From Bradyrhizobium septentrionale (lineage in GTDB: Bacteria; Pseudomonadota; Alphaproteobacteria; Rhizobiales; Xanthobacteraceae): a DNA stretch of 64,000 nucleotides. The position numbers were made by a program, and so were the translations under genes. Each line of letters opens with the position of its first letter. Position 1 is the stretch's first letter. Below the pieces are notes generated by a model. That model did no database searches. It saw only the letters and a program-made list of their open reading frames with translations, and was not told the DNA's origin. The stretch covers positions 2,374,501 to 2,438,500 of the forward strand of contig NZ_CP088285.1 in NCBI RefSeq assembly GCF_011516645.4, given 5' to 3'. Shown piece by piece: positions 1 to 64,000 of this stretch.

Positions 1-1
1 G

Positions 2-3000
2 TCGACCGACGTCAACGGCCCGGCGGTGACCTATTCGCTGATCGGCGACACCTCTGGTGGCGGCTTCACCATCAACGCGACGACCGGCGTCATCACTGTC
101 GCCGATTCCACCAAGATCGATTTCGAAAGCTCGGGCGGCAGCTACACCGTCGTTGCCCAGTCCAGCGACGGGACGCTGGCGAACTCGCAAACCTTCACCA
201 TCGCCGTCACCGATGTCGCGCCATCGACCCCGATCGATAGCGACGCCGGCGTCAACCGGGTCGCGATCGGCGCACCGGCCGGCTCGGGAACCGGCGTGAC
301 CGCATCCTCGACCGACGTCAACGGTCCCGCCGTGACCTATTCGCTGGTCGGCGACACCTCCGGCGGCGCCTTCACCATCAACGCGGCCACTGGCAAGGTC
401 ACGGTCGCCGATCCTACCAAGATCAACATTGCTGATCCGTCTTATGACGTCACGGTCGATGCCAGCGACGGCACCTTGCACAACCAGCAGACCTTCACCA
501 TCGCGGTCGTCGTCGACCAGGCACCGGTCGTCACCGCCGGCCACACGCTGAACTACACCGAGAACCAGGCCGCGACCGCGATCGATTCGGCGATCACCGT
601 CACCGACGGCGACGACGCCAATCTGGTGTCCGCGACGGTGCAGATCACCGGCGGCTACGTCAACGGCGAGGACGTGCTCGCCTTCGCCAACACTGCCACC
701 ATCACCGGCACGTTCAATGCCGCGACCGGAACGCTGACGCTGACCGGCACCGACACGGTCGCCAACTATCAGGCCGCGCTGGCCGCGGTGACCTATCACA
801 ACACCAGCGACAACCCGTCGGGCGCGGCGCGCACCGTCACGATAACAGCCAATGACGGCACGCTCGACAGCAGCCCGGTGACCGACACCATCAACGTCAC
901 CCCGGTCAACGACCCGCCCGTTGTGGTCGCCGGCCATACGCTGAACTACACCGAGAACCAGGCCGCGACCGCGTTCGACCCGGCGATCACCGTGTCCGAT
1001 GTCGACAACACCACGCTGGCCAGCGCGACCGTGCAGATTACCGGCAACTACGCCAACGGCCAGGATGTCCTCGCCTTCACCACCCAGAACGGCATCACCG
1101 GCTCGTTCAATGCGGGAACCGGCTTGCTGACGCTGACAGGCACAGCGACGGTTGCCCAATATCAGGCGGCGCTCGCCTCGGTGACCTATCAGAACACCAG
1201 CGACAACCCGTCGGGCCTGGCGCGTACGGTCACCATCATCACCAATGACGGCTCCGCCAACTCGGCTGCGGTCACCGACACCATCAATGTCACCCCGGTC
1301 AACGATCCGCCGGTCACGACGGCCGGCGGCACGCTGAACTATACCGAGAACCAGGCCGCGTCCGTGATCGATGCGTCGGTCAACGTCTCCGACGTCGACA
1401 GCGCCAACATGTCGAGCGCGACGGTTGCCATCACCGGCGGCTTCGCCGCCGGCCAGGATGTGCTGGGCTTCGTCAACCAGAACGGCATCAGCGGATCGTA
1501 CAACTCCGCGACCGGCGTGCTGACGCTGACGGGCTCCTCCAGCGTCGCCAACTACAAGGCGGCGCTCGATTCCATCACCTATTTCAACTCGAGTGACAAC
1601 CCGTCCGGCGCTGATCGCACCGTCAGCTTCACGGTCAACGACGGCAGCGCCAACAGCAACACCTCGACCTCGACCATCCATGTCACGCCGGTCAATGACG
1701 CGCCTGTCGTGAGCTTCGGCGCCATCACCGGATTCTCCGAGCCGCCGAACGGCACGCCGGCTTCGAGCTCGACGCCGGTCACGATCACGCCAAACCTGAC
1801 GATCTCGGACGCCGAAGGCAACAACATCACCGATGCGACCTTCGTGCTGAACAATCTGAAGGCGTCGGACGCGCTCTCGATCGCAGGTCACGCCGGCACC
1901 AGCGGCGACATCGGCGGGATCCACTTCGACATCACCAGCACCGCCGGCACCGAAACGATCAGTTTCACCGGCACCGACACGCTGGCGCACTACAATGCGG
2001 TGCTCGACCTGATCCAGTTCAACAACACCAGCGAAAATCCCGACAGCACCGCGCGTTCCTATACCCTGACCGTGCACGATGACGGCGGCACCGCGAATGG
2101 CGGCAACAACACCGGGACGGCATCGACCACCGGAAGCGTGACCGCCGTGGACGATGCGCCCACCGCGGCGGTGCCGGCGGACAATTCGCTCGGCACTGCG
2201 TTCTCGCACACCGACTTTGCGATATCAGGCCTTTCGGTCGCCGACATCGATTCCGACCCCGGCACCGTCACGGCGACGGTTTCCTCCGCTCATGCGAACC
2301 TGACCTTCAACACCGCCGGACTGGCCAGCTTCACCAACAACGACAGCCACACGGTGACGCTGACCGGCACGGCCGCACAGGTCAACACCGCGCTGGCGAC
2401 CCTGACATACAACAGCGATGACGGCTTCGCCGGCTCGGATACCGTGACGCTGAACGTCAGCGACAACGGCCACACCGGCACCGGCGGGCCGCTCACCTCG
2501 GGCGCCCAGACCTTCCATGTCGGCGTCGTGCCGCAGGTGTTCTACATCGACAACTCGGCCACGGCGCTGGCCAACAGCCACAATCTCGGCACCGCTGCCG
2601 ACCCGTACACCTCGATCGCCGCCTTCAACGCGGCGAACCCGGCAGGGAGCGGCGACTACGTCGTGCTGAGGTCCGGCACCTACACCGAAGCCAACGGCAT
2701 CAACCTCGCCAACGGCGTCAATTTGGTCGGCGGCAGCCACGCCCTGACCTTCACCAATCCGGTGACCGGCGCCCTGGTGACCGCCAACGCTGCAACCGGC
2801 ACCGATCCGGTGATCAAGGTCACCGGCGCCGACAACGGCATCGACCTGCTCGGCGCGTCGGGCCACAGCATCAGCGGCGTCAGCATCGATACCTCGGCCT
2901 CGACCGGCATCGGCATCAGCGACGACGGCAACAATGTCGGCACCGTCTCGATGTCCGACATCACGGTCAAGACCGCCAGCGGCGCCGGCTTGAGCTTCAC

Positions 3001-5335
3001 GCATGGCGGCACGATCACCGTCACCGGCAGCAACAACACCATCTCGTCCACGACCGGCACCGCACTCGACGTCGAGCACACCAACATCGGCGCGGGCAAT
3101 CTGACCTTCAAGAGCATTTCGGCGACGGGCTCGTCGGGCAGCGCCGGCATCATCCTCGACACGACCGGATCGGCCGGCGGACTCACGGTCACAGGCACCG
3201 GCACCGCCGGCTCCGGCGGCACGATCAACAACAAGACCGGCGCGGACATCCTCAGCGGCACCGACGCCGGCGGACAGACGACGTCGGGCACCGGCGGAAC
3301 CGGCATCTACCTGCACAACACCTCGAACGTGTCGCTGAGCGACATGTCGCTGCATGATTTCAGCAACTTCGCGATCTACGGCAACAACGTCACCGGCTTC
3401 ACTTTTGCCGACGGCACGATCAGCGGCACCAACGGCACCAACAATGCCGGCGACCGCGAGGAAAGCAGCATCCGGTTCGACAACCTGCTCGGCACCTCTT
3501 CGATCACGGGGTCCAGCATCTCCGGCGGCTTCGACGAGAACATCGACCTCTACAACACCAGCGGAACGCTGAATCGCCTGACGATGGACAGCGACACGTT
3601 CGGCCTGATCGGCTCGACCGGCAACGATAACGTCCGCGGGCAGGTCTACAACTCTGCGACGGCCAACTACACCCTGACCAACAGCACGTTTGCCGGCACC
3701 CGGGCCGACTTCATCGCCTTCACCGCCAACAACAATTCGTCGATGGACGCCGTTGTCCGCGGCAACACCTTCCACAACGGCCAGGCCATCGTCCCCGGCG
3801 GCGGCACGGCGGTCGACATCAGGAGCGGATCCGGCGGCCTCGTCTCCGCCGCGACCACCACGTTCGACATCTCGCACAACATCCTGACCGACGGCGGCGC
3901 CAACGCGTTCGATACGGTCGGTATCTTCGTGGCGAAGGGCCAGGACAACGGCACGATGTCCGGGACGATCGCCAGCAATTCGATCGGGCCGGCGAAGGTG
4001 GGCTCGAACTCCGACGGCATCTTCGTCCGCGACGCCGGCGCCGGCACCCTGACGACGCTGATCCAGAACAACACGATCACCGGGGTCGGCAACAACGGCA
4101 TCCATTTGCAGAACAACGACGGCAGTTCGACCTTGAACGCCACGATATACGGCAACTCGGTGTCGTCTCCGACTTCCGCCAATCCGTTTGCGGCACTCCT
4201 TGTCGACAACGGTGCGACAGCGACCGACACCAGCACGACGAACGTCGTGATCGGCTCGGGCACCGGCGGGGCCGGCACCAAGAACACGCTGAACCACAAC
4301 GCGACCTACGCCACCGACGTCGAGCTGAGCAACTTCAACGGCAATACGCATCTGAACCTGTCGAAGAACGGTTCGACCTCGGGAACCGCTGCGGGCGTCA
4401 TCACCGACGACAACACCAGCGGCACAGGCGCCATCACCGTCGACACCTCGGGCGGAAGCGGCACGACGACGCTCGTCGGCACGCTGCCGACGCTGCCGAC
4501 CCCGGTCGCGCCGCTGCTCGCCACTGCGGGCGGCGTGCAGGCCACGACGCCGACCACGGGCGAAATGCACCTGACGCAGAGCCAACTCGACTCGGTCGTG
4601 TCGGCGGCGATCGATCTATGGGCGAAGGCCGGTGCCGGCGCCGGCCAGCTTGCAGCGCTGCATGCCGTCAGCTTCAGCGTCGCCGACCTCGCCGGCCAGA
4701 TCGTCGGCCAGGAAGGCGCAGGCCACATCACGATCGACACCGATGCCGCCGGCCACGGCTGGTTCGTCGATCCGACACCGTCGGACAATTCGGAATTCAC
4801 CAACACCCTCAACGCGTCCGGTAGCAATCTGCAGACCGACCCGTCGACGGCCGCAGCGGGTCATCTCGATCTCCTGACCACAGTGGTGCACGAATTGGGA
4901 CACGTGCTCGGCCTGCCCGATACCATCTCGGCATCCGACGTCAACGATCTGATGTATATCGGTCTGGCCGACGGCGAGCGCCGGCTGCCGACCACGGCCG
5001 ACCTGCCGAAGGACCACAGCATGGACCCCGGCCAGCCGCAGCAGAACTTCGTGTTCGCATCGAGCGCAGCGCCTTCGAGCCAGCAGCCGGCCAGTGCACC
5101 GTCTGCCGGCGTCGCCATGGGCCACAGTTTCGACTTTTCGGCGTTCGCCCAGACGCCGCAGGCCGATACAAGCCACACGATGGCCGTCGCCGCAAATGCC
5201 CCGACCTGGTCCGACCTGTTCAGCGGCCAGTCCAATGCCGGCAACCCGTGGGCCGGCCACGAGACGACGTTCGCCGCGATGGGCGGCACGCCGACCGACA
5301 ATCATCTCCACACCCAGCACGATCTGCTGGTTTGA
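2..5335 (+). CDS. Giant secreted cadherin-like / beta-helix / zinc-protease protein (5' end outside window)
   Basis: The frame is open at the window edge, so the N-terminus is missing; at least 1777 residues are present. Reading from the edge: two copies of a module containing the string STDVNGPAVTYSL, three approximately 131-residue repeats starting near AGHTLNYTENQAA (from nt 535, 928 and 1321), further cadherin/Ig-like units, then a Gly/Asn/Thr-rich region (about nt 2520-4480) with the short strand-turn pattern of a right-handed parallel beta-helix. Near the C-terminus nt 4889-4921 encode HELGHVLGLPD, a zincin motif, followed by DLMY, a plausible Met-turn. No cysteines are evident, as in many type I-secreted adhesins. 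Likely a secreted or surface adhesin with proteolytic or autoprocessing activity; function is inferred. Strong terminator downstream; nearest neighbours are tail-collar proteins. Confidence 0.85.
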   Translation, partial: STDVNGPAVTYSLIGDTSGGGFTINATTGVITVADSTKIDFESSGGSYTVVAQSSDGTLANSQTFTIAVTDVAPSTPIDSDAGVNRVAIGAPAGSGTGVTASSTDVNGPAVTYSLVGDTSGGAFTINAATGKVTVADPTKINIADPSYDVTVDASDGTLHNQQTFTIAVVVDQAPVVTAGHTLNYTENQAATAIDSAITVTDGDDANLVSATVQITGGYVNGEDVLAFANTATITGTFNAATGTLTLTGTDTVANYQAALAAVTYHNTSDNPSGAARTVTITANDGTLDSSPVTDTINVTPVNDPPVVVAGHTLNYTENQAATAFDPAITVSDVDNTTLASATVQITGNYANGQDVLAFTTQNGITGSFNAGTGLLTLTGTATVAQYQAALASVTYQNTSDNPSGLARTVTIITNDGSANSAAVTDTINVTPVNDPPVTTAGGTLNYTENQAASVIDASVNVSDVDSANMSSATVAITGGFAAGQDVLGFVNQNGISGSYNSATGVLTLTGSSSVANYKAALDSITYFNSSDNPSGADRTVSFTVNDGSANSNTSTSTIHVTPVNDAPVVSFGAITGFSEPPNGTPASSSTPVTITPNLTISDAEGNNITDATFVLNNLKASDALSIAGHAGTSGDIGGIHFDITSTAGTETISFTGTDTLAHYNAVLDLIQFNNTSENPDSTARSYTLTVHDDGGTANGGNNTGTASTTGSVTAVDDAPTAAVPADNSLGTAFSHTDFAISGLSVADIDSDPGTVTATVSSAHANLTFNTAGLASFTNNDSHTVTLTGTAAQVNTALATLTYNSDDGFAGSDTVTLNVSDNGHTGTGGPLTSGAQTFHVGVVPQVFYIDNSATALANSHNLGTAADPYTSIAAFNAANPAGSGDYVVLRSGTYTEANGINLANGVNLVGGSHALTFTNPVTGALVTANAATGTDPVIKVTGADNGIDLLGASGHSISGVSIDTSASTGIGISDDGNNVGTVSMSDITVKTASGAGLSFTHGGTITVTGSNNTISSTTGTALDVEHTNIGAGNLTFKSISATGSSGSAGIILDTTGSAGGLTVTGTGTAGSGGTINNKTGADILSGTDAGGQTTSGTGGTGIYLHNTSNVSLSDMSLHDFSNFAIYGNNVTGFTFADGTISGTNGTNNAGDREESSIRFDNLLGTSSITGSSISGGFDENIDLYNTSGTLNRLTMDSDTFGLIGSTGNDNVRGQVYNSATANYTLTNSTFAGTRADFIAFTANNNSSMDAVVRGNTFHNGQAIVPGGGTAVDIRSGSGGLVSAATTTFDISHNILTDGGANAFDTVGIFVAKGQDNGTMSGTIASNSIGPAKVGSNSDGIFVRDAGAGTLTTLIQNNTITGVGNNGIHLQNNDGSSTLNATIYGNSVSSPTSANPFAALLVDNGATATDTSTTNVVIGSGTGGAGTKNTLNHNATYATDVELSNFNGNTHLNLSKNGSTSGTAAGVITDDNTSGTGAITVDTSGGSGTTTLVGTLPTLPTPVAPLLATAGGVQATTPTTGEMHLTQSQLDSVVSAAIDLWAKAGAGAGQLAALHAVSFSVADLAGQIVGQEGAGHITIDTDAAGHGWFVDPTPSDNSEFTNTLNASGSNLQTDPSTAAAGHLDLLTTVVHELGHVLGLPDTISASDVNDLMYIGLADGERRLPTTADLPKDHSMDPGQPQQNFVFASSAAPSSQQPASAPSAGVAMGHSFDFSAFAQTPQADTSHTMAVAANAPTWSDLFSGQSNAGNPWAGHETTFAAMGGTPTDNHLHTQHDLLV
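535..1700 (+). repeat. Three tandem ~393-bp coding repeats (cadherin-like modules)
   Basis: Three in-frame copies of about 131 codons, each opening with the coding for a LNYTENQAA motif and ending with a TINVTPVNDPP-like linker. The first two are the most alike at DNA level; the third has drifted (ends TIHVTPVNDAP). They are protein-domain repeats inside the giant secreted protein and could recombine to change its length. Confidence 0.85.
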
Positions 5336-5356
5336 TCGAACGTTACGCGAGACAGC

Positions 5357-5386
5357 GCCTGCCGGACCGATCCGGCAGGCGTTTGC
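5357..5386 (+). terminator. Rho-independent-type terminator of the giant secreted protein gene
   Basis: A perfect 10-bp stem (GCCTGCCGGA / TCCGGCAGGC, 5357-5366 and 5371-5380) with a 4-nt loop lies 21 nt after the stop codon and is followed by GTTTGCC. The T-run is short, but the GC stem and position fit a terminator. Confidence 0.75.
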
Positions 5387-5613
5387 CATTCGGCTTCGTC
5401 GCGTTCGCATCGAGCGCAGTGAAAGAACCTTCACATGATCGCAACGAAGCTCGTGCATCACGTGTCCGAGAAAAAATCGTGAAGGTCGAACAATCGTTGA
5501 GGTTGCGCTTGTTGTAAAACACGCTATCGTGCATTTCGTCATCGCGCGCAGCATTGCCTCGCATTTTCATTAATTGAGTCACTGACAAGACGGATCGTCT
5601 GGCCGGAGGATCG

Positions 5614-6111
5614 ATGTCTCAACCCTATCTCTCGGAAATCAGGATGATGTCGTTCGGCTTTGCGCCGAAAGGCTGGGCGTTTTGCAACGGCCAGGTGCTG
5701 CCGATCAATCAGAATCAGGCCCTGTTTTCGCTGCTCGGCACAACCTATGGCGGCAACGGCACGACGACTTTCGCGCTACCGAACCTGCAGGGAAAAGTGC
5801 CGCTGCATATGGGCTCGGGCTTCGCGCTCGGACAGACCGCGGGCGAAACGTCCCACACCCTGACGATCGCCGAGATGCCGCAGCATCCTCACACCTTTCA
5901 GGGCACGACCAACAATGCCGACAATCCTGTGGTGACCGGCAATCTGATGGCGACGTCGGCCAATCTTTATACCGCTGCCAGCAATCTGACGACGCTCGAC
6001 CCGAGCACCGTCGGCAATGCCGGCGGCTCGCAGCCTCACGAGAACATGCAGCCCTATCTCACGCTCAACTTCTGCATCGCGTTGCAGGGCATCTTCCCCT
6101 CCCGGAATTGA
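5614..6111 (+). CDS. Phage tail-collar (MdpB-type) domain protein 1
   Basis: A 165-residue protein of the tail-collar / microcystin-dependent protein family. Visible signatures are GWAFCNGQ near residue 22, TTYGGNG, ALPNLQG and a histidine-rich EMPQHPHTF stretch; the C-terminus ends in LNFCIALQGIFPSRN, as family members do. ATG at 5614 has the ribosome binding site CGGAGGA four bases upstream. In phages the domain sits in tail fibres; free-standing chromosomal copies are common in proteobacteria and their role is unknown. First of three tandem paralogues (12- and 9-nt gaps), so probably one transcript with the following acetyltransferase. No other phage structural genes are nearby, which argues against a prophage. 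Confidence 0.9.
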   Translation: MSQPYLSEIRMMSFGFAPKGWAFCNGQVLPINQNQALFSLLGTTYGGNGTTTFALPNLQGKVPLHMGSGFALGQTAGETSHTLTIAEMPQHPHTFQGTTNNADNPVVTGNLMATSANLYTAASNLTTLDPSTVGNAGGSQPHENMQPYLTLNFCIALQGIFPSRN

Positions 6112-6123
6112 AGGACGCGCGCC

Positions 6124-6627
6124 ATGGGCCAGCCTTACATTGGCGAGATACGTATGTTCGGCGGTAATTTTGCCCCGAACGGCTGGATGTTCTGCCAGGG
6201 ACAACTCCTGGCGATCTCCGAGAACGACGCTTTGTTCAATCTGATCGGGACCACCTATGGCGGCGACGGCCAGTCGACCTTCGCCTTGCCCAACCTGCAG
6301 GGCCGCCTGCCGCTACACCAGGGCAACAGCTTCGTCATGGGGCAGAGCGCGGGCGTCGAGCAGGTGACGCTGACCACCCAGCAACTGCCCATCCACAACC
6401 ACCCGATGTCGGCATCCCTGAACAACGCGACCGGCAGCACGGTGACGGGCAATGTCGTCGGTGTGGTGGGAGCTACTCAGATTTACCGCGAGGCCCCGGC
6501 CGCGTCGCCAATGGCGAGCCAGGCCTGCTCGTCGGTCAGCGGCAACCAGCCGCACGACAACATGCAGCCTTACCTCTGCGTCAGCTTCATCATTTCACTG
6601 TACGGCATTTATCCGAGCCAAAACTAG
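6124..6627 (+). CDS. Phage tail-collar (MdpB-type) domain protein 2
   Basis: A 167-residue paralogue of the preceding gene with the same landmarks: GWMFCQGQ, TTYGGDG, ALPNLQGRLPLH and a His-containing QLPIHNHPM segment; ends ISLYGIYPSQN. AAGGA lies upstream of the ATG at 6124. It is clearly diverged from copies 1 and 3 in the variable central part (residues about 95-135), the part expected to be the collar tip or ligand-facing region, whereas the N-terminal half is conserved. Likely co-transcribed with its neighbours. Confidence 0.9.
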   Translation: MGQPYIGEIRMFGGNFAPNGWMFCQGQLLAISENDALFNLIGTTYGGDGQSTFALPNLQGRLPLHQGNSFVMGQSAGVEQVTLTTQQLPIHNHPMSASLNNATGSTVTGNVVGVVGATQIYREAPAASPMASQACSSVSGNQPHDNMQPYLCVSFIISLYGIYPSQN

Positions 6628-6636
6628 GACGGGACC

Positions 6637-7164
6637 ATGTCTGATCAATTCCTGGCCGAGATCCGCATTTTCCCGTGCAACTTCGCACCCTCCGGATGGG
6701 CCTTCTGCAACGGCCAGCTGATGCCGATCTCGCAGAACACCGCACTGTTCTCGCTGCTCGGCGCCACCTATGGTGGCGACGGCAAGTCCAACTTTGCCTT
6801 GCCCAACCTGCAAGGCAGTTCGCCGATGCAACCGGGGCAAAGCTCGTTCGGCACCGTCTACGATCTCGGGCAGTCCGCCGGCACGACGACCGTGACCCTG
6901 CTGCAATCCGAAATGCCCCTGCACAACCACGGGGTTTTGGGCAATATCAATCAGTCCCAACTCGCCACACCCAGCCCGGTGCGATCGCTTGCGCGCGCAA
7001 ACCCGGGGCAGGCCTACACGGCAACACTGACCAACATTTCGCCGTTCTCGGCAACCAGCTCGATTATGCCGATCGGCGGCGGCCAGCCCCATAACAACAT
7101 GATGCCGTACCTCACCTTGAATTTCTGCATCGCGTTGCAGGGTATTTTCCCGGCGCGCGGCTGA
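6637..7164 (+). CDS. Phage tail-collar (MdpB-type) domain protein 3
   Basis: A 175-residue third paralogue: GWAFCNGQLMPISQN, ATYGGDGKS, ALPNLQG, and EMPLHNHG; ends LNFCIALQGIFPARG. It carries an insertion of several residues after ALPNLQG (SSPMQPGQSSFGTVYD) not found in the other two. An AGGACGGG element precedes the ATG at 6637. The gap to the acetyltransferase start is only 7 nt, supporting an operon. Confidence 0.9.
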   Translation: MSDQFLAEIRIFPCNFAPSGWAFCNGQLMPISQNTALFSLLGATYGGDGKSNFALPNLQGSSPMQPGQSSFGTVYDLGQSAGTTTVTLLQSEMPLHNHGVLGNINQSQLATPSPVRSLARANPGQAYTATLTNISPFSATSSIMPIGGGQPHNNMMPYLTLNFCIALQGIFPARG

Positions 7165-7171
7165 GCCGGCC

Positions 7172-7732
7172 ATGGCGGATGGTCCGCGCACGGACAGTGC
7201 TCTCGCGGCGTTCGGATGGACGCGCGCAGCGGATGCCGGCTTGAGCTTCCGTCGCATCGCCGAGGCCGATCTGCCCTTCCTCGGGCGGCTCTATGCCTCG
7301 ACCCGCGTCGAAGAACTGGCCGTGACGCCGTGGAGCGCGGAGCAGAAGGCTGCGTTCCTGGCCATGCAATTCCGGGCACAGCACGTGCATTACCAGCACT
7401 ATTATCCGACGGCCGACTGGCTGGTAACGATGCGCAACGGGGAGGACATCGGCCGTCTCTATGTCGACCGCTGGCCGAGCGAGCACTGCGTCATCGATAT
7501 CGCCTTCCTGCCGGAATATCGCGGAGTCGGTCTGGGCGGTGCGCTGATGCGCGACCTGCTCGACGAGGCCGCCGGAGCCGGCAAGCCGATGTCGATCCAT
7601 GTCGAGAAGTTCAATCCCGCGATGCGGCTCTATCGCCGGCTCGGCTTCGTCACCGAGGAGGACAAAGGCGTCTACGACCTGATGCGCTGGCGCGCGGCGG
7701 GAGCGACCGGCGCCCACGCCGCTTCAGCCTGA
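7172..7732 (+). CDS. GNAT-family N-acetyltransferase
   Basis: A 186-residue protein with the GNAT acetyl-CoA-binding motif A, IAFLPEYRGVGLGGALM (R-x-x-G-x-G/A pattern RGVGLG), about residues 110-126, and a C-terminal AMRLYRRLGF segment typical of the fold. The acceptor substrate cannot be read from the sequence. It starts 7 nt after the third tail-collar gene, so it is probably translated from the same message; linkage of a GNAT enzyme to tail-collar proteins suggests modification of the collar proteins or of a partner, which is inference. Confidence 0.85.
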   Translation: MADGPRTDSALAAFGWTRAADAGLSFRRIAEADLPFLGRLYASTRVEELAVTPWSAEQKAAFLAMQFRAQHVHYQHYYPTADWLVTMRNGEDIGRLYVDRWPSEHCVIDIAFLPEYRGVGLGGALMRDLLDEAAGAGKPMSIHVEKFNPAMRLYRRLGFVTEEDKGVYDLMRWRAAGATGAHAASA

Positions 7733-7744
7733 ACAAAACGCGCC

Positions 7745-7783
7745 AGAGCATTTCGGTTCTGATTCAGTGAGAACCGAAGCTCT
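7745..7783. repeat. Palindromic intergenic repeat between convergent genes
   Basis: The arms AGAGCATTTCGGTTCT and AGAACCGAAGCTCT form a long imperfect hairpin between the 3' ends of the acetyltransferase (+) and the DUF6916 gene (-), overlapping the stop codon of the latter. It is one of several short palindromes of a kind dispersed in Bradyrhizobium genomes and could act as a bidirectional terminator here. Confidence 0.7.
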
Positions 7784-8090
7784 AGGTGAAGACCGCCTGA
7801 TAGCCATTGCCATCTGCAAGCGGACCGACCGGCACCAGGAAGATCTCCATCACGCCGAGCGTCGGATGCCGCACCGGATGGATCGCCTGAGGCAGCCACG
7901 CTCCCTTTGGCCCGGCAAACAGCAGCGAGAACGCACCGCCCGGCCGCCCGCTGTTGCCCGCGGACTCGACCTTGGCAAGCTTCAGCGCCAAGACGTGATC
8001 TGCCGCCTGCATCTCGAACTCCGCGTCCTGATGCGGCGTGAAGTCATCAATCCGCAATGTCGCGAGGTCGACGGTGGATGTCATGCGCAC
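7782..8090 (-). CDS. DUF6916-like small protein
   Basis: A 102-residue protein. The pattern (short N-terminal beta segment with LRIDDFTPHQDAEFEM, central FSLLFAGP, then HPTLGVMEIFLVPVGP and a terminal YQAVFT) matches my memory of the DUF6916 family, small beta-rich proteins of unknown function often found near tail-collar genes. Two start codons are possible (8090 or the ATG two codons later). It converges on the tail-collar/GNAT operon. No signal peptide or membrane segment is visible. Confidence 0.65.
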   Translation of the reverse strand: MRMTSTVDLATLRIDDFTPHQDAEFEMQAADHVLALKLAKVESAGNSGRPGGAFSLLFAGPKGAWLPQAIHPVRHPTLGVMEIFLVPVGPLADGNGYQAVFT

Positions 8091-8175
8091 GTTCCCAATT
8101 GCATGCGACGTGTAACACGCCGCGCGATGTTGCCGTCAAGGTTTCTGGCGGACGTCCGCAATCGAGGCCCTGTGT

Positions 8176-8278
8176 CGTCATTCCGGGGCGTGCGAAGCAC
8201 GAGCCCGGAATCCATCACGCCGCAGTACCGTGGATCAATGGATTCCGGGTTCTCGCTTGGCGAGCCCCGGAATGACGA
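8176..8278. repeat. Dispersed palindromic repeat, family A (CGTCATTCCGGGGC ends)
   Basis: Begins CGTCATTCCGGGGCG and ends with the inverted CCCCGGAATGACG. Related copies in this window are at 28405-28447, 30292-30419 and 38265-38364. All are outside genes. Confidence 0.8.
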
Positions 8279-8330
8279 GAAGATGGAGTTGCCCCTGCCA
8301 CTGAGTTGCCCGACGGCGCAAGCCCTTCGC

Positions 8331-8810
8331 TCAAAAATATTTCGGTTTATCGGAATGGAAACTCAGTGTATGGTTCGCCCGTCTCACCCGATCGAGGGGC
8401 GCTTCGCGATCGTCACGAACGCGGTGTGGGATGCGGTGGACGCTGAGCGCGCAGTCGACGAATGCGCGTGGATAGCGGACGGTGAAGTCGTGTGGTCCTG
8501 ACGCCCTAGCGGCCGGTGTCCCCTTGGAAGACGCAATTGCGTCTTGCGAAGGCGGTGACAAAAAAGCCAAGTCTCGCCGGGGAGAGCGCGAAATAAGCCG
8601 TAACCCATCGCGCAGGGAAAGCCGGATTGCTCCGGTTACACCTGTGGTCCTACCCCCGTGCTTTCTACCTTTGCACGGGGCCCATGGGTGCGATCGGCAC
8701 CCGGCTTTCCCTGCGCCCTCTGCTTCCAACGAGGGCAAGTAAACGCAAGACTCGGGTGCATCGCGCCGCGAGGATGCGGATGTATGTCTCAGCTGGCGCC
8801 ACATATTCGA
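8331..8810. repeat. Dispersed ~0.5-kb Bradyrhizobium-type repeat containing a spurious reading frame
   Basis: This stretch contains a long minus-strand frame whose translation includes VTGAIRLSLRDGLRLI and SPRRDLAF, a string I recognise as recurring in many predicted 'hypothetical proteins' of Bradyrhizobium; it has no ribosome binding site and unusual Arg/Ser/Pro composition. I interpret it as a dispersed non-coding repeat, not a gene. It contains inverted segments such as GGAAAGCCGG near 8615 matching CCGGCTTTCC near 8702. Confidence 0.55.
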
Positions 8811-8811
8811 T

Positions 8812-8946
8812 GTCGTCCCGGGCAAGCGCAGCGCGACCCGGGACCCATAACCACCAATGCCAATTGCTTATCCAGGGCTGGGGCCGCAGCTCACTTCAAC
8901 AACGCAACCCTGTGGTTATGGGTCCCTGCTTTCGCAGGGACGACAG
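8812..8946. repeat. Dispersed palindromic repeat, family B (GTCGTCCCGGG ... GGGACCCATAACCAC)
   Basis: Outer arms GTCGTCCCGGGCAAGC and CTTTCGCAGGGACGAC; internal arms GACCCATAACCAC and GTGGTTATGGGTC. Other copies in the window are at 19568-19700 and 27373-27493. It completes the gene-free stretch 8091-9068, in which I see only these repeats and the upstream region of the next gene. Confidence 0.8.
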
Positions 8947-9068
8947 CGGAAGAGGCGGCGGCCTCCGCCGGGCGCCCCGGAGGAACTGATGACGGCCCCG
9001 ATTTCCTCCGCTAACCTCCCCGCAAAGCGCCGCCAACAAGGCGGCGCATCCTGAGGGAGGACAGGCGC

Positions 9069-10223
9069 GTGCATCGAGGCCGTGTCGTATTCGGCGCCAT
9101 GGACGAGGTGGTGTTCGGGCGCCCCGCCGCTGAGGCGATCGTCGAGCAGCTCGACCGACTGGGCGCGCAGCGCGCCTTCCTGATGGTGTCGGGCACGCTG
9201 AACCGCGAGACCGACGAGATCGAGAAAGTCCGCCAGGCACTCGGCGCGCGCTGCGTCGGCACCTTCGACCGGATGCCGGCGCATACGCCGCGCGCCGCGG
9301 TCATCGCGGCGACGGAACAGGCGCGTGATGCGAAGACCGATCTGATCGTCACCATCGGCGGCGGCTCGATCACCGACGGCGCCAAGGCGGTGCAGCTTTG
9401 CCTCGCCAACAACGTCACGACATCCGACGGCATCGAGGCGATCCGCACCCATGGCGGCGTCGCGCCCGAGATGAAGCCGCCCGTCGTGCGCCAGATCAGC
9501 GTGCCGACCACCATCGCCGGCGGCGAGTTCTCCTCGATCGCCGGCGTCACCAACGAGGCCAAGCGGCAGAAGGAGATGCTGCGCCATCCGCTGGTGATGC
9601 CGCGCGCCACCATCCTCGATCCTGAACTCTCGGTGCACACGCCGGACTGGCTGTTCCTGTCGACCGGCATCCGCGCCGTCGACCATTGCGTCGAGGGCAT
9701 CTGCTCGCGCGAGGCGCATCCTTACGGCGACGCCCAGGCGCTGAAGGGACTGGAGATGCTGGCGCAAGGCCTGCCGCGGGTGAAGGCCGACCCGAAGGAC
9801 ATTTCGGCGCGGATGGATTGCCAGATCGGCACCTGGCTCTCGACCGGCCCGCTCGCCTCCGGCGTGCCGATGGGCGCGAGCCACGGCATCGGCTACGTGC
9901 TCGGCGCCGAGTTCGACGTGCCACACGGCCATACGTCATGCGTGATGCTGCCTGCGGTGATGCGCTGGAACAAGCGCGACAATGCCGACCGGCAAGCGCT
10001 GGTCGCGGCCGCGATGGGTCACGCGAACGCGGACGCGGGCGACGTGCTCGACCGCTTCATCCGCGACCTCGGCATGCCGCGCAGCCTGACGGACGTGCAC
10101 GTCGGCCCCGAGCATTTTGATCGTATCGCGGCGGGTGCGATGCGCACGCCCTGGGTGCCGCGCAATCCGCGCAAGATCGACGGTCCCTCCCAGGTCCGCG
10201 AGATTCTGATGATGGCCGCCTGA
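9069..10223 (+). CDS. Iron-containing alcohol dehydrogenase / maleylacetate reductase family protein
   Basis: A 384-residue NAD(P)-dependent dehydrogenase of the Fe-ADH superfamily. The nucleotide-binding IGGGSITDGAKAV lies near residues 96-108, and the metal-site region contains the conserved GIRAVDHCVEG and, later, GASHGIGY and DVPHGHTSCVMLP. GTG start at 9069, preceded by GAGGGAGGA. The N-terminal VVFG motif and the single-domain length also fit maleylacetate reductases, but no catechol dioxygenase or dienelactone hydrolase gene is adjacent, so the substrate is open. It precedes an acyl-CoA ligase by 38 nt, suggesting oxidation/reduction and CoA activation of a linked substrate. Confidence 0.85.
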   Translation: MHRGRVVFGAMDEVVFGRPAAEAIVEQLDRLGAQRAFLMVSGTLNRETDEIEKVRQALGARCVGTFDRMPAHTPRAAVIAATEQARDAKTDLIVTIGGGSITDGAKAVQLCLANNVTTSDGIEAIRTHGGVAPEMKPPVVRQISVPTTIAGGEFSSIAGVTNEAKRQKEMLRHPLVMPRATILDPELSVHTPDWLFLSTGIRAVDHCVEGICSREAHPYGDAQALKGLEMLAQGLPRVKADPKDISARMDCQIGTWLSTGPLASGVPMGASHGIGYVLGAEFDVPHGHTSCVMLPAVMRWNKRDNADRQALVAAAMGHANADAGDVLDRFIRDLGMPRSLTDVHVGPEHFDRIAAGAMRTPWVPRNPRKIDGPSQVREILMMAA

Positions 10224-10261
10224 AGCATGATCACGTCGCGAGCGAGGGGAAATAAAGTTCG

Positions 10262-11812
10262 ATGTATACCGGCAAGCATGCTTACCTGCGCCCGCTGCAG
10301 CCCGCCTTCATCATGGCAGGGACCGGCGAGATCGTCACCTATCGCGAGCTGGAGGCGCGCTGCAACCGCCTCGCTCATTTGTTCCGCAAGCAAGGCCTGC
10401 GGCGGCTCGACCATTATTCGATCTTCATGGAGAACAACAACCGCTACCTCGAGGCCTGCGGCGCCGGCGAGCGGTCGGGCCTTTACTTCACCTGCGTCAA
10501 CTCCTTCCTCACCGCGGGCGAGCTCGCCTACATCCTGACCAACAGCCAGTCGCGGGTCCTGGTCACCTCGAAGCTGAAGCTCGACATCGCGCGCGAGGCG
10601 CTGAAGGAGTGTCCGCAGGTCGAGCTCTGCATCGTGGTCGATGGCGACAGCGAGAGCGATCGCATTGTCGGGCTCGCGCAGGCGACCGCCGGCCTGCCGG
10701 CCACCCCGATCGCGGACGAGGCGCTGGGCACCGCGATGCTGTATTCGTCCGGTACCACCGGCCGGCCCAAGGGCATCGTGCGGCCGCTGCCGGAAGAGCC
10801 GCCGGGGCAAAACCTGCCGCTGTTCGATTTCCTGATTAAACTCTGGCACTACCGCGAGGGCATGGTCTATTTGTCGCCGGCGCCGCTCTATCACTCGGCG
10901 CCGCAGGCCGCGGTCAATCTCACCATCCGCATGGGCGGCACCGTCGTCATCATGGAGAGTTTCGATCCGGAGCGCTATCTCGAGCTGATCGAGAAATGGG
11001 GCATCACCCACAGCCAGCTGGTGCCGACCATGTTCTCGCGCATGCTGAAGCTGCCCGAGGAGGTCCGCAGCCGCTACGATCTGTCGTCGCTGGAGATCGC
11101 GATCCATGCCGCGGCGCCCTGTCCGGCGCTGGTCAAGGACGACATGATCAAATGGTGGGGCCCGATCATCCACGAATATTACGGCGCGACCGAGGGCCTC
11201 GGCTTCACCGCCTGCAACAGCCAGGAATGGCTCGCGCATCGCGGCACCGTCGGCAAGGTCCTGCTCGGCGACCTGCATATTCTCGACGAGAACATGCAGC
11301 CTTGCCCGAAGGGCACGCCCGGCACCGTCTGGTTCAAGACCGGCTCGCCCTTCGAGTATTTCAACGATCCGGCAAAAACCAGCGAGGCCCGTTCGGCGGA
11401 CGGCAGCATGAGCACGGTCGGCGACGTCGGCTACGTCGATGACGACAACTTCCTGTATCTCACCGACCGCGCCACCTTCATGATCATCTCCGGCGGCGTG
11501 AACATCTATCCGCAGGAATGCGAGAACCTCCTGATCACCCATCCCAAGGTCGCCGACGCCGCGGTGTTCGGGGTGCCCAATGTCGATCTCGGCGAGGAAG
11601 TGAAGGCGGTGGTGCAGCCGGCCGACGGCATCGCGCCGGGGCCTGAGCTCGCCGAGGAGCTGATCGCGTTCTGCGCCGGCGCGCTGTCGCGCCAGAAGGT
11701 GCCGCGCTCGGTCGACTTCGAGGCCGAGCTGCCGCGGCTGCCGACCGGAAAGCTCTACAAGCGCCTGCTGCGTGACCGCTACTGGGGCAACAAGGCCTCG
11801 CGGATCGTCTGA
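10262..11812 (+). CDS. AMP-forming acyl-CoA synthetase
   Basis: A 516-residue adenylate-forming ligase. The P-loop motif YSSGTTGRPKG, the YYGATEG core, GDVGYVDDDNFLYLTDR hinge region and the C-terminal catalytic lysine motif LPTGKLYK are all present, so it should make an acyl-CoA from a carboxylate, ATP and CoA. Substrate unknown. It follows the Fe-dependent dehydrogenase at 38 nt, probably in the same operon. Confidence 0.9.
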   Translation: MYTGKHAYLRPLQPAFIMAGTGEIVTYRELEARCNRLAHLFRKQGLRRLDHYSIFMENNNRYLEACGAGERSGLYFTCVNSFLTAGELAYILTNSQSRVLVTSKLKLDIAREALKECPQVELCIVVDGDSESDRIVGLAQATAGLPATPIADEALGTAMLYSSGTTGRPKGIVRPLPEEPPGQNLPLFDFLIKLWHYREGMVYLSPAPLYHSAPQAAVNLTIRMGGTVVIMESFDPERYLELIEKWGITHSQLVPTMFSRMLKLPEEVRSRYDLSSLEIAIHAAAPCPALVKDDMIKWWGPIIHEYYGATEGLGFTACNSQEWLAHRGTVGKVLLGDLHILDENMQPCPKGTPGTVWFKTGSPFEYFNDPAKTSEARSADGSMSTVGDVGYVDDDNFLYLTDRATFMIISGGVNIYPQECENLLITHPKVADAAVFGVPNVDLGEEVKAVVQPADGIAPGPELAEELIAFCAGALSRQKVPRSVDFEAELPRLPTGKLYKRLLRDRYWGNKASRIV

Positions 11813-11934
11813 GCGGTCGATGCAGCGGGCGGGAGCGATGCTGCGAGGCAGACCGGAGGATGCAACGGACTCGCCCGTTGTGCGGATTTCGCGCTATGCT
11901 CGGCAATCGCAAGCCAGCTTCGCCGGAGGCCGCC

Positions 11935-12633
11935 ATGCCGTCGCCCCAACCGCGCGAGCCCGAGCCGGTAAAGGCCGGAAGGCTCGAATTCACCGCCGCC
12001 GAGATCGGTGCGCTCGCCCACCTCTATCGCGGCGAGGTCTACCGCAGCACGGTCTGGCGCACCCGCCTCGACAGCTCGACCAATTGGGCTGTTGTCACGA
12101 CCGGGATCGCGCTGTCGGCGACCTACAGCAACGCAGAGGCCTCGCCGCTGCCAATGGTGCTGGTCGGCCTGCTGGTGACCGTGTTCCTGTTGTTCGAGGC
12201 GCGACGCTACCGCTACTTCAACGTTTGGCGTGCCCGCGCCCGGTTGCTCGAAACCGATTTCTACGCACCGATGATCCGCGGCGAAGGTCCCACGCCGAAT
12301 GCGGCCTGGACCGAGCTGCTCGCCAAGGACTACCGCAATCCCAGTTACCACATCAGCCTTGCCCGTGCGATCGGCCGGCGGCTGCGCCGGACCTATGGCT
12401 GGATCTTCGCGATCCAGGCGATCGCCTATTACGGCAAGCTGGCGATCCATCCGCTGCCGCTGACCGCGGTGAGCGACATCTGGGACCGCGCCTCGATCGG
12501 CCCGATTCCCGGCGCCATCGTCGTTCTGGCCGGCGTCGCCTTCCACTCCAGCTGGGTGTTGTTCGCGTTCATCACGCGTCGCATGGAGATCGCCGACCGG
12601 CACACGCGGCACAAGCTGATCGCGATGGGGTGA
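11935..12633 (+). CDS. DUF2270 integral membrane protein
   Basis: A 232-residue protein with the DUF2270 pattern: LAHLYRGEVYRSTVWRTRLD followed by two helices (WAVVTTGIALSATY and LPMVLVGLLVTVFLLFEA), the motif RYRYFNVWRARARLLE, and two helices near the C-terminus. I chose ATG 11935 because it has CGGAGG five bases upstream, although the frame is open further 5'. The family is predicted inner-membrane and of unknown function. It lies between the ligase and the dioxygenase on the same strand. Confidence 0.8.
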   Translation: MPSPQPREPEPVKAGRLEFTAAEIGALAHLYRGEVYRSTVWRTRLDSSTNWAVVTTGIALSATYSNAEASPLPMVLVGLLVTVFLLFEARRYRYFNVWRARARLLETDFYAPMIRGEGPTPNAAWTELLAKDYRNPSYHISLARAIGRRLRRTYGWIFAIQAIAYYGKLAIHPLPLTAVSDIWDRASIGPIPGAIVVLAGVAFHSSWVLFAFITRRMEIADRHTRHKLIAMG

Positions 12634-12712
12634 GGTGCCGCGCCTCGCGTTGCCGCTGGCGGGCTTTTCCCCTAACCTCACATCAACAAGAAAAGTCAGG
12701 GAGGATGTGCCG

Positions 12713-13600
12713 ATGGACGTGATCCCACTGCGTCAGGGGTTCGGAGCGGAACTGCGCGGCGTCACGCTGTCAGATGTTGCCGCCAGCGATGCCGCCTATG
12801 CGGCCGTGCGCGCGGCGTTCGAGGAACATTCGGTGCTGGTATTCCGCGGCCAGCAGGTCGATGACGACATCCAGCTCGCCTTCTCGCGCCGCTTCGGCCC
12901 GCCCGAGGTGACCAAGGTCGGCTCGATGGGCACCGGCTCGCATTTCGTGATCCTCTCGACCTTCGGGCCCGACGGCCAGGTGGTTCCGTCCGATCATCGG
13001 CAGCAGCTGCGCGCCAGGGCCAACCAGCTCTGGCACACCGACTCCTCCTTCAAGCGCGTGCCGGCGCTGACCTCGATCCTGTCGGCGCGGATCATCCCCG
13101 AACATGGCGGCGAGACCGAATTCGTCTCGATGCGGCTTGCCTTCGAGCGGCTCGACAAGGAGGTGGCGAGGCGGCTGGAGAACTCATTCGCCTGGCACTC
13201 CTACGCGCATTCGCGCAGCAAGGTGGCGACGGGGCTCGCAACATCAGAGGAAGTCGACGCGCTGCCGCCGGTGTGCTGGCGCATGGTCTGGCGCAATCCC
13301 GTCAACGGCCGCGGCGCGCTGTATCTCGCCTCCCACGCCTATGGCGTCGAAGGCATGGATGCCGAGGCCGGCAAGGCGCTGATCGAGCAATTGACCGAAG
13401 CCGCGACGGCGCCTGGCGTCAGCTACCTGCACCAATGGAAGCAGGGCGATGTCGTGATGTGGGACAACCGCGCCACCATGCATCGCGGCCGCCCCTGGCC
13501 GGCGCACGAGGGCCGCCTGATGATCCGCACCACGATCTCCGCGACCGAGGCCGATGGCGTCGCCAGCGTGAGCCCACCCTCGTCGCAGGCGGCGGAGTGA
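12713..13600 (+). CDS. TauD/TfdA-family 2-oxoglutarate-dependent dioxygenase
   Basis: A 295-residue Fe(II)/2-oxoglutarate dioxygenase. The facial triad is visible as WHTDSS (His and Asp, about residues 108-110) and the distal His in MHRGRPW, followed by the 2-oxoglutarate-binding Arg in LMIRTTIS. Family members hydroxylate sulfonates, aryloxyacetates (TfdA) and related carboxylates next to the hetero-atom. ATG 12713 is preceded by GGGAGGA. The proximity of a maleylacetate-reductase-like enzyme is suggestive of an aryloxy-acid route but other pathway enzymes are absent. Confidence 0.88.
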   Translation: MDVIPLRQGFGAELRGVTLSDVAASDAAYAAVRAAFEEHSVLVFRGQQVDDDIQLAFSRRFGPPEVTKVGSMGTGSHFVILSTFGPDGQVVPSDHRQQLRARANQLWHTDSSFKRVPALTSILSARIIPEHGGETEFVSMRLAFERLDKEVARRLENSFAWHSYAHSRSKVATGLATSEEVDALPPVCWRMVWRNPVNGRGALYLASHAYGVEGMDAEAGKALIEQLTEAATAPGVSYLHQWKQGDVVMWDNRATMHRGRPWPAHEGRLMIRTTISATEADGVASVSPPSSQAAE

Positions 13601-13623
13601 TGCGAATGCTGTACCTGTTGTAC

Positions 13624-13729
13624 CGTCATCCTGAGGAGCGCGCTCTTGCGCGCGTCTCGAAGGATCGACGGCCCGACCGGTGGTCGTGCATCCTTCGAGG
13701 CTCGCTCCGCTCGCACCTCAGGATGACGG
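13624..13729. repeat. Dispersed palindromic repeat, family C (CGTCATCCTGAGGAG ends)
   Basis: Ends CGTCATCCTGAGGAG and CCTCAGGATGACG are inverted; the interior carries TCTCGAAGGATCGACGG and GCATCCTTCGAGG. Copies at 34795-34899 and 41388-41490. The rest of the 13601-14022 gap shows only the upstream region of the binding-protein gene. Confidence 0.85.
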
Positions 13730-14022
13730 AGAACACGTCGACGGCCACACTTGCAACCGGCGACAAACTGTCGCTGATTGCAGACCGTTCACTCCGCACG
13801 CCTCGGCATCAGCAACCAAATTCGAACGGGGATTCGCCGCTGCATAGCAAAACACGCAAAGTTCCCCGTAATCACACGCATTATTCCCGGTCCATGGATA
13901 TTTTAATGCTCTGGCGTCATCCCAATTGCCAATCCCCGCACGACCCTCGCTGGTTGCCCGGCGGCCTCACCGTGGTATCGTCGATGCCAATCGGCCATTG
14001 AGACCGAAATGTGGGAGGGACC

Positions 14023-15618
14023 ATGCGGAGCGTGCAAGCGCTGGCCGTCGCGGTGTTGTCTGTGCTGACTATCAGCGGCGCTTCACTCGCAGCCGAACCG
14101 AAATCCGGCGGCATCTTCAGGATCTATCACCGCGACAGTCCCGGCAGTGCCTCGATCCATGAGGGCGCGACCTATTCGCTGAACGTGCCGTTCATGCCGA
14201 TCTTCAGCAATCTCGTCATTTTCGACCAGCATATCGCCCAGAACAGCGCCAGCACGATCCGGCCCGAGCTTGCGGAGAGCTGGGCCTGGAGCGGCGACAA
14301 CAAGACGCTGACCTTCAAGCTGCGCAAGGACGTGAAATGGCACGACGGCAAGCCGTTCACCGCGGCCGACGTCAAATGCACCTTCGACATGCTGATGGGC
14401 AAGTCGCAGCAGAAATTCCGGCAGAATCCGCGAAAATCCTGGTACGACCAGGTCGACGAGGTCACCACCAACGGTGACCTTGAGGCGTCGTTCAAGTTGA
14501 AGCGGCCACAGCCCGCGCTATTGTCGCTGCTCGCCTCGGGCTATACGCCGATCTATCCCTGCCACGTGTCGCCGGGCGACATGCGCACCAAGCCTGTCGG
14601 CACCGGGCCGTTCAAGTTCGTCGAGTTCAAGGCCAACGAGTCGATCAAGCTCACCAAGAACCCCGATTACTTCAAGAAGGGCCTGCCCTATCTCGATGGT
14701 ATCGAGTTCACCATCATCACCAACCGCTCGACGGCGATCCTCGGCTTCGTCTCGGGCAAGTTCGACATGACGTTCCCGACCGAGGTCTCGATCCCGCTGC
14801 TCAAGGACGTCAAGTCGCAGGCGCCCAATGCCGTCTGCGTGGTGGAACCGAACAACGTCTCCACCAACATCATCATCAATTCGAGCGGACCGCCGTTCGA
14901 CAACATCGACATCCGCCGCGCGCTGGCGCTGGCGCTCGACCGCAAGGCGTTCATCCAGATCATGTTCGAGGGCCAAGGCGATATCGGGGGCACAATGGAG
15001 CCGGCGCCGGACGGCCTGTGGGCAATGCCCAAGGACATGCTTGAATCGATCCCCGGCTACGGTCCCGACATCGAGAAGAACCGCGAGGAAGCCCGTAAGC
15101 TGATGCAGAAGGCGGGTTACGGCCCGGACAAGCACCTGCAGATCAAGGTGTCGACCCGCAACATCGCGGTCTACCGCGATCCCGCGATCATTCTGATCGA
15201 CCAGATCAAGAGCATCTATATCGACGCCGAGCTCGACGTCGTCGACACCGCGCAGTGGTTCCCGAAGATCGCGCGCAAGGACTATTCGCTCGGCCTCAAC
15301 CTCACCGGCAATGCCGTCGACGAGCCCGACCAGTCCTTTTACGAGAACTATGCCTGCGGCTCGGAGCGGAACTACACCAACTATTGCAACAAGGACATCG
15401 AGAAGCTGTTCGACCAGCAGTCGGAAGAGACCAACCTCGACAAGCGCAAGAAGCTGGTCTGGGAGATCGACAAGAAGCTGCAGGAAGACGTCGCGCGTCC
15501 GATCATCTTCCATGCCCGCACCGGCACCTGCTGGCAGCCTTACGTGAAGAATGTCACGATCATGTCCAACAGCTCCTATAACGGCTATCGTTACGAAGAC
15601 GTCTGGCTGGACAAGTAG
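14023..15618 (+). CDS. ABC transporter substrate-binding protein, family 5 (peptide/nickel type)
   Basis: A 531-residue periplasmic solute-binding protein. Signal peptide at residues 1-23 with probable cleavage before AEPKSGG. The family-5 pattern is clear: LAESWAWSGDNKTLTFKL, RKDVKWHDGKPFTAADVK, VGTGPFKFVEF, and NIDIRRALALALDRKAFI. ATG 14023 has GGGAGGGA just upstream; an in-frame GTG 12 bases earlier overlaps that ribosome binding site and is unlikely. It heads a five-gene transporter operon; ligand (peptide, opine or other) is not readable. Confidence 0.92.
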   Translation: MRSVQALAVAVLSVLTISGASLAAEPKSGGIFRIYHRDSPGSASIHEGATYSLNVPFMPIFSNLVIFDQHIAQNSASTIRPELAESWAWSGDNKTLTFKLRKDVKWHDGKPFTAADVKCTFDMLMGKSQQKFRQNPRKSWYDQVDEVTTNGDLEASFKLKRPQPALLSLLASGYTPIYPCHVSPGDMRTKPVGTGPFKFVEFKANESIKLTKNPDYFKKGLPYLDGIEFTIITNRSTAILGFVSGKFDMTFPTEVSIPLLKDVKSQAPNAVCVVEPNNVSTNIIINSSGPPFDNIDIRRALALALDRKAFIQIMFEGQGDIGGTMEPAPDGLWAMPKDMLESIPGYGPDIEKNREEARKLMQKAGYGPDKHLQIKVSTRNIAVYRDPAIILIDQIKSIYIDAELDVVDTAQWFPKIARKDYSLGLNLTGNAVDEPDQSFYENYACGSERNYTNYCNKDIEKLFDQQSEETNLDKRKKLVWEIDKKLQEDVARPIIFHARTGTCWQPYVKNVTIMSNSSYNGYRYEDVWLDK

Positions 15619-15653
15619 CGCGAAGAAGATTCGAGATCAGGGAGAGGGCCAGG

Positions 15654-16601
15654 GTGTTTGCCTATATCGTGCGGCGGCTGTTCCTGATGCTCGTGACCCT
15701 GTTCGGGATCTCGGTCATCATCTTCGTGCTACTGCGGGTCGTTCCGGGCAACATCGTCGACATCCTGTTCGACGCCGCGGGCTTCGTCGATCCCGCCGAC
15801 AAGGCCAATCTCGAGCGCGAGCTCGGCCTGAGCCAACCGATCGTGATCCAGTACCTGCACTGGATCGGCGGCCTGCTGCGCGGCGACCTCGGCTATTCCT
15901 ACGTCTCGGAAAAGCCGGCGCTGGAGGAAATCCTGCCCCGGATTCCGATCACCGCGCGGCTTGCGGGCCTGGCGCTGCTGTTCTCGGCCTCGATCGGCAT
16001 CCCGCTCGGCGTCATCAGCGCCGTGCACCAGGGTTCAAAGCTCGACTACGCGCTGCGCGTGGTCAGCCTCAGCGGCCTGTCGCTGCCGTCGTTCTGGCTC
16101 GGCCTGCTGGTCCTGATGGCCTCGGTCTCGCTGTTCGGCACGATGCCGATCTTCAACCCCAACCCGAAAACCTGGACCGAGGCACTCGCGATCTATGCCG
16201 TGCCGGCGATGGCAGTCGCCTTCCGCAGCGCGGCACTGACCATGCGCATCACCCGCTCCTCGATGCTGGAAATCCTGCGCCAGGACTATATCCGCACCGC
16301 GCGCGCCAAGGGCGCCTCCGAGGCCTCCGTGAACTATCACCATGCGCTGAAGAACGCGGTACTGCCGGTCATCACCGTGATCGGCATCGAGGCCGCATTC
16401 CTGATCGGCGGACTGATCGTGACGGAAACCGTGTTCAACATCCCCGGCATCGCCCGCTTCCTGGTCGAGGCGCTGCGCTGGCGCGACTACCCGATCGTGC
16501 AGAACCTCGTGATGTTCATCGCGGTGGTCGTGGTTGTCGTGAATTTCATTGTCGACATGCTCTATGCGGCGATCGACCCGCGCATCCGGTTTGGGGACTA
16601 G
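15654..16601 (+). CDS. ABC transporter permease, DppB type
   Basis: A 315-residue inner-membrane permease starting at GTG 15654 after GGGAGAGGG. N-terminal helix in MFAYIVRRLFLMLVTLFGIS, the conserved VPGNIVD segment, and the EAA-like loop YIRTARAKGAS that contacts the ATPases. Pairs with the next permease to form the channel of the dipeptide-type importer. Its stop codon is fused to an intercistronic palindrome. Confidence 0.93.
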   Translation: MFAYIVRRLFLMLVTLFGISVIIFVLLRVVPGNIVDILFDAAGFVDPADKANLERELGLSQPIVIQYLHWIGGLLRGDLGYSYVSEKPALEEILPRIPITARLAGLALLFSASIGIPLGVISAVHQGSKLDYALRVVSLSGLSLPSFWLGLLVLMASVSLFGTMPIFNPNPKTWTEALAIYAVPAMAVAFRSAALTMRITRSSMLEILRQDYIRTARAKGASEASVNYHHALKNAVLPVITVIGIEAAFLIGGLIVTETVFNIPGIARFLVEALRWRDYPIVQNLVMFIAVVVVVVNFIVDMLYAAIDPRIRFGD

Positions 16602-16647
16602 CATGATCCGGAAAAGTGGGACCCGGTTTTCCGATAAGATCATGCTC
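16601..16647. repeat. Dispersed palindrome, family D (GCATGATCCGGAAAAG), inside ABC operon
   Basis: The arms GCATGATCCGGAAAAGTG and CGGTTTTCCGATAAGATCATGC are near-inverted copies. It fills almost the whole gap between the two permease genes and begins at the last base of the upstream stop codon. A second copy is at 60034-60082. Confidence 0.85.
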
Positions 16648-16661
16648 AAATAGAGAGCCCG

Positions 16662-17554
16662 ATGGCGACGATCAATTTCGAAAGTGAACTGCGACGCGCC
16701 GGGGCCAACGCCACCGGTGGCTGGGGGCGGCTGGCGTTCCTCGCGCAGCGGCATGTGCTCGGCACCGTCGGCCTGATCATCATGCTGCTGTTCGTGCTGA
16801 CCGCGATCTTTGCCAATGTCATCAGCCGCTACGATCCGCTCAGCGTCGATTCCGCGCACCGGTTGGCCGCCCCCTCCATGCTGCACTGGTTCGGCACCGA
16901 TTCCTTCGGCCGCGACGTCTGGAGCCGCATCGTCCACGGCGCGCGGATCTCGCTCGCCGTCGGCATCGGCTCCACGACGCTTGGCGCCACGCTCGGCGTG
17001 ATCGTGGGTCTCACCTCCGGCTATCTCTCCGGCTGGGTCGACCTCGTGTTCCAGCGGGTGACCGACATCCTGCAATCGCTGCCGCTGCTGGTGCTCGCGC
17101 TGGTGATGACCGCGGCGCTCGGCCCCTCGTTGCCGAACGTGATCCTTGCGATCGCGATTCCCTTGATCCCGACCGTTGCCCGCGTGATCCGCGCTAACAC
17201 GCTGGCGCTGCGCGAGCAGCCTTTCGTCGAGGCCGCCAAATCGATCGGCATGAGCGAGACACGGATCGCGCTGCGCCATGTGCTGCCGAACACCATCGCA
17301 CCGCTGATCGTGCTTGCCACCGCGCAACTCGGCTCGACCATCCTGACCGAGGCGTCGCTGTCGTTCCTCGGCCTCGGCATTCCCGAGCCTTATCCGTCCT
17401 GGGGCCGCATGCTGTCGGAATCCGCCGCCGAATATGTCCGCACCGCGCCGTGGCTGGTGATATTTCCTGGCATTGCGATCAGCCTCGCGGTGTTCGGCAC
17501 CAATCTGTTTGGCGACGCGCTACGCGACATCCTCGATCCGAGGCAGCGCGGCTG

Positions 17555-17555
<1 letters not shown>
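16662..17555 (+). CDS. ABC transporter permease, DppC type
   Basis: A 297-residue permease with the family's N-terminal hydrophobic [20 protein letters not shown], the diagnostic [22 protein letters not shown] segment split across residues 67-88, and the cytoplasmic EAA loop [16 protein letters not shown]. The stop codon overlaps the next start (TGATG), so translation is coupled to the ATPase gene. Partner of the DppB-type permease. Confidence 0.93.
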
Positions 17556-18567
<1,012 letters not shown>

Positions 18568-18571
<4 letters not shown>

Positions 18572-19560
18572 CCGAGCAGCGCCCGCTCCTCGAGGTCACC
18601 GATCTCGTCAAGCACTACGCGGTGCGCGGCGGCGTGCTGCGCCGGCAGGTCGGCACCGTGCATGCGGTCGACGGCGTCAGCTTTTCGCTTGGCGCGGGCG
18701 AGACGCTCGGCCTGGTCGGCGAATCCGGCTGCGGCAAGTCGACGGTGGCGCGCACCGTGCTGCGGCTGGTCGAGCCGACCAGCGGCGCGATCAAGCTGGA
18801 TGGCGAGGACATCGCGCCGCTCAGCAAGACCGCGCTGCGGCCCTACCGCCGCTCGATGCAGATCGTGTTCCAGGACCCGTTCGCCTCGCTCAACCCGCGC
18901 ATGACGGCGGGCGACATCGTCGGCGAGCCCCTGATTGTGCATGGCTTGGCAACCGGCGCGAAGAAGCAGGAGCGCGTCGCGGAGTTGTTCCAGCAGGTCG
19001 GCCTGCGGCCCGACCAGATGAAGAATTTTCCGCATCAATTCTCCGGCGGCCAGCGCCAGCGCATCTGCATCGCACGCGCGCTGTCGCTCGGACCGCGACT
19101 GATCGTCTGCGACGAACCGGTCTCCGCGCTCGACGTCTCGATCCAGGCGCAGGTGATCAATTTGCTGATCGACCTGCAGCGCCAGCAGAATTTTTCCTAC
19201 CTCTTCATCGCGCACGACCTCGCGGTCGTTGCCCATATCAGCCACCGCGTCGCGGTGATGTATCTCGGCCGCATTGTCGAGATCGCGGACAAACACGAGC
19301 TGTTCGCCAATCCGCGCCACCCCTACACCCAGGCGCTGCTTGCCTCGGTGCCGGTCGCTGACCCCAAGGCCAAGCGGCTCGCACCGATGATCGACGGCGA
19401 CGTGCCGAGCCCGATCAACCCGCCCTCAGGCTGCGCCTTCCACACCCGCTGCCGCTACGCGATCGACCGTTGCAAAACGGAGCGCCCGGTGCTGCAGGCG
19501 GCCGGTGCGGGGCATCAGGTCGCCTGCTGGCTGAATGACGGGACGGGGCGTGAAGAATAA
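18568..19560 (+). CDS. Dipeptide-type ABC transporter ATPase, DppF type
   Basis: A 330-residue ATPase with Walker [28 protein letters not shown], signature [15 protein letters not shown], Walker [12 protein letters not shown] and [12 protein letters not shown]. The C-terminal extension has [17 protein letters not shown]. The start at 18568 overlaps the previous stop (ATGA), so the two ATPases are likely made in equal amounts. Last gene of the operon; a family-B palindrome follows. Confidence 0.93.
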
Positions 19561-19567
19561 TTCCGCT

Positions 19568-19700
19568 GTCGTCCCTGCGAAAGCAGGGACCCATAACCAC
19601 CGTTGCTCGTTGATGCACCGAACTGTGGCCGCAGCCTGCTCCAACAACACCGATCGGTGGTTATGGGTCCCGGGTCGCGCTGCGCTTGCCCGGGACGACA
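19568..19700. repeat. Dispersed palindromic repeat, family B, between convergent operons
   Basis: Contains GTCGTCCCTGCGAAAGC with GACCCATAACCAC and the inverted GTGGTTATGGGTC ... GCCCGGGACGAC. It lies exactly between the convergent ABC ATPase and biotin carboxylase genes and may separate their transcripts. Confidence 0.8.
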
Positions 19701-19704
19701 GTCC

Positions 19705-21684
19705 CTATGCGGCCGCCTCGATCTCCACGACGATCTTACCCGTCGTTACCTGCTCACCCTCGGCAACATCGATCGCCGACACCGTGCCCGCGACGCCGGC
19801 GGTGTGGACGTGCTCCATCTTCATCGCTTCCAGCGTCATCACCGGCTGGCCGGCCGCGACCTTGTCGCCGGCCTTCACCAGCACCGCGACGACCCGGCCG
19901 TTCATGGCGGCGCGCACCTTGCCATCGCCTCCGGCGGCCGACGCGCTCTCCGGCGGGGCGAGCGTGAGATCGCGCGCCGACAGCGTCACGCCGCGATGCA
20001 GGATGTAGAGCCGATCGCCGTCGCGCAGGAATTTTGCCTGCTCCATCAGGCCGTCATGGTGGAAACGGATGCTGTCCTGATCCAGCTCGTCGATCGCAAA
20101 GCTGAAGCGATCGCCGTTGCGGGTCGCGACGTAGCTGCCGTCGCGTTCGGGAACAATCTCGATCTCCTGCACGCCGTGGCCGAGATCTATCCGCAGGCCG
20201 AGCGGGAACGTCGCCGACAGCGACCGGCCGCGTTGCCAAGGCGGCGCGTGCGGATTGGTGACGTAGAGCAGCAGCGCCGCCAGCGCGAGGTCGCTACCCC
20301 GATCGGGCCGCGGCGCCAGCAACGCATCGCGGTTGTTGCCGATGAACGCCGTGGTCGCCTCACCCTTGGCGAAGACCGGATGGCGCAGGCAGTCGATCAG
20401 GAAACCCTGATTGGTGGTGACGCCGAAGGCCGTGACCTGCTCCAGGGCGCAGATCAGCTTGCCGCGCGCCTCGTCGCGGGTCTTGCCATGGCTGATGACC
20501 TTGGCGATCATCGAATCGTAGAACGGCGGAATCTCCGAGCCTGATTGCAGCGCGTGCTCGACGCGGATGGCATCGGGCATCTGCCAGCGCGCCATCGTGC
20601 CGGATTGCGGCATGAAGTCGTGCCCGGTGTCTTCCGAGCACAGCCGCACCTCGATGGCATGACCCGAGAACGGGATGTCCTCCTGCTTGAGGCCGAGCGG
20701 CTCACCGCCGGCGACGCGGAGCTGCAGCTCGACCAGATCGAGCCCGGTGATCGCCTCGGTGACGGGATGCTCGACCTGAAGCCGCGTGTTCATCTCCATG
20801 AAGTAGAAATTGCCGGCGCGATCAAGCAGGAATTCCAGTGTGCCGGCGCCTTCATAGCCGATCGCCTTGACGGCCTGCACGGCGACCGCACCCATCCGCG
20901 CGCGCAACTCCGGTGTCACCGCCGGCGACGGGGCCTCCTCGATCAGCTTCTGGTGCCGCCGCTGCACCGAGCAATCGCGCTCGCCGAGATGGATGGCGTT
21001 GCCATGGCGGTCGCCGAACACCTGGATCTCGATGTGGCGGGGATCGACGATCGCGCGCTCGAGGATCACGGTGGGATCGCCGAACGCGCCCTGCGCCTCC
21101 GACCGCGCGCTGCGCAGCGCGTCCGGAAAGGCCGCAGCGTCTGCGACGAGCCGCATGCCGCGGCCGCCGCCACCGGCGACCGCCTTGATCATCACGGGGA
21201 AACCAATCGCCTTGGCCTCCGTCAGCATCACGGCATCGCCCTGATCGGCGCCCTGATAGCCGGGCACGCAGGGCACGCCGGCCTTTTGCATGATCTCCTT
21301 GGCGCCGGCCTTGTTGCCCATCGCAAGGATCGCTTCCGGCGACGGGCCGATGAACACCAGCCCGGCATCGCGGCAGGCTTGCGCAAAGTCCTCGTTCTCG
21401 GCGAGGAAGCCGTAGCCGGGATGCACCGCGCCGGCGCCGCTCGCCTTGGCGGCTGCGATGATCGTGTCGATCTTCAGATAGGATTGCGCCGGCAGCGCCT
21501 CGCCGATCCGCACCGCCTGATCCGCCTCGCGCACATGTAGCGCGTCGCGGTCGGCGTCCGAATAGACTGCGACGACGCCATAGCCGAGCCGCCGCGCCGT
21601 GCGCATGACGCGCAGCGCGATCTCGCCGCGGTTGGCAATCAGGATCTTGAAGAACGGTGTCCGCTTCACGATTGCCCCACTCAT
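19705..21684 (-). CDS. Acyl-CoA carboxylase alpha subunit (biotin carboxylase + BCCP)
   Basis: A 659-residue protein. The biotin carboxylase half starts with ILIANRGEIALRVMRTA and contains HPGYGFLAEN, the ATP-grasp glycine loop KAVAGGGGRGM and EMNTRLQVEHPVTE. The C-terminal BCCP carries EAMKMEH with biotinyl-Lys at about residue 622. This architecture matches propionyl-, methylcrotonyl- and geranyl-CoA carboxylase alpha subunits. ATG 21684 overlaps the stop of the upstream carboxyltransferase gene by four bases, so the two subunits are co-translated. Substrate is unknown; neighbours (acyl-CoA ligase, BKACE) point to carboxylic-acid breakdown. Confidence 0.92.
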   Translation of the reverse strand: MSGAIVKRTPFFKILIANRGEIALRVMRTARRLGYGVVAVYSDADRDALHVREADQAVRIGEALPAQSYLKIDTIIAAAKASGAGAVHPGYGFLAENEDFAQACRDAGLVFIGPSPEAILAMGNKAGAKEIMQKAGVPCVPGYQGADQGDAVMLTEAKAIGFPVMIKAVAGGGGRGMRLVADAAAFPDALRSARSEAQGAFGDPTVILERAIVDPRHIEIQVFGDRHGNAIHLGERDCSVQRRHQKLIEEAPSPAVTPELRARMGAVAVQAVKAIGYEGAGTLEFLLDRAGNFYFMEMNTRLQVEHPVTEAITGLDLVELQLRVAGGEPLGLKQEDIPFSGHAIEVRLCSEDTGHDFMPQSGTMARWQMPDAIRVEHALQSGSEIPPFYDSMIAKVISHGKTRDEARGKLICALEQVTAFGVTTNQGFLIDCLRHPVFAKGEATTAFIGNNRDALLAPRPDRGSDLALAALLLYVTNPHAPPWQRGRSLSATFPLGLRIDLGHGVQEIEIVPERDGSYVATRNGDRFSFAIDELDQDSIRFHHDGLMEQAKFLRDGDRLYILHRGVTLSARDLTLAPPESASAAGGDGKVRAAMNGRVVAVLVKAGDKVAAGQPVMTLEAMKMEHVHTAGVAGTVSAIDVAEGEQVTTGKIVVEIEAAA

Positions 21685-23297
21685 GGCCGCGCCACCGAGA
21701 ACTGCATGCGCAGCGGGGTGCGCGCCTCGGCCTCGCGGCAGATCGCCAGCACCTCGGCGAGCACGCTGCGGGTGTCGCGCGGATCGATCACGCCGTCGTC
21801 GAGCACGCGGGCGCTGGTCGAGAACACGTCCATCTGGCCATCGAACACGCCCACAATCTGCGCCTTCATCGCCTCCAGCTTCTCCCTCTCGATCGGCTTG
21901 CCACGCCGCGCGGCGGCGGCTTCAGTGACGATCGCCATGGTTTCGGCGGCCTGCTCACCACCCATCACCGCGGTCTTGGCATTGGGCCAGGAGAAGCAGA
22001 AGCGCGGATGGAAACCGCGGCCGCACATGCCGTAATTGCCGGCGCCGAACGAGGCGCCGCAATACAGGGTGATCTGCGGCACCGTCGCCGAGGTCACCGC
22101 CTGGATCATCTTGGAGCCATGCTTGATCATGCCGGCTTCTTCATAGGCCTTGCCCACCATGTAGCCGGTGGTGTTGTTCATATAGAGGATCGGCGTGCGC
22201 GACTGGCAGCAAGCCTGGATGAAGTGCGTCGCCTTGTTGGCGCCGGGCACGTCGAGCGGGCCATTGTTGGTGATGATGCCGATCGCCTGCCCTTCGATAC
22301 GGGCGTGACCGCACACCGTCGCCGGGCCGTAATTTGAGCCGAATTCGGTGAAGTCGGAATCGTCGATGAAGCGCGCGATCGCCTGGCGGATGTCGACGGG
22401 GCGCTTGTGGTCCATCGGCATGATGCCGAGCAGTTCCTCGGCGTCATAGCGCGGCGGCTTGAACGCGGCCGGCTCCGATCTCGGTCGATCCCATGGCAGC
22501 TTGGCCATGATCTCGCGCGCGATGCGGAGCGCATCGCGGTCGTCCTCGGCGAGATAATCGCCGAGGCCCGAGATCGAGGTGTGCATCTCGGCGCCGCCGA
22601 GCTCCTCCTCGGTCGCGATCTCGCCGGTGGCAGCCTTCAGCAAGGGCGGCCCGGCCAGGAAGGCGCGGGTGCGGCCGCGCAACATCACGATGTAATCGGA
22701 GAGGCCGGTCTGATACGCGCCACCCGCGGTCGAGGAGCCATGGGTGACGGTGACGACAGGAAGCCCCGCCGCCGACAGCCGCGCGAGATTGCGGAAGATA
22801 TTGCCGCCTCTGACAAAGTCCTCGACCCGGTAGCGCAGCAGATTGGCTCCGGCACTCTCGACGAGCTGCACATAGGGCAGCTTGTTCTCCAGCGCGAGCT
22901 CCTGCACCCGCAGCGTCTTGTCGAGGCCATAGGGCTGCAGCGCGCCGGCATCGATGCCGGCATCATTGGCGCTGATCATGCAGCGGATGCCGGAGACGAA
23001 GCCGATGCCGGCAACCAGCCCGCCGCCGGGCACGCTCTTGTCGGCGTCAGCCAAATCGAACATGTAGCCGGCGAGCGTCGAGAGTTCGAGGAAGGGCGAG
23101 CCGGGATCGAGCACCAGCGCAACGCGCTCGCGCGGCAACAGCTGGCCGCGCTTGTGGAAGCGGTCCTTTGCCGCGGCGGAGGCCGCGCGGGTCCGCTCCT
23201 CCAGCCCCCGCATCCGGGCGATCAGCGCCAGCATGCCGTCGCGATTGCCCTGGAAGCCGGCGCTGCCGGTGGAAATCGTATTCTCGATAATGGCCAC
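21681..23297 (-). CDS. Acyl-CoA carboxylase beta subunit (carboxyltransferase)
   Basis: A 538-residue carboxyltransferase of the methylcrotonyl/geranyl/propionyl-CoA type. Landmarks: RGQLLPRERVALVLDPGSPFLEL split near residues 54-76, GSSTAGGAYQTGLSDY, EMHTSISGLGDY, NNTTGYMVG and GASFGAGNYGMCGR, which form the two crotonase-like half-sites for acyl-CoA and carboxybiotin. I chose the GTG at 23297, which shares a base with the stop codon of the upstream ligase (TAGTG); the frame extends further 5' but into the ligase gene. The GNYGMCGR string favours the methylcrotonyl/geranyl branch over propionyl-CoA carboxylase. Confidence 0.92.
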   Translation of the reverse strand: MAIIENTISTGSAGFQGNRDGMLALIARMRGLEERTRAASAAAKDRFHKRGQLLPRERVALVLDPGSPFLELSTLAGYMFDLADADKSVPGGGLVAGIGFVSGIRCMISANDAGIDAGALQPYGLDKTLRVQELALENKLPYVQLVESAGANLLRYRVEDFVRGGNIFRNLARLSAAGLPVVTVTHGSSTAGGAYQTGLSDYIVMLRGRTRAFLAGPPLLKAATGEIATEEELGGAEMHTSISGLGDYLAEDDRDALRIAREIMAKLPWDRPRSEPAAFKPPRYDAEELLGIMPMDHKRPVDIRQAIARFIDDSDFTEFGSNYGPATVCGHARIEGQAIGIITNNGPLDVPGANKATHFIQACCQSRTPILYMNNTTGYMVGKAYEEAGMIKHGSKMIQAVTSATVPQITLYCGASFGAGNYGMCGRGFHPRFCFSWPNAKTAVMGGEQAAETMAIVTEAAAARRGKPIEREKLEAMKAQIVGVFDGQMDVFSTSARVLDDGVIDPRDTRSVLAEVLAICREAEARTPLRMQFSVARP

Positions 23298-24895
23298 TAG
23301 GCGCGCTCCACAAAATGCCCGCTGTATTGCTGCCGCAGCTCGACCTTGCGCAGCTTGCCGGTCGCGGTCATCGGCATTTCCTCGAGGATACGCACCAGCT
23401 TCGGCACCTGGAAGCCGCCGAGATGCTTTCTGCAATGCGCCTCGATGCCGGCCTCGTCAGCCACCGCGCCGGGCTTCAGCTTGACGAAGGCGGAAACCGC
23501 CTCGCCCCATTGCGGATGCGGCAGCCCGACCACGGCAGCGTTCTGCACGGCGGGGTGCGCCAGCAACGTCTCCTCGATCTTGACGGAGGCGACATTCTCG
23601 CCACCCGACTTGATCATGTCCTTCTTGCGGTCGAGGAACAGCACCTCGCCATTGCCGTCGATCAGGGCAAGGTCGCCGGTATGGTGCCAGCCGAACTTGC
23701 GCGCTTCCTCGGTCGATTTGGGGTCCTTGTAATAGCCCATCATCACGTTGGGCCCGCGATGCACCAGCTCGCCGATCTCGCCGCGCGGCAGAAGGTTGCC
23801 GTTGTCGTCCATGATCGCGGTCTCGTTGACAACAAGCGACTCGCCCCAGTAATTGCCGAAGCGGTCGAGCTGCACCTCCGGCCGCGACATCGTGGTCGCC
23901 GGGTACATTTCGGTCTGGCCGCTGGACAGCACGAAATTCGGGCACAAGTCCGCCATCGCGCGTTCGAGCAGCGGCTTGCCCATCGGCGCCATGGTGTAGA
24001 TGCAGCAGCGCAGGCCCGACAGGTCGTAGTCGCGCCGGCGCGGATGATCGAGGATCGCCTGGTACATCAGCGACAGGCCGACGAACACGCTGAGCCGATC
24101 GCGGACGATCGCCTCCATGCAGACCACCGGATCGAAGCCGCGCATCAACGCCATGCGGCCGCCGACCGAGAGATAGCTCAGCAGCAGCACATGGCCGGCG
24201 CAGTGGAACAGCGGAAACTGCCCGGTGATCCCGTCGTCACGCGAGAGCTGCATCTCGATGCAGTTGCTCATCACGGCCATCACCACCGCGAGGTGGCAAT
24301 GCATCGCGCCCTTCGGCCGCGACGTCGTGCCCGACGTGTAGATGATCATCGCAAGATCGCGGTCGTTGATCTCGATCTCGGGCTCGATATCGGATTGCCC
24401 TTCCAGGAGATCGTTGAAGCTTTGCAGCCCGGTCTTGCCGGCATTGCCGGTCAGGTCGATCGCGATCATCTCCATGGCGCGCGCTTCCAATGCGGCGCGC
24501 CGGTCAGCCTGAGCGTGCAGATTGTCATCGATGATGGCAAAGCGCACCTCGGCATGGCCGAGGATGTAGTCCATGTCGGACGGTCCGAGCATGGTGTTGA
24601 TCGGCACCCAGACCAGGCCGGCGCGGTGGATGCCGAACAGTGCTTTGACGAACTCGACGGAGTTGTTGCAGATGGTCGAGATCTTTTCGCCTGACTTCAA
24701 CCCGCGCTGCACCAGATGATTGGCAAAGCGATTGGCGTCGCGTTCGAGCTCGGTGAAGGTGACCTGCCTGCCGCCGTCGGTCAGCGCGACGCGATCCGGA
24801 AACCGCCGCGCGGCACGCTTCAAGAGGTCGCCGATCGCGACCCGCCCGATGCGGCCCGGCCCGGTGACGCCGCCGGTTGCTAAGAGGTTGTCCAT
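23297..24895 (-). CDS. AMP-forming acyl-CoA synthetase
   Basis: A 532-residue adenylate-forming ligase with IIYTSGTTSRPKGAMH, GQTEMYPATT, the TGDLALIDGNGEVLFLDRKKD hinge region and a C-terminal MTATGKLRK carrying the catalytic lysine. First gene of the carboxylase operon as transcribed (minus strand), its stop codon overlapping the carboxyltransferase start. It likely produces the acyl-CoA that the carboxylase then uses. Confidence 0.9.
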   Translation of the reverse strand: MDNLLATGGVTGPGRIGRVAIGDLLKRAARRFPDRVALTDGGRQVTFTELERDANRFANHLVQRGLKSGEKISTICNNSVEFVKALFGIHRAGLVWVPINTMLGPSDMDYILGHAEVRFAIIDDNLHAQADRRAALEARAMEMIAIDLTGNAGKTGLQSFNDLLEGQSDIEPEIEINDRDLAMIIYTSGTTSRPKGAMHCHLAVVMAVMSNCIEMQLSRDDGITGQFPLFHCAGHVLLLSYLSVGGRMALMRGFDPVVCMEAIVRDRLSVFVGLSLMYQAILDHPRRRDYDLSGLRCCIYTMAPMGKPLLERAMADLCPNFVLSSGQTEMYPATTMSRPEVQLDRFGNYWGESLVVNETAIMDDNGNLLPRGEIGELVHRGPNVMMGYYKDPKSTEEARKFGWHHTGDLALIDGNGEVLFLDRKKDMIKSGGENVASVKIEETLLAHPAVQNAAVVGLPHPQWGEAVSAFVKLKPGAVADEAGIEAHCRKHLGGFQVPKLVRILEEMPMTATGKLRKVELRQQYSGHFVERA

Positions 24896-24911
24896 GTGTT
24901 TCCTCCTCCAT

Positions 24912-25025
24912 CGTCATTGCGAGGAACTCGCGACAAAAATTGCAAAGCAATTTTGCGCTGAAGCGACCAAGCAATCCATTCTTCCCACGCGGCAAGATAG
25001 ATTGCTTCGCTCCGCTCGCAATGAC
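24912..25025. repeat. Dispersed palindromic repeat, family E (CGTCATTGCGAGG ends)
   Basis: Ends CGTCATTGCGAGGAAC and GCTCGCAATGACG are inverted; the interior has GCAAAGCAATTTTGC and AAGCAATCCATTCTTC. It separates the ligase and BKACE genes of one minus-strand gene set. Confidence 0.85.
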
Positions 25026-25038
25026 GGCGGGGTTGACG

Positions 25039-25911
25039 TCAGTGCCTGACCCCAAAAATCTGCCTCGCTTCTACCGGGCTCGCGATCTCGCGGCCGGCAC
25101 GGCGCGCACAGGCGGCAAGCCCCTCGACGAGCTGCCCGTTCGAGGTCACCTTGGTGCCGTCGCCGAGATAGAACGTGTCTTCCAGCCCGCTGCGCAGATG
25201 GCCGCCGAGATCGGCGGCGCGCTGGTGCAGCGGCCAGATCTCGCCGCGGCCGATCGCGGTGACCTGCCAATGCGCGTCCGGCGCCTTCAGCTTCAGGAGG
25301 ATCGGCAGCAGCTCCGGATCGGCCGGCATGCCCGAGGCGACGCCCATGACGAAATTGTATTCGAGCGGCCCGGAATACATGCCGGTCTGCCGGTACATGC
25401 CGACGCAGCGCACGATGCCGACATCGAAGCCGAAGCATTCGAATTCGGGGATGGTGCCGGCGACCTTCATCACGTCGAGATAGTCCTGCACCTTCTCGAC
25501 CGCGTTATCGAACATCATCGGCGGCCAGGCCCAGGTGTTGTCGGCCTTGACCTTCAGATAATTCAGCGAGCCGGCGTTGCAGGCGGCGATCTCGGGCTTG
25601 GTCTCGCGCACACAGTCGAGCGCGCCCTGGTAGTTCGGGCCGGAGGTCCCCGTGGTGTGATTGATGATCACGCCGGGGCAGGCCTCGCGGATCGCCTGCT
25701 GGATCTCCTTGCTGACGCTGACCTCCCATGACGGCAGGTGGCCCTTGGTCGCCTCCTGCTGGCGCAGATGGATGTGCATGATGCTGGCGCCGGCGTTGAA
25801 CGCAGCCCTGGCCTCGCGCGCCATCTGTTCCGGCGTCACCGGAACGTTGTGCTGCTTGGGGTCGGTAAGCACGCCGTTCAGCGCGCAGGTGATGACGGCC
25901 TTGTCGCTCAT
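25039..25911 (-). CDS. BKACE family protein (3-keto-5-aminohexanoate cleavage enzyme, DUF849)
   Basis: A 290-residue beta-keto acid cleavage enzyme, which condenses a beta-keto acid with acetyl-CoA to yield acetoacetate and a new CoA ester. Seen: AVITCALNGVLTD at the N-terminus, the zinc-binding HIHLR, NHTTGTSGPN, and the later GRGEIWPLHQRAADLGGHLR-type segment split over residues 227-247. I prefer ATG 25911 (start MSDKAVITC) to an in-frame ATG 51 bases upstream, since it matches the usual family N-terminus. Gene set with the ligase and carboxylase; divergent from the LivK-like gene. Confidence 0.9.
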   Translation of the reverse strand: MSDKAVITCALNGVLTDPKQHNVPVTPEQMAREARAAFNAGASIMHIHLRQQEATKGHLPSWEVSVSKEIQQAIREACPGVIINHTTGTSGPNYQGALDCVRETKPEIAACNAGSLNYLKVKADNTWAWPPMMFDNAVEKVQDYLDVMKVAGTIPEFECFGFDVGIVRCVGMYRQTGMYSGPLEYNFVMGVASGMPADPELLPILLKLKAPDAHWQVTAIGRGEIWPLHQRAADLGGHLRSGLEDTFYLGDGTKVTSNGQLVEGLAACARRAGREIASPVEARQIFGVRH

Positions 25912-26130
25912 GGCGTCTCGCTTGTCCGGGTTGCAGCGCACATGCGCCGTTGGTTTTCCCATGATGAGAAATTTGCCGTCGCGCCATCTTGCGTTGACTG
26001 GCTAAGTCGATGGGCCCACGCCGGAATCCGTCGCCAGCCGGTTAACACAAGACGCAGAGCCCACGTGACGCATAGCCTCAGCTTGCCAAGCAAAAGCGGC
26101 GCAACAAGCCGGCATCACGGGGAGAACGTC

Positions 26131-27354
26131 ATGGTCTCGATCAACCGGCGCACATGGCTCACCGGCGCGGCAGGCGCTGGCCTTGCCGCAGTCGCAGGCC
26201 TGCGGCCTTCGCTTGCCGAGGACACGCCCGGCGTCACCGCGACCGAGATCAGGATCGGCAGCACCACCTCGCTCAGTGGCCCGGTGTCGGCGCTCGGCGT
26301 GCAGGCGCGATGCCAGGAAGCCTACTTCAAGATGCTCAACGAGCAGGGCGGCATCGCCGGTCGGCAGATCAAGTACATCTATTACGACGACGCGTTCAAT
26401 CCGGCGAAGACGGTCGAGCAGGTGCGCCGCCTGATCGAAAGCGACAATGTCGCCTTCCTGTTCAACATGCTCGGCACCGCGCCGAACTCGTCCGTCGTCA
26501 AATACATCAACGCCGCAAAAGTCCCGCATCTGTTCCTGTCGGTGAACGGCGACAAATGGGGCGACTACCAGAGCTATCCCTGGACGATGGGCTTTGCGCC
26601 GAGCGCGCGCACCGAGGCGCAAGTGTTCGTCAAATATGCGCTGAGCCAGAACAAGGACGCGAAGTTCGCGGTGCTGTACCAGAACGACGATCTCGGCAAG
26701 GATTTCGTCGCCGGCGCCAAGGATGTGCTGGGCGAGCGGTTCGCGACATCGGCCGTGGTGGCGTCGCATGAGGTCACCGATCCCACGATCGATTCCCAGA
26801 TCGTCACCCTGCGCGGCGCCAATCCCGATGTGCTGATCTCGGGCACGACGGCAAAGTTCTGCGCGCAGTCGATCCGCAAGATCTACGAGCTCGGCTGGAA
26901 GCCGATGCACTTTATTGCGAGCGGCGCCGCCTCGATCTCGTCGACCATCGCGCCGGTTGGTCTGGACAAGTCGCAGGGCACGATCTCGTCGGCCTATGTG
27001 AAGGACGTCGCCGATCCGGCCTGGGCCAATGATCCCGGCGTGAAGACCTTTCTCGCCTTCATGGAAAAATACTTCCCCGACGGCAATCCGAAGGAAGGCT
27101 ACAATCTCTACGCCTACACGGTGGCGCAGGTGTTGAAGATCGTGCTCGAGCAATGCAAGGGCAACTTTAGCCGCGACAACATCATGGCGCAGGCGAACAA
27201 TCTGAAAGATATCGAGATCCCGACGCTGTTGCCCGGCATCCGTGTCAACACCAGCCCGACCAACCATCACCCGCTGCAGCAGCTTCAGCTGCAACGGATC
27301 GAAGGGCCCGGCTGGTTGCGGTTCGGCGAGGTGATCCAGGGCGCGAATTTGTGA
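26131..27354 (+). CDS. LivK-like ABC substrate-binding protein with Tat-like signal (orphan)
   Basis: A 407-residue periplasmic binding protein of the branched-chain amino-acid type (Peripla_BP_6). The N-terminus MVSINRRTWLTGAAGAGLAA is Tat-like (RRxWL), with cleavage likely after SLA. Typical features: GSTTSLSGPVSALGV, NEQGGIAGR, YYDDAFNPAKTVEQVRRLIE. In the family, many such proteins bind aromatic or other acids rather than amino acids. ATG 26131 has GGGGAGAA upstream; the reading frame is open much further but without a start signal. No permease or ATPase of this class is in the window. Divergent from the BKACE operon, which suggests it serves uptake for that pathway. Confidence 0.88.
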   Translation: MVSINRRTWLTGAAGAGLAAVAGLRPSLAEDTPGVTATEIRIGSTTSLSGPVSALGVQARCQEAYFKMLNEQGGIAGRQIKYIYYDDAFNPAKTVEQVRRLIESDNVAFLFNMLGTAPNSSVVKYINAAKVPHLFLSVNGDKWGDYQSYPWTMGFAPSARTEAQVFVKYALSQNKDAKFAVLYQNDDLGKDFVAGAKDVLGERFATSAVVASHEVTDPTIDSQIVTLRGANPDVLISGTTAKFCAQSIRKIYELGWKPMHFIASGAASISSTIAPVGLDKSQGTISSAYVKDVADPAWANDPGVKTFLAFMEKYFPDGNPKEGYNLYAYTVAQVLKIVLEQCKGNFSRDNIMAQANNLKDIEIPTLLPGIRVNTSPTNHHPLQQLQLQRIEGPGWLRFGEVIQGANL

Positions 27355-27372
27355 GCGGAGAAGAATCCGAAG

Positions 27373-27493
27373 TGTCGTCCCGGCGAAGGCCGGGACCCAT
27401 ACCGCGTGATCTATCGGTGGCGCGGGATGACAGACACCCGCCAAAACAACAAACAGCCGTGGTTATGGGTCCCGGCCTTCGCCGGGACGACGG
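27373..27493. repeat. Dispersed palindromic repeat, family B
   Basis: Outer arms GTCGTCCCGGCGAAGGCCGG and CCGGCCTTCGCCGGGACGAC are nearly perfect inverted copies; interior contains GTGGTTATGGGTCCC. Lies between the convergent LivK-like gene and the AraC-type regulator. Confidence 0.85.
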
Positions 27494-27499
27494 CGACAT

Positions 27500-28318
27500 T
27501 TACGTCAGCGCGCGCTCGCTCGCCGCCTGCCCGGTGCGGTAGATCGCAAGATCCCGTGAGCCGGAGAAGATCGCGCGCGGCTTCAGGCCATAGAAGCGCC
27601 GGATCGAGTGGCTGAAATGGGTGCTATCGGGATAGCCGATGTCCTGCGCGAGATGCGCGAGATTGATGTCCTGGTTGGCGAAGTACAGCAGATGCCGCGC
27701 GCGCTTCCAGGCGCGGAAGGAGCGGAACGAGATCCCGGTCTCCTCCTTGAACAGATGCAGGAAACGCGAGGGCGATAGACCGGCGTCGGTGGCGCAGCCC
27801 GCCGCGGTCACCGGCTCGCCGGAGAATTGCCCGATGCGGCCGATGGCGCGCACGACGCGCGGATCGAGCGCGCGTTGCGGCAGCGCGTCGCCGAAGCACA
27901 TCGTGTCGAACTCGGCATTCGCAATCGCGTCGCGATGCTGCATCTCGGCGAGTGTCGCATAGGCGGCGCGGATACGACCCGCGAACAGATGCGAGTCCGA
28001 TCCCTGCAGGCGGCGGGCGACCGCCTCCAGCGTGCCGTCGGGCACGCTCTCCGGCTCGATCGCAACGCAGATCGCCGAACGATACTCGCTGGTGATGGTG
28101 TGGCGCAGGTTCGGCATCGTCACGGCGAGTTCGCCATGGGACTCGCGGCCTTCGCTGGTCGACAGATGCAACCCGTCGCGGATCGCGACATAGACATGGA
28201 ATGCGCCGGGACAGCGTTCGCGCGGGCGGCCGAGCAGCCCGGCATAGAACACCCGTTCCGGCGTGATCAGCATCCGGTGGCCGGATTGCTCGCCCTTTGC
28301 GTTCACGATCGCGTCCAT
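27500..28318 (-). CDS. AraC-family transcriptional regulator
   Basis: A 272-residue regulator with a C-terminal double helix-turn-helix: AAGCATDAGLSPSRFLHLF followed by FRAWKRARHLLYFAN and LAHLAQDIGYPDSTHFSHSI, the AraC signature, about residues 165-255. The N-terminal 150 residues form an effector/dimerisation domain without a recognisable ligand type. ATG 28318 has GAGGAGG eight bases upstream. It lies downstream of the GST and acyl-CoA dehydrogenases on the same strand and may control this catabolic region. Confidence 0.9.
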   Translation of the reverse strand: MDAIVNAKGEQSGHRMLITPERVFYAGLLGRPRERCPGAFHVYVAIRDGLHLSTSEGRESHGELAVTMPNLRHTITSEYRSAICVAIEPESVPDGTLEAVARRLQGSDSHLFAGRIRAAYATLAEMQHRDAIANAEFDTMCFGDALPQRALDPRVVRAIGRIGQFSGEPVTAAGCATDAGLSPSRFLHLFKEETGISFRSFRAWKRARHLLYFANQDINLAHLAQDIGYPDSTHFSHSIRRFYGLKPRAIFSGSRDLAIYRTGQAASERALT

Positions 28319-28404
28319 GGCGGTTCCTCCTCGCGCGGCTCTTTGGGCCGCTGCGGCGGGAGCTACCATAGCGCAAATTCGCAACCTGTCACCGACGCTG
28401 AACG

Positions 28405-28447
28405 TCGTCATTCCGGGGCGATGCGACGCATTGCCCCGGAACGACGG
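28405..28447. repeat. Short family-A palindrome
   Basis: CGTCATTCCGGGGCG paired with GCCCCGGAACGACG; the shortest family-A copy here, between the GST and AraC-type genes. Confidence 0.75.
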
Positions 28448-28452
28448 GAAAG

Positions 28453-29108
28453 TTACGGCCGCGCGCGCGGCGCAACATTCTGTTCCTGCCCGGCTTTTTG
28501 TTCCGCCGCCACCGCGCGCTTGTAACCGTCGCGCTGCTGCAGCCGCGCCCAATAGGCCGCGACATTCGGCCCGAAATCCTTGGCAAGGCCGATATTGCCG
28601 GCGAGCCGGAGCGCATAGCCGTTGGCGATGTCGGCGGCGGTGAAGCGTTCCGCGCAGAGGAATTCCGAATTCGCCGCTGCCGCCTCGACCGCGCGCAGCC
28701 GACCGAGGAACCATTTTGCATAGTCGCCCGAGACCTGCGGGTTGCGCCGCTCCTCCGGTTCGAGCTGGCTGTAGCGGAGCACCAGTGTCTGCGGAAAGGT
28801 CAGCGTCGCGTCGGAGAAATACATCCAGTTCAGGAACGCGCCATAGGCCGGCTCGTCGGGACCTACGATCAGCGGCGTCGGGCCGTATTTGGTGCCGAGA
28901 TAATGGCAGATGCCGGAGGACTCCGTCATCTTCGTCTCGCCATCGATCATGAACGGGATGGTGCCGAGCGGATTGATGCCGAGATATTCCTTGGCGAACA
29001 CGCGCGGCGGGAACGGCAGCATCTTCAGCTCATAGGGAAGCCCGAGCTCCTCCAGCATCCACAGCGGACGGAACGAGCGCGCGGCGTCGCAGTGATACAG
29101 CGTGATCA

Positions 29109-29109
<1 letters not shown>
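28453..29109 (-). CDS. Glutathione S-transferase family protein
   Basis: A 218-residue GST. The thioredoxin-like N-terminal domain contains YHCDAARSFRPLWMLEELGL and NPLGTIPFMIDGETKMTESSGI (the cis-Pro and glutathione gamma-Glu site), and the helical C-terminal domain contains FTAADIANGYAL (the N-capping box motif). ATG 29109 shares a base with the stop codon of the upstream acyl-CoA dehydrogenase gene, so it is translationally coupled. Probable role in conjugation or isomerisation of a pathway intermediate; substrate not readable. Confidence 0.9.
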
Positions 29110-30278
<1,169 letters not shown>

Positions 30279-30291
30279 GTTTCCTTGATCC

Positions 30292-30419
30292 TCGTCATTC
30301 CGGGGCGATGCGAAGCATCGAACCCGGAATCCATTTCACATCGAATCTGCCGCCCGATGGATTCCGGGCTCGCGCTCCGCGCGCCCTCAGGTGCGCAATT
30401 GCGCACCGGGGAATGACGG
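30292..30419. repeat. Dispersed palindromic repeat, family A, between two acyl-CoA dehydrogenase genes
   Basis: CGTCATTCCGGGGCGATGCG at one end and CCGGGGAATGACGG at the other, with the internal pairs ACCCGGAATCCAT / ATGGATTCCGGG and GGTGCGCAATTGCGCACC (a perfect palindrome at about 30390-30407). Confidence 0.85.
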
Positions 30420-30429
30420 AGCAAATTCA

Positions 30430-31566
30430 TCACAACCCCATCTGCCGGCTCGCGAGATCCTTCATGATCTCCTCGGTGCCGCCGCCGATGGCGTTGACCT
30501 TGACCTCGCGGTAGATGCGCTCGACCTTGACGCCGCGCATGAAGCCGGCGCCGCCGAAGATCTGCACCGCCTCGCTGGCGCAATGCGCCATGGTCTGGGT
30601 GGCCTGGTTCTTCATCATGCAAATCTCGGCGACCGGGCTTTCGCCCTGGCCGAGCCGCCATGCCAGCATCTCCAGCATCGCCTGCGAGGCCGCGACCTTC
30701 TGCGCCATGTCGACGATCTTGTGCCTGATCACCTGGTGCTGGGCGATCGGCTTGCCGAAGGTCTTGCGCTCCTTGGCATAGGCGATCGCCTCGTCGAGGC
30801 AGACCCGCGCATAGGCGGTGCAACTCGCCGCCATGCCCATGCGCTCACTGTTGAAGTTCTGCATGATGATCTTGAAGCCCTGGCCCTCCTCGCCGATCAA
30901 ATTCTCGACCGGCACGCGGCATTCGTCGAAATGAAGTGTCGCGGTATCCGACGCCCACCAGCCCATCTTCTTCAGCCTGGTGCGGGAGAGGCCGGGCGTG
31001 CTGCCCTCGATCAGCAGCAGGCTGACGCCGCCCGGGCCTTCGCCGCCGGTGCGCACCGCGACCGTCAGATAGTCGGCGCGCATGCCCGAAGTGATGAAGG
31101 TCTTCTCGCCAGAGACGACGTAGTGGTCGCCGTCGCGCCGCGCCTTGGTTCGGAGGTTGGCGACATCGGAGCCGCCACTCGGCTCGGTGATCGCGAGCGC
31201 GGAGATCTTCTTGCCGGCGAGCACCTCCGGCAGCACCCGCGCCTTTACTTCTGGCCGCGCGGCGCGGGCGATCGGCGGCGAGCCGATGGTGTGGCTCATC
31301 AGACTCGAGGAGACGCCGCCGGCGCCGGCGCGCGCCAGCTCCTGCGAGGCCACGATCCTCATGAACTGGTCGGCGGCGATCCCGCCATATTCTTCCGGGA
31401 AACCGAGGCCGAGCAGCCCGATCTCGGATGCCTTGGCGTAGAGCTCGCGCGGAAACTCGCCCTCCTCGTCCCATTGATGGGCATAAGGCTCGATTTCCCT
31501 GGCAACAAAGCGCCGCATCACCTCGCGAAAGGCCTCATGCTCGCTGGTGTAGAACGGGTTTGCCAT
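30430..31566 (-). CDS. Acyl-CoA dehydrogenase (2)
   Basis: A 378-residue acyl-CoA dehydrogenase with SALAITEPSGGSDVANLRT, KTFITSGMRADY and the C-terminal QIFGGAGFMRGVKVERIYREVK signature split at residues 342-363. Sequence differs substantially from the neighbouring dehydrogenase, so the pair probably act on different substrates or form a heteromer. It heads the minus-strand gene set dehydrogenase-dehydrogenase-GST and is divergent from an acyl-CoA ligase. Confidence 0.92.
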   Translation of the reverse strand: MANPFYTSEHEAFREVMRRFVAREIEPYAHQWDEEGEFPRELYAKASEIGLLGLGFPEEYGGIAADQFMRIVASQELARAGAGGVSSSLMSHTIGSPPIARAARPEVKARVLPEVLAGKKISALAITEPSGGSDVANLRTKARRDGDHYVVSGEKTFITSGMRADYLTVAVRTGGEGPGGVSLLLIEGSTPGLSRTRLKKMGWWASDTATLHFDECRVPVENLIGEEGQGFKIIMQNFNSERMGMAASCTAYARVCLDEAIAYAKERKTFGKPIAQHQVIRHKIVDMAQKVAASQAMLEMLAWRLGQGESPVAEICMMKNQATQTMAHCASEAVQIFGGAGFMRGVKVERIYREVKVNAIGGGTEEIMKDLASRQMGL

Positions 31567-31781
31567 CCGCTTGCTCCGTTGATTCCCGCCTCCGACGATG
31601 TCCGGATTCTTCCCCGTTCACTTGCGTCGAGTGGCTGTCCGCCGGACCGGCTTTCCATCCCGGCACAAGCCAGCCAGTAAACGCAAGACAGTATCCCAAT
31701 ACGCCCCCTCCACTGCCAATTCATGGCATCAATCGAGCCAGGAACAGGCGGCGCAAGACTGCCGTTCCGGAGGAGGGAAAT

Positions 31782-33323
31782 TTGCCGGTTCGTTACTACG
31801 ACTGGATCGCGCATCATCGCCGGCGCACGCCGGACAAGATGGCGCTTGTCGATCTCGCAAGCAATCGCCGCTTCAGCTATGCGGAGCTCGACGCCCGGGT
31901 GTCGCGGCTCGCCGGCTATCTGCGCGACACCCTCAACGTCGCCGGCGGCGATCGCGTCGCGGTGCTGGCGCTGAACACGACGGATACGCTGGAGCTGCAG
32001 TTCGCCTGCTTCCGGATCGGCGCGATCTTCCTGCCGCTCAACACCCGCCTCACCGTTCCCGAGCTGCGCTACATCACCGGCGACGCCTCGCCGAAGGTGA
32101 TGATCCATGACGACGATCTCGCCGCGACCGCGCTTGAGGTCGCCAAACTCTGCAATGTCGCTGCCACGGTGCGGCTCGGCCCCGGCAGCGCCTATGAGGC
32201 CGGCATTGCGGCGGCGAGGCCGCTCGAACGGTTCGAGGAGGTCATGCTCGATGACATCTCGACCATCATGTACACCTCGGGCACCACGGGCCAGCCCAAG
32301 GGCGCGATCATCACGCACGGGATGACGTTCTGGAATTGCGTCAATCTCGGCGGCCCCGCCTACATCTCGCCGGCCTCGGTGCTGCTCACGGTGCTGCCGC
32401 TGTTCCACACCGGCGGGCTGAATTGCTACACCAACCCGGTGCTGCATGCCGGCGGCACGGTGCTGATCATGCGCGCGTTCGACCCCGGCGAGGCGCTGAA
32501 GCTGATCTCTGATCCGGCGCAGGGCATCAATGTGTTTTTCGGCGTGCCCGCGATCTACCAGTTCATGGCGCAGCATCCGGCCTTCGCGTCAGCGGATTTC
32601 AGCCGCCTCGTCATTGGCGGCGTCGGCGGCGCGCCGATGCCGGTGCCGCTGCTCAAGACCTGGGAGGCGCGCGGCGTCGCGCTGCAACAGGGCTACGGCA
32701 TGACCGAGACCTCGCCGGCGGTGATGGTGCTGGACCGCGAGGATGCCGCGCGCAAGGCGGGCTCATCCGGCAAGCCGGTGCTGCATACGGAAGTGCGAAT
32801 CGTGCGGCCCGACGGCAGCGATGCCGCGGTCGGCGAGCTCGGCGAACTCTGGGTCAAGGGCCCGAACATCACGCCGGGCTACTGGAACCGGCCGGACGCC
32901 AACGCCTCCTCCTTCACCGACGGCTGGCTGCATACCGGCGACGCCACCCGGATCGACGAGGAAGGCTTCTACTACATCGTCGACCGCTGGAAGGACATGT
33001 ACATCTCCGGCGGCGAGAACGTCTATCCGGCCGAGGTCGAGAGCGTGCTGCACCAGTTGGCGGCCGTTGCCGAGGCCGCCGTCATCGGCATCCCCAACGA
33101 GCAATGGGGCGAGGTCGGGATGGCCGTGATCGCGGTGAAACCCGGCCACTCGCTGACGCCGGCCGAGATCCACACGCATTGCCAGGCCAATCTGGCGCGG
33201 TTCAAGTGCCCGCGCCTGATCGAATTCATCGATGCCCTGCCGCGGAACGCGACAGGCAAAATTCATAAGCCGACGCTCCGGCAGCAATTCAGCCAGCCGA
33301 AGCCAACCGATACCGCGGCGTGA
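31782..33323 (+). CDS. AMP-forming acyl-CoA synthetase (long-chain/aryl type)
   Basis: A 513-residue ligase with IMYTSGTTGQPKGAIITHG, QQGYGMTETSPAV, the TGDATRIDEEGFYYIVDRWKD hinge and C-terminal RNATGKIHKPTLR carrying the catalytic Lys. I start it at the TTG at 31782, because GGAGGAGGGAAA ends one base before it and the following VRYYDWIAHHRRRTPDKMAL aligns with the usual family N-terminus; the frame is open a further 350 bases upstream but runs through the divergent promoter. Third AMP-forming ligase in this region. Confidence 0.88.
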   Translation: MPVRYYDWIAHHRRRTPDKMALVDLASNRRFSYAELDARVSRLAGYLRDTLNVAGGDRVAVLALNTTDTLELQFACFRIGAIFLPLNTRLTVPELRYITGDASPKVMIHDDDLAATALEVAKLCNVAATVRLGPGSAYEAGIAAARPLERFEEVMLDDISTIMYTSGTTGQPKGAIITHGMTFWNCVNLGGPAYISPASVLLTVLPLFHTGGLNCYTNPVLHAGGTVLIMRAFDPGEALKLISDPAQGINVFFGVPAIYQFMAQHPAFASADFSRLVIGGVGGAPMPVPLLKTWEARGVALQQGYGMTETSPAVMVLDREDAARKAGSSGKPVLHTEVRIVRPDGSDAAVGELGELWVKGPNITPGYWNRPDANASSFTDGWLHTGDATRIDEEGFYYIVDRWKDMYISGGENVYPAEVESVLHQLAAVAEAAVIGIPNEQWGEVGMAVIAVKPGHSLTPAEIHTHCQANLARFKCPRLIEFIDALPRNATGKIHKPTLRQQFSQPKPTDTAA

Positions 33324-33450
33324 TCTCGAGACGCGCGTGACGCGCTTATGATCTCGCCGTGACAACAATTGCCCCGTAGCCGTCTGCCGGGACCGGCTGC
33401 GGGTTCGTTGCGTAAGTCCCCAATCAAAATCAATCGAGGAAATTGTCTTT

Positions 33451-34671
33451 ATGAGAACAACAAAATTGTCGCTGCTGGCCGCCGCCACGGCGCTCTGCCT
33501 GCTCTCCACCCAGGCCGCCTTTGCCCAAAAGAAGTATGACACCGGCGCCTCCGACACCGAGATCAAGATCGGCAATGTCGAGGCCTATAGCGGTCCCGCC
33601 TCGGCCTACGGCGTCATCGGCAAGACCGAAGAAGCCTACTTCAAGATGATCAACGATCAGGGCGGCATCAGCGGCCGCAAGATCAACTGGATCTCCTATG
33701 ACGACGGCTACTCGCCGCCCAAGACGGTGGAGCAGATCCGCAAGCTGATCGAGAGCGACGAGGTGTTCCTGGTGTTCAACGCACTGGGCACGCCGACCCA
33801 GACCGCGGTGCAGAAGTATCACAACGCCAAGAAGGTGCCGCAGCTCTTCCTCGCCACCGGCGCCAGCAAGTGGAACGATCCGAAGGATTTCCCGTGGACG
33901 ATGGGCTTCCAGCCGAGCTATCGCGTCGAGGCGCGGATCTTCGGCAAGTACATCCTGAAAGCCAAGCCGGACGCCAAGGTCGCAATCTTCTATGCCAATG
34001 ACGATTTCGGCAAGGACTACCTGGTCGGCCTGAAGGAGGTCCTCGACAAGTCGTCAGTCAAGATCGTCGCCGAGGAAAGCTACGAGACCACCGAGCCGTC
34101 GATCGATTCCCACATCGTCAAGCTGAAGGACACCGGCGCCGACGTGTTCGTCAACATCTCGACGCCGAAATTCGCCGCACAGGCGATCAAGAAGATCGCC
34201 GAGCTCAACTGGAAGCCGATGCACGTGATGACCGACGTCTCGATTTCGATCGGCGCGGTCATGAAGCCCGCCGGGCTCGAAGCTTCGGAAGGCGTGCTGT
34301 CGGCCGGGTACCTCAAGGACGCGTCCGATCCGCAGTGGAAGAACGATGAAGGCATGAAGAAGTTCATGGCTTTCGCCGAGAAGTACCTGCCGGGCGCCAA
34401 CCTGTCCGACGCCAATCTGGTCTATGGCTACGCCGCGGCGCAGACCATGGCGCAGGTGCTGAAGCAGGCCGGCGACAACCTGACGCGCGAGAACGTGATG
34501 AAGCAGGCCGCCAGCCTGAAGGACTTCACGCCCGACACCCTGATCCCCGGCATCCGGATCAACACCAGCGCGACCGACTTCGCCCCGGTCGAGCAGCTCA
34601 AGATGATGCAGTTCAAGAACGGGCAGTGGGAGCTGTTCGGCGATATCATCAGCGCGGAGACCGGCGGCTAA
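33451..34671 (+). CDS. LivK-like ABC substrate-binding protein (orphan)
   Basis: A 406-residue periplasmic binding protein (Peripla_BP_6). Signal peptide residues 1-25, cleavage likely after QAAFA. Features: IGNVEAYSGPASAYGV, NDQGGISGRKINWISYDDGY, SPPKTVEQIRKLIES. It is clearly paralogous to the protein at 26131 but uses a Sec rather than Tat-like signal. ATG 33451 with GAGGA 11 bases upstream. No cognate permeases nearby; followed by a strong terminator, so it is a single-gene transcript. Confidence 0.9.
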   Translation: MRTTKLSLLAAATALCLLSTQAAFAQKKYDTGASDTEIKIGNVEAYSGPASAYGVIGKTEEAYFKMINDQGGISGRKINWISYDDGYSPPKTVEQIRKLIESDEVFLVFNALGTPTQTAVQKYHNAKKVPQLFLATGASKWNDPKDFPWTMGFQPSYRVEARIFGKYILKAKPDAKVAIFYANDDFGKDYLVGLKEVLDKSSVKIVAEESYETTEPSIDSHIVKLKDTGADVFVNISTPKFAAQAIKKIAELNWKPMHVMTDVSISIGAVMKPAGLEASEGVLSAGYLKDASDPQWKNDEGMKKFMAFAEKYLPGANLSDANLVYGYAAAQTMAQVLKQAGDNLTRENVMKQAASLKDFTPDTLIPGIRINTSATDFAPVEQLKMMQFKNGQWELFGDIISAETGG

Positions 34672-34707
34672 CACCGCCCGCTCAACGAGCTGATGTCACA
34701 GTGTCGC

Positions 34708-34740
34708 GAAGCCGCCCATTCGGGCGGCTTCGTTGTTCTT
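34708..34740 (+). terminator. Rho-independent terminator of the LivK-like gene
   Basis: Perfect 10-bp stem GAAGCCGCCC / GGGCGGCTTC with a 4-nt loop (ATTC), followed by GTTGTTCTT, 36 bases after the stop codon. Confidence 0.88.
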
Positions 34741-34794
34741 GCGGAGTGATAGGCTGGATGAAATCCGGCAGGGCGATGCGCGCCCCTATCTCAC

Positions 34795-34899
34795 CGTCAC
34801 CCTGAGGAGCCGCGAAGCGGCGTCTCGAAGGGTCGACGGCCCCGCCGGTGGCCGTGCATCCTTCGAGGCTCGCAAGAGCTCGCACCTCAGGATGACGGG
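34795..34899. repeat. Dispersed palindromic repeat, family C
   Basis: CGTCACCCTGAGGAGCCGCG at the left, GCACCTCAGGATGACGG at the right, interior TCTCGAAGGGTCGACGG and GCATCCTTCGAGG as in the other family-C copies. Confidence 0.85.
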
Positions 34900-34924
34900 A
34901 CTGACCATCGCACTCCTGTCGACG

Positions 34925-35689
34925 TTATCCAGGCAAAAAGATCGCAAACGGCTCATCGATCGTCCGGCGCAGATGCTCGCGATAGACGGCGTAGTTTGCA
35001 TCGTCGGCCGACACCCGGCCGACGCTCGGCTTCGGCACGTTCTTCACCGGCAGAAATGCGATCGGCGCGGCGACCGGCGTCAGCAGCGAACCGCGGCCGG
35101 CGAGCAACGTCGTGATGATGCCGTACATCTCGCCGGAATTGCGCGGGCGCGAGACCGTGATCACGCGATGCTGGCCATGCCGGTTGGTCACGAGATAGAC
35201 GAAGCCGGATTCATTGGGTACCGCCACCTCGCCATACTGGGTGTAGTCGGTGTCCTGCCGCTCGCCCTCGCGAAAGCCGAGCGATGACGCCGCGTCGTCC
35301 CAGGCGATCTCGGTGCGGTAGGCGTAGATCGCGCCCTTCTCACCGAACGACGGACGGACCGTGATGTAGGTGCCCTCGATCCGCGCCACCGAGCGGCGCG
35401 AATAGGATCCGAGGCTGTCGGGCGCGATCCCGCCATTGGCAGGCGCGACCACGCTGATCGCCTCCGGCAGCTTGCGCAAGGACACACCGAGCGCCTGCTC
35501 CAGCCGCACGGTGGTCGCCAGCGTGAACGGGCGGCGGCCGCCGAGCACCTTCTCCAGCGTCGAAAGGCTGAGCTTGGCCTGCTCGGCCAGTGTCTGCCGC
35601 GAGATGCGGCGGCGCGCGATTTCCTCGCGGATGGTCTCCGCGACCTGCTGGCTCTGCTCGGCGGAAAGCTGCTTGTCCGGCGTCGGCAT
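34925..35689 (-). CDS. Xre-type helix-turn-helix transcriptional regulator
   Basis: A 254-residue regulator. Residues about 28-72 form a lambda-repressor-like HTH (SRQTLAEQAKLSLSTLEKVL with conserved turn, then RPFTLATTVRLEQALGV). The remaining about 170 residues are a beta-rich domain of unknown type (SYSRRSVARIEGTYITVRP, YGIITTLLAGRGSL), probably for ligand sensing or for tethering. It is divergently transcribed from the sortase-substrate gene with 199 bases between starts; an inverted repeat in that gap is a candidate operator. Confidence 0.82.
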   Translation of the reverse strand: MPTPDKQLSAEQSQQVAETIREEIARRRISRQTLAEQAKLSLSTLEKVLGGRRPFTLATTVRLEQALGVSLRKLPEAISVVAPANGGIAPDSLGSYSRRSVARIEGTYITVRPSFGEKGAIYAYRTEIAWDDAASSLGFREGERQDTDYTQYGEVAVPNESGFVYLVTNRHGQHRVITVSRPRNSGEMYGIITTLLAGRGSLLTPVAAPIAFLPVKNVPKPSVGRVSADDANYAVYREHLRRTIDEPFAIFLPG

Positions 35690-35715
35690 CCTGATTCCTG
35701 CCCGATTCCCAATGA

Positions 35716-35735
35716 GTCTGGACAGTCTAGCAGAC
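35716..35735. promoter_or_regulatory. Candidate operator: inverted repeat GTCTG-N10-CAGAC
   Basis: GTCTGGACAGTCTAGCAGAC lies 26 bases upstream of the regulator's start in the divergent intergenic region; an imperfect direct repeat (TCTGGACA and ACCGGACA, about 20 bases apart) overlaps it. Position and symmetry suggest autoregulation and control of the sortase genes; no experimental support. Confidence 0.4.
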
Positions 35736-35888
35736 CGGACAATCCATCACAAAACCGCACAAACCCGCCTCGGCCGGCGGCGGGCCGCGCCGGACCACGG
35801 CCGATCATTGCCGATCATTCTGCTCGCGCCAAAACCGCCGTTCTCCATGATCGCGAGGCAGCGAAAGCCTCGCTCGGGAGTGACGAAA

Positions 35889-38162
35889 ATGACGATTTAC
35901 GATGCATGTGAGAGCAGCCCGCAGATCCGCCTGTCGCGTCGGATGCGCATTGTGCTGTTCTTTCTGGTGGAAGGTGTGGCCGCGCTGGTGATCGGCTTTG
36001 CGGCGCTGTTGGTGAGTTTCGATCCGGTGTGGTCGGCCGAGCTGCCGCAACAGGCGGTGCTGCGGCCGGGCGACGCGCGATCCGGCTCGCTGCTGTTCAA
36101 GACCGACGACGGCTATGCCGATGCAACGCGGCTCGGCATCGATGTCGACCTCACGGTGTCGGGCGCGACCGTCCGCGCCCGCGTCACCCAGATCTTCCGC
36201 AACCCGACCAAGGACTGGGTCGAAGCGACCTATGTCTATCCGCTACCGGCGGGCGGCGCGGTCGACACGCTGAAGATGGTGGTCGGCGACCGTATCGTGG
36301 TCGGCGACATCAAGGAGCGGCAGCAGGCCCGCGCGATATACGAGCAGGCCAAGCAGAATGGCCAGAAAGCCGCGCTCACCGAGCAGGAGCGGCCGAACAT
36401 CTTCACCAACTCGGTCGCCAATATCGGTCCCGGCGAAACCGTGCTGGTGCAGATCGAATATCAGGAGCCGGTGCAGCAGAACGGCAACGAATTCGCGCTG
36501 CGGGTGCCGATGGTGGTCGGCCCCCGCTACAATCCGCGTCCCGTGGTGCAGAGCGTCGACCTCCGCGCCGATGGCAATGGCTGGGGCGCTACCTCGACCG
36601 ATCCGGTGCCGGACCGCGACCGTATCGCGCGCGAGGTGCTCGATCCCGCCGAGAACGCGCCGGTCAATCCGACCAACATCACCGTGCATCTGAACGCCGG
36701 CTTTGCGCTCGGCGAGGTTAAGAGCCACTTCCACCAGGTCAAGATCGCGAGCCCCGACAGCACAACACGCATCGTCAAGCTCGCCGAGAGCCCGGTGCCG
36801 GCCGATCGCGATTTCGAGCTGACCTGGAAGCCGGCCGTCGAGAAGGCACCGTCGGTCGGGCTGTTCCGCGAGCATGTCGGCAATTCCGACTATCTGCTGG
36901 CCTTCGTCACCCCGCCTTCGGTCGAGCAGGCGCAACAAAAGCAGCTCGCCCGCGAAGTGATCTTCGTGATCGACAATTCCGGCTCGATGGGCGGCACCTC
37001 GATGATCCAGGCCAAAGCAAGCCTCATCTACGCACTCGGCCGCCTGCAACCGAGCGACCGCTTCAACGTGATCCGGTTCGACGACACGATGGACGTGCTG
37101 TTTCCTGCGCCGGTCGCCGCCAACAGCGCCAATATCGGCAACGCGACGTCGTTCGTCAGCGCGCTGCAGGCTCGCGGCGGCACCGAGATGGTGCCAGCGA
37201 TGCGCGCCGCGCTATCGGACACCAACCATGACGACGCCAACCACGTCCGCCAGGTCGTGTTCCTGACCGACGGCGCGATCGGCAACGAGCAGCAATTGTT
37301 CGAGACCATCAGCGCGCTGCGCGGCCGCTCGCGGGTGTTCATGGTCGGCATCGGCTCGGCGCCGAACACCTATCTGATGACGCGCGCCGCCGAACTCGGC
37401 CGCGGCACCTTCACCCATATCGGCTCGGTTGAGCAGGTCGACGAGCGCATGCGCGGCCTGTTCGCCAAGCTGGAGAATCCCGCGGTGACGAATCTCGCCG
37501 CGAAATTCTCCGACGCGACCGCCGACCTGACGCCGACGGCACTCCCCGACGTCTATCGCGACGAACCGCTGGTGCTGGCCGCAAAGCTCGACAAGCTCGC
37601 CGGCTCGATCGAGATCAAGGGCCGCATCGGCGACCGTCCGTGGAGCGTGACGCTGCCGCTGGCCGGCGCCGCCGAAGGCAAGGGCCTGTCAAAACTGTGG
37701 GCGCGCCGCAAGATCGCGGATGCCGAGGTCGCGCGCACCACGCGCCAGGAGAGCCCTGAGGATGCCGACAAGACCATCCTTGCGCTGGCGCTGGAGCATC
37801 AGCTCGTCACCCGGCTGACCAGCCTCGTTGCGGTCGACAAGACACCGAGCCGCCCCGATGGCGAGCCGCTCAAACTCTCCGAGCTGCCGCTCAACCTGCC
37901 TGCCGGCTGGGATTTCGCAAAGGTGTTCGGCGAGCGTCCGCGCCTGCCGGCCGCGCCGACCGAACGCCGCGCCGACGCGGGCGACGGCAAGGTGCAACTC
38001 GCTGTGCTGAAGCGGTCACCGGTCGCGACGCAAGGTCCCGGCACCATCCAGTTGCCGAAGACGGCAACCGATGCAGAGCTGAAGATGATCGCAGGTGTGA
38101 TCCTGCTCACGATCAGCTTTCTCCTTCTGGTGTTCAACCGGCGTCAGACGTCGCCCCAATGA
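35889..38162 (+). CDS. Marine-type sortase substrate: VIT + VWA domain protein with LPKTA sorting tail
   Basis: A 757-residue exported protein. Order: cytoplasmic start, hydrophobic signal/anchor (RIVLFFLVEGVAALVIGFAALL, about residues 19-42), VIT domain (DLTVSGATVRARVTQIFRNP, TYVYPLPAGGAVDTL), VWA domain with MIDAS FVIDNSGSMGG near residue 358 and VFLTDGAIGN, and a C-terminal sorting signal: LPKTAT at 722-727, a hydrophobic helix at about 732-750 and a final RRQTSPQ. This is the architecture of the 'marine proteobacterial sortase target' family (TIGR03788 as I recall it). ATG 35889 chosen as it gives this N-terminus. The sortase follows after a palindrome. Confidence 0.9.
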   Translation: MTIYDACESSPQIRLSRRMRIVLFFLVEGVAALVIGFAALLVSFDPVWSAELPQQAVLRPGDARSGSLLFKTDDGYADATRLGIDVDLTVSGATVRARVTQIFRNPTKDWVEATYVYPLPAGGAVDTLKMVVGDRIVVGDIKERQQARAIYEQAKQNGQKAALTEQERPNIFTNSVANIGPGETVLVQIEYQEPVQQNGNEFALRVPMVVGPRYNPRPVVQSVDLRADGNGWGATSTDPVPDRDRIAREVLDPAENAPVNPTNITVHLNAGFALGEVKSHFHQVKIASPDSTTRIVKLAESPVPADRDFELTWKPAVEKAPSVGLFREHVGNSDYLLAFVTPPSVEQAQQKQLAREVIFVIDNSGSMGGTSMIQAKASLIYALGRLQPSDRFNVIRFDDTMDVLFPAPVAANSANIGNATSFVSALQARGGTEMVPAMRAALSDTNHDDANHVRQVVFLTDGAIGNEQQLFETISALRGRSRVFMVGIGSAPNTYLMTRAAELGRGTFTHIGSVEQVDERMRGLFAKLENPAVTNLAAKFSDATADLTPTALPDVYRDEPLVLAAKLDKLAGSIEIKGRIGDRPWSVTLPLAGAAEGKGLSKLWARRKIADAEVARTTRQESPEDADKTILALALEHQLVTRLTSLVAVDKTPSRPDGEPLKLSELPLNLPAGWDFAKVFGERPRLPAAPTERRADAGDGKVQLAVLKRSPVATQGPGTIQLPKTATDAELKMIAGVILLTISFLLLVFNRRQTSPQ

Positions 38163-38264
38163 CGTCGGATGAAAGGAGGAGGTGCCCCCCGACCTCCTCC
38201 TTCAAGAGCGCGCGCGGCCTTCCACCCGTCCCCCAGGGGCCGCGCGCGCCACTTCTTCTTCGAG

Positions 38265-38364
38265 TGTCATTCCGGGGCGATGCGCAGCATCGAACTACGG
38301 TGCGCACTTGCGCACCTGAGAATCTCGAGATTCCGGGTTCGTCCTTCGGACGCCCCGGAATGAC
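38265..38364. repeat. Dispersed palindromic repeat, family A, between sortase substrate and sortase
   Basis: GTGTCATTCCGGGGCGATGC at the left and GCCCCGGAATGACTGC at the right, with internal GGTGCGCACTTGCGCACC. It lies within the two-gene sortase unit and may affect the mRNA ratio. Confidence 0.8.
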
Positions 38365-38380
38365 TGCGCAAGGCTCAACA

Positions 38381-38971
38381 ATGCCCCGCTTCCTTCTCCC
38401 CCTCGCCTTCGCCCTCATCGGCCTGATCCTGTTCGGCCAGGGCGCCTATATCCACGCCAAGGCGCTGCTTGCGCAGGTGCTGCTGGAGCGCGCATTCACA
38501 CAAAGCATCACGACCGGCCAGCCGGTGAAGCCATGGAGCTGGGCCGATACCTGGCCGGTTGCCCGGATCGAGGTGAAGCGCCTGCACGCTTCCGCGATCG
38601 TGCTGGCCGGCAGCAGCGGCCAGGCGCTGGCATTCGGTCCCGGCCATGTCGAACAGACCGTCGATGCCGGCGAGCCGGGCGTTGCGGTCTATTCCGCGCA
38701 CCGCGACACCCATTTCCGTTTTCTCAGGGATGTCGCAATCGGTGACGAGATCGACGTGACGCGGAGCGACGGCAAGACATTTCGCTACCGAGCCGACCGC
38801 AGCTCGGTCGTCCGCTTCGATCAATCCGGCATCGATCCGTTCACCGGTCGCCATGAGCTGGTGCTGTCGACCTGCTGGCCGTTCGACGCGCTGACATCGG
38901 GCCCCGAGCGCTATCTGCTGCACGCGACCCTGATCGAACCGGATTCGACCCCGCTCGAACGGGGTTCCTGA
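38381..38971 (+). CDS. Class GN (Gram-negative) sortase
   Basis: A 196-residue membrane-anchored transpeptidase. N-terminal anchor at residues 5-25 (LLPLAFALIGLILFGQGAYI). Catalytic residues can be read: His107 in YSAHRDTHF, Cys165 in VLSTCWPF and Arg177 in GPERYLL. In Gram-negative bacteria such sortases are found next to one dedicated substrate, here the LPKTA-tailed VWA protein upstream. ATG 38381 gives the usual length. What the substrate is joined to is unknown in this group. Confidence 0.92.
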   Translation: MPRFLLPLAFALIGLILFGQGAYIHAKALLAQVLLERAFTQSITTGQPVKPWSWADTWPVARIEVKRLHASAIVLAGSSGQALAFGPGHVEQTVDAGEPGVAVYSAHRDTHFRFLRDVAIGDEIDVTRSDGKTFRYRADRSSVVRFDQSGIDPFTGRHELVLSTCWPFDALTSGPERYLLHATLIEPDSTPLERGS

Positions 38972-39139
38972 TCCGCACGAATTTTGCGTATGCCGGGATA
39001 TCGCATGCGATGCTCTGACTTGCGCCAGCGTGAGTTGCCACCCTTGTCCATCAGCCATAAAAGGAGCGAAGAACGACGAGCTGCGGCGACCGACCGTTGG
39101 CCAGAGGAAATCAACGATAACAAGGATAGGGCAGGCCCA

Positions 39140-41362
39140 ATGGAAGCTCTCGCAAGCGCCGCATTTCATACCTCCCACAAATGGGCGCCGCCCGCTGATG
39201 CCAGCGACATCGTCAAGAGCATCCACGCGATGCTGCATCCGCGCAACATCGTGCTGGTCGGCGCTACCGACAAGCCCGGCAACTACGCCGAACGGATCTG
39301 GAACAATCTGGTCAAGTACGGATATGCCGGGGGCCTGTTTCCGATCAACGCCAAGCGGGAAGCGATCTGGGGCGTCACCTGCTACAAGGATTTTGCCAGC
39401 CTTCCCGAAAAGCCCGATCATGTGCTGGTGCTAGTGCCGGCCCGGTTTGCCGTGCAGGTGATCCGCGACGCGGCCGCGGCCGGCGCGCGCTCGGCGACCA
39501 TCGTCACCTCCGGCTTCAGCGAGCTGCAGGATGAGGAGAGCCAGCGGCTAGCGGTCGAGCTGAAACAGGCGATCAAGGAGACCGGGCTTGCCGTCACCGG
39601 CCCGAACTGCCTCGGCAATCTCAGCGCCGGCGAAAACCTGTTCACCAATATCGACGACCGCATCGTCACCATGGAGCAGGGCGCAGTGGCGATCGCCGGA
39701 CAATCCGGCGCGATCGTGATGGCGATCCGCCAGGCGCTGGAGGATCGCGGTGTCGGCGTCGGCTACATGGTCACGACAGGCAACGAATCCGGCCTCGAGA
39801 CGCCGGACCTGATGAGCTATTTCGCCGCCGATCCGAGCATCCGCGTCATCGTGGTCTATCTCGAAGGCGTCAGGAACACCAAAGTGTTTCGCGACGCCTG
39901 CAAGGCGGCCCGCGCCGCCGGCAAGCCGGTGATCGCGCTCAAGCTCGGCGCCTCCGAAGGCGGCCGCGCCGCCGCGATGGCGCATACCGGCGCGCTCGCC
40001 GGCTCGATCGAGACCTTCGATGCGATCTCGACCCGCGAAGGCGTGATCCGCGTGCGCGGGCTGGATGAATTGATCGAGACCACTGAGTGCTTCGTCCACG
40101 CCGACCCGCCGAAGGGCAACCGCCTTGCGGCGGTGTCGCTGTCGGGCGGCAAGCGCGGGCTCTTGATCGACGCGTTCTATTCCGCCGGGCTGAATTTTGC
40201 GCCGCTGAGCGAGAGCGCATCGGAGCAGCTGGCGAAGATGCTCGGGCCCGGCAGCATCGTCGGCAACCCGCTCGACGCCGGCTTCGCCGCGGTGGTCGAT
40301 CCCTCCGTCTACATGAAGTCGATCAAGATCATGATCGACGATCCAGACACCGACATCGTCATCATCGATGCCGAGCTGCCGAAGGCGCCGCACGAGCTGC
40401 GCGAGCGCAATCTGCGCATCGTCAACGACATGGCGGCCCAGGCCAACAAGCCGGTGATCTATATCAGCGCGATGTCGATCGGCTTCACCGAATTCACCAA
40501 GGGACTGCGCAAGTCGCTGCCCGATATCGCGGTGATGCAGGGCCTCGACCGTGCGGTCGGCGCGATCAAGTCGCTGATCGAATATGCAGGTCTGCGCAAG
40601 GAGGTGCCCGACATCGCCTCAAGCTCGAAGCCGTCCGCGCGCGCGGTGCTGGAGAAGACGCTGAAGGCGGCCAATGGCGCTGCCGCGCTCGACGAGGTTG
40701 CCTCGAAGAAGCTGCTCAAGGCCTATGGCATCCCGATCTCCAAGGAAGAGGTCGCGCAGACCGCAGCCGAAGCGGTGAAGATCGCCAAGTCGATCGGCTT
40801 TCCGGTGGTCGCCAAGGTGGTCAGCCCCGACATCCTGCACAAGTCGGATATCGGCGGCGTGGTGCTGAACCTCGCCAATGCGGCCGAGGTGAAGAAGGCG
40901 TTCAACGACATCACCGCGCGGGTGAAGAAGCTGAAGGGTAAGCCGAAGCTCGAGGGCATCCTGATCGCGCAGCAGGTCAAGGCCGACCTCGAGCTCGTGG
41001 TCGGTGCCTCGCTCGACGCCGAGATGGGTCCCGTGGTGCTGTTCGGCACCGGCGGCGTCGATATCGAGCTGATGAAGGACGTCGCCCTGGCCGGCGCACC
41101 GCTCGATGCCGCCGAGGCGAAGGAGCTGATCGCGAAGACCAAGGCTGGCGTCAAGCTGAAGGGCTATCGCGGCAAGCCCGCGCTGCACGAGCCGTCGGCG
41201 GTGAAGGCGCTGGTCGGGCTCTCCAACCTGATGGCGGATGCCAATGGCCGCATCGCCTCGATCGACGTCAACCCGTTCCTGATCAACAGCAAGCTCGGCG
41301 TCGCCGTCGACGGACTGATCGTGCTAAACAACGCCGCCGCCAACAAGGCGGCGGGGCATTAG
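39140..41362 (+). CDS. NDP-forming acyl-CoA synthetase (ADP-forming acetate-CoA ligase family)
   Basis: A 740-residue single-chain enzyme: CoA-binding domain (HPRNIVLVGATDKPGNYAERI), succinyl-CoA-ligase-like flavodoxin domain with GQSGAIVMAI and MAHTGALAGS, and a C-terminal ATP-grasp domain (FPVVAKVVSPDILHKSDIGG, ATP site). It interconverts acyl-CoA and acid with NDP/NTP through a phosphohistidine. ATG 39140 (MEALASAAF) was chosen over an in-frame start 156 bases upstream because it precedes the conserved region and follows a purine-rich AAGGATAGGG. Monocistronic; family-C palindrome downstream. Confidence 0.9.
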   Translation: MEALASAAFHTSHKWAPPADASDIVKSIHAMLHPRNIVLVGATDKPGNYAERIWNNLVKYGYAGGLFPINAKREAIWGVTCYKDFASLPEKPDHVLVLVPARFAVQVIRDAAAAGARSATIVTSGFSELQDEESQRLAVELKQAIKETGLAVTGPNCLGNLSAGENLFTNIDDRIVTMEQGAVAIAGQSGAIVMAIRQALEDRGVGVGYMVTTGNESGLETPDLMSYFAADPSIRVIVVYLEGVRNTKVFRDACKAARAAGKPVIALKLGASEGGRAAAMAHTGALAGSIETFDAISTREGVIRVRGLDELIETTECFVHADPPKGNRLAAVSLSGGKRGLLIDAFYSAGLNFAPLSESASEQLAKMLGPGSIVGNPLDAGFAAVVDPSVYMKSIKIMIDDPDTDIVIIDAELPKAPHELRERNLRIVNDMAAQANKPVIYISAMSIGFTEFTKGLRKSLPDIAVMQGLDRAVGAIKSLIEYAGLRKEVPDIASSSKPSARAVLEKTLKAANGAAALDEVASKKLLKAYGIPISKEEVAQTAAEAVKIAKSIGFPVVAKVVSPDILHKSDIGGVVLNLANAAEVKKAFNDITARVKKLKGKPKLEGILIAQQVKADLELVVGASLDAEMGPVVLFGTGGVDIELMKDVALAGAPLDAAEAKELIAKTKAGVKLKGYRGKPALHEPSAVKALVGLSNLMADANGRIASIDVNPFLINSKLGVAVDGLIVLNNAAANKAAGH

Positions 41363-41387
41363 GATTCGGCGCACAGCCAATCCATCA

Positions 41388-41490
41388 CCGTCACCCTGAG
41401 GAGGCCGCGAAGCGGCCGTCTCGAAGGGCGACGGCCCGGCTCTGGGCCGTGCATCCTTCGAGACGCGCTACGCGCTCCTCAGGATGACGG
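41388..41490. repeat. Dispersed palindromic repeat, family C
   Basis: CGTCACCCTGAGGAGGCCGC and CGCTCCTCAGGATGACGG ends with interior GTCTCGAAGGGCGACGG / GCATCCTTCGAGACGC. Located between convergent genes. Confidence 0.85.
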
Positions 41491-41530
41491 ATCTACGCAG
41501 CAGCGCGTGTGGCTCGATCAGGGAGCCGCG

Positions 41531-42292
41531 CTAAAAGCTCGCGCCCCATTGCCGCGCGGTCTGCATCACCCAGTCGCGATACAGCGTCAGCGGCGTGACG
41601 CCGGTAATGCCGCCGCAGCCGGCGGTGCCGTTCGGGCCGGTGGACCAGCTCACCACGCCGACGATCGCAGGCCCGCCTGGCTTGTCCTCGAACACCGGCG
41701 CACCGGAATCGCCGGTGCAGGCGCCGAGCCCGTCGCGCACGCCCTGCCCGACCGGATCGACCAGACGGATCTGCAGCGTGCCGGGCTTGCCGCTCGCGAT
41801 CAGGCCGGCGACACGAGTGCTGCCGCCGCTCTTGCCGTCGCCGCGCACCGCGACGCCGACGCCCGCGATGGTGAAACGGCCGCCGACCTGGATCGGAATG
41901 TTGGGCATGCCGAGCGCGGCCGGCGCCCTGCCTGCGACAGGCAGAGCGAGCTGCAGCAGCGCGACATCGGCGGTCGCGACATGATTGGTCATCGCCTGCA
42001 TCCGAAAGGCTGGATGGATCACAACCGTCCTGACGTCCTGCAGCTTCGGCTGCCGGTCTGCGCCATACTCGACGATCTTGTAATCGGCGCCGGGCTGCAC
42101 GCAATGCGCCGCGGTCAGCACCACTTTTGGCGCGATCAGCGCACCGGTGCAGAAATTGCCGCGCGAGCCAACGATCGTGACGACGGCGCGCGCCACGCCG
42201 TCGGTCGACGGCGCGCCGCCACCGACGATGGCGAACGCGGGAGCTGCCATCAACAGGGTCAGAAAGGCTGTCGCTCGCATCAGGCTCGTCAT
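41531..42292 (-). CDS. Secreted trypsin-like serine protease (S1)
   Basis: A 253-residue chymotrypsin-fold protease. Signal peptide MTSLMRATAFLTLLMAAPAFA is followed directly by IVGGG (residues 22-26), the canonical N-terminus of an active S1 enzyme. Catalytic His in LTAAHCV, Asp in TADVALLQL, Ser in GACTGDSGAPVF. No propeptide is seen, so export itself should expose the active N-terminus. Convergent with the preceding synthetase; divergent from the LuxR-type regulator. Confidence 0.9.
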   Translation of the reverse strand: MTSLMRATAFLTLLMAAPAFAIVGGGAPSTDGVARAVVTIVGSRGNFCTGALIAPKVVLTAAHCVQPGADYKIVEYGADRQPKLQDVRTVVIHPAFRMQAMTNHVATADVALLQLALPVAGRAPAALGMPNIPIQVGGRFTIAGVGVAVRGDGKSGGSTRVAGLIASGKPGTLQIRLVDPVGQGVRDGLGACTGDSGAPVFEDKPGGPAIVGVVSWSTGPNGTAGCGGITGVTPLTLYRDWVMQTARQWGASF

Positions 42293-42730
42293 GGAATCCA
42301 ATCGATCTGCATCAGAATTAAGCGTATCCGGAACGTGGCATTGCGTCGCTCGCACTTCGCCTCGGAGAACACGCAATCTTGTACAGAGCATCCGGCCCTG
42401 CACGCGTCAATTGTCTAAATATCTAGGCGTCGATCACTACGGCGTTGAAGTCGCCGCCGGATTCCTGCACGCGTCATCACATGCACGTGCTCCGCATCCG
42501 CCGTCTTGTCGCGATATGCAACACTTCGGATCACGTCGCGCGATCCGGACGACGCTCGAATGTGAACTGAGTCTCTTGATCATGCGCGCATCGCGGACGT
42601 AGTTTCCACCCGACAATGAAATAATACAACCTCTGGCAGCATGCCGCATTTACCTTCATGACTTTCTGGATGCCGGTGCCGTTGACTTTCATACGGCGCT
42701 CCATCCGCCATTTCGTTAAGTTCGAGGATA
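42293..42730. other. Divergent intergenic region, no gene seen
   Basis: About 440 bases between the S1 protease and the LuxR-type regulator. Only short chance reading frames. It should contain both divergent promoters; I could not identify convincing -35/-10 boxes or an operator. Confidence 0.6.
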
Positions 42731-43408
42731 ATGATGAGGATCGCGGTCGTCACGCCGATCAGGCTGTTCAGCGAGGGGCTCATCTCGAGCTTCCAGAACC
42801 ACGCCGAATTTGCGATCGAGACGGCGGTGCCCGATCTCGCCGGCCTGCGCCAAACACTCGAATCAAGCAGTGTGAATGTCATCCTGATCGACGTCACGCA
42901 GGGCATCGATCTCGACGAAGTGCGCGTGATTGCGAGCGCGCATGCGGAAGTCGCCCTGGTGGCGCTCGGCCTCAACGAAGACCGGCGCGAGGTGGTTCGC
43001 TGCGGCCGTGCCGGATTCAGCGGCTACATTTCCCGGAACGCCAGCTTCGATGAGCTCTGCCGCGCGCTGTCGGACGTCGCCTCGGGGCGGCTCGCCTGCA
43101 GCGCCGAGATTTCCGGCGGCCTGCTGCGCGCGCTGTTTTGCATGGAGCGTCAGACGGATACGATCGATGCGGATCAGGGCCTGACGCGTCGCGAGGGCGA
43201 GGTTCTCAAGCTGATTGGACAGGGCATGTCCAACAAAGAGATCGCGCGCGATCTCAATCTCAGTCTTGCGACTGTCAAGCATCACGTCCACCACGTGCTC
43301 CAGAAGCTCGGCCTGCCCCGCCGGGCGCTGGCGATGCGGCGCGTGCGCGAGGCGCCGTGGATCGCATCATCGGCGCCAGCGCCCGATCGGCGCCGCGAAC
43401 TCGGTTGA
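42731..43408 (+). CDS. LuxR/NarL-type regulator with degenerate receiver domain
   Basis: A 225-residue protein: receiver-like domain (residues 3-118) and LuxR HTH (about 148-205; LTRREGEVLKLIGQGMSNKE then IARDLNLSLATVKHHVHHVL). The phospho-acceptor equivalent Asp54 (ILIDVTQG) is present, but the acidic pair normally at positions 8-9 is Thr-Pro and the conserved Lys is Arg102 (SGYISRNAS). It may therefore act without phosphorylation. Encoded 348 bases upstream of the PatG-like protease on the same strand; it may regulate that locus. GAGG lies ahead of the ATG at 42731. Confidence 0.88.
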   Translation: MMRIAVVTPIRLFSEGLISSFQNHAEFAIETAVPDLAGLRQTLESSSVNVILIDVTQGIDLDEVRVIASAHAEVALVALGLNEDRREVVRCGRAGFSGYISRNASFDELCRALSDVASGRLACSAEISGGLLRALFCMERQTDTIDADQGLTRREGEVLKLIGQGMSNKEIARDLNLSLATVKHHVHHVLQKLGLPRRALAMRRVREAPWIASSAPAPDRRRELG

Positions 43409-43441
43409 TCCCGCTATCCTGAATTCCGTGTCCGACCGACC

Positions 43442-43488
43442 GCGGCGCGTCACGCTTCAGCGCGACGATGCGGCGCGTCACGCCGCAT
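43442..43488 (+). repeat. 14-bp direct repeat and hairpin downstream of the LuxR-type gene
   Basis: GCGGCGCGTCACGC occurs at 43442-43455 and again at 43470-43483. The second copy lies in a perfect 8-bp stem (ATGCGGCG / CGCCGCAT, 43468-43488). It could be a T-less terminator for the regulator gene or a binding site. Confidence 0.5.
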
Positions 43489-43508
43489 ACGCGCGCGTCG
43501 CGCCATGA

Positions 43509-43605
43509 GATCGATCCCGGCTAAATCCTTTGATCGATCATTCGGCCCACGCGATTGATCTCATGGATCGATCGGACCCCATCACCGGCTCGATCCTTTC
43601 TGATC
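43509..43605. promoter_or_regulatory. GATC-rich cluster upstream of the PatG-like protease
   Basis: Nine GATC tetramers lie within 97 bases (at 43509, 43513, 43532, 43536, 43557, 43566, 43570, 43592 and 43602), three of them as GATCGATC doublets. The cluster sits 150-250 bases upstream of the protease start. The arrangement suggests a protein-binding or methylation-sensitive region, but function is unknown. Confidence 0.45.
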
Positions 43606-43756
43606 CACCACGGCGAATAGCCCATTCGCGATGCACCTGTCACAACATCGCCAACGCAACGACATCCCGCTCTTTTCGCTCGCTGCGTAATTGCAGATTG
43701 CCGTGGAAGACGGATCGGCCGCGAGGATTTGCGGCAGGTCGGTCAGGACCTATTTC

Positions 43757-46204
43757 ATGAATCCAGTTGCCGACATCGCTGGTCTGGCTGCCTTGTGGCA
43801 GCGAACGTCGGGCGGCGACCCCGCGGTGAAGATCGCGATCATCGACGGCCCCGTCGATCTCAATCATCCCTCGCTCAGGCAGGCCCGTGTGGCGATGGGC
43901 GGCGAATTCGTCGCGCCGTCCTCGCCGATGATTCAGTCCGAGCACGGCACGCACGTCGCCAGCGTGCTGATGGGCACGCCCGGCAGCCCGGTGCTCGGCG
44001 TTGCGCCGAATTGCAGCGCGACCGTGCTCTCGATCTATCGCGAGAATGCGGGCGGACAGATCGAGCCGTCCTCGCAAAGCACGTTGGCACTCGCGATCAA
44101 CCAGGCGCTCGCCGCGGGCGCCGACGTCATCAATATCAGCAGCGGCCAGCAATCCGCGACGGGACAGGCCGATCGCATTCTCATTGACGCCGTGCGCGCC
44201 TGCGAACGCGCCGGCAAGCTGATCGTTGCCGCCGCCGGCAATGACGGCTGCCGCTGCGTCCAGGTGCCGGGCAGTCTCGCTTCGGTGCTGGCAGTGGGCG
44301 CATGCGATCTCACCGGCACCCCGCTGCCCTTCAGCAATTTCGGCGACGCCTATCTCGAGAACGGCATCCTCGCGCCGGGCGAGAACATTGTCGGCGCCTC
44401 GCCGGTCCGCAACGTCAGCCTGCGTTCCGGAACGAGCTTCGCCGCGCCGATCGTCGCCGGCGTCGTCGCCCTGCTGCTCTCATGCCTGCGCCAGAATGGA
44501 CGCAAGGCCGATCCGCAAGCCGTCCGTGCTGCGCTGCTCGAAAGCGCGGTGCCCTGCCGCAATGACGGCAGCGCCTCGCGCTGTCTCGCCGGACGTCTCG
44601 ATATTCCCGCGGCTGTCGCCGCCCTGCTTGGCGAGCAGGCGGACGCCGTCATGCCGTCGGGTGCCACGGCCGCGCCTCCCCGCTTCTGGGGAGTGTCCGC
44701 GCGCCCTTTCGTCCAACCGTCATCCGCCGCTCAGCCAACTGCAACCAGAGAGGGTTCCATGGGAGATCTATCAGCAATGTCTGCACCATCGGCTCCACGC
44801 ATTTTCGGGCCGGACGGCTCCGTCCTGCGAAGCAGTCCCGGGATCATGCCAAGCGAGGCTCAGGCTGTCGGGTCGGCACCTGTGGCCATGGCGGCCCCCG
44901 TTGATCACGGTGTCGTCGCCGCGCCGATCGCAGCGCCCGCGCCTTATCCCTATCACGCCCCTCATCCGGGCAGCGACGTGGTCTGGATGCCGGCACCGAT
45001 GCCGCAGATGGCAGCGCCGCAGATGATGATGCCGCAGATGGCGATGCAGTCGGCCGCCATGGTGCCGCAAGCCTGGCTGCAGCCGCAGCAGCTTCCGGCG
45101 CTGATGCCGAGCCACGCGCTTCCCGTCGCAATGCCGATGTACGAGGCACCCGCGGTTCGAACCAGCGAGAAGAGTTGCGGCTGCGGCGGCGGCGGCATGC
45201 GTCCGCAGAGCGCTACGCCCGAGTCCACCGGCCAGCTCGCCTTCCCGATCGGCAGGCTGTTCTACGATTTCGGCAAGGAAGCCCGCCTCGACTACTTCGT
45301 GCAGGCGATCGCCAACTGGCGCGACAGCCTGATCGGACGCGGCGATCCGGTATTCGGACCGGAGCGCGACCGCTCCGGCGATACCTCGGCGCCGTACAAT
45401 CCGGCGATCATGGCGCGCTATCTGTTGAACCAGGCCGAAGGCGAGACCTCAACGCCGGCCGGCTCCGGCAACAACTTCCCCGACGCCGACGCCATCACCT
45501 GGACGATGACGATCGATTCGATCCCGATCTACGCGATCAAGCCGCTCGATGTGTTCGGTCTCGGCTTCTTCGCGGCACTGATCCTCGCGCTGTGGCACCA
45601 GGAAGTCTCGCACGACGATCCCGCGACGACCCGCACCGTGGTGACCGCGACAGCGATGGCCGCTGACGCCGACGCGCGACCGACGACGCCCCCGGCATTC
45701 CCGCCGCGCGGCGGCGTGGCACGGGTCTCGATGGCCGGCTGGGTCGACAGCACCAACACGACCAAGCTGCTCAACGGAACGGTCGTGCCGACGCTGGTGA
45801 CCGATTGGCGCGGCTTCTACCAGTGGGATCTCTACACGCTGTTCGGACCCGACCCCGACACCTGGCCTGCCGGTGCCGAAGGCTTCCTCGAGCGGATCTA
45901 CAACGAATTCCGCAATGTCGGCCTCTCGCCGCAGGACCGGGCACTGAACTATTCCGCGATGAATGCCTACAACACGCGAAAGATCTTCAGTGACGTCGCC
46001 AAGAAGGGCCTGCGGCTCGACACCGTCGAAGTCGACCAGAGCGTGATCTGCCGTCCGGAATCGGTTTGCCACGACGTGACCTACCGCTTCTTCAATCCGA
46101 CGCAGGTCCTGACCCAGGCGCGCGAAGTCTATCAGTACACGATCGACGTGAGCGACGTGGTGCCGGTGGCGGTCGGGCCGCTGCGGCAGTGGCAGGTCTA
46201 TTGA
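43757..46204 (+). CDS. PatA/PatG-family (cyanobactin-maturation type) subtilisin-like protease
   Basis: An 815-residue protein. Residues 5-295: S8 protease with Asp30 (AIIDGPVD), His63 (SEHGTHVAS), oxyanion Asn162 (AAAGNDGC) and Ser227 (SGTSFAAP); the surrounding sequence (LAPGENIVGA, DPQAVRAALLESAVPC) closely resembles the PatA/PatG group used in cyanobactin precursor cleavage. Residues 300-470: Pro/Ala/Met-rich linker, then CGCGGGG at 474-480. Residues 495-815: C-terminal domain with LFYDFGKEARLDYF, like the C-terminal region of PatG. No signal peptide. ATG 43757 chosen (AGGA upstream; matches family start); a TTG 66 bases earlier is possible. Three small ORFs follow. Confidence 0.88.
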   Translation: MNPVADIAGLAALWQRTSGGDPAVKIAIIDGPVDLNHPSLRQARVAMGGEFVAPSSPMIQSEHGTHVASVLMGTPGSPVLGVAPNCSATVLSIYRENAGGQIEPSSQSTLALAINQALAAGADVINISSGQQSATGQADRILIDAVRACERAGKLIVAAAGNDGCRCVQVPGSLASVLAVGACDLTGTPLPFSNFGDAYLENGILAPGENIVGASPVRNVSLRSGTSFAAPIVAGVVALLLSCLRQNGRKADPQAVRAALLESAVPCRNDGSASRCLAGRLDIPAAVAALLGEQADAVMPSGATAAPPRFWGVSARPFVQPSSAAQPTATREGSMGDLSAMSAPSAPRIFGPDGSVLRSSPGIMPSEAQAVGSAPVAMAAPVDHGVVAAPIAAPAPYPYHAPHPGSDVVWMPAPMPQMAAPQMMMPQMAMQSAAMVPQAWLQPQQLPALMPSHALPVAMPMYEAPAVRTSEKSCGCGGGGMRPQSATPESTGQLAFPIGRLFYDFGKEARLDYFVQAIANWRDSLIGRGDPVFGPERDRSGDTSAPYNPAIMARYLLNQAEGETSTPAGSGNNFPDADAITWTMTIDSIPIYAIKPLDVFGLGFFAALILALWHQEVSHDDPATTRTVVTATAMAADADARPTTPPAFPPRGGVARVSMAGWVDSTNTTKLLNGTVVPTLVTDWRGFYQWDLYTLFGPDPDTWPAGAEGFLERIYNEFRNVGLSPQDRALNYSAMNAYNTRKIFSDVAKKGLRLDTVEVDQSVICRPESVCHDVTYRFFNPTQVLTQAREVYQYTIDVSDVVPVAVGPLRQWQVY

Positions 46205-46212
46205 CGCGATTG

Positions 46213-46296
46213 CTCCTCTGCGTTCGGAGGAGATCAGAACGTGGCGCGAAATCGGCGTCACGTGGTCCGGGGGATCGACGCGATGAGCGATCCCCT
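46213..46296 (+). other. Two RNA hairpins in the leader of the first small peptide gene
   Basis: CTCCTC / GAGGAG (46213-46232, 8-nt loop) and a perfect 8-bp GGGGATCG / CGATCCCC (46270-46295, 10-nt loop) lie between the protease stop and the peptide 1 start. Neither has a T-run. They may process the message or attenuate it. Confidence 0.5.
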
Positions 46297-46379
46297 GGGC
46301 GACGTCCAGCGACGGCTGCCCCGGTCGGTGCTCACCTCCCGTAGTTGCCGTCAATTCAAACCGAAAGAAGGAGCTGAAC

Positions 46380-46571
46380 ATGTACGCAAGGAACGACTTT
46401 GAGACCTTCGGAAGCGTGCGTAGCCCGATCCAGTGTGAGGGCATCGAGCGCGGTCCGAAGCGGATTGCTGAAGTGGCGACCAACGGGTCGGTCAACCCGC
46501 AGGGTTGGCAGGACATCCTCGGTACGGCCGTGCAGGCGCTGCCGGGCGTCCTCGGTGCTTTCGGCATCTGA
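46380..46571 (+). CDS. Small peptide 1 (63 aa), candidate substrate of the PatG-like protease
   Basis: Very strong translation signal: AAGAAGGAG seven bases before ATG 46380. The product has a polar N-terminal half with one Cys (Cys19 in SPIQCEG), a basic patch RGPKR (24-28) and a hydrophobic, Gly-rich C-terminal helix (DILGTAVQALPGVLGAFGI, 45-63). It resembles a precursor with an N-terminal leader and a C-terminal bacteriocin-like or membrane-active core, but I recognise no family. No cyanobactin recognition sequences (such as AYDG) are present. It sits 175 bases after the protease; a GC hairpin follows its stop codon. Confidence 0.65.
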   Translation: MYARNDFETFGSVRSPIQCEGIERGPKRIAEVATNGSVNPQGWQDILGTAVQALPGVLGAFGI

Positions 46572-46582
46572 TCGCCAAACTC

Positions 46583-46605
46583 GGGGCCCGGCGCTGTCGG
46601 GCCCC
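46583..46605 (+). other. GC-rich hairpin after peptide 1 gene
   Basis: Perfect 8-bp stem GGGGCCCG / CGGGCCCC with a 7-nt loop, 11 bases after the peptide 1 stop. No T-run follows, so it is more likely a partial terminator or mRNA 3'-end protector that lets some transcription reach peptide 2. Confidence 0.6.
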
Positions 46606-46629
46606 ACCCCCACCCTCGAGGAGGCCGAC

Positions 46630-46809
46630 ATGATACAGAAATCAACCGCCAGGAGCCCAGAGCAACAGCAGCAGAACGGTCGCCGGATCGAGCCCTCGGG
46701 GAAGATCGTCGTGTCCTCAGTCGTGAGCCACGCCTCGCTGCTCGCCGCGATCAGCGACCGCAACCCGATCATCGCCAAACGCACCACATCCGACGAGGAC
46801 AAATCCTGA
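46630..46809 (+). CDS. Small peptide 2 (59 aa), unknown
   Basis: ATG 46630 follows CGAGGAGG with six-base spacing, a near-ideal ribosome binding site. Composition: Gln-rich N-terminus (SPEQQQQNGRR), central hydrophobic segment KIVVSSVVSHASLLAAI (25-41), acidic C-terminus TSDEDKS. No known family recognised. Gene order and spacing (57 bases after peptide 1, 37 before peptide 3) indicate an operon with the other two small genes. Confidence 0.6.
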   Translation: MIQKSTARSPEQQQQNGRRIEPSGKIVVSSVVSHASLLAAISDRNPIIAKRTTSDEDKS

Positions 46810-46846
46810 CGTCGTCGTCATCACCGAACCTTAAGGAGCCGATGCC

Positions 46847-47188
46847 ATGGCAAGACCGCCCCGCAAATCCGGATCCGACAGCCCCGCCTCCCCGCCGCCG
46901 GCGGAAGCACCATCCGCAGCGTCAAGCATGGACCAGGCGCGGCGTCCGTTGGAGGCCGCTGTTGTCGCCCGTCCGAAGATCGCCACCACGCCCGCTCCGC
47001 CGACAACGTCGGCCTACATGGCGCCGCCACAGGGCCCGGGGGCCCCGCAGCAGATGCGCCATGATGGCTCGCCGCACTCGGAGGCGCGGCTCAACACCGC
47101 GATGAAGATCCTGCTCGATCCCAATGCGCGCGCGCTGCCGAGCAAGGTCTATTCCGGACAGGCGCGAAACTGGACCCGCCGGCCGTGA
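46847..47188 (+). CDS. Small protein 3 (113 aa), Pro/Ala-rich, unknown
   Basis: ATG 46847 is preceded by TTAAGGAGCC. The first 75 residues are low-complexity (PPRKSGSDSPASPPPAEAP, TTPAPPTTSAYMAPPQGPG); the last 35 are more ordered: HSEARLNTAMKILLDPNARA then PSKVYSGQARNWTRRP. No signal peptide or membrane segment. I recognise no family. Could be a scaffold, chaperone or immunity partner for the preceding peptides, or a substrate of the protease; all are guesses. Confidence 0.6.
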   Translation: MARPPRKSGSDSPASPPPAEAPSAASSMDQARRPLEAAVVARPKIATTPAPPTTSAYMAPPQGPGAPQQMRHDGSPHSEARLNTAMKILLDPNARALPSKVYSGQARNWTRRP

Positions 47189-47231
47189 TCGACGTTTCGC
47201 GTTGAGCCGCATCGATCTGCTGCCTAGACAT

Positions 47232-47267
47232 GCAACGGCCCGCCCGGTCCGGCGGCGCGGCCGTTGC
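47232..47267 (+). other. Hairpin separating the small-peptide genes from the methyltransferase gene
   Basis: A perfect 9-bp stem GCAACGGCC / GGCCGTTGC with an 18-base GC-rich loop, 43 bases after the stop of small protein 3. There is no T-run. It may end or reduce the small-peptide transcript before the methyltransferase gene. Confidence 0.5.
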
Positions 47268-47285
47268 CGCTCGTCGGAGAGAGAG

Positions 47286-47984
47286 ATGAACGAGAACAGC
47301 AATCCCCGCCCCCATACCCCTGGCCCCAATCTGCGCCGCGCGGCCTTCACATTCACAGGCCTCGGGATACTGCTGTTCCTCGCGGCCGGCACCATGCGAT
47401 GGGCCGGCGCTTGGGTGTTGCTGTTCGAGATCACGATCGGCGGGCTGATCACCGAGGCCTGGCTCGCGAAGCATGATCCGGGATTGTTGGCAGAGCGGCG
47501 CACCTCGCGCGGCCAGGCCGGATGGGATCGCATCATCACGACGATCATGCCGTTGCTGTGGCTGACGTGGCTGCCGCTGATGGCGCTCGACGCGGCGCGC
47601 TACCAGACATCGCTCGTCCCCGGTTGGCTGCAATGTGCCGGCGCTGTCATGATCGCGGCATCGTTCTACATCGTGTACCGGACCTACCGGGAAAACAGCT
47701 ATGCCGCGCCGGTCGTGAAGATCCAGCGCGAGCGCGGTCATGCTGCTGTGACCACGGGGCCCTACGCCTATGTGCGACATCCGATCTATGCCAGCGGGTT
47801 GCTGACCTATGTCGGCGCGCCGCTGCTGCTCGGATCCTGGTACGGCCTTGCCATCGTACCCGTCATGGCGGCGTTGCTCGGCTTGCGGGCGCTGATGGAG
47901 GAACGGATGCTCACCGCCGAGCTCGACGGCTATGCCGAGTATCTCGCCCGCGTACGCTACCGCCTGGTGCCGATGGTCTGGTGA
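47286..47984 (+). CDS. Isoprenylcysteine carboxyl methyltransferase (ICMT/PEMT)-like membrane protein
   Basis: A 232-residue protein with about five membrane segments and the family motif TTGPYAYVRHPIYASGLL (SAM/phospholipid-methyltransferase signature) near residues 157-174, followed by EERMLTAELDGYAEYLARVRYRLVP, the conserved C-terminal element, split near 199-223. Bacterial members methylate isoprenylcysteine-like thioether acids or lipids; substrates mostly unknown. ATG 47286 has GGAGAGAGAG upstream. It lies 97 bases after the small-peptide genes, separated by a hairpin, so membership in that locus is uncertain. Confidence 0.85.
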   Translation: MNENSNPRPHTPGPNLRRAAFTFTGLGILLFLAAGTMRWAGAWVLLFEITIGGLITEAWLAKHDPGLLAERRTSRGQAGWDRIITTIMPLLWLTWLPLMALDAARYQTSLVPGWLQCAGAVMIAASFYIVYRTYRENSYAAPVVKIQRERGHAAVTTGPYAYVRHPIYASGLLTYVGAPLLLGSWYGLAIVPVMAALLGLRALMEERMLTAELDGYAEYLARVRYRLVPMVW

Positions 47985-48153
47985 GCCGTTCCGCGTGGCG
48001 GATTTTCGCAGCAAAGTGGCGGCTTGCCTGATCGGCGGCAATTCCCATAAAGAGAACGGACACGCGTTTCCCTATCTTCCTGCCAGACGGCCGGAAGACG
48101 CGAGGCGAAGCCACCGCTTTGCAACGGGCAGGATCTTAACGGGCAGGATTTTG

Positions 48154-48786
48154 ATGATCGAGGCAGTGATCTGGGATTTCGGCGGCGTCTTGACCACCTC
48201 GCCGTTCGAGGCATTCGCGCGCTATGAGAGCGAGCGCGGCTTGCCGATCGACATCATCCGCCGCACCAACGCCGCCAACCATCTCGAGAACGCCTGGGCC
48301 AAGTTCGAGCGCGCCGAGATCGATATCGACGCCTTCGACGAACTGTTCGCCACGGAATCGAAAGCACTCGGCGCCGAGGTGCGCGGCAAGGACGTGTTGC
48401 CGCTGCTCTCGGGCGACCTGCGCCCCGAGATGGTCGAGGCGCTGAAGCGCATCAAGGCGCAGTTCAAGACCGGCTGCATCACCAACAATCTGCCGGCGAA
48501 CGCGATCGGCAGCCGCAGCGGGCGCACGCTCTACGTCGCCGAGGTGATGGCACTGTTCGATCACATCATCGAGTCCGCGAAGATCGGCCTGCGCAAGCCC
48601 GACCCGCGCATTTACCAGATGATGGTGGAAACGCTGCAGGTGAACCCGAAGAACTGCATCTATCTCGACGATCTCGGCGTCAATCTGAAGCCGGCGCGCG
48701 AGATGGGCATGACCACGATCAAGGTCGTGAATTCCGCGCAAGCGATCTCCGAGCTCGAAGCCGCGACCGGCCTCACGCTGAGGTGA
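48154..48786 (+). CDS. HAD-family hydrolase (YihX/ACAD10-like)
   Basis: A 210-residue HAD-IA phosphatase. Motif I is WDFGGVL (Asp nucleophile with Gly at the +2 position, as in YihX/ACAD10-type enzymes), motif II is CITNNLP, motif III lysine is in KIGLRKPDPRIY, and motif IV is IYLDDLGVNLKPAREMGM. ATG 48154 follows GGCAGGA; an upstream imperfect duplication (ACGGGCAGGAT at 48124 and again at 48139) doubles this ribosome-binding sequence. Substrate unknown. Confidence 0.87.
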   Translation: MIEAVIWDFGGVLTTSPFEAFARYESERGLPIDIIRRTNAANHLENAWAKFERAEIDIDAFDELFATESKALGAEVRGKDVLPLLSGDLRPEMVEALKRIKAQFKTGCITNNLPANAIGSRSGRTLYVAEVMALFDHIIESAKIGLRKPDPRIYQMMVETLQVNPKNCIYLDDLGVNLKPAREMGMTTIKVVNSAQAISELEAATGLTLR

Positions 48787-49045
48787 AGCGGTTTCCCCGC
48801 ACATTCACTTCGCATTCAGGCGGCAACTTCTAATCCTCGGCCTCCCCCCGGGTCACGGCACGATCGCGAAATCGCAACGTGATCCCTTCCTTGTCCGGGC
48901 TGCGCTTCTGCGTATTGCGCTCGGCGGAAATATCCCGGGAACCTTGCGCTAACCCCATGCCATTACGAGCCAAACGAGCCTTGTGCTTTGCCCGCAACGG
49001 GCGCAGAACTGGTCCGAGTTCAAGGCAAATCCGGAGCTGATCCTC

Positions 49046-49993
49046 GTGGCTGACACCAGGCCCACCGCCTCGATCGAGGCCGTGGAAAGCGGCCTCGCCG
49101 CGCAAGGCTATATTGCGAGCCGGCAGATCGCGACCGCGGTCTATCTGTCGCAGCAGATCGAGAAGCCGATCCTGGTCGAGGGCCCCGCCGGCGTCGGCAA
49201 GACCGAGCTGGCGAAGGCGATCGCCGCGTGGCGCGGCCTGAAGATGATCCGCCTGCAATGCTATGAAGGCCTCGACGAGGCCAAGGCGCTGTATGAGTGG
49301 AAATACGCCAAGCAGCTGCTTTACACCCAGATCCTGAAGGACAAGCTCGGCGAGGTGCTCGGCGGCGCGCAGACGCTGGCTGCCGCGCTCGACCAGCTGC
49401 ATACTTTCGGCGACGTGTTCTTCTCCAAGGAATTCGTCGAGCCGCGTCCGCTGCTGCAGGCGCTGGAGCAGCCGGCCGGCTGCGTGCTGCTGATCGACGA
49501 GATCGACAAGTCGGACGCCGAATTCGAATCGCTGCTGCTGGAAATCCTCTCGGACTTCCAGGTCACGATCCCCGAGCTCGGCACGGTTTCGGCGGTGGCG
49601 CCGCCGACCGTGATCCTGACCTCGAACAGCGAGCGCGACCTCGGCGACGCCTTGAAGCGGCGCTGCCTGCATCTGCATATCGGTTTCCCCGAGCAGAAGC
49701 TGGAAGAGCGCATCGTCGAGAGCCGCGTGCCCGGCATCTCGCAGACGCTGCGCAAGCAGATGGTCGGCTTCATCCACGAGATCCGCACGCTGGACCTGAA
49801 GAAGCTGCCCTCGGTCAGCGAGGCGATCGACTGGGCGCGCGTGCTGGTGCTGCTGCAGGCGAGCGAGCTCGACCACGAGATCGTCAAGGACACGCTCAAC
49901 GTGCTCCTGAAATACGAGGCCGATATCGAGGCCGCGACGCCACAGATATCGTCCTTCATCGCCAAGGCGTCGCGCCAGGGCGTGTTCAGCTAG
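49046..49993 (+). CDS. MoxR-type AAA+ ATPase
   Basis: A 315-residue AAA+ protein: Walker A VEGPAGVGKTELAKAI near residues 46-61, Walker B CVLLIDEIDKSD, sensor 1 VILTSNSERDL, and arginine finger region DALKRRCLHLHIGFP. I prefer the GTG at 49046 (VADTRPTASIEA), which matches the common family start and has CGGAG upstream; an in-frame GTG 63 bases earlier is possible. MoxR ATPases work with VWA proteins as metal-insertion or folding chaperones; the partner is the next gene, 6 bases downstream. Confidence 0.9.
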   Translation: MADTRPTASIEAVESGLAAQGYIASRQIATAVYLSQQIEKPILVEGPAGVGKTELAKAIAAWRGLKMIRLQCYEGLDEAKALYEWKYAKQLLYTQILKDKLGEVLGGAQTLAAALDQLHTFGDVFFSKEFVEPRPLLQALEQPAGCVLLIDEIDKSDAEFESLLLEILSDFQVTIPELGTVSAVAPPTVILTSNSERDLGDALKRRCLHLHIGFPEQKLEERIVESRVPGISQTLRKQMVGFIHEIRTLDLKKLPSVSEAIDWARVLVLLQASELDHEIVKDTLNVLLKYEADIEAATPQISSFIAKASRQGVFS

Positions 49994-49999
49994 ACCAAG

Positions 50000-51403
50000 A
50001 TGCGCGAGAACCTGCATCGCTTCTTTCGTGCGGCGCGGGGAGCCGGGGTCCGGGTCTCGCCCGCCGAAAGCATCGATGCGATGCGCGCGGTGGCCCAGGT
50101 CGGCTTTGCCGACCGCGACATCCTGCGCGACACGTTCCTGCTGACGCTTGCCAAGACGCAAGACGAGAAGCGCGCGCTCGGCGAGTGCTTTGACCTGTTC
50201 TTCAGCCAGCCCGAGCCGCAGCAGAAGAGCACCGAGCAGAGCATGACGGACGACAACAGCGAGCAGGGCAGCAATCCGTCCGCCGATGAACATGGCGACA
50301 CGGCCGGCGCTGCCGCCAACGAGAATACCCCCAACGAGAATACCCCCAACGATGTCGGGCCGCTGGCGCAGATGCTGCTGTCGCAGGATCGGTCCGCGAT
50401 ATCGACCGCGATCGCCAACGCCTCCGGCGCGGCCTCGCTGCCCGACATCCGCTACTTCACCCAGCGTGGCATCTTCCAGACCCGCATCCTGGATGCGATG
50501 GGCATCCAGCGCCTGCGCGACGATATCGACGACCTGACCACGCGCAATCCGGGGCTCGCCGAGCGACTGCAGGAGGCGCTCAACGGCCTGCGCGGCACCG
50601 TGCGCGACGCGGTCTCGCAAGCCCTGTTGCTCTACGGCCGTGAAGAGGCGGAAAACCTGCGCAACGAGATCCTGCGAAACGCGCCGCTGGCGCGGATCGA
50701 GCCGCGTCAGGTCGAGCAGATGCGCGCGCTGATCCGCCGGATCGCGCGCCGGCTGCGCGAGCGTTACTCCAAGCCGCGCAAACGTCAGCGCCGCGGCCAT
50801 CTCGACGTCCGCCGTACGCTGCGGCGGAACGCGGCCTGGGGCGGCGTGCCGTTCCTGACCGCGTGGAAGCGCAAGCATCGCGACCGGCCGAAGATCGTGG
50901 CGCTGTGCGACGTCTCCGGCTCGGTCGCCCGGGTCTCGGACTTTTTCCTGCTCCTGATCCACAGCCTGCATGAGGTCGTCGACGACGTCCGCTCATTCGC
51001 GTTCTCGGGCCATCTGATGGAGGTCAGCGACATCCTGGAATCGAAGACGCCGGAAGAGGCGATGAAGGAGATCATGTCCAAGGTCGGCTTCGGCTCGTCC
51101 GACTATGGCAATTCCTTCGCCGATTTCGAGGACAATTGGATGAGCGCGATCACGCCGCAGACCACGGTGATCGTGCTCGGCGACGCCCGCAGCAACAATC
51201 TCGATCCGCGCGCCGACATCCTGCGCCGCATCGGCGAGCGCTCCAAGCGGCTGGTGTGGCTCAACCCCGAGGGCCGCATGGTCTGGGGCTTTGGCGATTC
51301 CGAGATGCCGCGCTACGCGACCTTCTGCACCGTGGTGCGCCAATGCGCGACTGCGCAGCAGCTCGAGCGTGCCGTCTCCGACATCGTGGCGACGTATCAA
51401 TAG
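50000..51403 (+). CDS. CoxE-like VWA domain protein
   Basis: A 467-residue cytoplasmic protein of the CoxE/VWA family, the usual partner of MoxR ATPases. N-terminal helical region (FRAARGAGVRVSPAESIDAM), an acidic low-complexity stretch containing a 15-base tandem duplication (NENTP NENTP, about residues 108-117), then a VWA domain with MIDAS VALCDVSGSVA near residue 300 and the later VIVLGDARSNN. ATG 50000 lies 6 bases after the ATPase stop codon, so the two are co-expressed. Confidence 0.9.
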   Translation: MRENLHRFFRAARGAGVRVSPAESIDAMRAVAQVGFADRDILRDTFLLTLAKTQDEKRALGECFDLFFSQPEPQQKSTEQSMTDDNSEQGSNPSADEHGDTAGAAANENTPNENTPNDVGPLAQMLLSQDRSAISTAIANASGAASLPDIRYFTQRGIFQTRILDAMGIQRLRDDIDDLTTRNPGLAERLQEALNGLRGTVRDAVSQALLLYGREEAENLRNEILRNAPLARIEPRQVEQMRALIRRIARRLRERYSKPRKRQRRGHLDVRRTLRRNAAWGGVPFLTAWKRKHRDRPKIVALCDVSGSVARVSDFFLLLIHSLHEVVDDVRSFAFSGHLMEVSDILESKTPEEAMKEIMSKVGFGSSDYGNSFADFEDNWMSAITPQTTVIVLGDARSNNLDPRADILRRIGERSKRLVWLNPEGRMVWGFGDSEMPRYATFCTVVRQCATAQQLERAVSDIVATYQ

Positions 51404-51432
51404 GCCGCCGGCATCCGAGAAGACGTCGCACC

Positions 51433-51960
51433 TTAGAGACGAAGCGCGTCGCCGTGGAACAGCCAGCCGGCGAATGCAATCAGCGTCAGCGCGACCGACG
51501 CCGAGATACTGACGAGCTTGATCGTCGTGATCGCCTTCAGGATCGAGGCCGATCGCGCCGCCCCATGCGGATCGCCGCGCAGCAACAGCCAGCCCAGCAG
51601 GAAATCCTCGATCAGGTCGCTCAGCAGATACACCGCCGGGACCACCAGGCCGAGCCACGCCGCCGGCGGGTAGGACAGGTTGAGCCAGTACGATGACGCT
51701 GCGCCCATCGCGCCCGCCAGCGCCAGCATGACGGCGAGATCGAGCGGGAACAGGATCGGGAAGACATACTTCATCCGGAGATCGGACTGCACCAGCTCGC
51801 CGAGCTGGGCGCCGCTGTAGCTCAGCGTTTTCTCGGGAAAGCGGCTGCGGAATCTGTTGGCAAAGACGCGATCGGAATAGTTGCCGACCCACCAGAACAA
51901 TCCGAACGCAATCACCACCAGACCCGCGAGAATGACCGTCACGAAAGCTTGATGGCTCAT
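51433..51960 (-). CDS. Integral membrane protein of unknown function
   Basis: A 175-residue protein with four likely helices: FVTVILAGLVVIAFGLFWWV (6-25), VFPILFPLDLAVMLALAGAM (65-85), AAWLGLVVPAVYLLSDLIED (99-119) and LVSISASVALTLIAFAGWLF (148-168). No family recognised. Convergent with the CoxE-like gene. ATG 51960 is the only start that gives the whole first helix. Confidence 0.75.
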   Translation of the reverse strand: MSHQAFVTVILAGLVVIAFGLFWWVGNYSDRVFANRFRSRFPEKTLSYSGAQLGELVQSDLRMKYVFPILFPLDLAVMLALAGAMGAASSYWLNLSYPPAAWLGLVVPAVYLLSDLIEDFLLGWLLLRGDPHGAARSASILKAITTIKLVSISASVALTLIAFAGWLFHGDALRL

Positions 51961-52302
51961 GCCGATCTGTTTCCGTCCATGGTGAGGACGCTGCGCAAAG
52001 CCGCAGGCAAGACGATCGCGCGCACCGGCGAAAACCCCGAAAGGGAGAAAATATCAACGCAATACTGTAATGATCAGGAGGCAGATTCCCACCTTTTCCA
52101 AAGTGTTGCAATTGAATTCTGCGGATCGCCGTCAAGCGCCAGTATGCAGCTGATGCCAATTGCGGCCAGAGGATTCGGGTTGCGCGGCACGGCCGCGTTC
52201 ACGCCGGGTACACAGAACCGTCTTCTATTGGAGATTGAATCGTGCTCGCGTTCTGCCGTACATTGAGGCTGCGGATTTTCACGGCGACCGCGGGGGCAAC
52301 GG
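51961..52302. other. Intergenic region, no gene seen
   Basis: About 340 bases between divergent genes. It is less GC-rich than its surroundings around 52030-52100, as expected for promoters. No palindromic repeat or convincing ORF is seen. Confidence 0.6.
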
Positions 52303-53523
52303 ATGCCGAAGGATATTGTGATTTGTTGCGACGGCACCGGCAACGAGATCGGCGCCAATATTTCCAATGTGCTGAAGCTGTTTCGCGTCACCGACAAGAA
52401 CGAGCGCGAGCGGGTCTACTACCATCCCGGCCTCGGCACGATCGGCCTGCAAAACACCTGGGGCCGCTTCAAGCAGCAGGTGCGCGGCCTGCTTGGGCTG
52501 GCCTTTGGCGCCGGTCTCGACAAGGACACGCTCGGTGCCTACCAGTTCCTGTGCCGGACTTGGGAGCCGGGCGACCGGGTCTGGATGTTCGGCTTCAGCC
52601 GCGGCGCCTACACCGTGCGCGTGCTGGCTGCCTTCGTTCACGTGATGGGCCTCTTGCCGGTCGACCAGCTCGACATCGCCGGCTACGCGTTCAACACCTA
52701 CAAGAAAGCCAGCTCCGACGCCCAGAAGCCGGACGGCACGTTCGACGATGCCCCGCTGAAAGAAGCCTGGCACTTCAGCCAGATCGCCGGCGGCCGCAAC
52801 ATCGATATCGAGTTCGTCGGGGTCTGGGACACCGTGGCCTCGATCATCGTGCCGCGGCAGGACAACTTCCTGTTCGATCTGCAGACGCTGCTGTTCACCC
52901 GCACCAATTCGAGCGTCAGGCGCTTCCGCCAGGCGATCTCGATCGACGAGCGCAGGCGCATGTTCCGCCTCAACCGCTGGATCGAGCCGCAGAAATTCCG
53001 CTCCGATCCGTTCGATCCTTCGACCGCGGTGGAGCAGGACATTCGCCAGGTCTGGTTCGCCGGCGTGCATTCCGATGTCGGCGGCGGTTATCCGGAGACC
53101 GAGAGCGGACCGTCAAAATTTCCGCTGATCTGGATGCTCGAGGAGGCCAAGGCCGCCGGGCTGCCTATGGACCAGGCGCTGATCGATCATCTCGCCTGGG
53201 GGATGCCGCTACCGCCGCGCACGCATGTCTATGTGCCGCCAAGCGCGACGGCCCCGTTGCACAATTCACTGACGGGCGCCTGGGAAATCCTGGAATGGAT
53301 TCCGAAGAGCGACAAATGGAAGGAATGGCCCGCGCGCAAATCCTTCCTCGGCTTCTATCTGCCGATGGGCGAGCCGCGGCCGATTCCGGACAACTCCACC
53401 ATCCATGCTTCCGTGCTGGAGCGGATGGAGAAGGATCCGACCTACCGGCCGATCAATCTGCCGACCACCTACAAGGTCGAGCCGATGACGCCACCGCCGA
53501 CGCCACCGGCCCCAACGGTCTGA
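52303..53523 (+). CDS. DUF2235 (Tle1-like alpha/beta hydrolase) domain protein
   Basis: A 406-residue protein. N-terminal DIVICCDGTGNE and the nucleophile elbow MFGFSRGAYTVRVLAAF (G-F-S-R-G, Ser near residue 103), then FVGVWDTVAS and GVHSDVGGGYPETE complete the DUF2235 pattern. Relatives include phospholipase effectors of type VI secretion, but no T6SS gene is nearby and there is no adaptor domain, so a housekeeping lipase/esterase role is as likely. Ends in Pro-rich PMTPPPTPPAPTV. Confidence 0.87.
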   Translation: MPKDIVICCDGTGNEIGANISNVLKLFRVTDKNERERVYYHPGLGTIGLQNTWGRFKQQVRGLLGLAFGAGLDKDTLGAYQFLCRTWEPGDRVWMFGFSRGAYTVRVLAAFVHVMGLLPVDQLDIAGYAFNTYKKASSDAQKPDGTFDDAPLKEAWHFSQIAGGRNIDIEFVGVWDTVASIIVPRQDNFLFDLQTLLFTRTNSSVRRFRQAISIDERRRMFRLNRWIEPQKFRSDPFDPSTAVEQDIRQVWFAGVHSDVGGGYPETESGPSKFPLIWMLEEAKAAGLPMDQALIDHLAWGMPLPPRTHVYVPPSATAPLHNSLTGAWEILEWIPKSDKWKEWPARKSFLGFYLPMGEPRPIPDNSTIHASVLERMEKDPTYRPINLPTTYKVEPMTPPPTPPAPTV

Positions 53524-53532
53524 CGCTCCTTG

Positions 53533-53586
53533 TTTTGACGCGTTTTCTTCACGCGAACCGGTGTCCACTTCGCTCGAAAACGCTCT
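53533..53586. repeat. Short dispersed repeat (TTGACGCGTTTTCTTCACGC type)
   Basis: TTGACGCGTTTTCTTCACGC followed by GAACCGGTGTCCACTTCGCT and CGAAAACGCTCT. I recognise this as a short repeat common in Bradyrhizobium intergenic regions. It lies just after the DUF2235 stop codon. Confidence 0.6.
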
Positions 53587-53763
53587 CCGCGTCGATCGCA
53601 TCCTTGATCCGCTTGCGGCTGAGCTCAGCCGCTTGCCGGTGGCGCGGACGTACACGGCGACAGGCAGCCAACGCCTGAATTGAGTTTATCGCGGGAGGGT
53701 GTATTAACACGTTCTGTTCCGGAATCGTTCGACCACGGAACTCGAATCACCCTATCTCGGATC

Positions 53764-55632
<1,869 letters not shown>

Positions 55633-55707
55633 ACATCCGACCAGTTTGGGATGCGTTTAGGCCGCGTCACACTTGACTGCCGTCGCACGCTCCGCCATCC
55701 GTGGCCC

Positions 55708-56931
55708 ATGTCCGCGCAATCCGAGGCGGCGTCCGCCGAGCTGTCCCGTCACCGGCCACTGCTGCTGTTCGTGGCCTCGCGCAGCTTCTCCGAATTCGCC
55801 TACCAGATCGCCACCGTTGCGATCGGCTGGCAGGTCTACGTGCTGACCGGCAGCGCCGTCTATCTCGGCCTGGTCGGGCTGGTGCAGTTCATCCCGAACG
55901 CGCTGCTGGTCTTCATCGCAGGCCACGCCGCCGACCGCTACGATCGCCGCCGCGTGGTGCAGGCCTGCCAACTGATCCAAGGGCTTGCGGCCGCCTATCT
56001 CGGCTGGCGCAGCTTTGCCGGCGACCTGACGGTGCCGGAAATCTTCTCGGTGCTGATCGCGTTCGGTGTCGCCGGAGCATTCGGCGACCCGGCCGCCTCG
56101 GCGCTGCTGCCGGCCGTGGCGCCGGAGGGCCAGCTGCAGCGCACCACCGCGCTGTCGGCCGGCGCCTGGCAGGTCGCGATCGTCACGGGTCCGGCGATCG
56201 GCGGCCTCACCTACGCGATCTCGCCGGCCGTCCCCTACGCCGTGATGGCGACGTTCTGGCTGCTCGCGGCGATCTGCTGTGGCGCGATCCGGCTGGAACG
56301 GCCGGCGGCCGAGCCGGACCCGCCGTCGCTCGGGCAATTGTTCGCCGGCGTCAAATTCGTTCGCGGCAATCCGGCGATCCTCGGCACCATCTCGCTCGAT
56401 CTGTTTGCGGTGCTGCTGGGCGGCGCCAGTGCGCTGCTGCCGATCTATGCGCACGACATCCTGCATGCCGGCCCCTGGGCACTCGGCGTGATGCGCGCCG
56501 CGCCCGCGGTCGGCGCGCTGGTGATGACGGCCGTGCTGACGCGGTATCCGATCTCGCGGCGGGTGGGATTGCGCATGTTCCAGGCGGTGATCGCCTTCGG
56601 GCTGGCAATCTGCGTATTCGCGCTGTCGCGGCAGATCTGGCTGTCGACGCTGGCGCTCGCCGCAATGGGCGCCGCCGACACGATCAGCGTCGTGATCCGC
56701 GTCTCGCTGGTGCAGCTTGCAACCCCGGACGAGATGCGCGGCCGCGTCGGCGCCGTGAACTATCTGTTCGTCAACGCCTCCAACCAGCTCGGCGAGTTCG
56801 AGAGCGGCATCACCGCCGCGCTGTTCGGCGCGGTGCCCGCCGCCCTGATCGGCGGCCTCGGCACGGTCGCGGTGGCGCTGCTCTGGATGAAATTGTTCCC
56901 CTCGCTGCGCAAGGTCGAGCGGCTGGAGTGA
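55708..56931 (+). CDS. MFS transporter (EntS-like exporter family)
   Basis: A 407-residue permease with about 11-12 membrane helices. The loop between helices 2 and 3 reads GHAADRYDRRRVVQACQ, the MFS motif A (GxxxDRxxRR), and GAFGDPAASALLPAVAP matches the MFS_3/EntS-type exporters. ATG 55708 gives a short cytoplasmic N-terminus (MSAQSEAASAELSRHRPL); an upstream ATG at 55651 is in frame. 18-75 bases after recQ. Substrate unknown. Confidence 0.88.
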   Translation: MSAQSEAASAELSRHRPLLLFVASRSFSEFAYQIATVAIGWQVYVLTGSAVYLGLVGLVQFIPNALLVFIAGHAADRYDRRRVVQACQLIQGLAAAYLGWRSFAGDLTVPEIFSVLIAFGVAGAFGDPAASALLPAVAPEGQLQRTTALSAGAWQVAIVTGPAIGGLTYAISPAVPYAVMATFWLLAAICCGAIRLERPAAEPDPPSLGQLFAGVKFVRGNPAILGTISLDLFAVLLGGASALLPIYAHDILHAGPWALGVMRAAPAVGALVMTAVLTRYPISRRVGLRMFQAVIAFGLAICVFALSRQIWLSTLALAAMGAADTISVVIRVSLVQLATPDEMRGRVGAVNYLFVNASNQLGEFESGITAALFGAVPAALIGGLGTVAVALLWMKLFPSLRKVERLE

Positions 56932-57090
56932 ACCGGCGCTCCGATACCGTTGCTGTCAACGCAGCGGCATAGGAGCCATACCCGGCGCGGCAACGCATGC
57001 GCTTGCGGGCCGCGCCGCCCTCGCCCTAATCTTTGCCCTGTCGCGTCCAACGAGGCACGGCCAAAGCTAAAGATAGGGAAGAGACGGGCC

Positions 57091-58839
<1,749 letters not shown>

Positions 58840-58874
58840 GCAGCGGCGGTATCCCCACCGGGATCGCGCATGAT

Positions 58875-58915
58875 AGTGTCGTCCCGGCCCGCGCTTCGCG
58901 GGCCGCACGGGGGAC
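58875..58915. repeat. Short family-B-like palindrome at the phosphoesterase start
   Basis: GTCGTCCCGGCCCGCGC / GCGGGCC...GGGGGACGA form a hairpin whose right arm ends beside the ATG of the phosphoesterase gene, so it contributes its ribosome-binding region. Confidence 0.55.
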
Positions 58916-58916
58916 G

Positions 58917-59861
58917 ATGGCCGACACGGCACTGCAGGGATTGGTCGAGCGGATCGGCTCACATCACGTCGTGCGCCGGCTTTCGATCGAGGCCGCGCAC
59001 GAGAAGCAGCTGTTCGGCCAGGGCACGCTGGTGTTCAACGTCGAGAACTGGAATCTGGCGCCGCGGATCGTCACGACCGCGCTTAAGGCGGCCGGCCTCT
59101 ACGGCCGCGCGCGGCGCAACGCCGACCGGGTCGAGGTACGACGCAATCCGGTGACGTCGGCACGCCTGCCTGCAGCCTTTGACGGCTTCACCATCCTTCA
59201 GCTCAGCGATCTCCACGCCGACATCAGCGCCGGCGCGATGCAGCATCTCACGGACATCGCGCACACCATCGCCTGCGACATCTGCGTCCTGACCGGCGAC
59301 TATCGCGGCAAGACGTTTGGCCCGTTCGAGAAAAGCCTCGCGCTGATGAGGGATCTCTGCGCGCGGATCAAGCTGCCGCTCTATGGCATCCTCGGCAATC
59401 ATGACAGCATCCGCATGACGCCGGCGCTGGAGGCGATGGGCATCAGGATGTTGTTCAACGAGCAGGAGCCGATCACGCGCGACGGCGCAACGATCCATCT
59501 CGCCGGGATCGATGACGCGCATTTCTATCGCATCGACGACATTGCGAAGGCTGCCGCTGCGATCCCGCGCGATGCGTTCTCGATCCTCTTGGCGCACACG
59601 CCGGAATCCTATCGCGAAGCAGCGGCAGCCGGCTTCGACCTGATGCTGAGCGGCCATACCCATGGCGGCCAGCTCTGCCTGCCCGGCGGCATCGCGATCA
59701 AGCTGGAGGCGCGGCTGCCGCGCCGCATGGGCAGAGGCCCCTGGCGCTTCCATCAGCTTGCCGGATATACATCGGCCGGTGCCGGCACCAGCCTGGCGCC
59801 GGTGCGGCTGAATTGCCCGGCCGAGATCACGGTGCACACGCTGCGGCGGCTCGGCCGCTGA
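58917..59861 (+). CDS. Calcineurin-like metallophosphoesterase
   Basis: A 314-residue protein with the five metallophosphoesterase signatures: LQLSDLHAD, LTGDYRG, GILGNHDSIR, LLAHTPE and LMLSGHTHGGQ. The class resembles YkuE/YpbG-type enzymes that cleave phosphoesters, but the usual N-terminal membrane segment is missing. ATG 58917 is directly preceded by GGGGGACG, part of a short family-B-like hairpin (58875-58915). Confidence 0.9.
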   Translation: MADTALQGLVERIGSHHVVRRLSIEAAHEKQLFGQGTLVFNVENWNLAPRIVTTALKAAGLYGRARRNADRVEVRRNPVTSARLPAAFDGFTILQLSDLHADISAGAMQHLTDIAHTIACDICVLTGDYRGKTFGPFEKSLALMRDLCARIKLPLYGILGNHDSIRMTPALEAMGIRMLFNEQEPITRDGATIHLAGIDDAHFYRIDDIAKAAAAIPRDAFSILLAHTPESYREAAAAGFDLMLSGHTHGGQLCLPGGIAIKLEARLPRRMGRGPWRFHQLAGYTSAGAGTSLAPVRLNCPAEITVHTLRRLGR

Positions 59862-60033
59862 GCTCTGATACCCCGCCTGCACGTGGCAGTCGCAGGCGCG
59901 AATTGCCAAAATATCGAAAACAACCCCATGCAAAGTAGCCGGCGGCTGCCCGGACTTCGCAGGGAAAGACATGTGGCCGATAGAGCGGGATGACTCTTCT
60001 TCGAATCGTCATCCCGCCCTATCTCTTTGTTTT

Positions 60034-60082
60034 GAGCATGATCTTTGCGGAAAACCGCTACACACTTTTCCGGATCATGCTC
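60034..60082. repeat. Dispersed palindrome, family D
   Basis: GAGCATGATCTTTGCGGAAA and CTTTTCCGGATCATGCTC are inverted. Second copy of the element seen inside the ABC operon at 16601-16647. It lies between convergent genes; the remaining bases of the 59862-60136 gap show nothing else. Confidence 0.85.
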
Positions 60083-60136
60083 TAGCCATATGCGATCGCC
60101 CTGCCGTAAGGACGGGGAGAGGGAGTAGCGGAGGTC

Positions 60137-61405
60137 TCAATTTCCCCGTTTCGCACCCGCGCTTTGTTCGTTCACCTTGCATACGATCAGGAGCGTATAG
60201 CCGCGCGCGTCCTTTGCGATCTCGGACGTCTCCCGCTTTGACGCATCACGCCACTCGGCTGTCTGGTACTGCACGGCGCTGTTGTCGAGGAAGTCGCGCA
60301 ACGCGCCGGTCTTGATCGCGAAATTGATGTTCTCCGGGATGCTTCCCGTGGCCCGCGCGACCCTGACGGCGTCGAGCTTCGCGGCCACGACGCCGACCAC
60401 ACCGCCGCCAAGATCGAACAGCGGGCCGCCGCTGTTGCCGGGCTGCACCGCGGCGCTGATCTGCAGGAAGCGGGTGTCGTTGAGGATGCCGCTCAGCGAA
60501 GAGACGATGCCCGTGGTCACGGTGAAATCTGATGTCAGCAGCCCGTGATAGGGGTAACCGATCGCCACCACTCCGTTGCCGACCGGAATGGCATTCTGCC
60601 TGATCTTGGCGACGTCCTTGAACGGGGACGGCGCCTGCAGCAGTGCGAGATCGTTGGTTTCATCGCTCGACACCAGCCGCAGCTTGACTGGCGCCTCGCC
60701 GCTCAGATTACCCGTAATCTCGCTGCAGCCATCGATGACATGATGGTTGGTGACGACATGGCCGGTGCTGCTGACCACAAAACCGGTGCCGGTCCCGCCC
60801 CTGGCCTGCTTCTGTGGCGGGTTCGGTGCAGACTGCGCCGGTGCAGCCTGCGGGGCCGCCACGGGCTTCGCCGCGACCGCGAATTCCCCGGCACTGGCGA
60901 CGCCGTTCTTCTTCACCGACATGACGCAGTTGAGCAGCGCCGGCAGCAATTGTCCGGTCTGATTCAGGTTGAACTGAAACAATTGTCCCTGCGCGAATGC
61001 CGTCATCTGGCGCGCCTTGCGGAACTGATTGATCAAATTGGAGTTCACGGGCATCTCGACATTCACGAGCGTGGTGCCAAGCGGCATGCCGTAGACATTG
61101 AACGCCGGCTGGCCGTCAAAGGTCAGCGCAAGCGGAAAGGCCTCGCCCGGCGTCAGACGCCAGCTCTCATGGGCAAAGCCCAGCCGCCAGCTGCCGTTTT
61201 CGGCGATCGCCACCATGAAGAAGATGCCGCTCTGGTAGGTCGACCCCGCCGAGCAATGCGTGAACGCGCCGCTCTTGTCGTCGGTGAAGGCGCCGCCTTT
61301 CCAGTTGCCGACCGTGATCGAGCCATAGGGGCCGCGGGCGCTCGACGGAGTTGCAGACACAAGCAGGCAAACGGCCGCAACGACCGCCCAGATCACAACT
61401 CTCAT
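60137..61405 (-). CDS. Secreted trypsin-like (S1C) serine protease with N-terminal domain
   Basis: A 422-residue exported protein. Signal peptide 1-24 (VVIWAVVAAVCLLVSATPSSA), an unclassified domain at about 27-165 (SITVGNWKGGAFTDD, two Cys), a Pro/Ala/Gln linker (178-200), then a DegP-like protease domain: His222 (VTNHHVIDG), Asp252 (DETNDLALLQ) and Ser325 (VQPGNSGGPLF). No PDZ domain. ATG 61405 chosen because GGGGAG lies eight bases upstream; a GTG nine bases earlier is possible. Confidence 0.9.
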   Translation of the reverse strand: MRVVIWAVVAAVCLLVSATPSSARGPYGSITVGNWKGGAFTDDKSGAFTHCSAGSTYQSGIFFMVAIAENGSWRLGFAHESWRLTPGEAFPLALTFDGQPAFNVYGMPLGTTLVNVEMPVNSNLINQFRKARQMTAFAQGQLFQFNLNQTGQLLPALLNCVMSVKKNGVASAGEFAVAAKPVAAPQAAPAQSAPNPPQKQARGGTGTGFVVSSTGHVVTNHHVIDGCSEITGNLSGEAPVKLRLVSSDETNDLALLQAPSPFKDVAKIRQNAIPVGNGVVAIGYPYHGLLTSDFTVTTGIVSSLSGILNDTRFLQISAAVQPGNSGGPLFDLGGGVVGVVAAKLDAVRVARATGSIPENINFAIKTGALRDFLDNSAVQYQTAEWRDASKRETSEIAKDARGYTLLIVCKVNEQSAGAKRGN

Positions 61406-61612
61406 GACACGCACTCCCCAGCCACAACCCCATCATAGGAGGCGGAGAAATTCATCCGCAAGTGGTGCGCGGCTTGGTCTTTGGTCCTGCGGCCACGCAA
61501 TACCGCCGCGGATGAGGCATTCGCCACACCCTCAGGTTACATGGCGACATGTTCCTATTTTGTTCCTTTGATGTCAACCCGGACATAATCCAAGCGCCGC
61601 GAAAGCGGGATG

Positions 61613-61864
61613 CTACTGCGGCTCCCGAACCGAGGACTGCGCCGGCGGATCCGGATCGTTGAACCAGTACCAGGATGCGAGGGCATGCACGCTGACGCCG
61701 ATCAGGAAGATGCCGGCATAGAGCTCGACCTCGCTGTTCAGCGCCAGCAGGCGGGTGCGCGGCATATAGCCATGGTTCTGGTAGACCCAGAACCAATGTC
61801 CCACGGCGACGATGCCAATGCCGAGCGCGGCGATGGCCCGGCCGGCCGCATTCATCATCCTCAC
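61613..61864 (-). CDS. Small two-helix membrane protein (83 aa)
   Basis: Two hydrophobic helices (AIAALGIGIVAVGHWFWVY and VELYAGIFLIGVSVHALASWY) and a Pro-rich tail DPDPPAQSSVREPQ. No family recognised. I start at GTG 61864 with GGGAG eight bases upstream; ATG 61858 two codons later is an alternative, and the frame stays open upstream into low-quality sequence. Confidence 0.55.
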   Translation of the reverse strand: MRMMNAAGRAIAALGIGIVAVGHWFWVYQNHGYMPRTRLLALNSEVELYAGIFLIGVSVHALASWYWFNDPDPPAQSSVREPQ

Positions 61865-62032
61865 GCGACGGTCTCCCAACTCGCCCGGCACGATGAAGAT
61901 ACCGGGCGAAGCTGACGCGGACCTGACGCGGCAACGGAGGGGGCTTGTAACCCGGGTGGAGCCAACGGGTCGCGCGAACGCGCGCCCGATGACAGGCTCC
62001 ACGAAGTCCGGGACGGTATTTCCGCAGAGGGT

Positions 62033-62170
62033 GCTGTCTTCCCCTTCCCCCTGAAAGGGGGAAGGTCGGGATGGGGGTCAGCCGCAGGCGACGCTGCAAG
62101 CGGAGAAAGCAGATCCCCACCCGCTTTGCTCTGGCGCGCAAAGCGACCTCCCCTTTTCAAGGGGAGGTTT
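62033..62170. repeat. Dispersed repeat with hairpins (CCTTCCCCC ... AGGGGGAAGG)
   Basis: Contains CCTTCCCCCTGAAAGGGGGAAGG, a perfect hairpin (around 62043-62065), then GGGATGGGGGTCAGCCGCAG, and CTCCCCTTTTCAAGGGGAG, a second hairpin (around 62150-62169). Typical of intergenic repeats in Bradyrhizobium; it occupies most of the gap before the IS element. Confidence 0.7.
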
Positions 62171-62214
62171 GGAGCAGCGTAGCCGCTGATCTTCCCCCGA
62201 AAAAGTGGACAGGG

Positions 62215-63075
62215 TTAAGCTGGTTTTAGCTCCATCTCGATCGGGGCGAGGTACCCGATGGCGGAATGGAGTCGAGTTCGATTGTAGAAGCCCTCAATGA
62301 AGGCGAAGATATCGCGCTGGGCCTCGGCCCGGGTCTCATATTGGCGATGATGAACGAGCTCGGTCTTCAGGGTATGGAAGAAGCTCTCCATCGGGGCATT
62401 GTCGTAGCAGTCGGCTTTGCGGCTCATTGATGCCGTGATGCCGGCGGCCGACAGGATCGCGCGATAGTCCTGTGAGGCGTACTGCACGCCGCGATCGGAG
62501 TGATGGATCAATCCGCCTTCCGGATGCTGCTGCTGGATTGCCATCTTCAAGGCGGACGAGGCGAGTTCGACCTGCATGTGATCCCGCATCGCCCAACCGA
62601 CGATCTTGCGGCTGAAGAGGTCCATGATGGCCGCCAGGTAGAGCCAGCCCTCTGCAGTCGGAATGTAGGTAATATCGGCGAGCCAGATCCGGTTTGGGGC
62701 CGCGGCTGCAAAATGACGTTCGATGAGGTTCGGCGCGATCGGCAGGCCGTGGCGGCTGTCGGTGGTCCGAACGCGACGCGGTGATGCCATGATGGCGCGG
62801 ATGCCGTGCCGATGCATCAAGCGTTCGATCCGGCCACGGCTGGCGCCACGTCCCTGTACCCGCAGAGCGGCATGGACCCGCGGACTGCCATAGCGTCCGC
62901 CACTGTCTTGATGGACCTGTCGGATCGCAGCCAGCAGCGCGGCATTGGTGGTTGCGCGTGCGTTTACCGGGCGCTCACGCCAAGCGTAATAGCCGGCCGC
63001 CGAGACCCCGAGCACGGCGCACATCAGCCGCACCGGATAGGCGTCGCGATGGTCCTCAATGAAGCGGAAGCTCAT
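62215..63075 (-). CDS. IS3-family transposase OrfB (integrase domain)
   Basis: A 286-residue DDE transposase subunit. Catalytic residues are readable: Asp in LADITYIPT, Asp in HHSDRGVQYAS, and Glu in NAPMESFFHTLKTEL. The N-terminal HTH_21-like region contains RYGSPRVHAALR. Normally made as an OrfAB fusion by frameshift; with orfA truncated here it is unlikely to be active. Confidence 0.93.
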   Translation of the reverse strand: MSFRFIEDHRDAYPVRLMCAVLGVSAAGYYAWRERPVNARATTNAALLAAIRQVHQDSGGRYGSPRVHAALRVQGRGASRGRIERLMHRHGIRAIMASPRRVRTTDSRHGLPIAPNLIERHFAAAAPNRIWLADITYIPTAEGWLYLAAIMDLFSRKIVGWAMRDHMQVELASSALKMAIQQQHPEGGLIHHSDRGVQYASQDYRAILSAAGITASMSRKADCYDNAPMESFFHTLKTELVHHRQYETRAEAQRDIFAFIEGFYNRTRLHSAIGYLAPIEMELKPA

Positions 63076-63112
63076 GTCCGGGTTCCGGCAAAGATCGCGA
63101 TCGACTTCCTAA
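63072..63112 (-). pseudogene. 3' remnant of IS3 orfA
   Basis: In the minus-strand frame preceding orfB about 13 codons read FLRKSIAIFAGTRT and end in TGA, overlapping the orfB ATG as in intact IS3 elements. The sequence upstream belongs to an IS110-family transposase gene. Confidence 0.5.
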
Positions 63113-64000
63113 GAAACAGCCTGATTGGCGTTGCACGGAATGGCCTGCAAGACAAAGCCGAGCGATTTGGCCCGGCGCTGAAGGTTAGCGAGGACGCGGC
63201 TGCGATATTGTCGCTCATATTGGTCGGCACCTGGATCCCTGTAGCTCATGCCATGCCGGAGTGTGTTGTAGAATAAAACTGCAATCTTGCGGGCGGTCGC
63301 CGTCACCGCCTTCGACTTGCCCGCGCGTGAGGACAGCCGGCGATAGAATGCTCCGAGCGCCGTATCGCTCCGCCCCACGGTTGTGGCTGCCAATCGCAGT
63401 AGTGCGGCTGCCCGGCTGGAGGATCTCCGCGTGCGTGAAGATAGTACCTTGCCACCGGAGATTTTGTTGCCGGGTGCGAGGCAGAGCCAAGAGGTGAAGT
63501 GCTTGGCGGTTGGCCACGCCCTCAGATCCTTGCCGCACTCGCCGACGAGCTTCAATGCGAGTGACGGACCCAGCCCATGGATCTCAGTCAGATCAACGCC
63601 GAGCACACCGTACAGCGCGGTCCTGACATCGAAGGTGGGTGTGTTGACCTGCTTGGTCTTTACGCGTGGCTGGGATAGCTTTCCGACCGGCTTTGCTTCT
63701 CTGTTGCTAAGCGCGGCGATCAAGACTTCGAGCTTGCGGTCGCAGTCCAGCATCTTCGCCTGGTAGATGTCGTAGAGTTCCAGCGATTGGGTCAGAGCGA
63801 AGACATGTTCCTCCCGGTCGTTGCCGATCAGCGCCGCGCGGATCGTCTCCGTTGAAGAATGGCAGCGCACGTCTCGATAGGTTGCCAGAACGTCGGGATT
63901 GCGCTCGCCTGCAACAATGGCTCGGATAATCCGCATACCAGTCGCTCCGGTGATATCCGAGACGACATGATGGAGCTGCAGGTTCATCTCCATCAGAGCC
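63109..64000 (-). CDS. IS110-family transposase (partial; 5' end outside window)
   Basis: At least 296 residues, still open at the window edge. The C-terminal Transposase_20 (IS116/IS110/IS902) domain is clear: EIHGLGPSLALKLVGECG, then FTSWLCLAPGN and ISGGKVLSS, RAAALLRLAATT. The N-terminal RuvC-like DEDD part lies mostly outside the window. The stop codon falls at the junction with the IS3 remnant, so the final residues (NANQAVS) may derive from IS3 sequence, meaning this copy could be truncated. Confidence 0.85.
   Translation of the reverse strand, partial: ALMEMNLQLHHVVSDITGATGMRIIRAIVAGERNPDVLATYRDVRCHSSTETIRAALIGNDREEHVFALTQSLELYDIYQAKMLDCDRKLEVLIAALSNREAKPVGKLSQPRVKTKQVNTPTFDVRTALYGVLGVDLTEIHGLGPSLALKLVGECGKDLRAWPTAKHFTSWLCLAPGNKISGGKVLSSRTRRSSSRAAALLRLAATTVGRSDTALGAFYRRLSSRAGKSKAVTATARKIAVLFYNTLRHGMSYRDPGADQYERQYRSRVLANLQRRAKSLGFVLQAIPCNANQAVS

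Follow-up and report, generated by a model that had tools for sequence, protein, structure and literature searches.

The window analysed here, a 64,000-bp stretch of the Bradyrhizobium septentrionale genome, was found to contain an island with the following genes:

42731–43408, + strand: 225-aa regulator of LuxR/GerE type, with which the island begins (PF00196, 6.4e-17)
43757–46204, + strand: PatA-type subtilase with C-terminal PatG_D/PatG_C, 815 aa
46380–46571, + strand: gene for a 63-aa proposed precursor peptide (co-occurrence with the close protease; 157 homologues)
46630–46809, + strand: conserved 59-aa small protein with an RNPII motif (conservation)
46847–47188, + strand: conserved 113-aa small protein with a DPxAR...YSGQ.R.W tail (conservation; 127 homologues)
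47286–47984, + strand: methyltransferase of PEMT/ICMT type, with which the Bradyrhizobium island ends (PF04191, 4.2e-11; PF04140, 2e-8)

The protease ORF starts with an ATG at 43757, comprises 815 codons and has a stop codon ending at 46204; the start agrees with that of homologues, most of which begin with MNPV or MDPV. Three parts of the protein matched Pfam models:

43823–44548, + strand: Peptidase_S8 domain, residues 23–264, with D30, H63, N162 and S227 (PF00082, 1.3e-33)
45242–45643, + strand: PatG_D domain, residues 496–629 (PF18047, 29.0 bits, cutoff 27)
45872–46192, + strand: PatG_C domain, residues 706–812, the counterpart of the PatG DUF (PF18065, 110 bits, cutoff 25.9)

As a sequence-only reading of this DNA had stated, the subtilisin triad was shown to be complete (Asp30, His63 and Ser227); by analogy with subtilisin, Asn162 is probably the oxyanion residue. 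Asp30, His63 and Asn162 were invariant among 25 aligned proteins, and Ser227 was conserved in at least 90%. The stretch LFYDFGKEARLDYF quoted in that reading was found where the PatG_D match begins, and the PatG-like C-terminal region was confirmed by both PatG models; in addition, PDB 4uvq matched residues 665–813 (E = 5.1e-27). The protease scored 464.2 bits with TIGR03895 (PatA/PatG; curated cutoff 421.05) and is not a generic S8 peptidase. However, its description as PatG-like had to be changed to PatA-like. In comparisons with PDB structures it was closest to PatA/PagA, to which it aligned without the extra stretch of PatG, the PatG macrocyclase structures being about 37 residues longer between Asp and His (query 47–57 versus chain 56–103). 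We take this stretch to be the macrocyclisation insert; since it is missing, the protease is of PatA type, and the candidate of a PatG-like macrocyclase was rejected. One PatG_C match was found in the whole genome, so that the two-protease (A + G) set of cyanobactin clusters is not present. The protease is probably cytoplasmic. An AF2 model of it had a mean pLDDT of 62 and a pTM of 0.40, with PDB matches covering the S8 half only.

The 815-residue protease and the three small ORFs on the same strand, all described in the sequence-only reading, were shown to be real by coordinates, pN/pS and homologues. Each small ORF is preceded by a ribosome-binding-site-like stretch, as had been noted (AAGGAG for the 63-aa, GAGGAGG for the 59-aa and AAGGAG for the 113-aa ORF). 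The pN/pS values were 0.17–0.28 in three segments of the 63-aa ORF, 0.15 for the 59-aa ORF and 0.26 for the 113-aa ORF, calculated from distinct sequences of the window length only (17/25, 20/29 and 15/29, respectively); sequences of other lengths were dropped (8/25, 9/29 and 14/29), 64-aa core variants of the 63-aa family being among those left out. Because these values are low, the small ORFs are more than chance. Beside proteases of 45–55% identity from other alphaproteobacteria (loci L029, L032 and L033), the 63- and 113-aa ORFs were recognisable by BLAST, and the 59-aa ORF was matched by BLAST in one (L029) and recognised by eye in two. Of the three ORFs, only the 63-aa one has a clear precursor anatomy; the other two encode conserved partner proteins. 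None of the three proteins matched a Pfam model or an NCBIfam cyanobactin model (E up to 1), and no match to TIGR04220 or TIGR04447 (PatB and PatC) was found among the small proteins. Profile comparison led to the rejection of two candidate assignments: identity of the 113-aa protein with PatC (P = 0.55 for the 113-aa family against three PatC-like proteins) and presence of the 63-aa leader in the 59- and 113-aa proteins (P = 0.06 and 0.33, respectively). PPQxxG, which occurs in the 113-aa family, is no more than suggestive of a leader of the 63-aa type.

Within the 63-aa protein the following segments were distinguished:

46425–46457, + strand: leader motif PIQCEGIERGP, residues 16–26 (pattern fitted by 119 of the 120 listed homologues)
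46485–46502, + strand: junction GSVNPQ, residues 36–41, with proposed cleavage after Q41 (spacing from the motif)
46503–46568, + strand: core GWQDILGTAVQALPGVLGAFGI, residues 42–63, the proposed mature peptide (variable, hydrophobic and amphipathic-helical family-wide)

The 157 matches to the 63-aa family came from a profile dominated by the leader, so that a conserved leader is favoured in this set. The anatomy was derived from the 120 matches listed, among which members named by their source are called 'hypothetical protein'. The pattern combining the leader (PIQCEG[IV]ERGP) and the junction (GSV[NQ]P[QA]) was fitted by all but one of these 120, but it itself demands P, Q or H, R, G and the junction P, and thus only the other columns are free. 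In 118 of the 119 homologues analysed, the junction lies 20 residues from the motif start. Entropy was below 1.9 bits in 24 of 26 leader columns and 1.65–3.22 bits in the first 16 core columns (119 homologues). The cores are 18–29 residues long and reach the C-terminus; Cys was present in 0/119, Tyr made up 0.1% of their residues, and no RSIII (AYDG-type) site was found after the core in the 119 homologues. Mean GRAVY was 1.15 for cores versus -0.45 for leaders. Of 50 non-redundant cores, 36 had the peak of their hydrophobic moment at 100 degrees, and no other angle tested reached more than 17. At short range, no positive selection was detected in the core (pN/pS 0.28 versus 0.17 in the leader), and synonymous change was higher in the core too (0.311 versus 0.094). 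The features by which RiPP precursors are recognised, a conserved leader, a variable core and a cognate enzyme nearby, were all found for the 63-aa ORF. The earlier statement that cyanobactin precursor motifs are lacking was too strong, as this ORF bears diverged leader- and cleavage-site-like motifs.

From the gene content, co-occurrence, synteny and motif and core statistics observed, we infer a possible recognition, cleavage point, product and activity. The PatA-type protease would recognise the N-terminal leader of the 63-aa protein via PxQCxG[IV]xRGP, read perhaps by the C-terminal PatG_D/PatG_C module, and would cut after GSVNPQ to yield an amphipathic helix, unmodified and about 22 residues long (GWQDILGTAVQALPGVLGAFGI in the window). 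The isolated PatG DUF showed no binding of PatE' by NMR (PMC4259220), which counts against docking between DUF and leader. The product is most likely linear, since the core is Cys-free, the island contains no heterocyclase or second protease and there is no C-terminal recognition sequence, and it would most likely act on membranes as a bacteriocin- or signal-type peptide. A circular product, its head and tail joined by the protease after cutting as happens in cyclic cyanobactins, is very unlikely: the protease family includes macrocyclases and hydrophobic amphipathic cores recall circular bacteriocins, but this enzyme is without the Asp–His stretch of the PatG macrocyclase structures (about 37 residues), and no second cut is apparent since the core runs to the C-terminus without an AYDG-type site. 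Together with the preferred linear peptide, the 59- and 113-aa proteins would act as dedicated partners (escort, immunity or further substrates), and in Bradyrhizobium the LuxR-type regulator and the ICMT-like methyltransferase would be part of the island. Taken as a whole, this model, in which a PatA-type protease cuts the 63-aa precursor and frees an unmodified amphipathic, probably membrane-active helix, appears reasonably probable to us.

The 63-aa gene was found in 27 of 265 Bradyrhizobium genomes, exactly the 27 with a close protease (split over two frames in one of them), and in 0 of the 238 others. The protease–peptide system is also present in Xanthobacteraceae, a Kiloniellales MAG and another alphaproteobacterial MAG, and the 63-aa type was found in a Rhodobacteraceae MAG as well. 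Since PatG_C is present in the protease and conserved small ORFs were found beside homologous proteases, the proposal of a separate protease–peptide system is well supported, but its restriction to Bradyrhizobium-like bacteria did not stand. On contigs of equal size (at least 5 kb), 63-aa and protease matches coincided for 20 of the 34 listed (15 of 27 distinct sizes), an indirect observation of little weight.

Strict co-occurrence suits a subunit equally well as a substrate. The 63-aa protein would then be a small regulator or targeting subunit, likened to the short PatB and PatC of cyanobactin clusters, its leader docking to the enzyme and its hydrophobic tail anchoring the complex in the membrane. 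Cores of 18–29 residues fit a membrane helix, and a P.L..PV.R start is common to the PatB proteins seen (L072, L081 and L083), which are not known to be substrates. However, loci L032 and L033 each contain two tandem 63-aa-type copies with different cores beside one protease, and such tails, like the fixed PatA-site-like junction, are needed by a precursor and not by an anchor. We therefore regard a subunit as unlikely and prefer the precursor.

The protease, the small ORFs and the methyltransferase appear to have been inserted as one block. In 8/8 Bradyrhizobium genomes picked for absence of the protease, the trypsin and HAD genes that flank the island were adjacent, and no match (1e-5) to the protease, the 63-, 59- or 113-aa protein or the methyltransferase was found at the site. 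The LuxR/GerE-type regulator accompanies the protease in Bradyrhizobium loci; as a query it gave no match at the empty site in four of the eight genomes and only a short helix-turn-helix match in the other four (44–46% identity, residues about 147–201). The methyltransferase was not found in loci L029, L032 and L033. No 10–20-base repeats common to both island ends tested were detected, and the G+C content was not unusual. Besides, there was no Rfam match at gathering score within 40000–50000, no sigma-70-like promoter in 42300–48200 and no excess of terminators over shuffles. No transporter or immunity annotation was found among the island proteins scanned, and no prenyltransferase match among the six scanned. 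The earlier claim that YcaO is absent nearby was borne out, the single match in the whole genome lying about 5.4 Mb from the island.

A toxin, defence or stress module, with the protease as effector under the control of the small proteins, would suit the patchy distribution and the weak S8 similarity to the PADLOC subtilase and IetS models. Those matches, however, scored 81.9 and 30.6 bits in the S8 part only, versus 464 for PatA, and none of four other island proteins (63-, 59- and 113-aa proteins and methyltransferase) matched PADLOC. On these grounds an anti-phage system was rejected, and a module of this kind is highly improbable.

The leader and junction of the 63-aa protein also show a weaker similarity to motifs in small ORFs next to other PatA/PatG proteases. 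The pattern P.Q..[PG][VI].R, written after peptides of such loci had been inspected, was found in small ORFs lying no more than 3 kb downstream for 17 of the 30 PatA/PatG protease ends surveyed (27 loci), compared with 0/30 on the opposite strand, 1/30 upstream and 0/144 windows (0/1820 ORFs) of the same genomes. The sole upstream match (L083) is itself a motif-bearing peptide; without the five ends that come from the 63-aa clade, the count is 12/25. Of the 13 missed ends, five are from loci whose precursors contain LAELSEETL (one in L081, two each in L082 and L083) and two from L072, which has annotated cyanobactin genes; in these seven cases the precursor is elsewhere or the fetched stretch stops short. 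By eye, relaxed motif variants were found in L084, L087 and L071 and divergent ones in L088; motif ORFs begin 2.9 kb downstream in L037, and none was found within the 1.5 kb of L091. A PatA-site-like pattern, loose and used without a shuffled control, was present 17–30 residues past the motif start in 24 of 30 non-63-aa peptides. Profile comparison of these peptides with the 63-aa family placed motif on motif and site on site, GSVNPQ aligning with PatA-type sites; the score of 24.6 was reached by 0/300 column-shuffled decoys, and that of 18.3, obtained without three bridging peptides, by 1/300. The hhalign probability was 42% with and 6% without these three. A motif matrix trained on the other peptides ranked p63 76th of 2550 ORFs and a joint motif-plus-site matrix 78th of 2550, with 307 of 5000 p63 shuffles reaching its score. 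The sequence tests of this link are thus mixed. GSVNPQ also resembles the PatA consensus G(L/V)E(A/P)S as given in one passage of PMC10885120. In a tree of 19 proteases from 19 of the 27 loci, kept after a length and residue filter, those of non-cyanobacterial small-ORF loci sit in other clades; L034, L035, L071, L073, L074, L075, L080, L087 and the second proteases of L072, L082 and L083 are outside the tree.

Like cyanobactin pathways (PatA/PatG, PatE; TIGR03895, PF19155), the locus has a PatA-type protease with PatG_D/PatG_C, and the 63-aa protein shares with their precursors its small size, a leader motif in the N-terminal part, a junction resembling a protease site and a core that varies. 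Unlike them, the island contains no heterocyclase, second protease or AYDG site, and the core is a Cys-free amphipathic helix of 18–29 aa. The leader PxQCxGxxRGP differs from the cyanobactin LPxQxxPVxR plus LAELSEEAL, the latter being present as LAELSEETL in L081–L083. Linear cyanobactins are short prenylated and methylated peptides with azoles; a linear product is expected here too, but of their machinery only the ICMT-like gene was seen in the island. Linear cyanobactins of the aeruginosamide/viridisamide type are named in a section of PMC4663559. A PatA-type protease followed by short ORFs was also found in Streptomyces plasmids (L074 and L075), Pirellulaceae (L035), Alteromonadaceae (L034) and other genomes of the same order. 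These ORFs carry P.Q..P[VI].R, often with G[VIL]x[PA]S, and differ from the 63-aa type by mostly Cys-rich cores (hydrophobic in Streptomyces) and by P, not G, in the motif. Class II or leaderless, amphipathic bacteriocins have a similar hydrophobic amphipathic helical core without modification enzymes; in class II the leader is removed by a double-glycine transporter protease, whereas a PatA-type enzyme is proposed here.

Searches of the open-licence PMC literature listed no paper on this protease/63-aa system. A cyanobactin peptidase gene, with a cyanobactin-like product expected, is described for Roseomonas oryzae in part of PMC8776678. Cyanobactin-type clusters were found in other Bradyrhizobium genomes, which contrasts with a passage of a 2015 review stating that such clusters had been identified only in cyanobacteria (PMC4663559). 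Tentatively, and as something possible rather than probable when taken jointly, PatA-type proteases may serve a wide range of leader-guided peptides across many phyla, most of it uncharted, with cyanobactins as one branch and unmodified amphipathic-helix peptides as the alphaproteobacterial one; PxQxx[PG][VI]xR, and not the LAELSEEAL heterocyclase signal, would be the general recognition element, read by PatG_D/PatG_C, and PatB may be related to the precursors and share their motif. The PatG_D/PatG_C module would thereby gain a role as leader reader, a concrete hypothesis, open to testing, for the C-terminal domain of PatA/PatG, whose function the structural work on it did not settle (PMC4259220). 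The system also predicts a family of more than 100 short, sequence-diverse, probably membrane-active peptides in alphaproteobacteria.

The protease, an 815-aa PatA-type subtilase (43757–46204, forward strand) with C-terminal PatG_D/PatG_C domains, was found to be sporadic in the genus, with matches at 1e-60 in 32 of 265 Bradyrhizobium genomes, of which 27 carried the close type (in a single frame in 26 genomes, split over two frames in the other) and five a more distant one. In one Bradyrhizobium genome (L122, G239:C1:7436365-7438817) the protease lay in two reading frames and the small ORFs were found. In samples that count the own genome, the protease was present in 10/149 genomes of the family (at a looser cutoff and including some short frames whose domains were taken unchecked), 4/297 of the order and 2/385 of the class, and PatG_C was detected in 2/398 genomes of the phylum sample. 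In all eight protease-less genomes examined, the divergent trypsin-like and HAD genes found on either side of the block in the window adjoined directly; at this empty site none of the eight matched the protease, the 63-, 59- or 113-aa proteins or the methyltransferase, and LuxR gave only short helix-turn-helix matches, in 4/8 genomes. Since the flanks adjoin without the block, the Bradyrhizobium unit is luxR, protease, p63 (the proposed precursor), p59, p113 and an ICMT-like methyltransferase. In three more distant alphaproteobacterial loci (L029, L032, and L033) small relatives were kept beside the protease, yet the methyltransferase was not found and LuxR was at most weakly matched (25%, opposite strand, L029), which suggests that both genes are local additions to the Bradyrhizobium island. 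Purifying selection acts on the 59-aa (RNPII) and 113-aa (YSGQ.R.W) proteins, which accompany the protease-p63 system. In Bradyrhizobium loci L026 and L058 the N-terminal part of the 113-aa protein was seemingly out of frame or diverged, and its C-terminal part was kept.

Among the 265 Bradyrhizobium genomes, the 63-aa family profile was positive in the same 27 that contain the close protease and in 0/238 of the others, so that gene and protease co-occur strictly. Outside the genus, 63-aa relatives adjoin proteases of 45–55% identity. L032 and L033 contain tandem duplicates with different tails, and several metagenome contigs apparently carry two or three unlike copies each, judged solely from contigs of equal size.

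The family search gave 157 matches, and the figures on anatomy refer to the best 120 listed. A division into leader motif (P-x-Q-C-E-G-[IV]-x-R-G-P), junction and core worked in 119/120, using a pattern that demands P, Q or H, R, G and, in the junction, P, and leaves the remaining columns free; Gly at motif position 6, a free column, was present in 118/118. Of 119 analysed homologues, 118 had the junction G[SA]V[NQ]P[QA] at +20 from the start of the motif, and the core of 18–29 residues extended to the C-terminus. Among the listed homologues, 98 leader and 115 core sequences were distinct; two thirds of core residues were Gly, Leu, Ala, Ile or Val, and Cys was absent from every core. Because these homologues were gathered by leader similarity, Bradyrhizobium orthologues chosen via the protease were also used (17 of 25 distinct sequences, leaving out 64-aa core variants). 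Here pN was 0.016 in the leader vs. 0.088 in the core, and pS rose along with it (0.094 to 0.311); thus, the core diverges faster than the leader without signs of positive selection. Despite their diversity, the cores are predicted to be amphipathic helices: at 100° per residue the hydrophobic moment of 36/50 non-redundant cores exceeded z = 1.64 against their own shuffles, compared to 17 at 90°, 10 at 110° and at most four at each of ten further angles, and although leftover kinship among the 50 inflates this count, it would not alone select the helical angle.

Short ORFs with P.Q..P[VI].R near the N-terminus were found beside PatA/PatG proteases in several phyla (Streptomyces plasmids, one MAG each of Pirellulaceae and Alteromonadaceae, and further genomes from the window's order). 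Such an ORF lay within 3 kb downstream of 17/30 protease ends, compared to 0/30 on the opposite strand, 1/30 upstream and 0/144 background windows. By a loose pattern without shuffled control, 19/30 peptides had a site resembling the PatA consensus, given as G(L/V)E(A/P)S (PMC10885120), 17–22 residues on, and five more at 24–30. On Streptomyces plasmids (L074:8580-10493, L075:8430-9969), up to six unlike short ORFs follow a single protease of PatA type, and several of these ORFs combine a [VIL]E[PA][SDA] junction with a hydrophobic tail; in a Bradyrhizobium locus (L085:9670-10606) one protease is followed by four unlike short ORFs in a row, each with an LPxQxxPVxR-type motif and Cys in the tail.

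The p63 leader, P-x-Q-[CS]-x-G-[IV]-x-R followed by the junction at +20, keeps to the spacing of these peptides, with Gly in the place of their Pro. Statistical support for a link is mixed. Single-sequence matrices did not single out p63 (76th and 78th of 2550; 307/5000 shuffles reached the score). Profile-profile comparison placed motif on motif and site on site (score 24.6, decoys 0/300; 18.3 and 1/300 without three bridging peptides, one of which, PNQSIGQIR ... SGGVQPS, comes from Acaryochloris). A tree of 19 proteases placed the five of 63-aa type in a single clade (100/100), apart from those of the cyanobactin-type loci L072 and L081–L083 and from the rest of the sample.

Cyanobactin-type clusters are present in other Bradyrhizobium genomes. 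L083 (1333–9110) contains two TIGR03895 proteases, PatB (TIGR04220) and a SagD-type heterocyclase, all above cutoffs, and a LAELSEETL-type precursor scoring under the TIGR03678 cutoff. L082 (7537–15380) has PatB and SagD-type proteins above cutoff, a precursor over the PF19155 cutoff and two protease C-termini (tblastn), and L081 (about 3100–8440) has a PatA-type protease, a LAELSEETL precursor and, by eye, PatB-/PatC-like ORFs. The PatB(-like) proteins of L072 (13577–13792), L081, and L083 carry an N-terminal P.L..PV.R like the precursor leader motif; PatB may be kin of the precursors or a binder of the same enzyme site.

We propose that the protease would recognize p63 guided by its leader, cut once directly after GSVNPQ and set free an unmodified amphipathic helix; that it cuts the 63-aa protein is probable. 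A candidate for reading the leader is the PatG_D/PatG_C module, since it accompanies such peptides with and without heterocyclase; against this role, NMR showed no binding of the isolated PatG DUF to PatE′ (PMC4259220). The island contains no second protease and no nearby YcaO (the sole match in the own genome, G000:C2:7871306-7872286, L092, lies far away in an 815-aa open frame), and the core lacks Cys and an AYDG-type site, which argues for a linear product. Judged from the amphipathic helix, action on membranes has about an even chance. Having a single protease and no precursor-model match, the island falls outside the cyanobactin clusters as these are defined; it is a new form of PatA-protease/precursor system.
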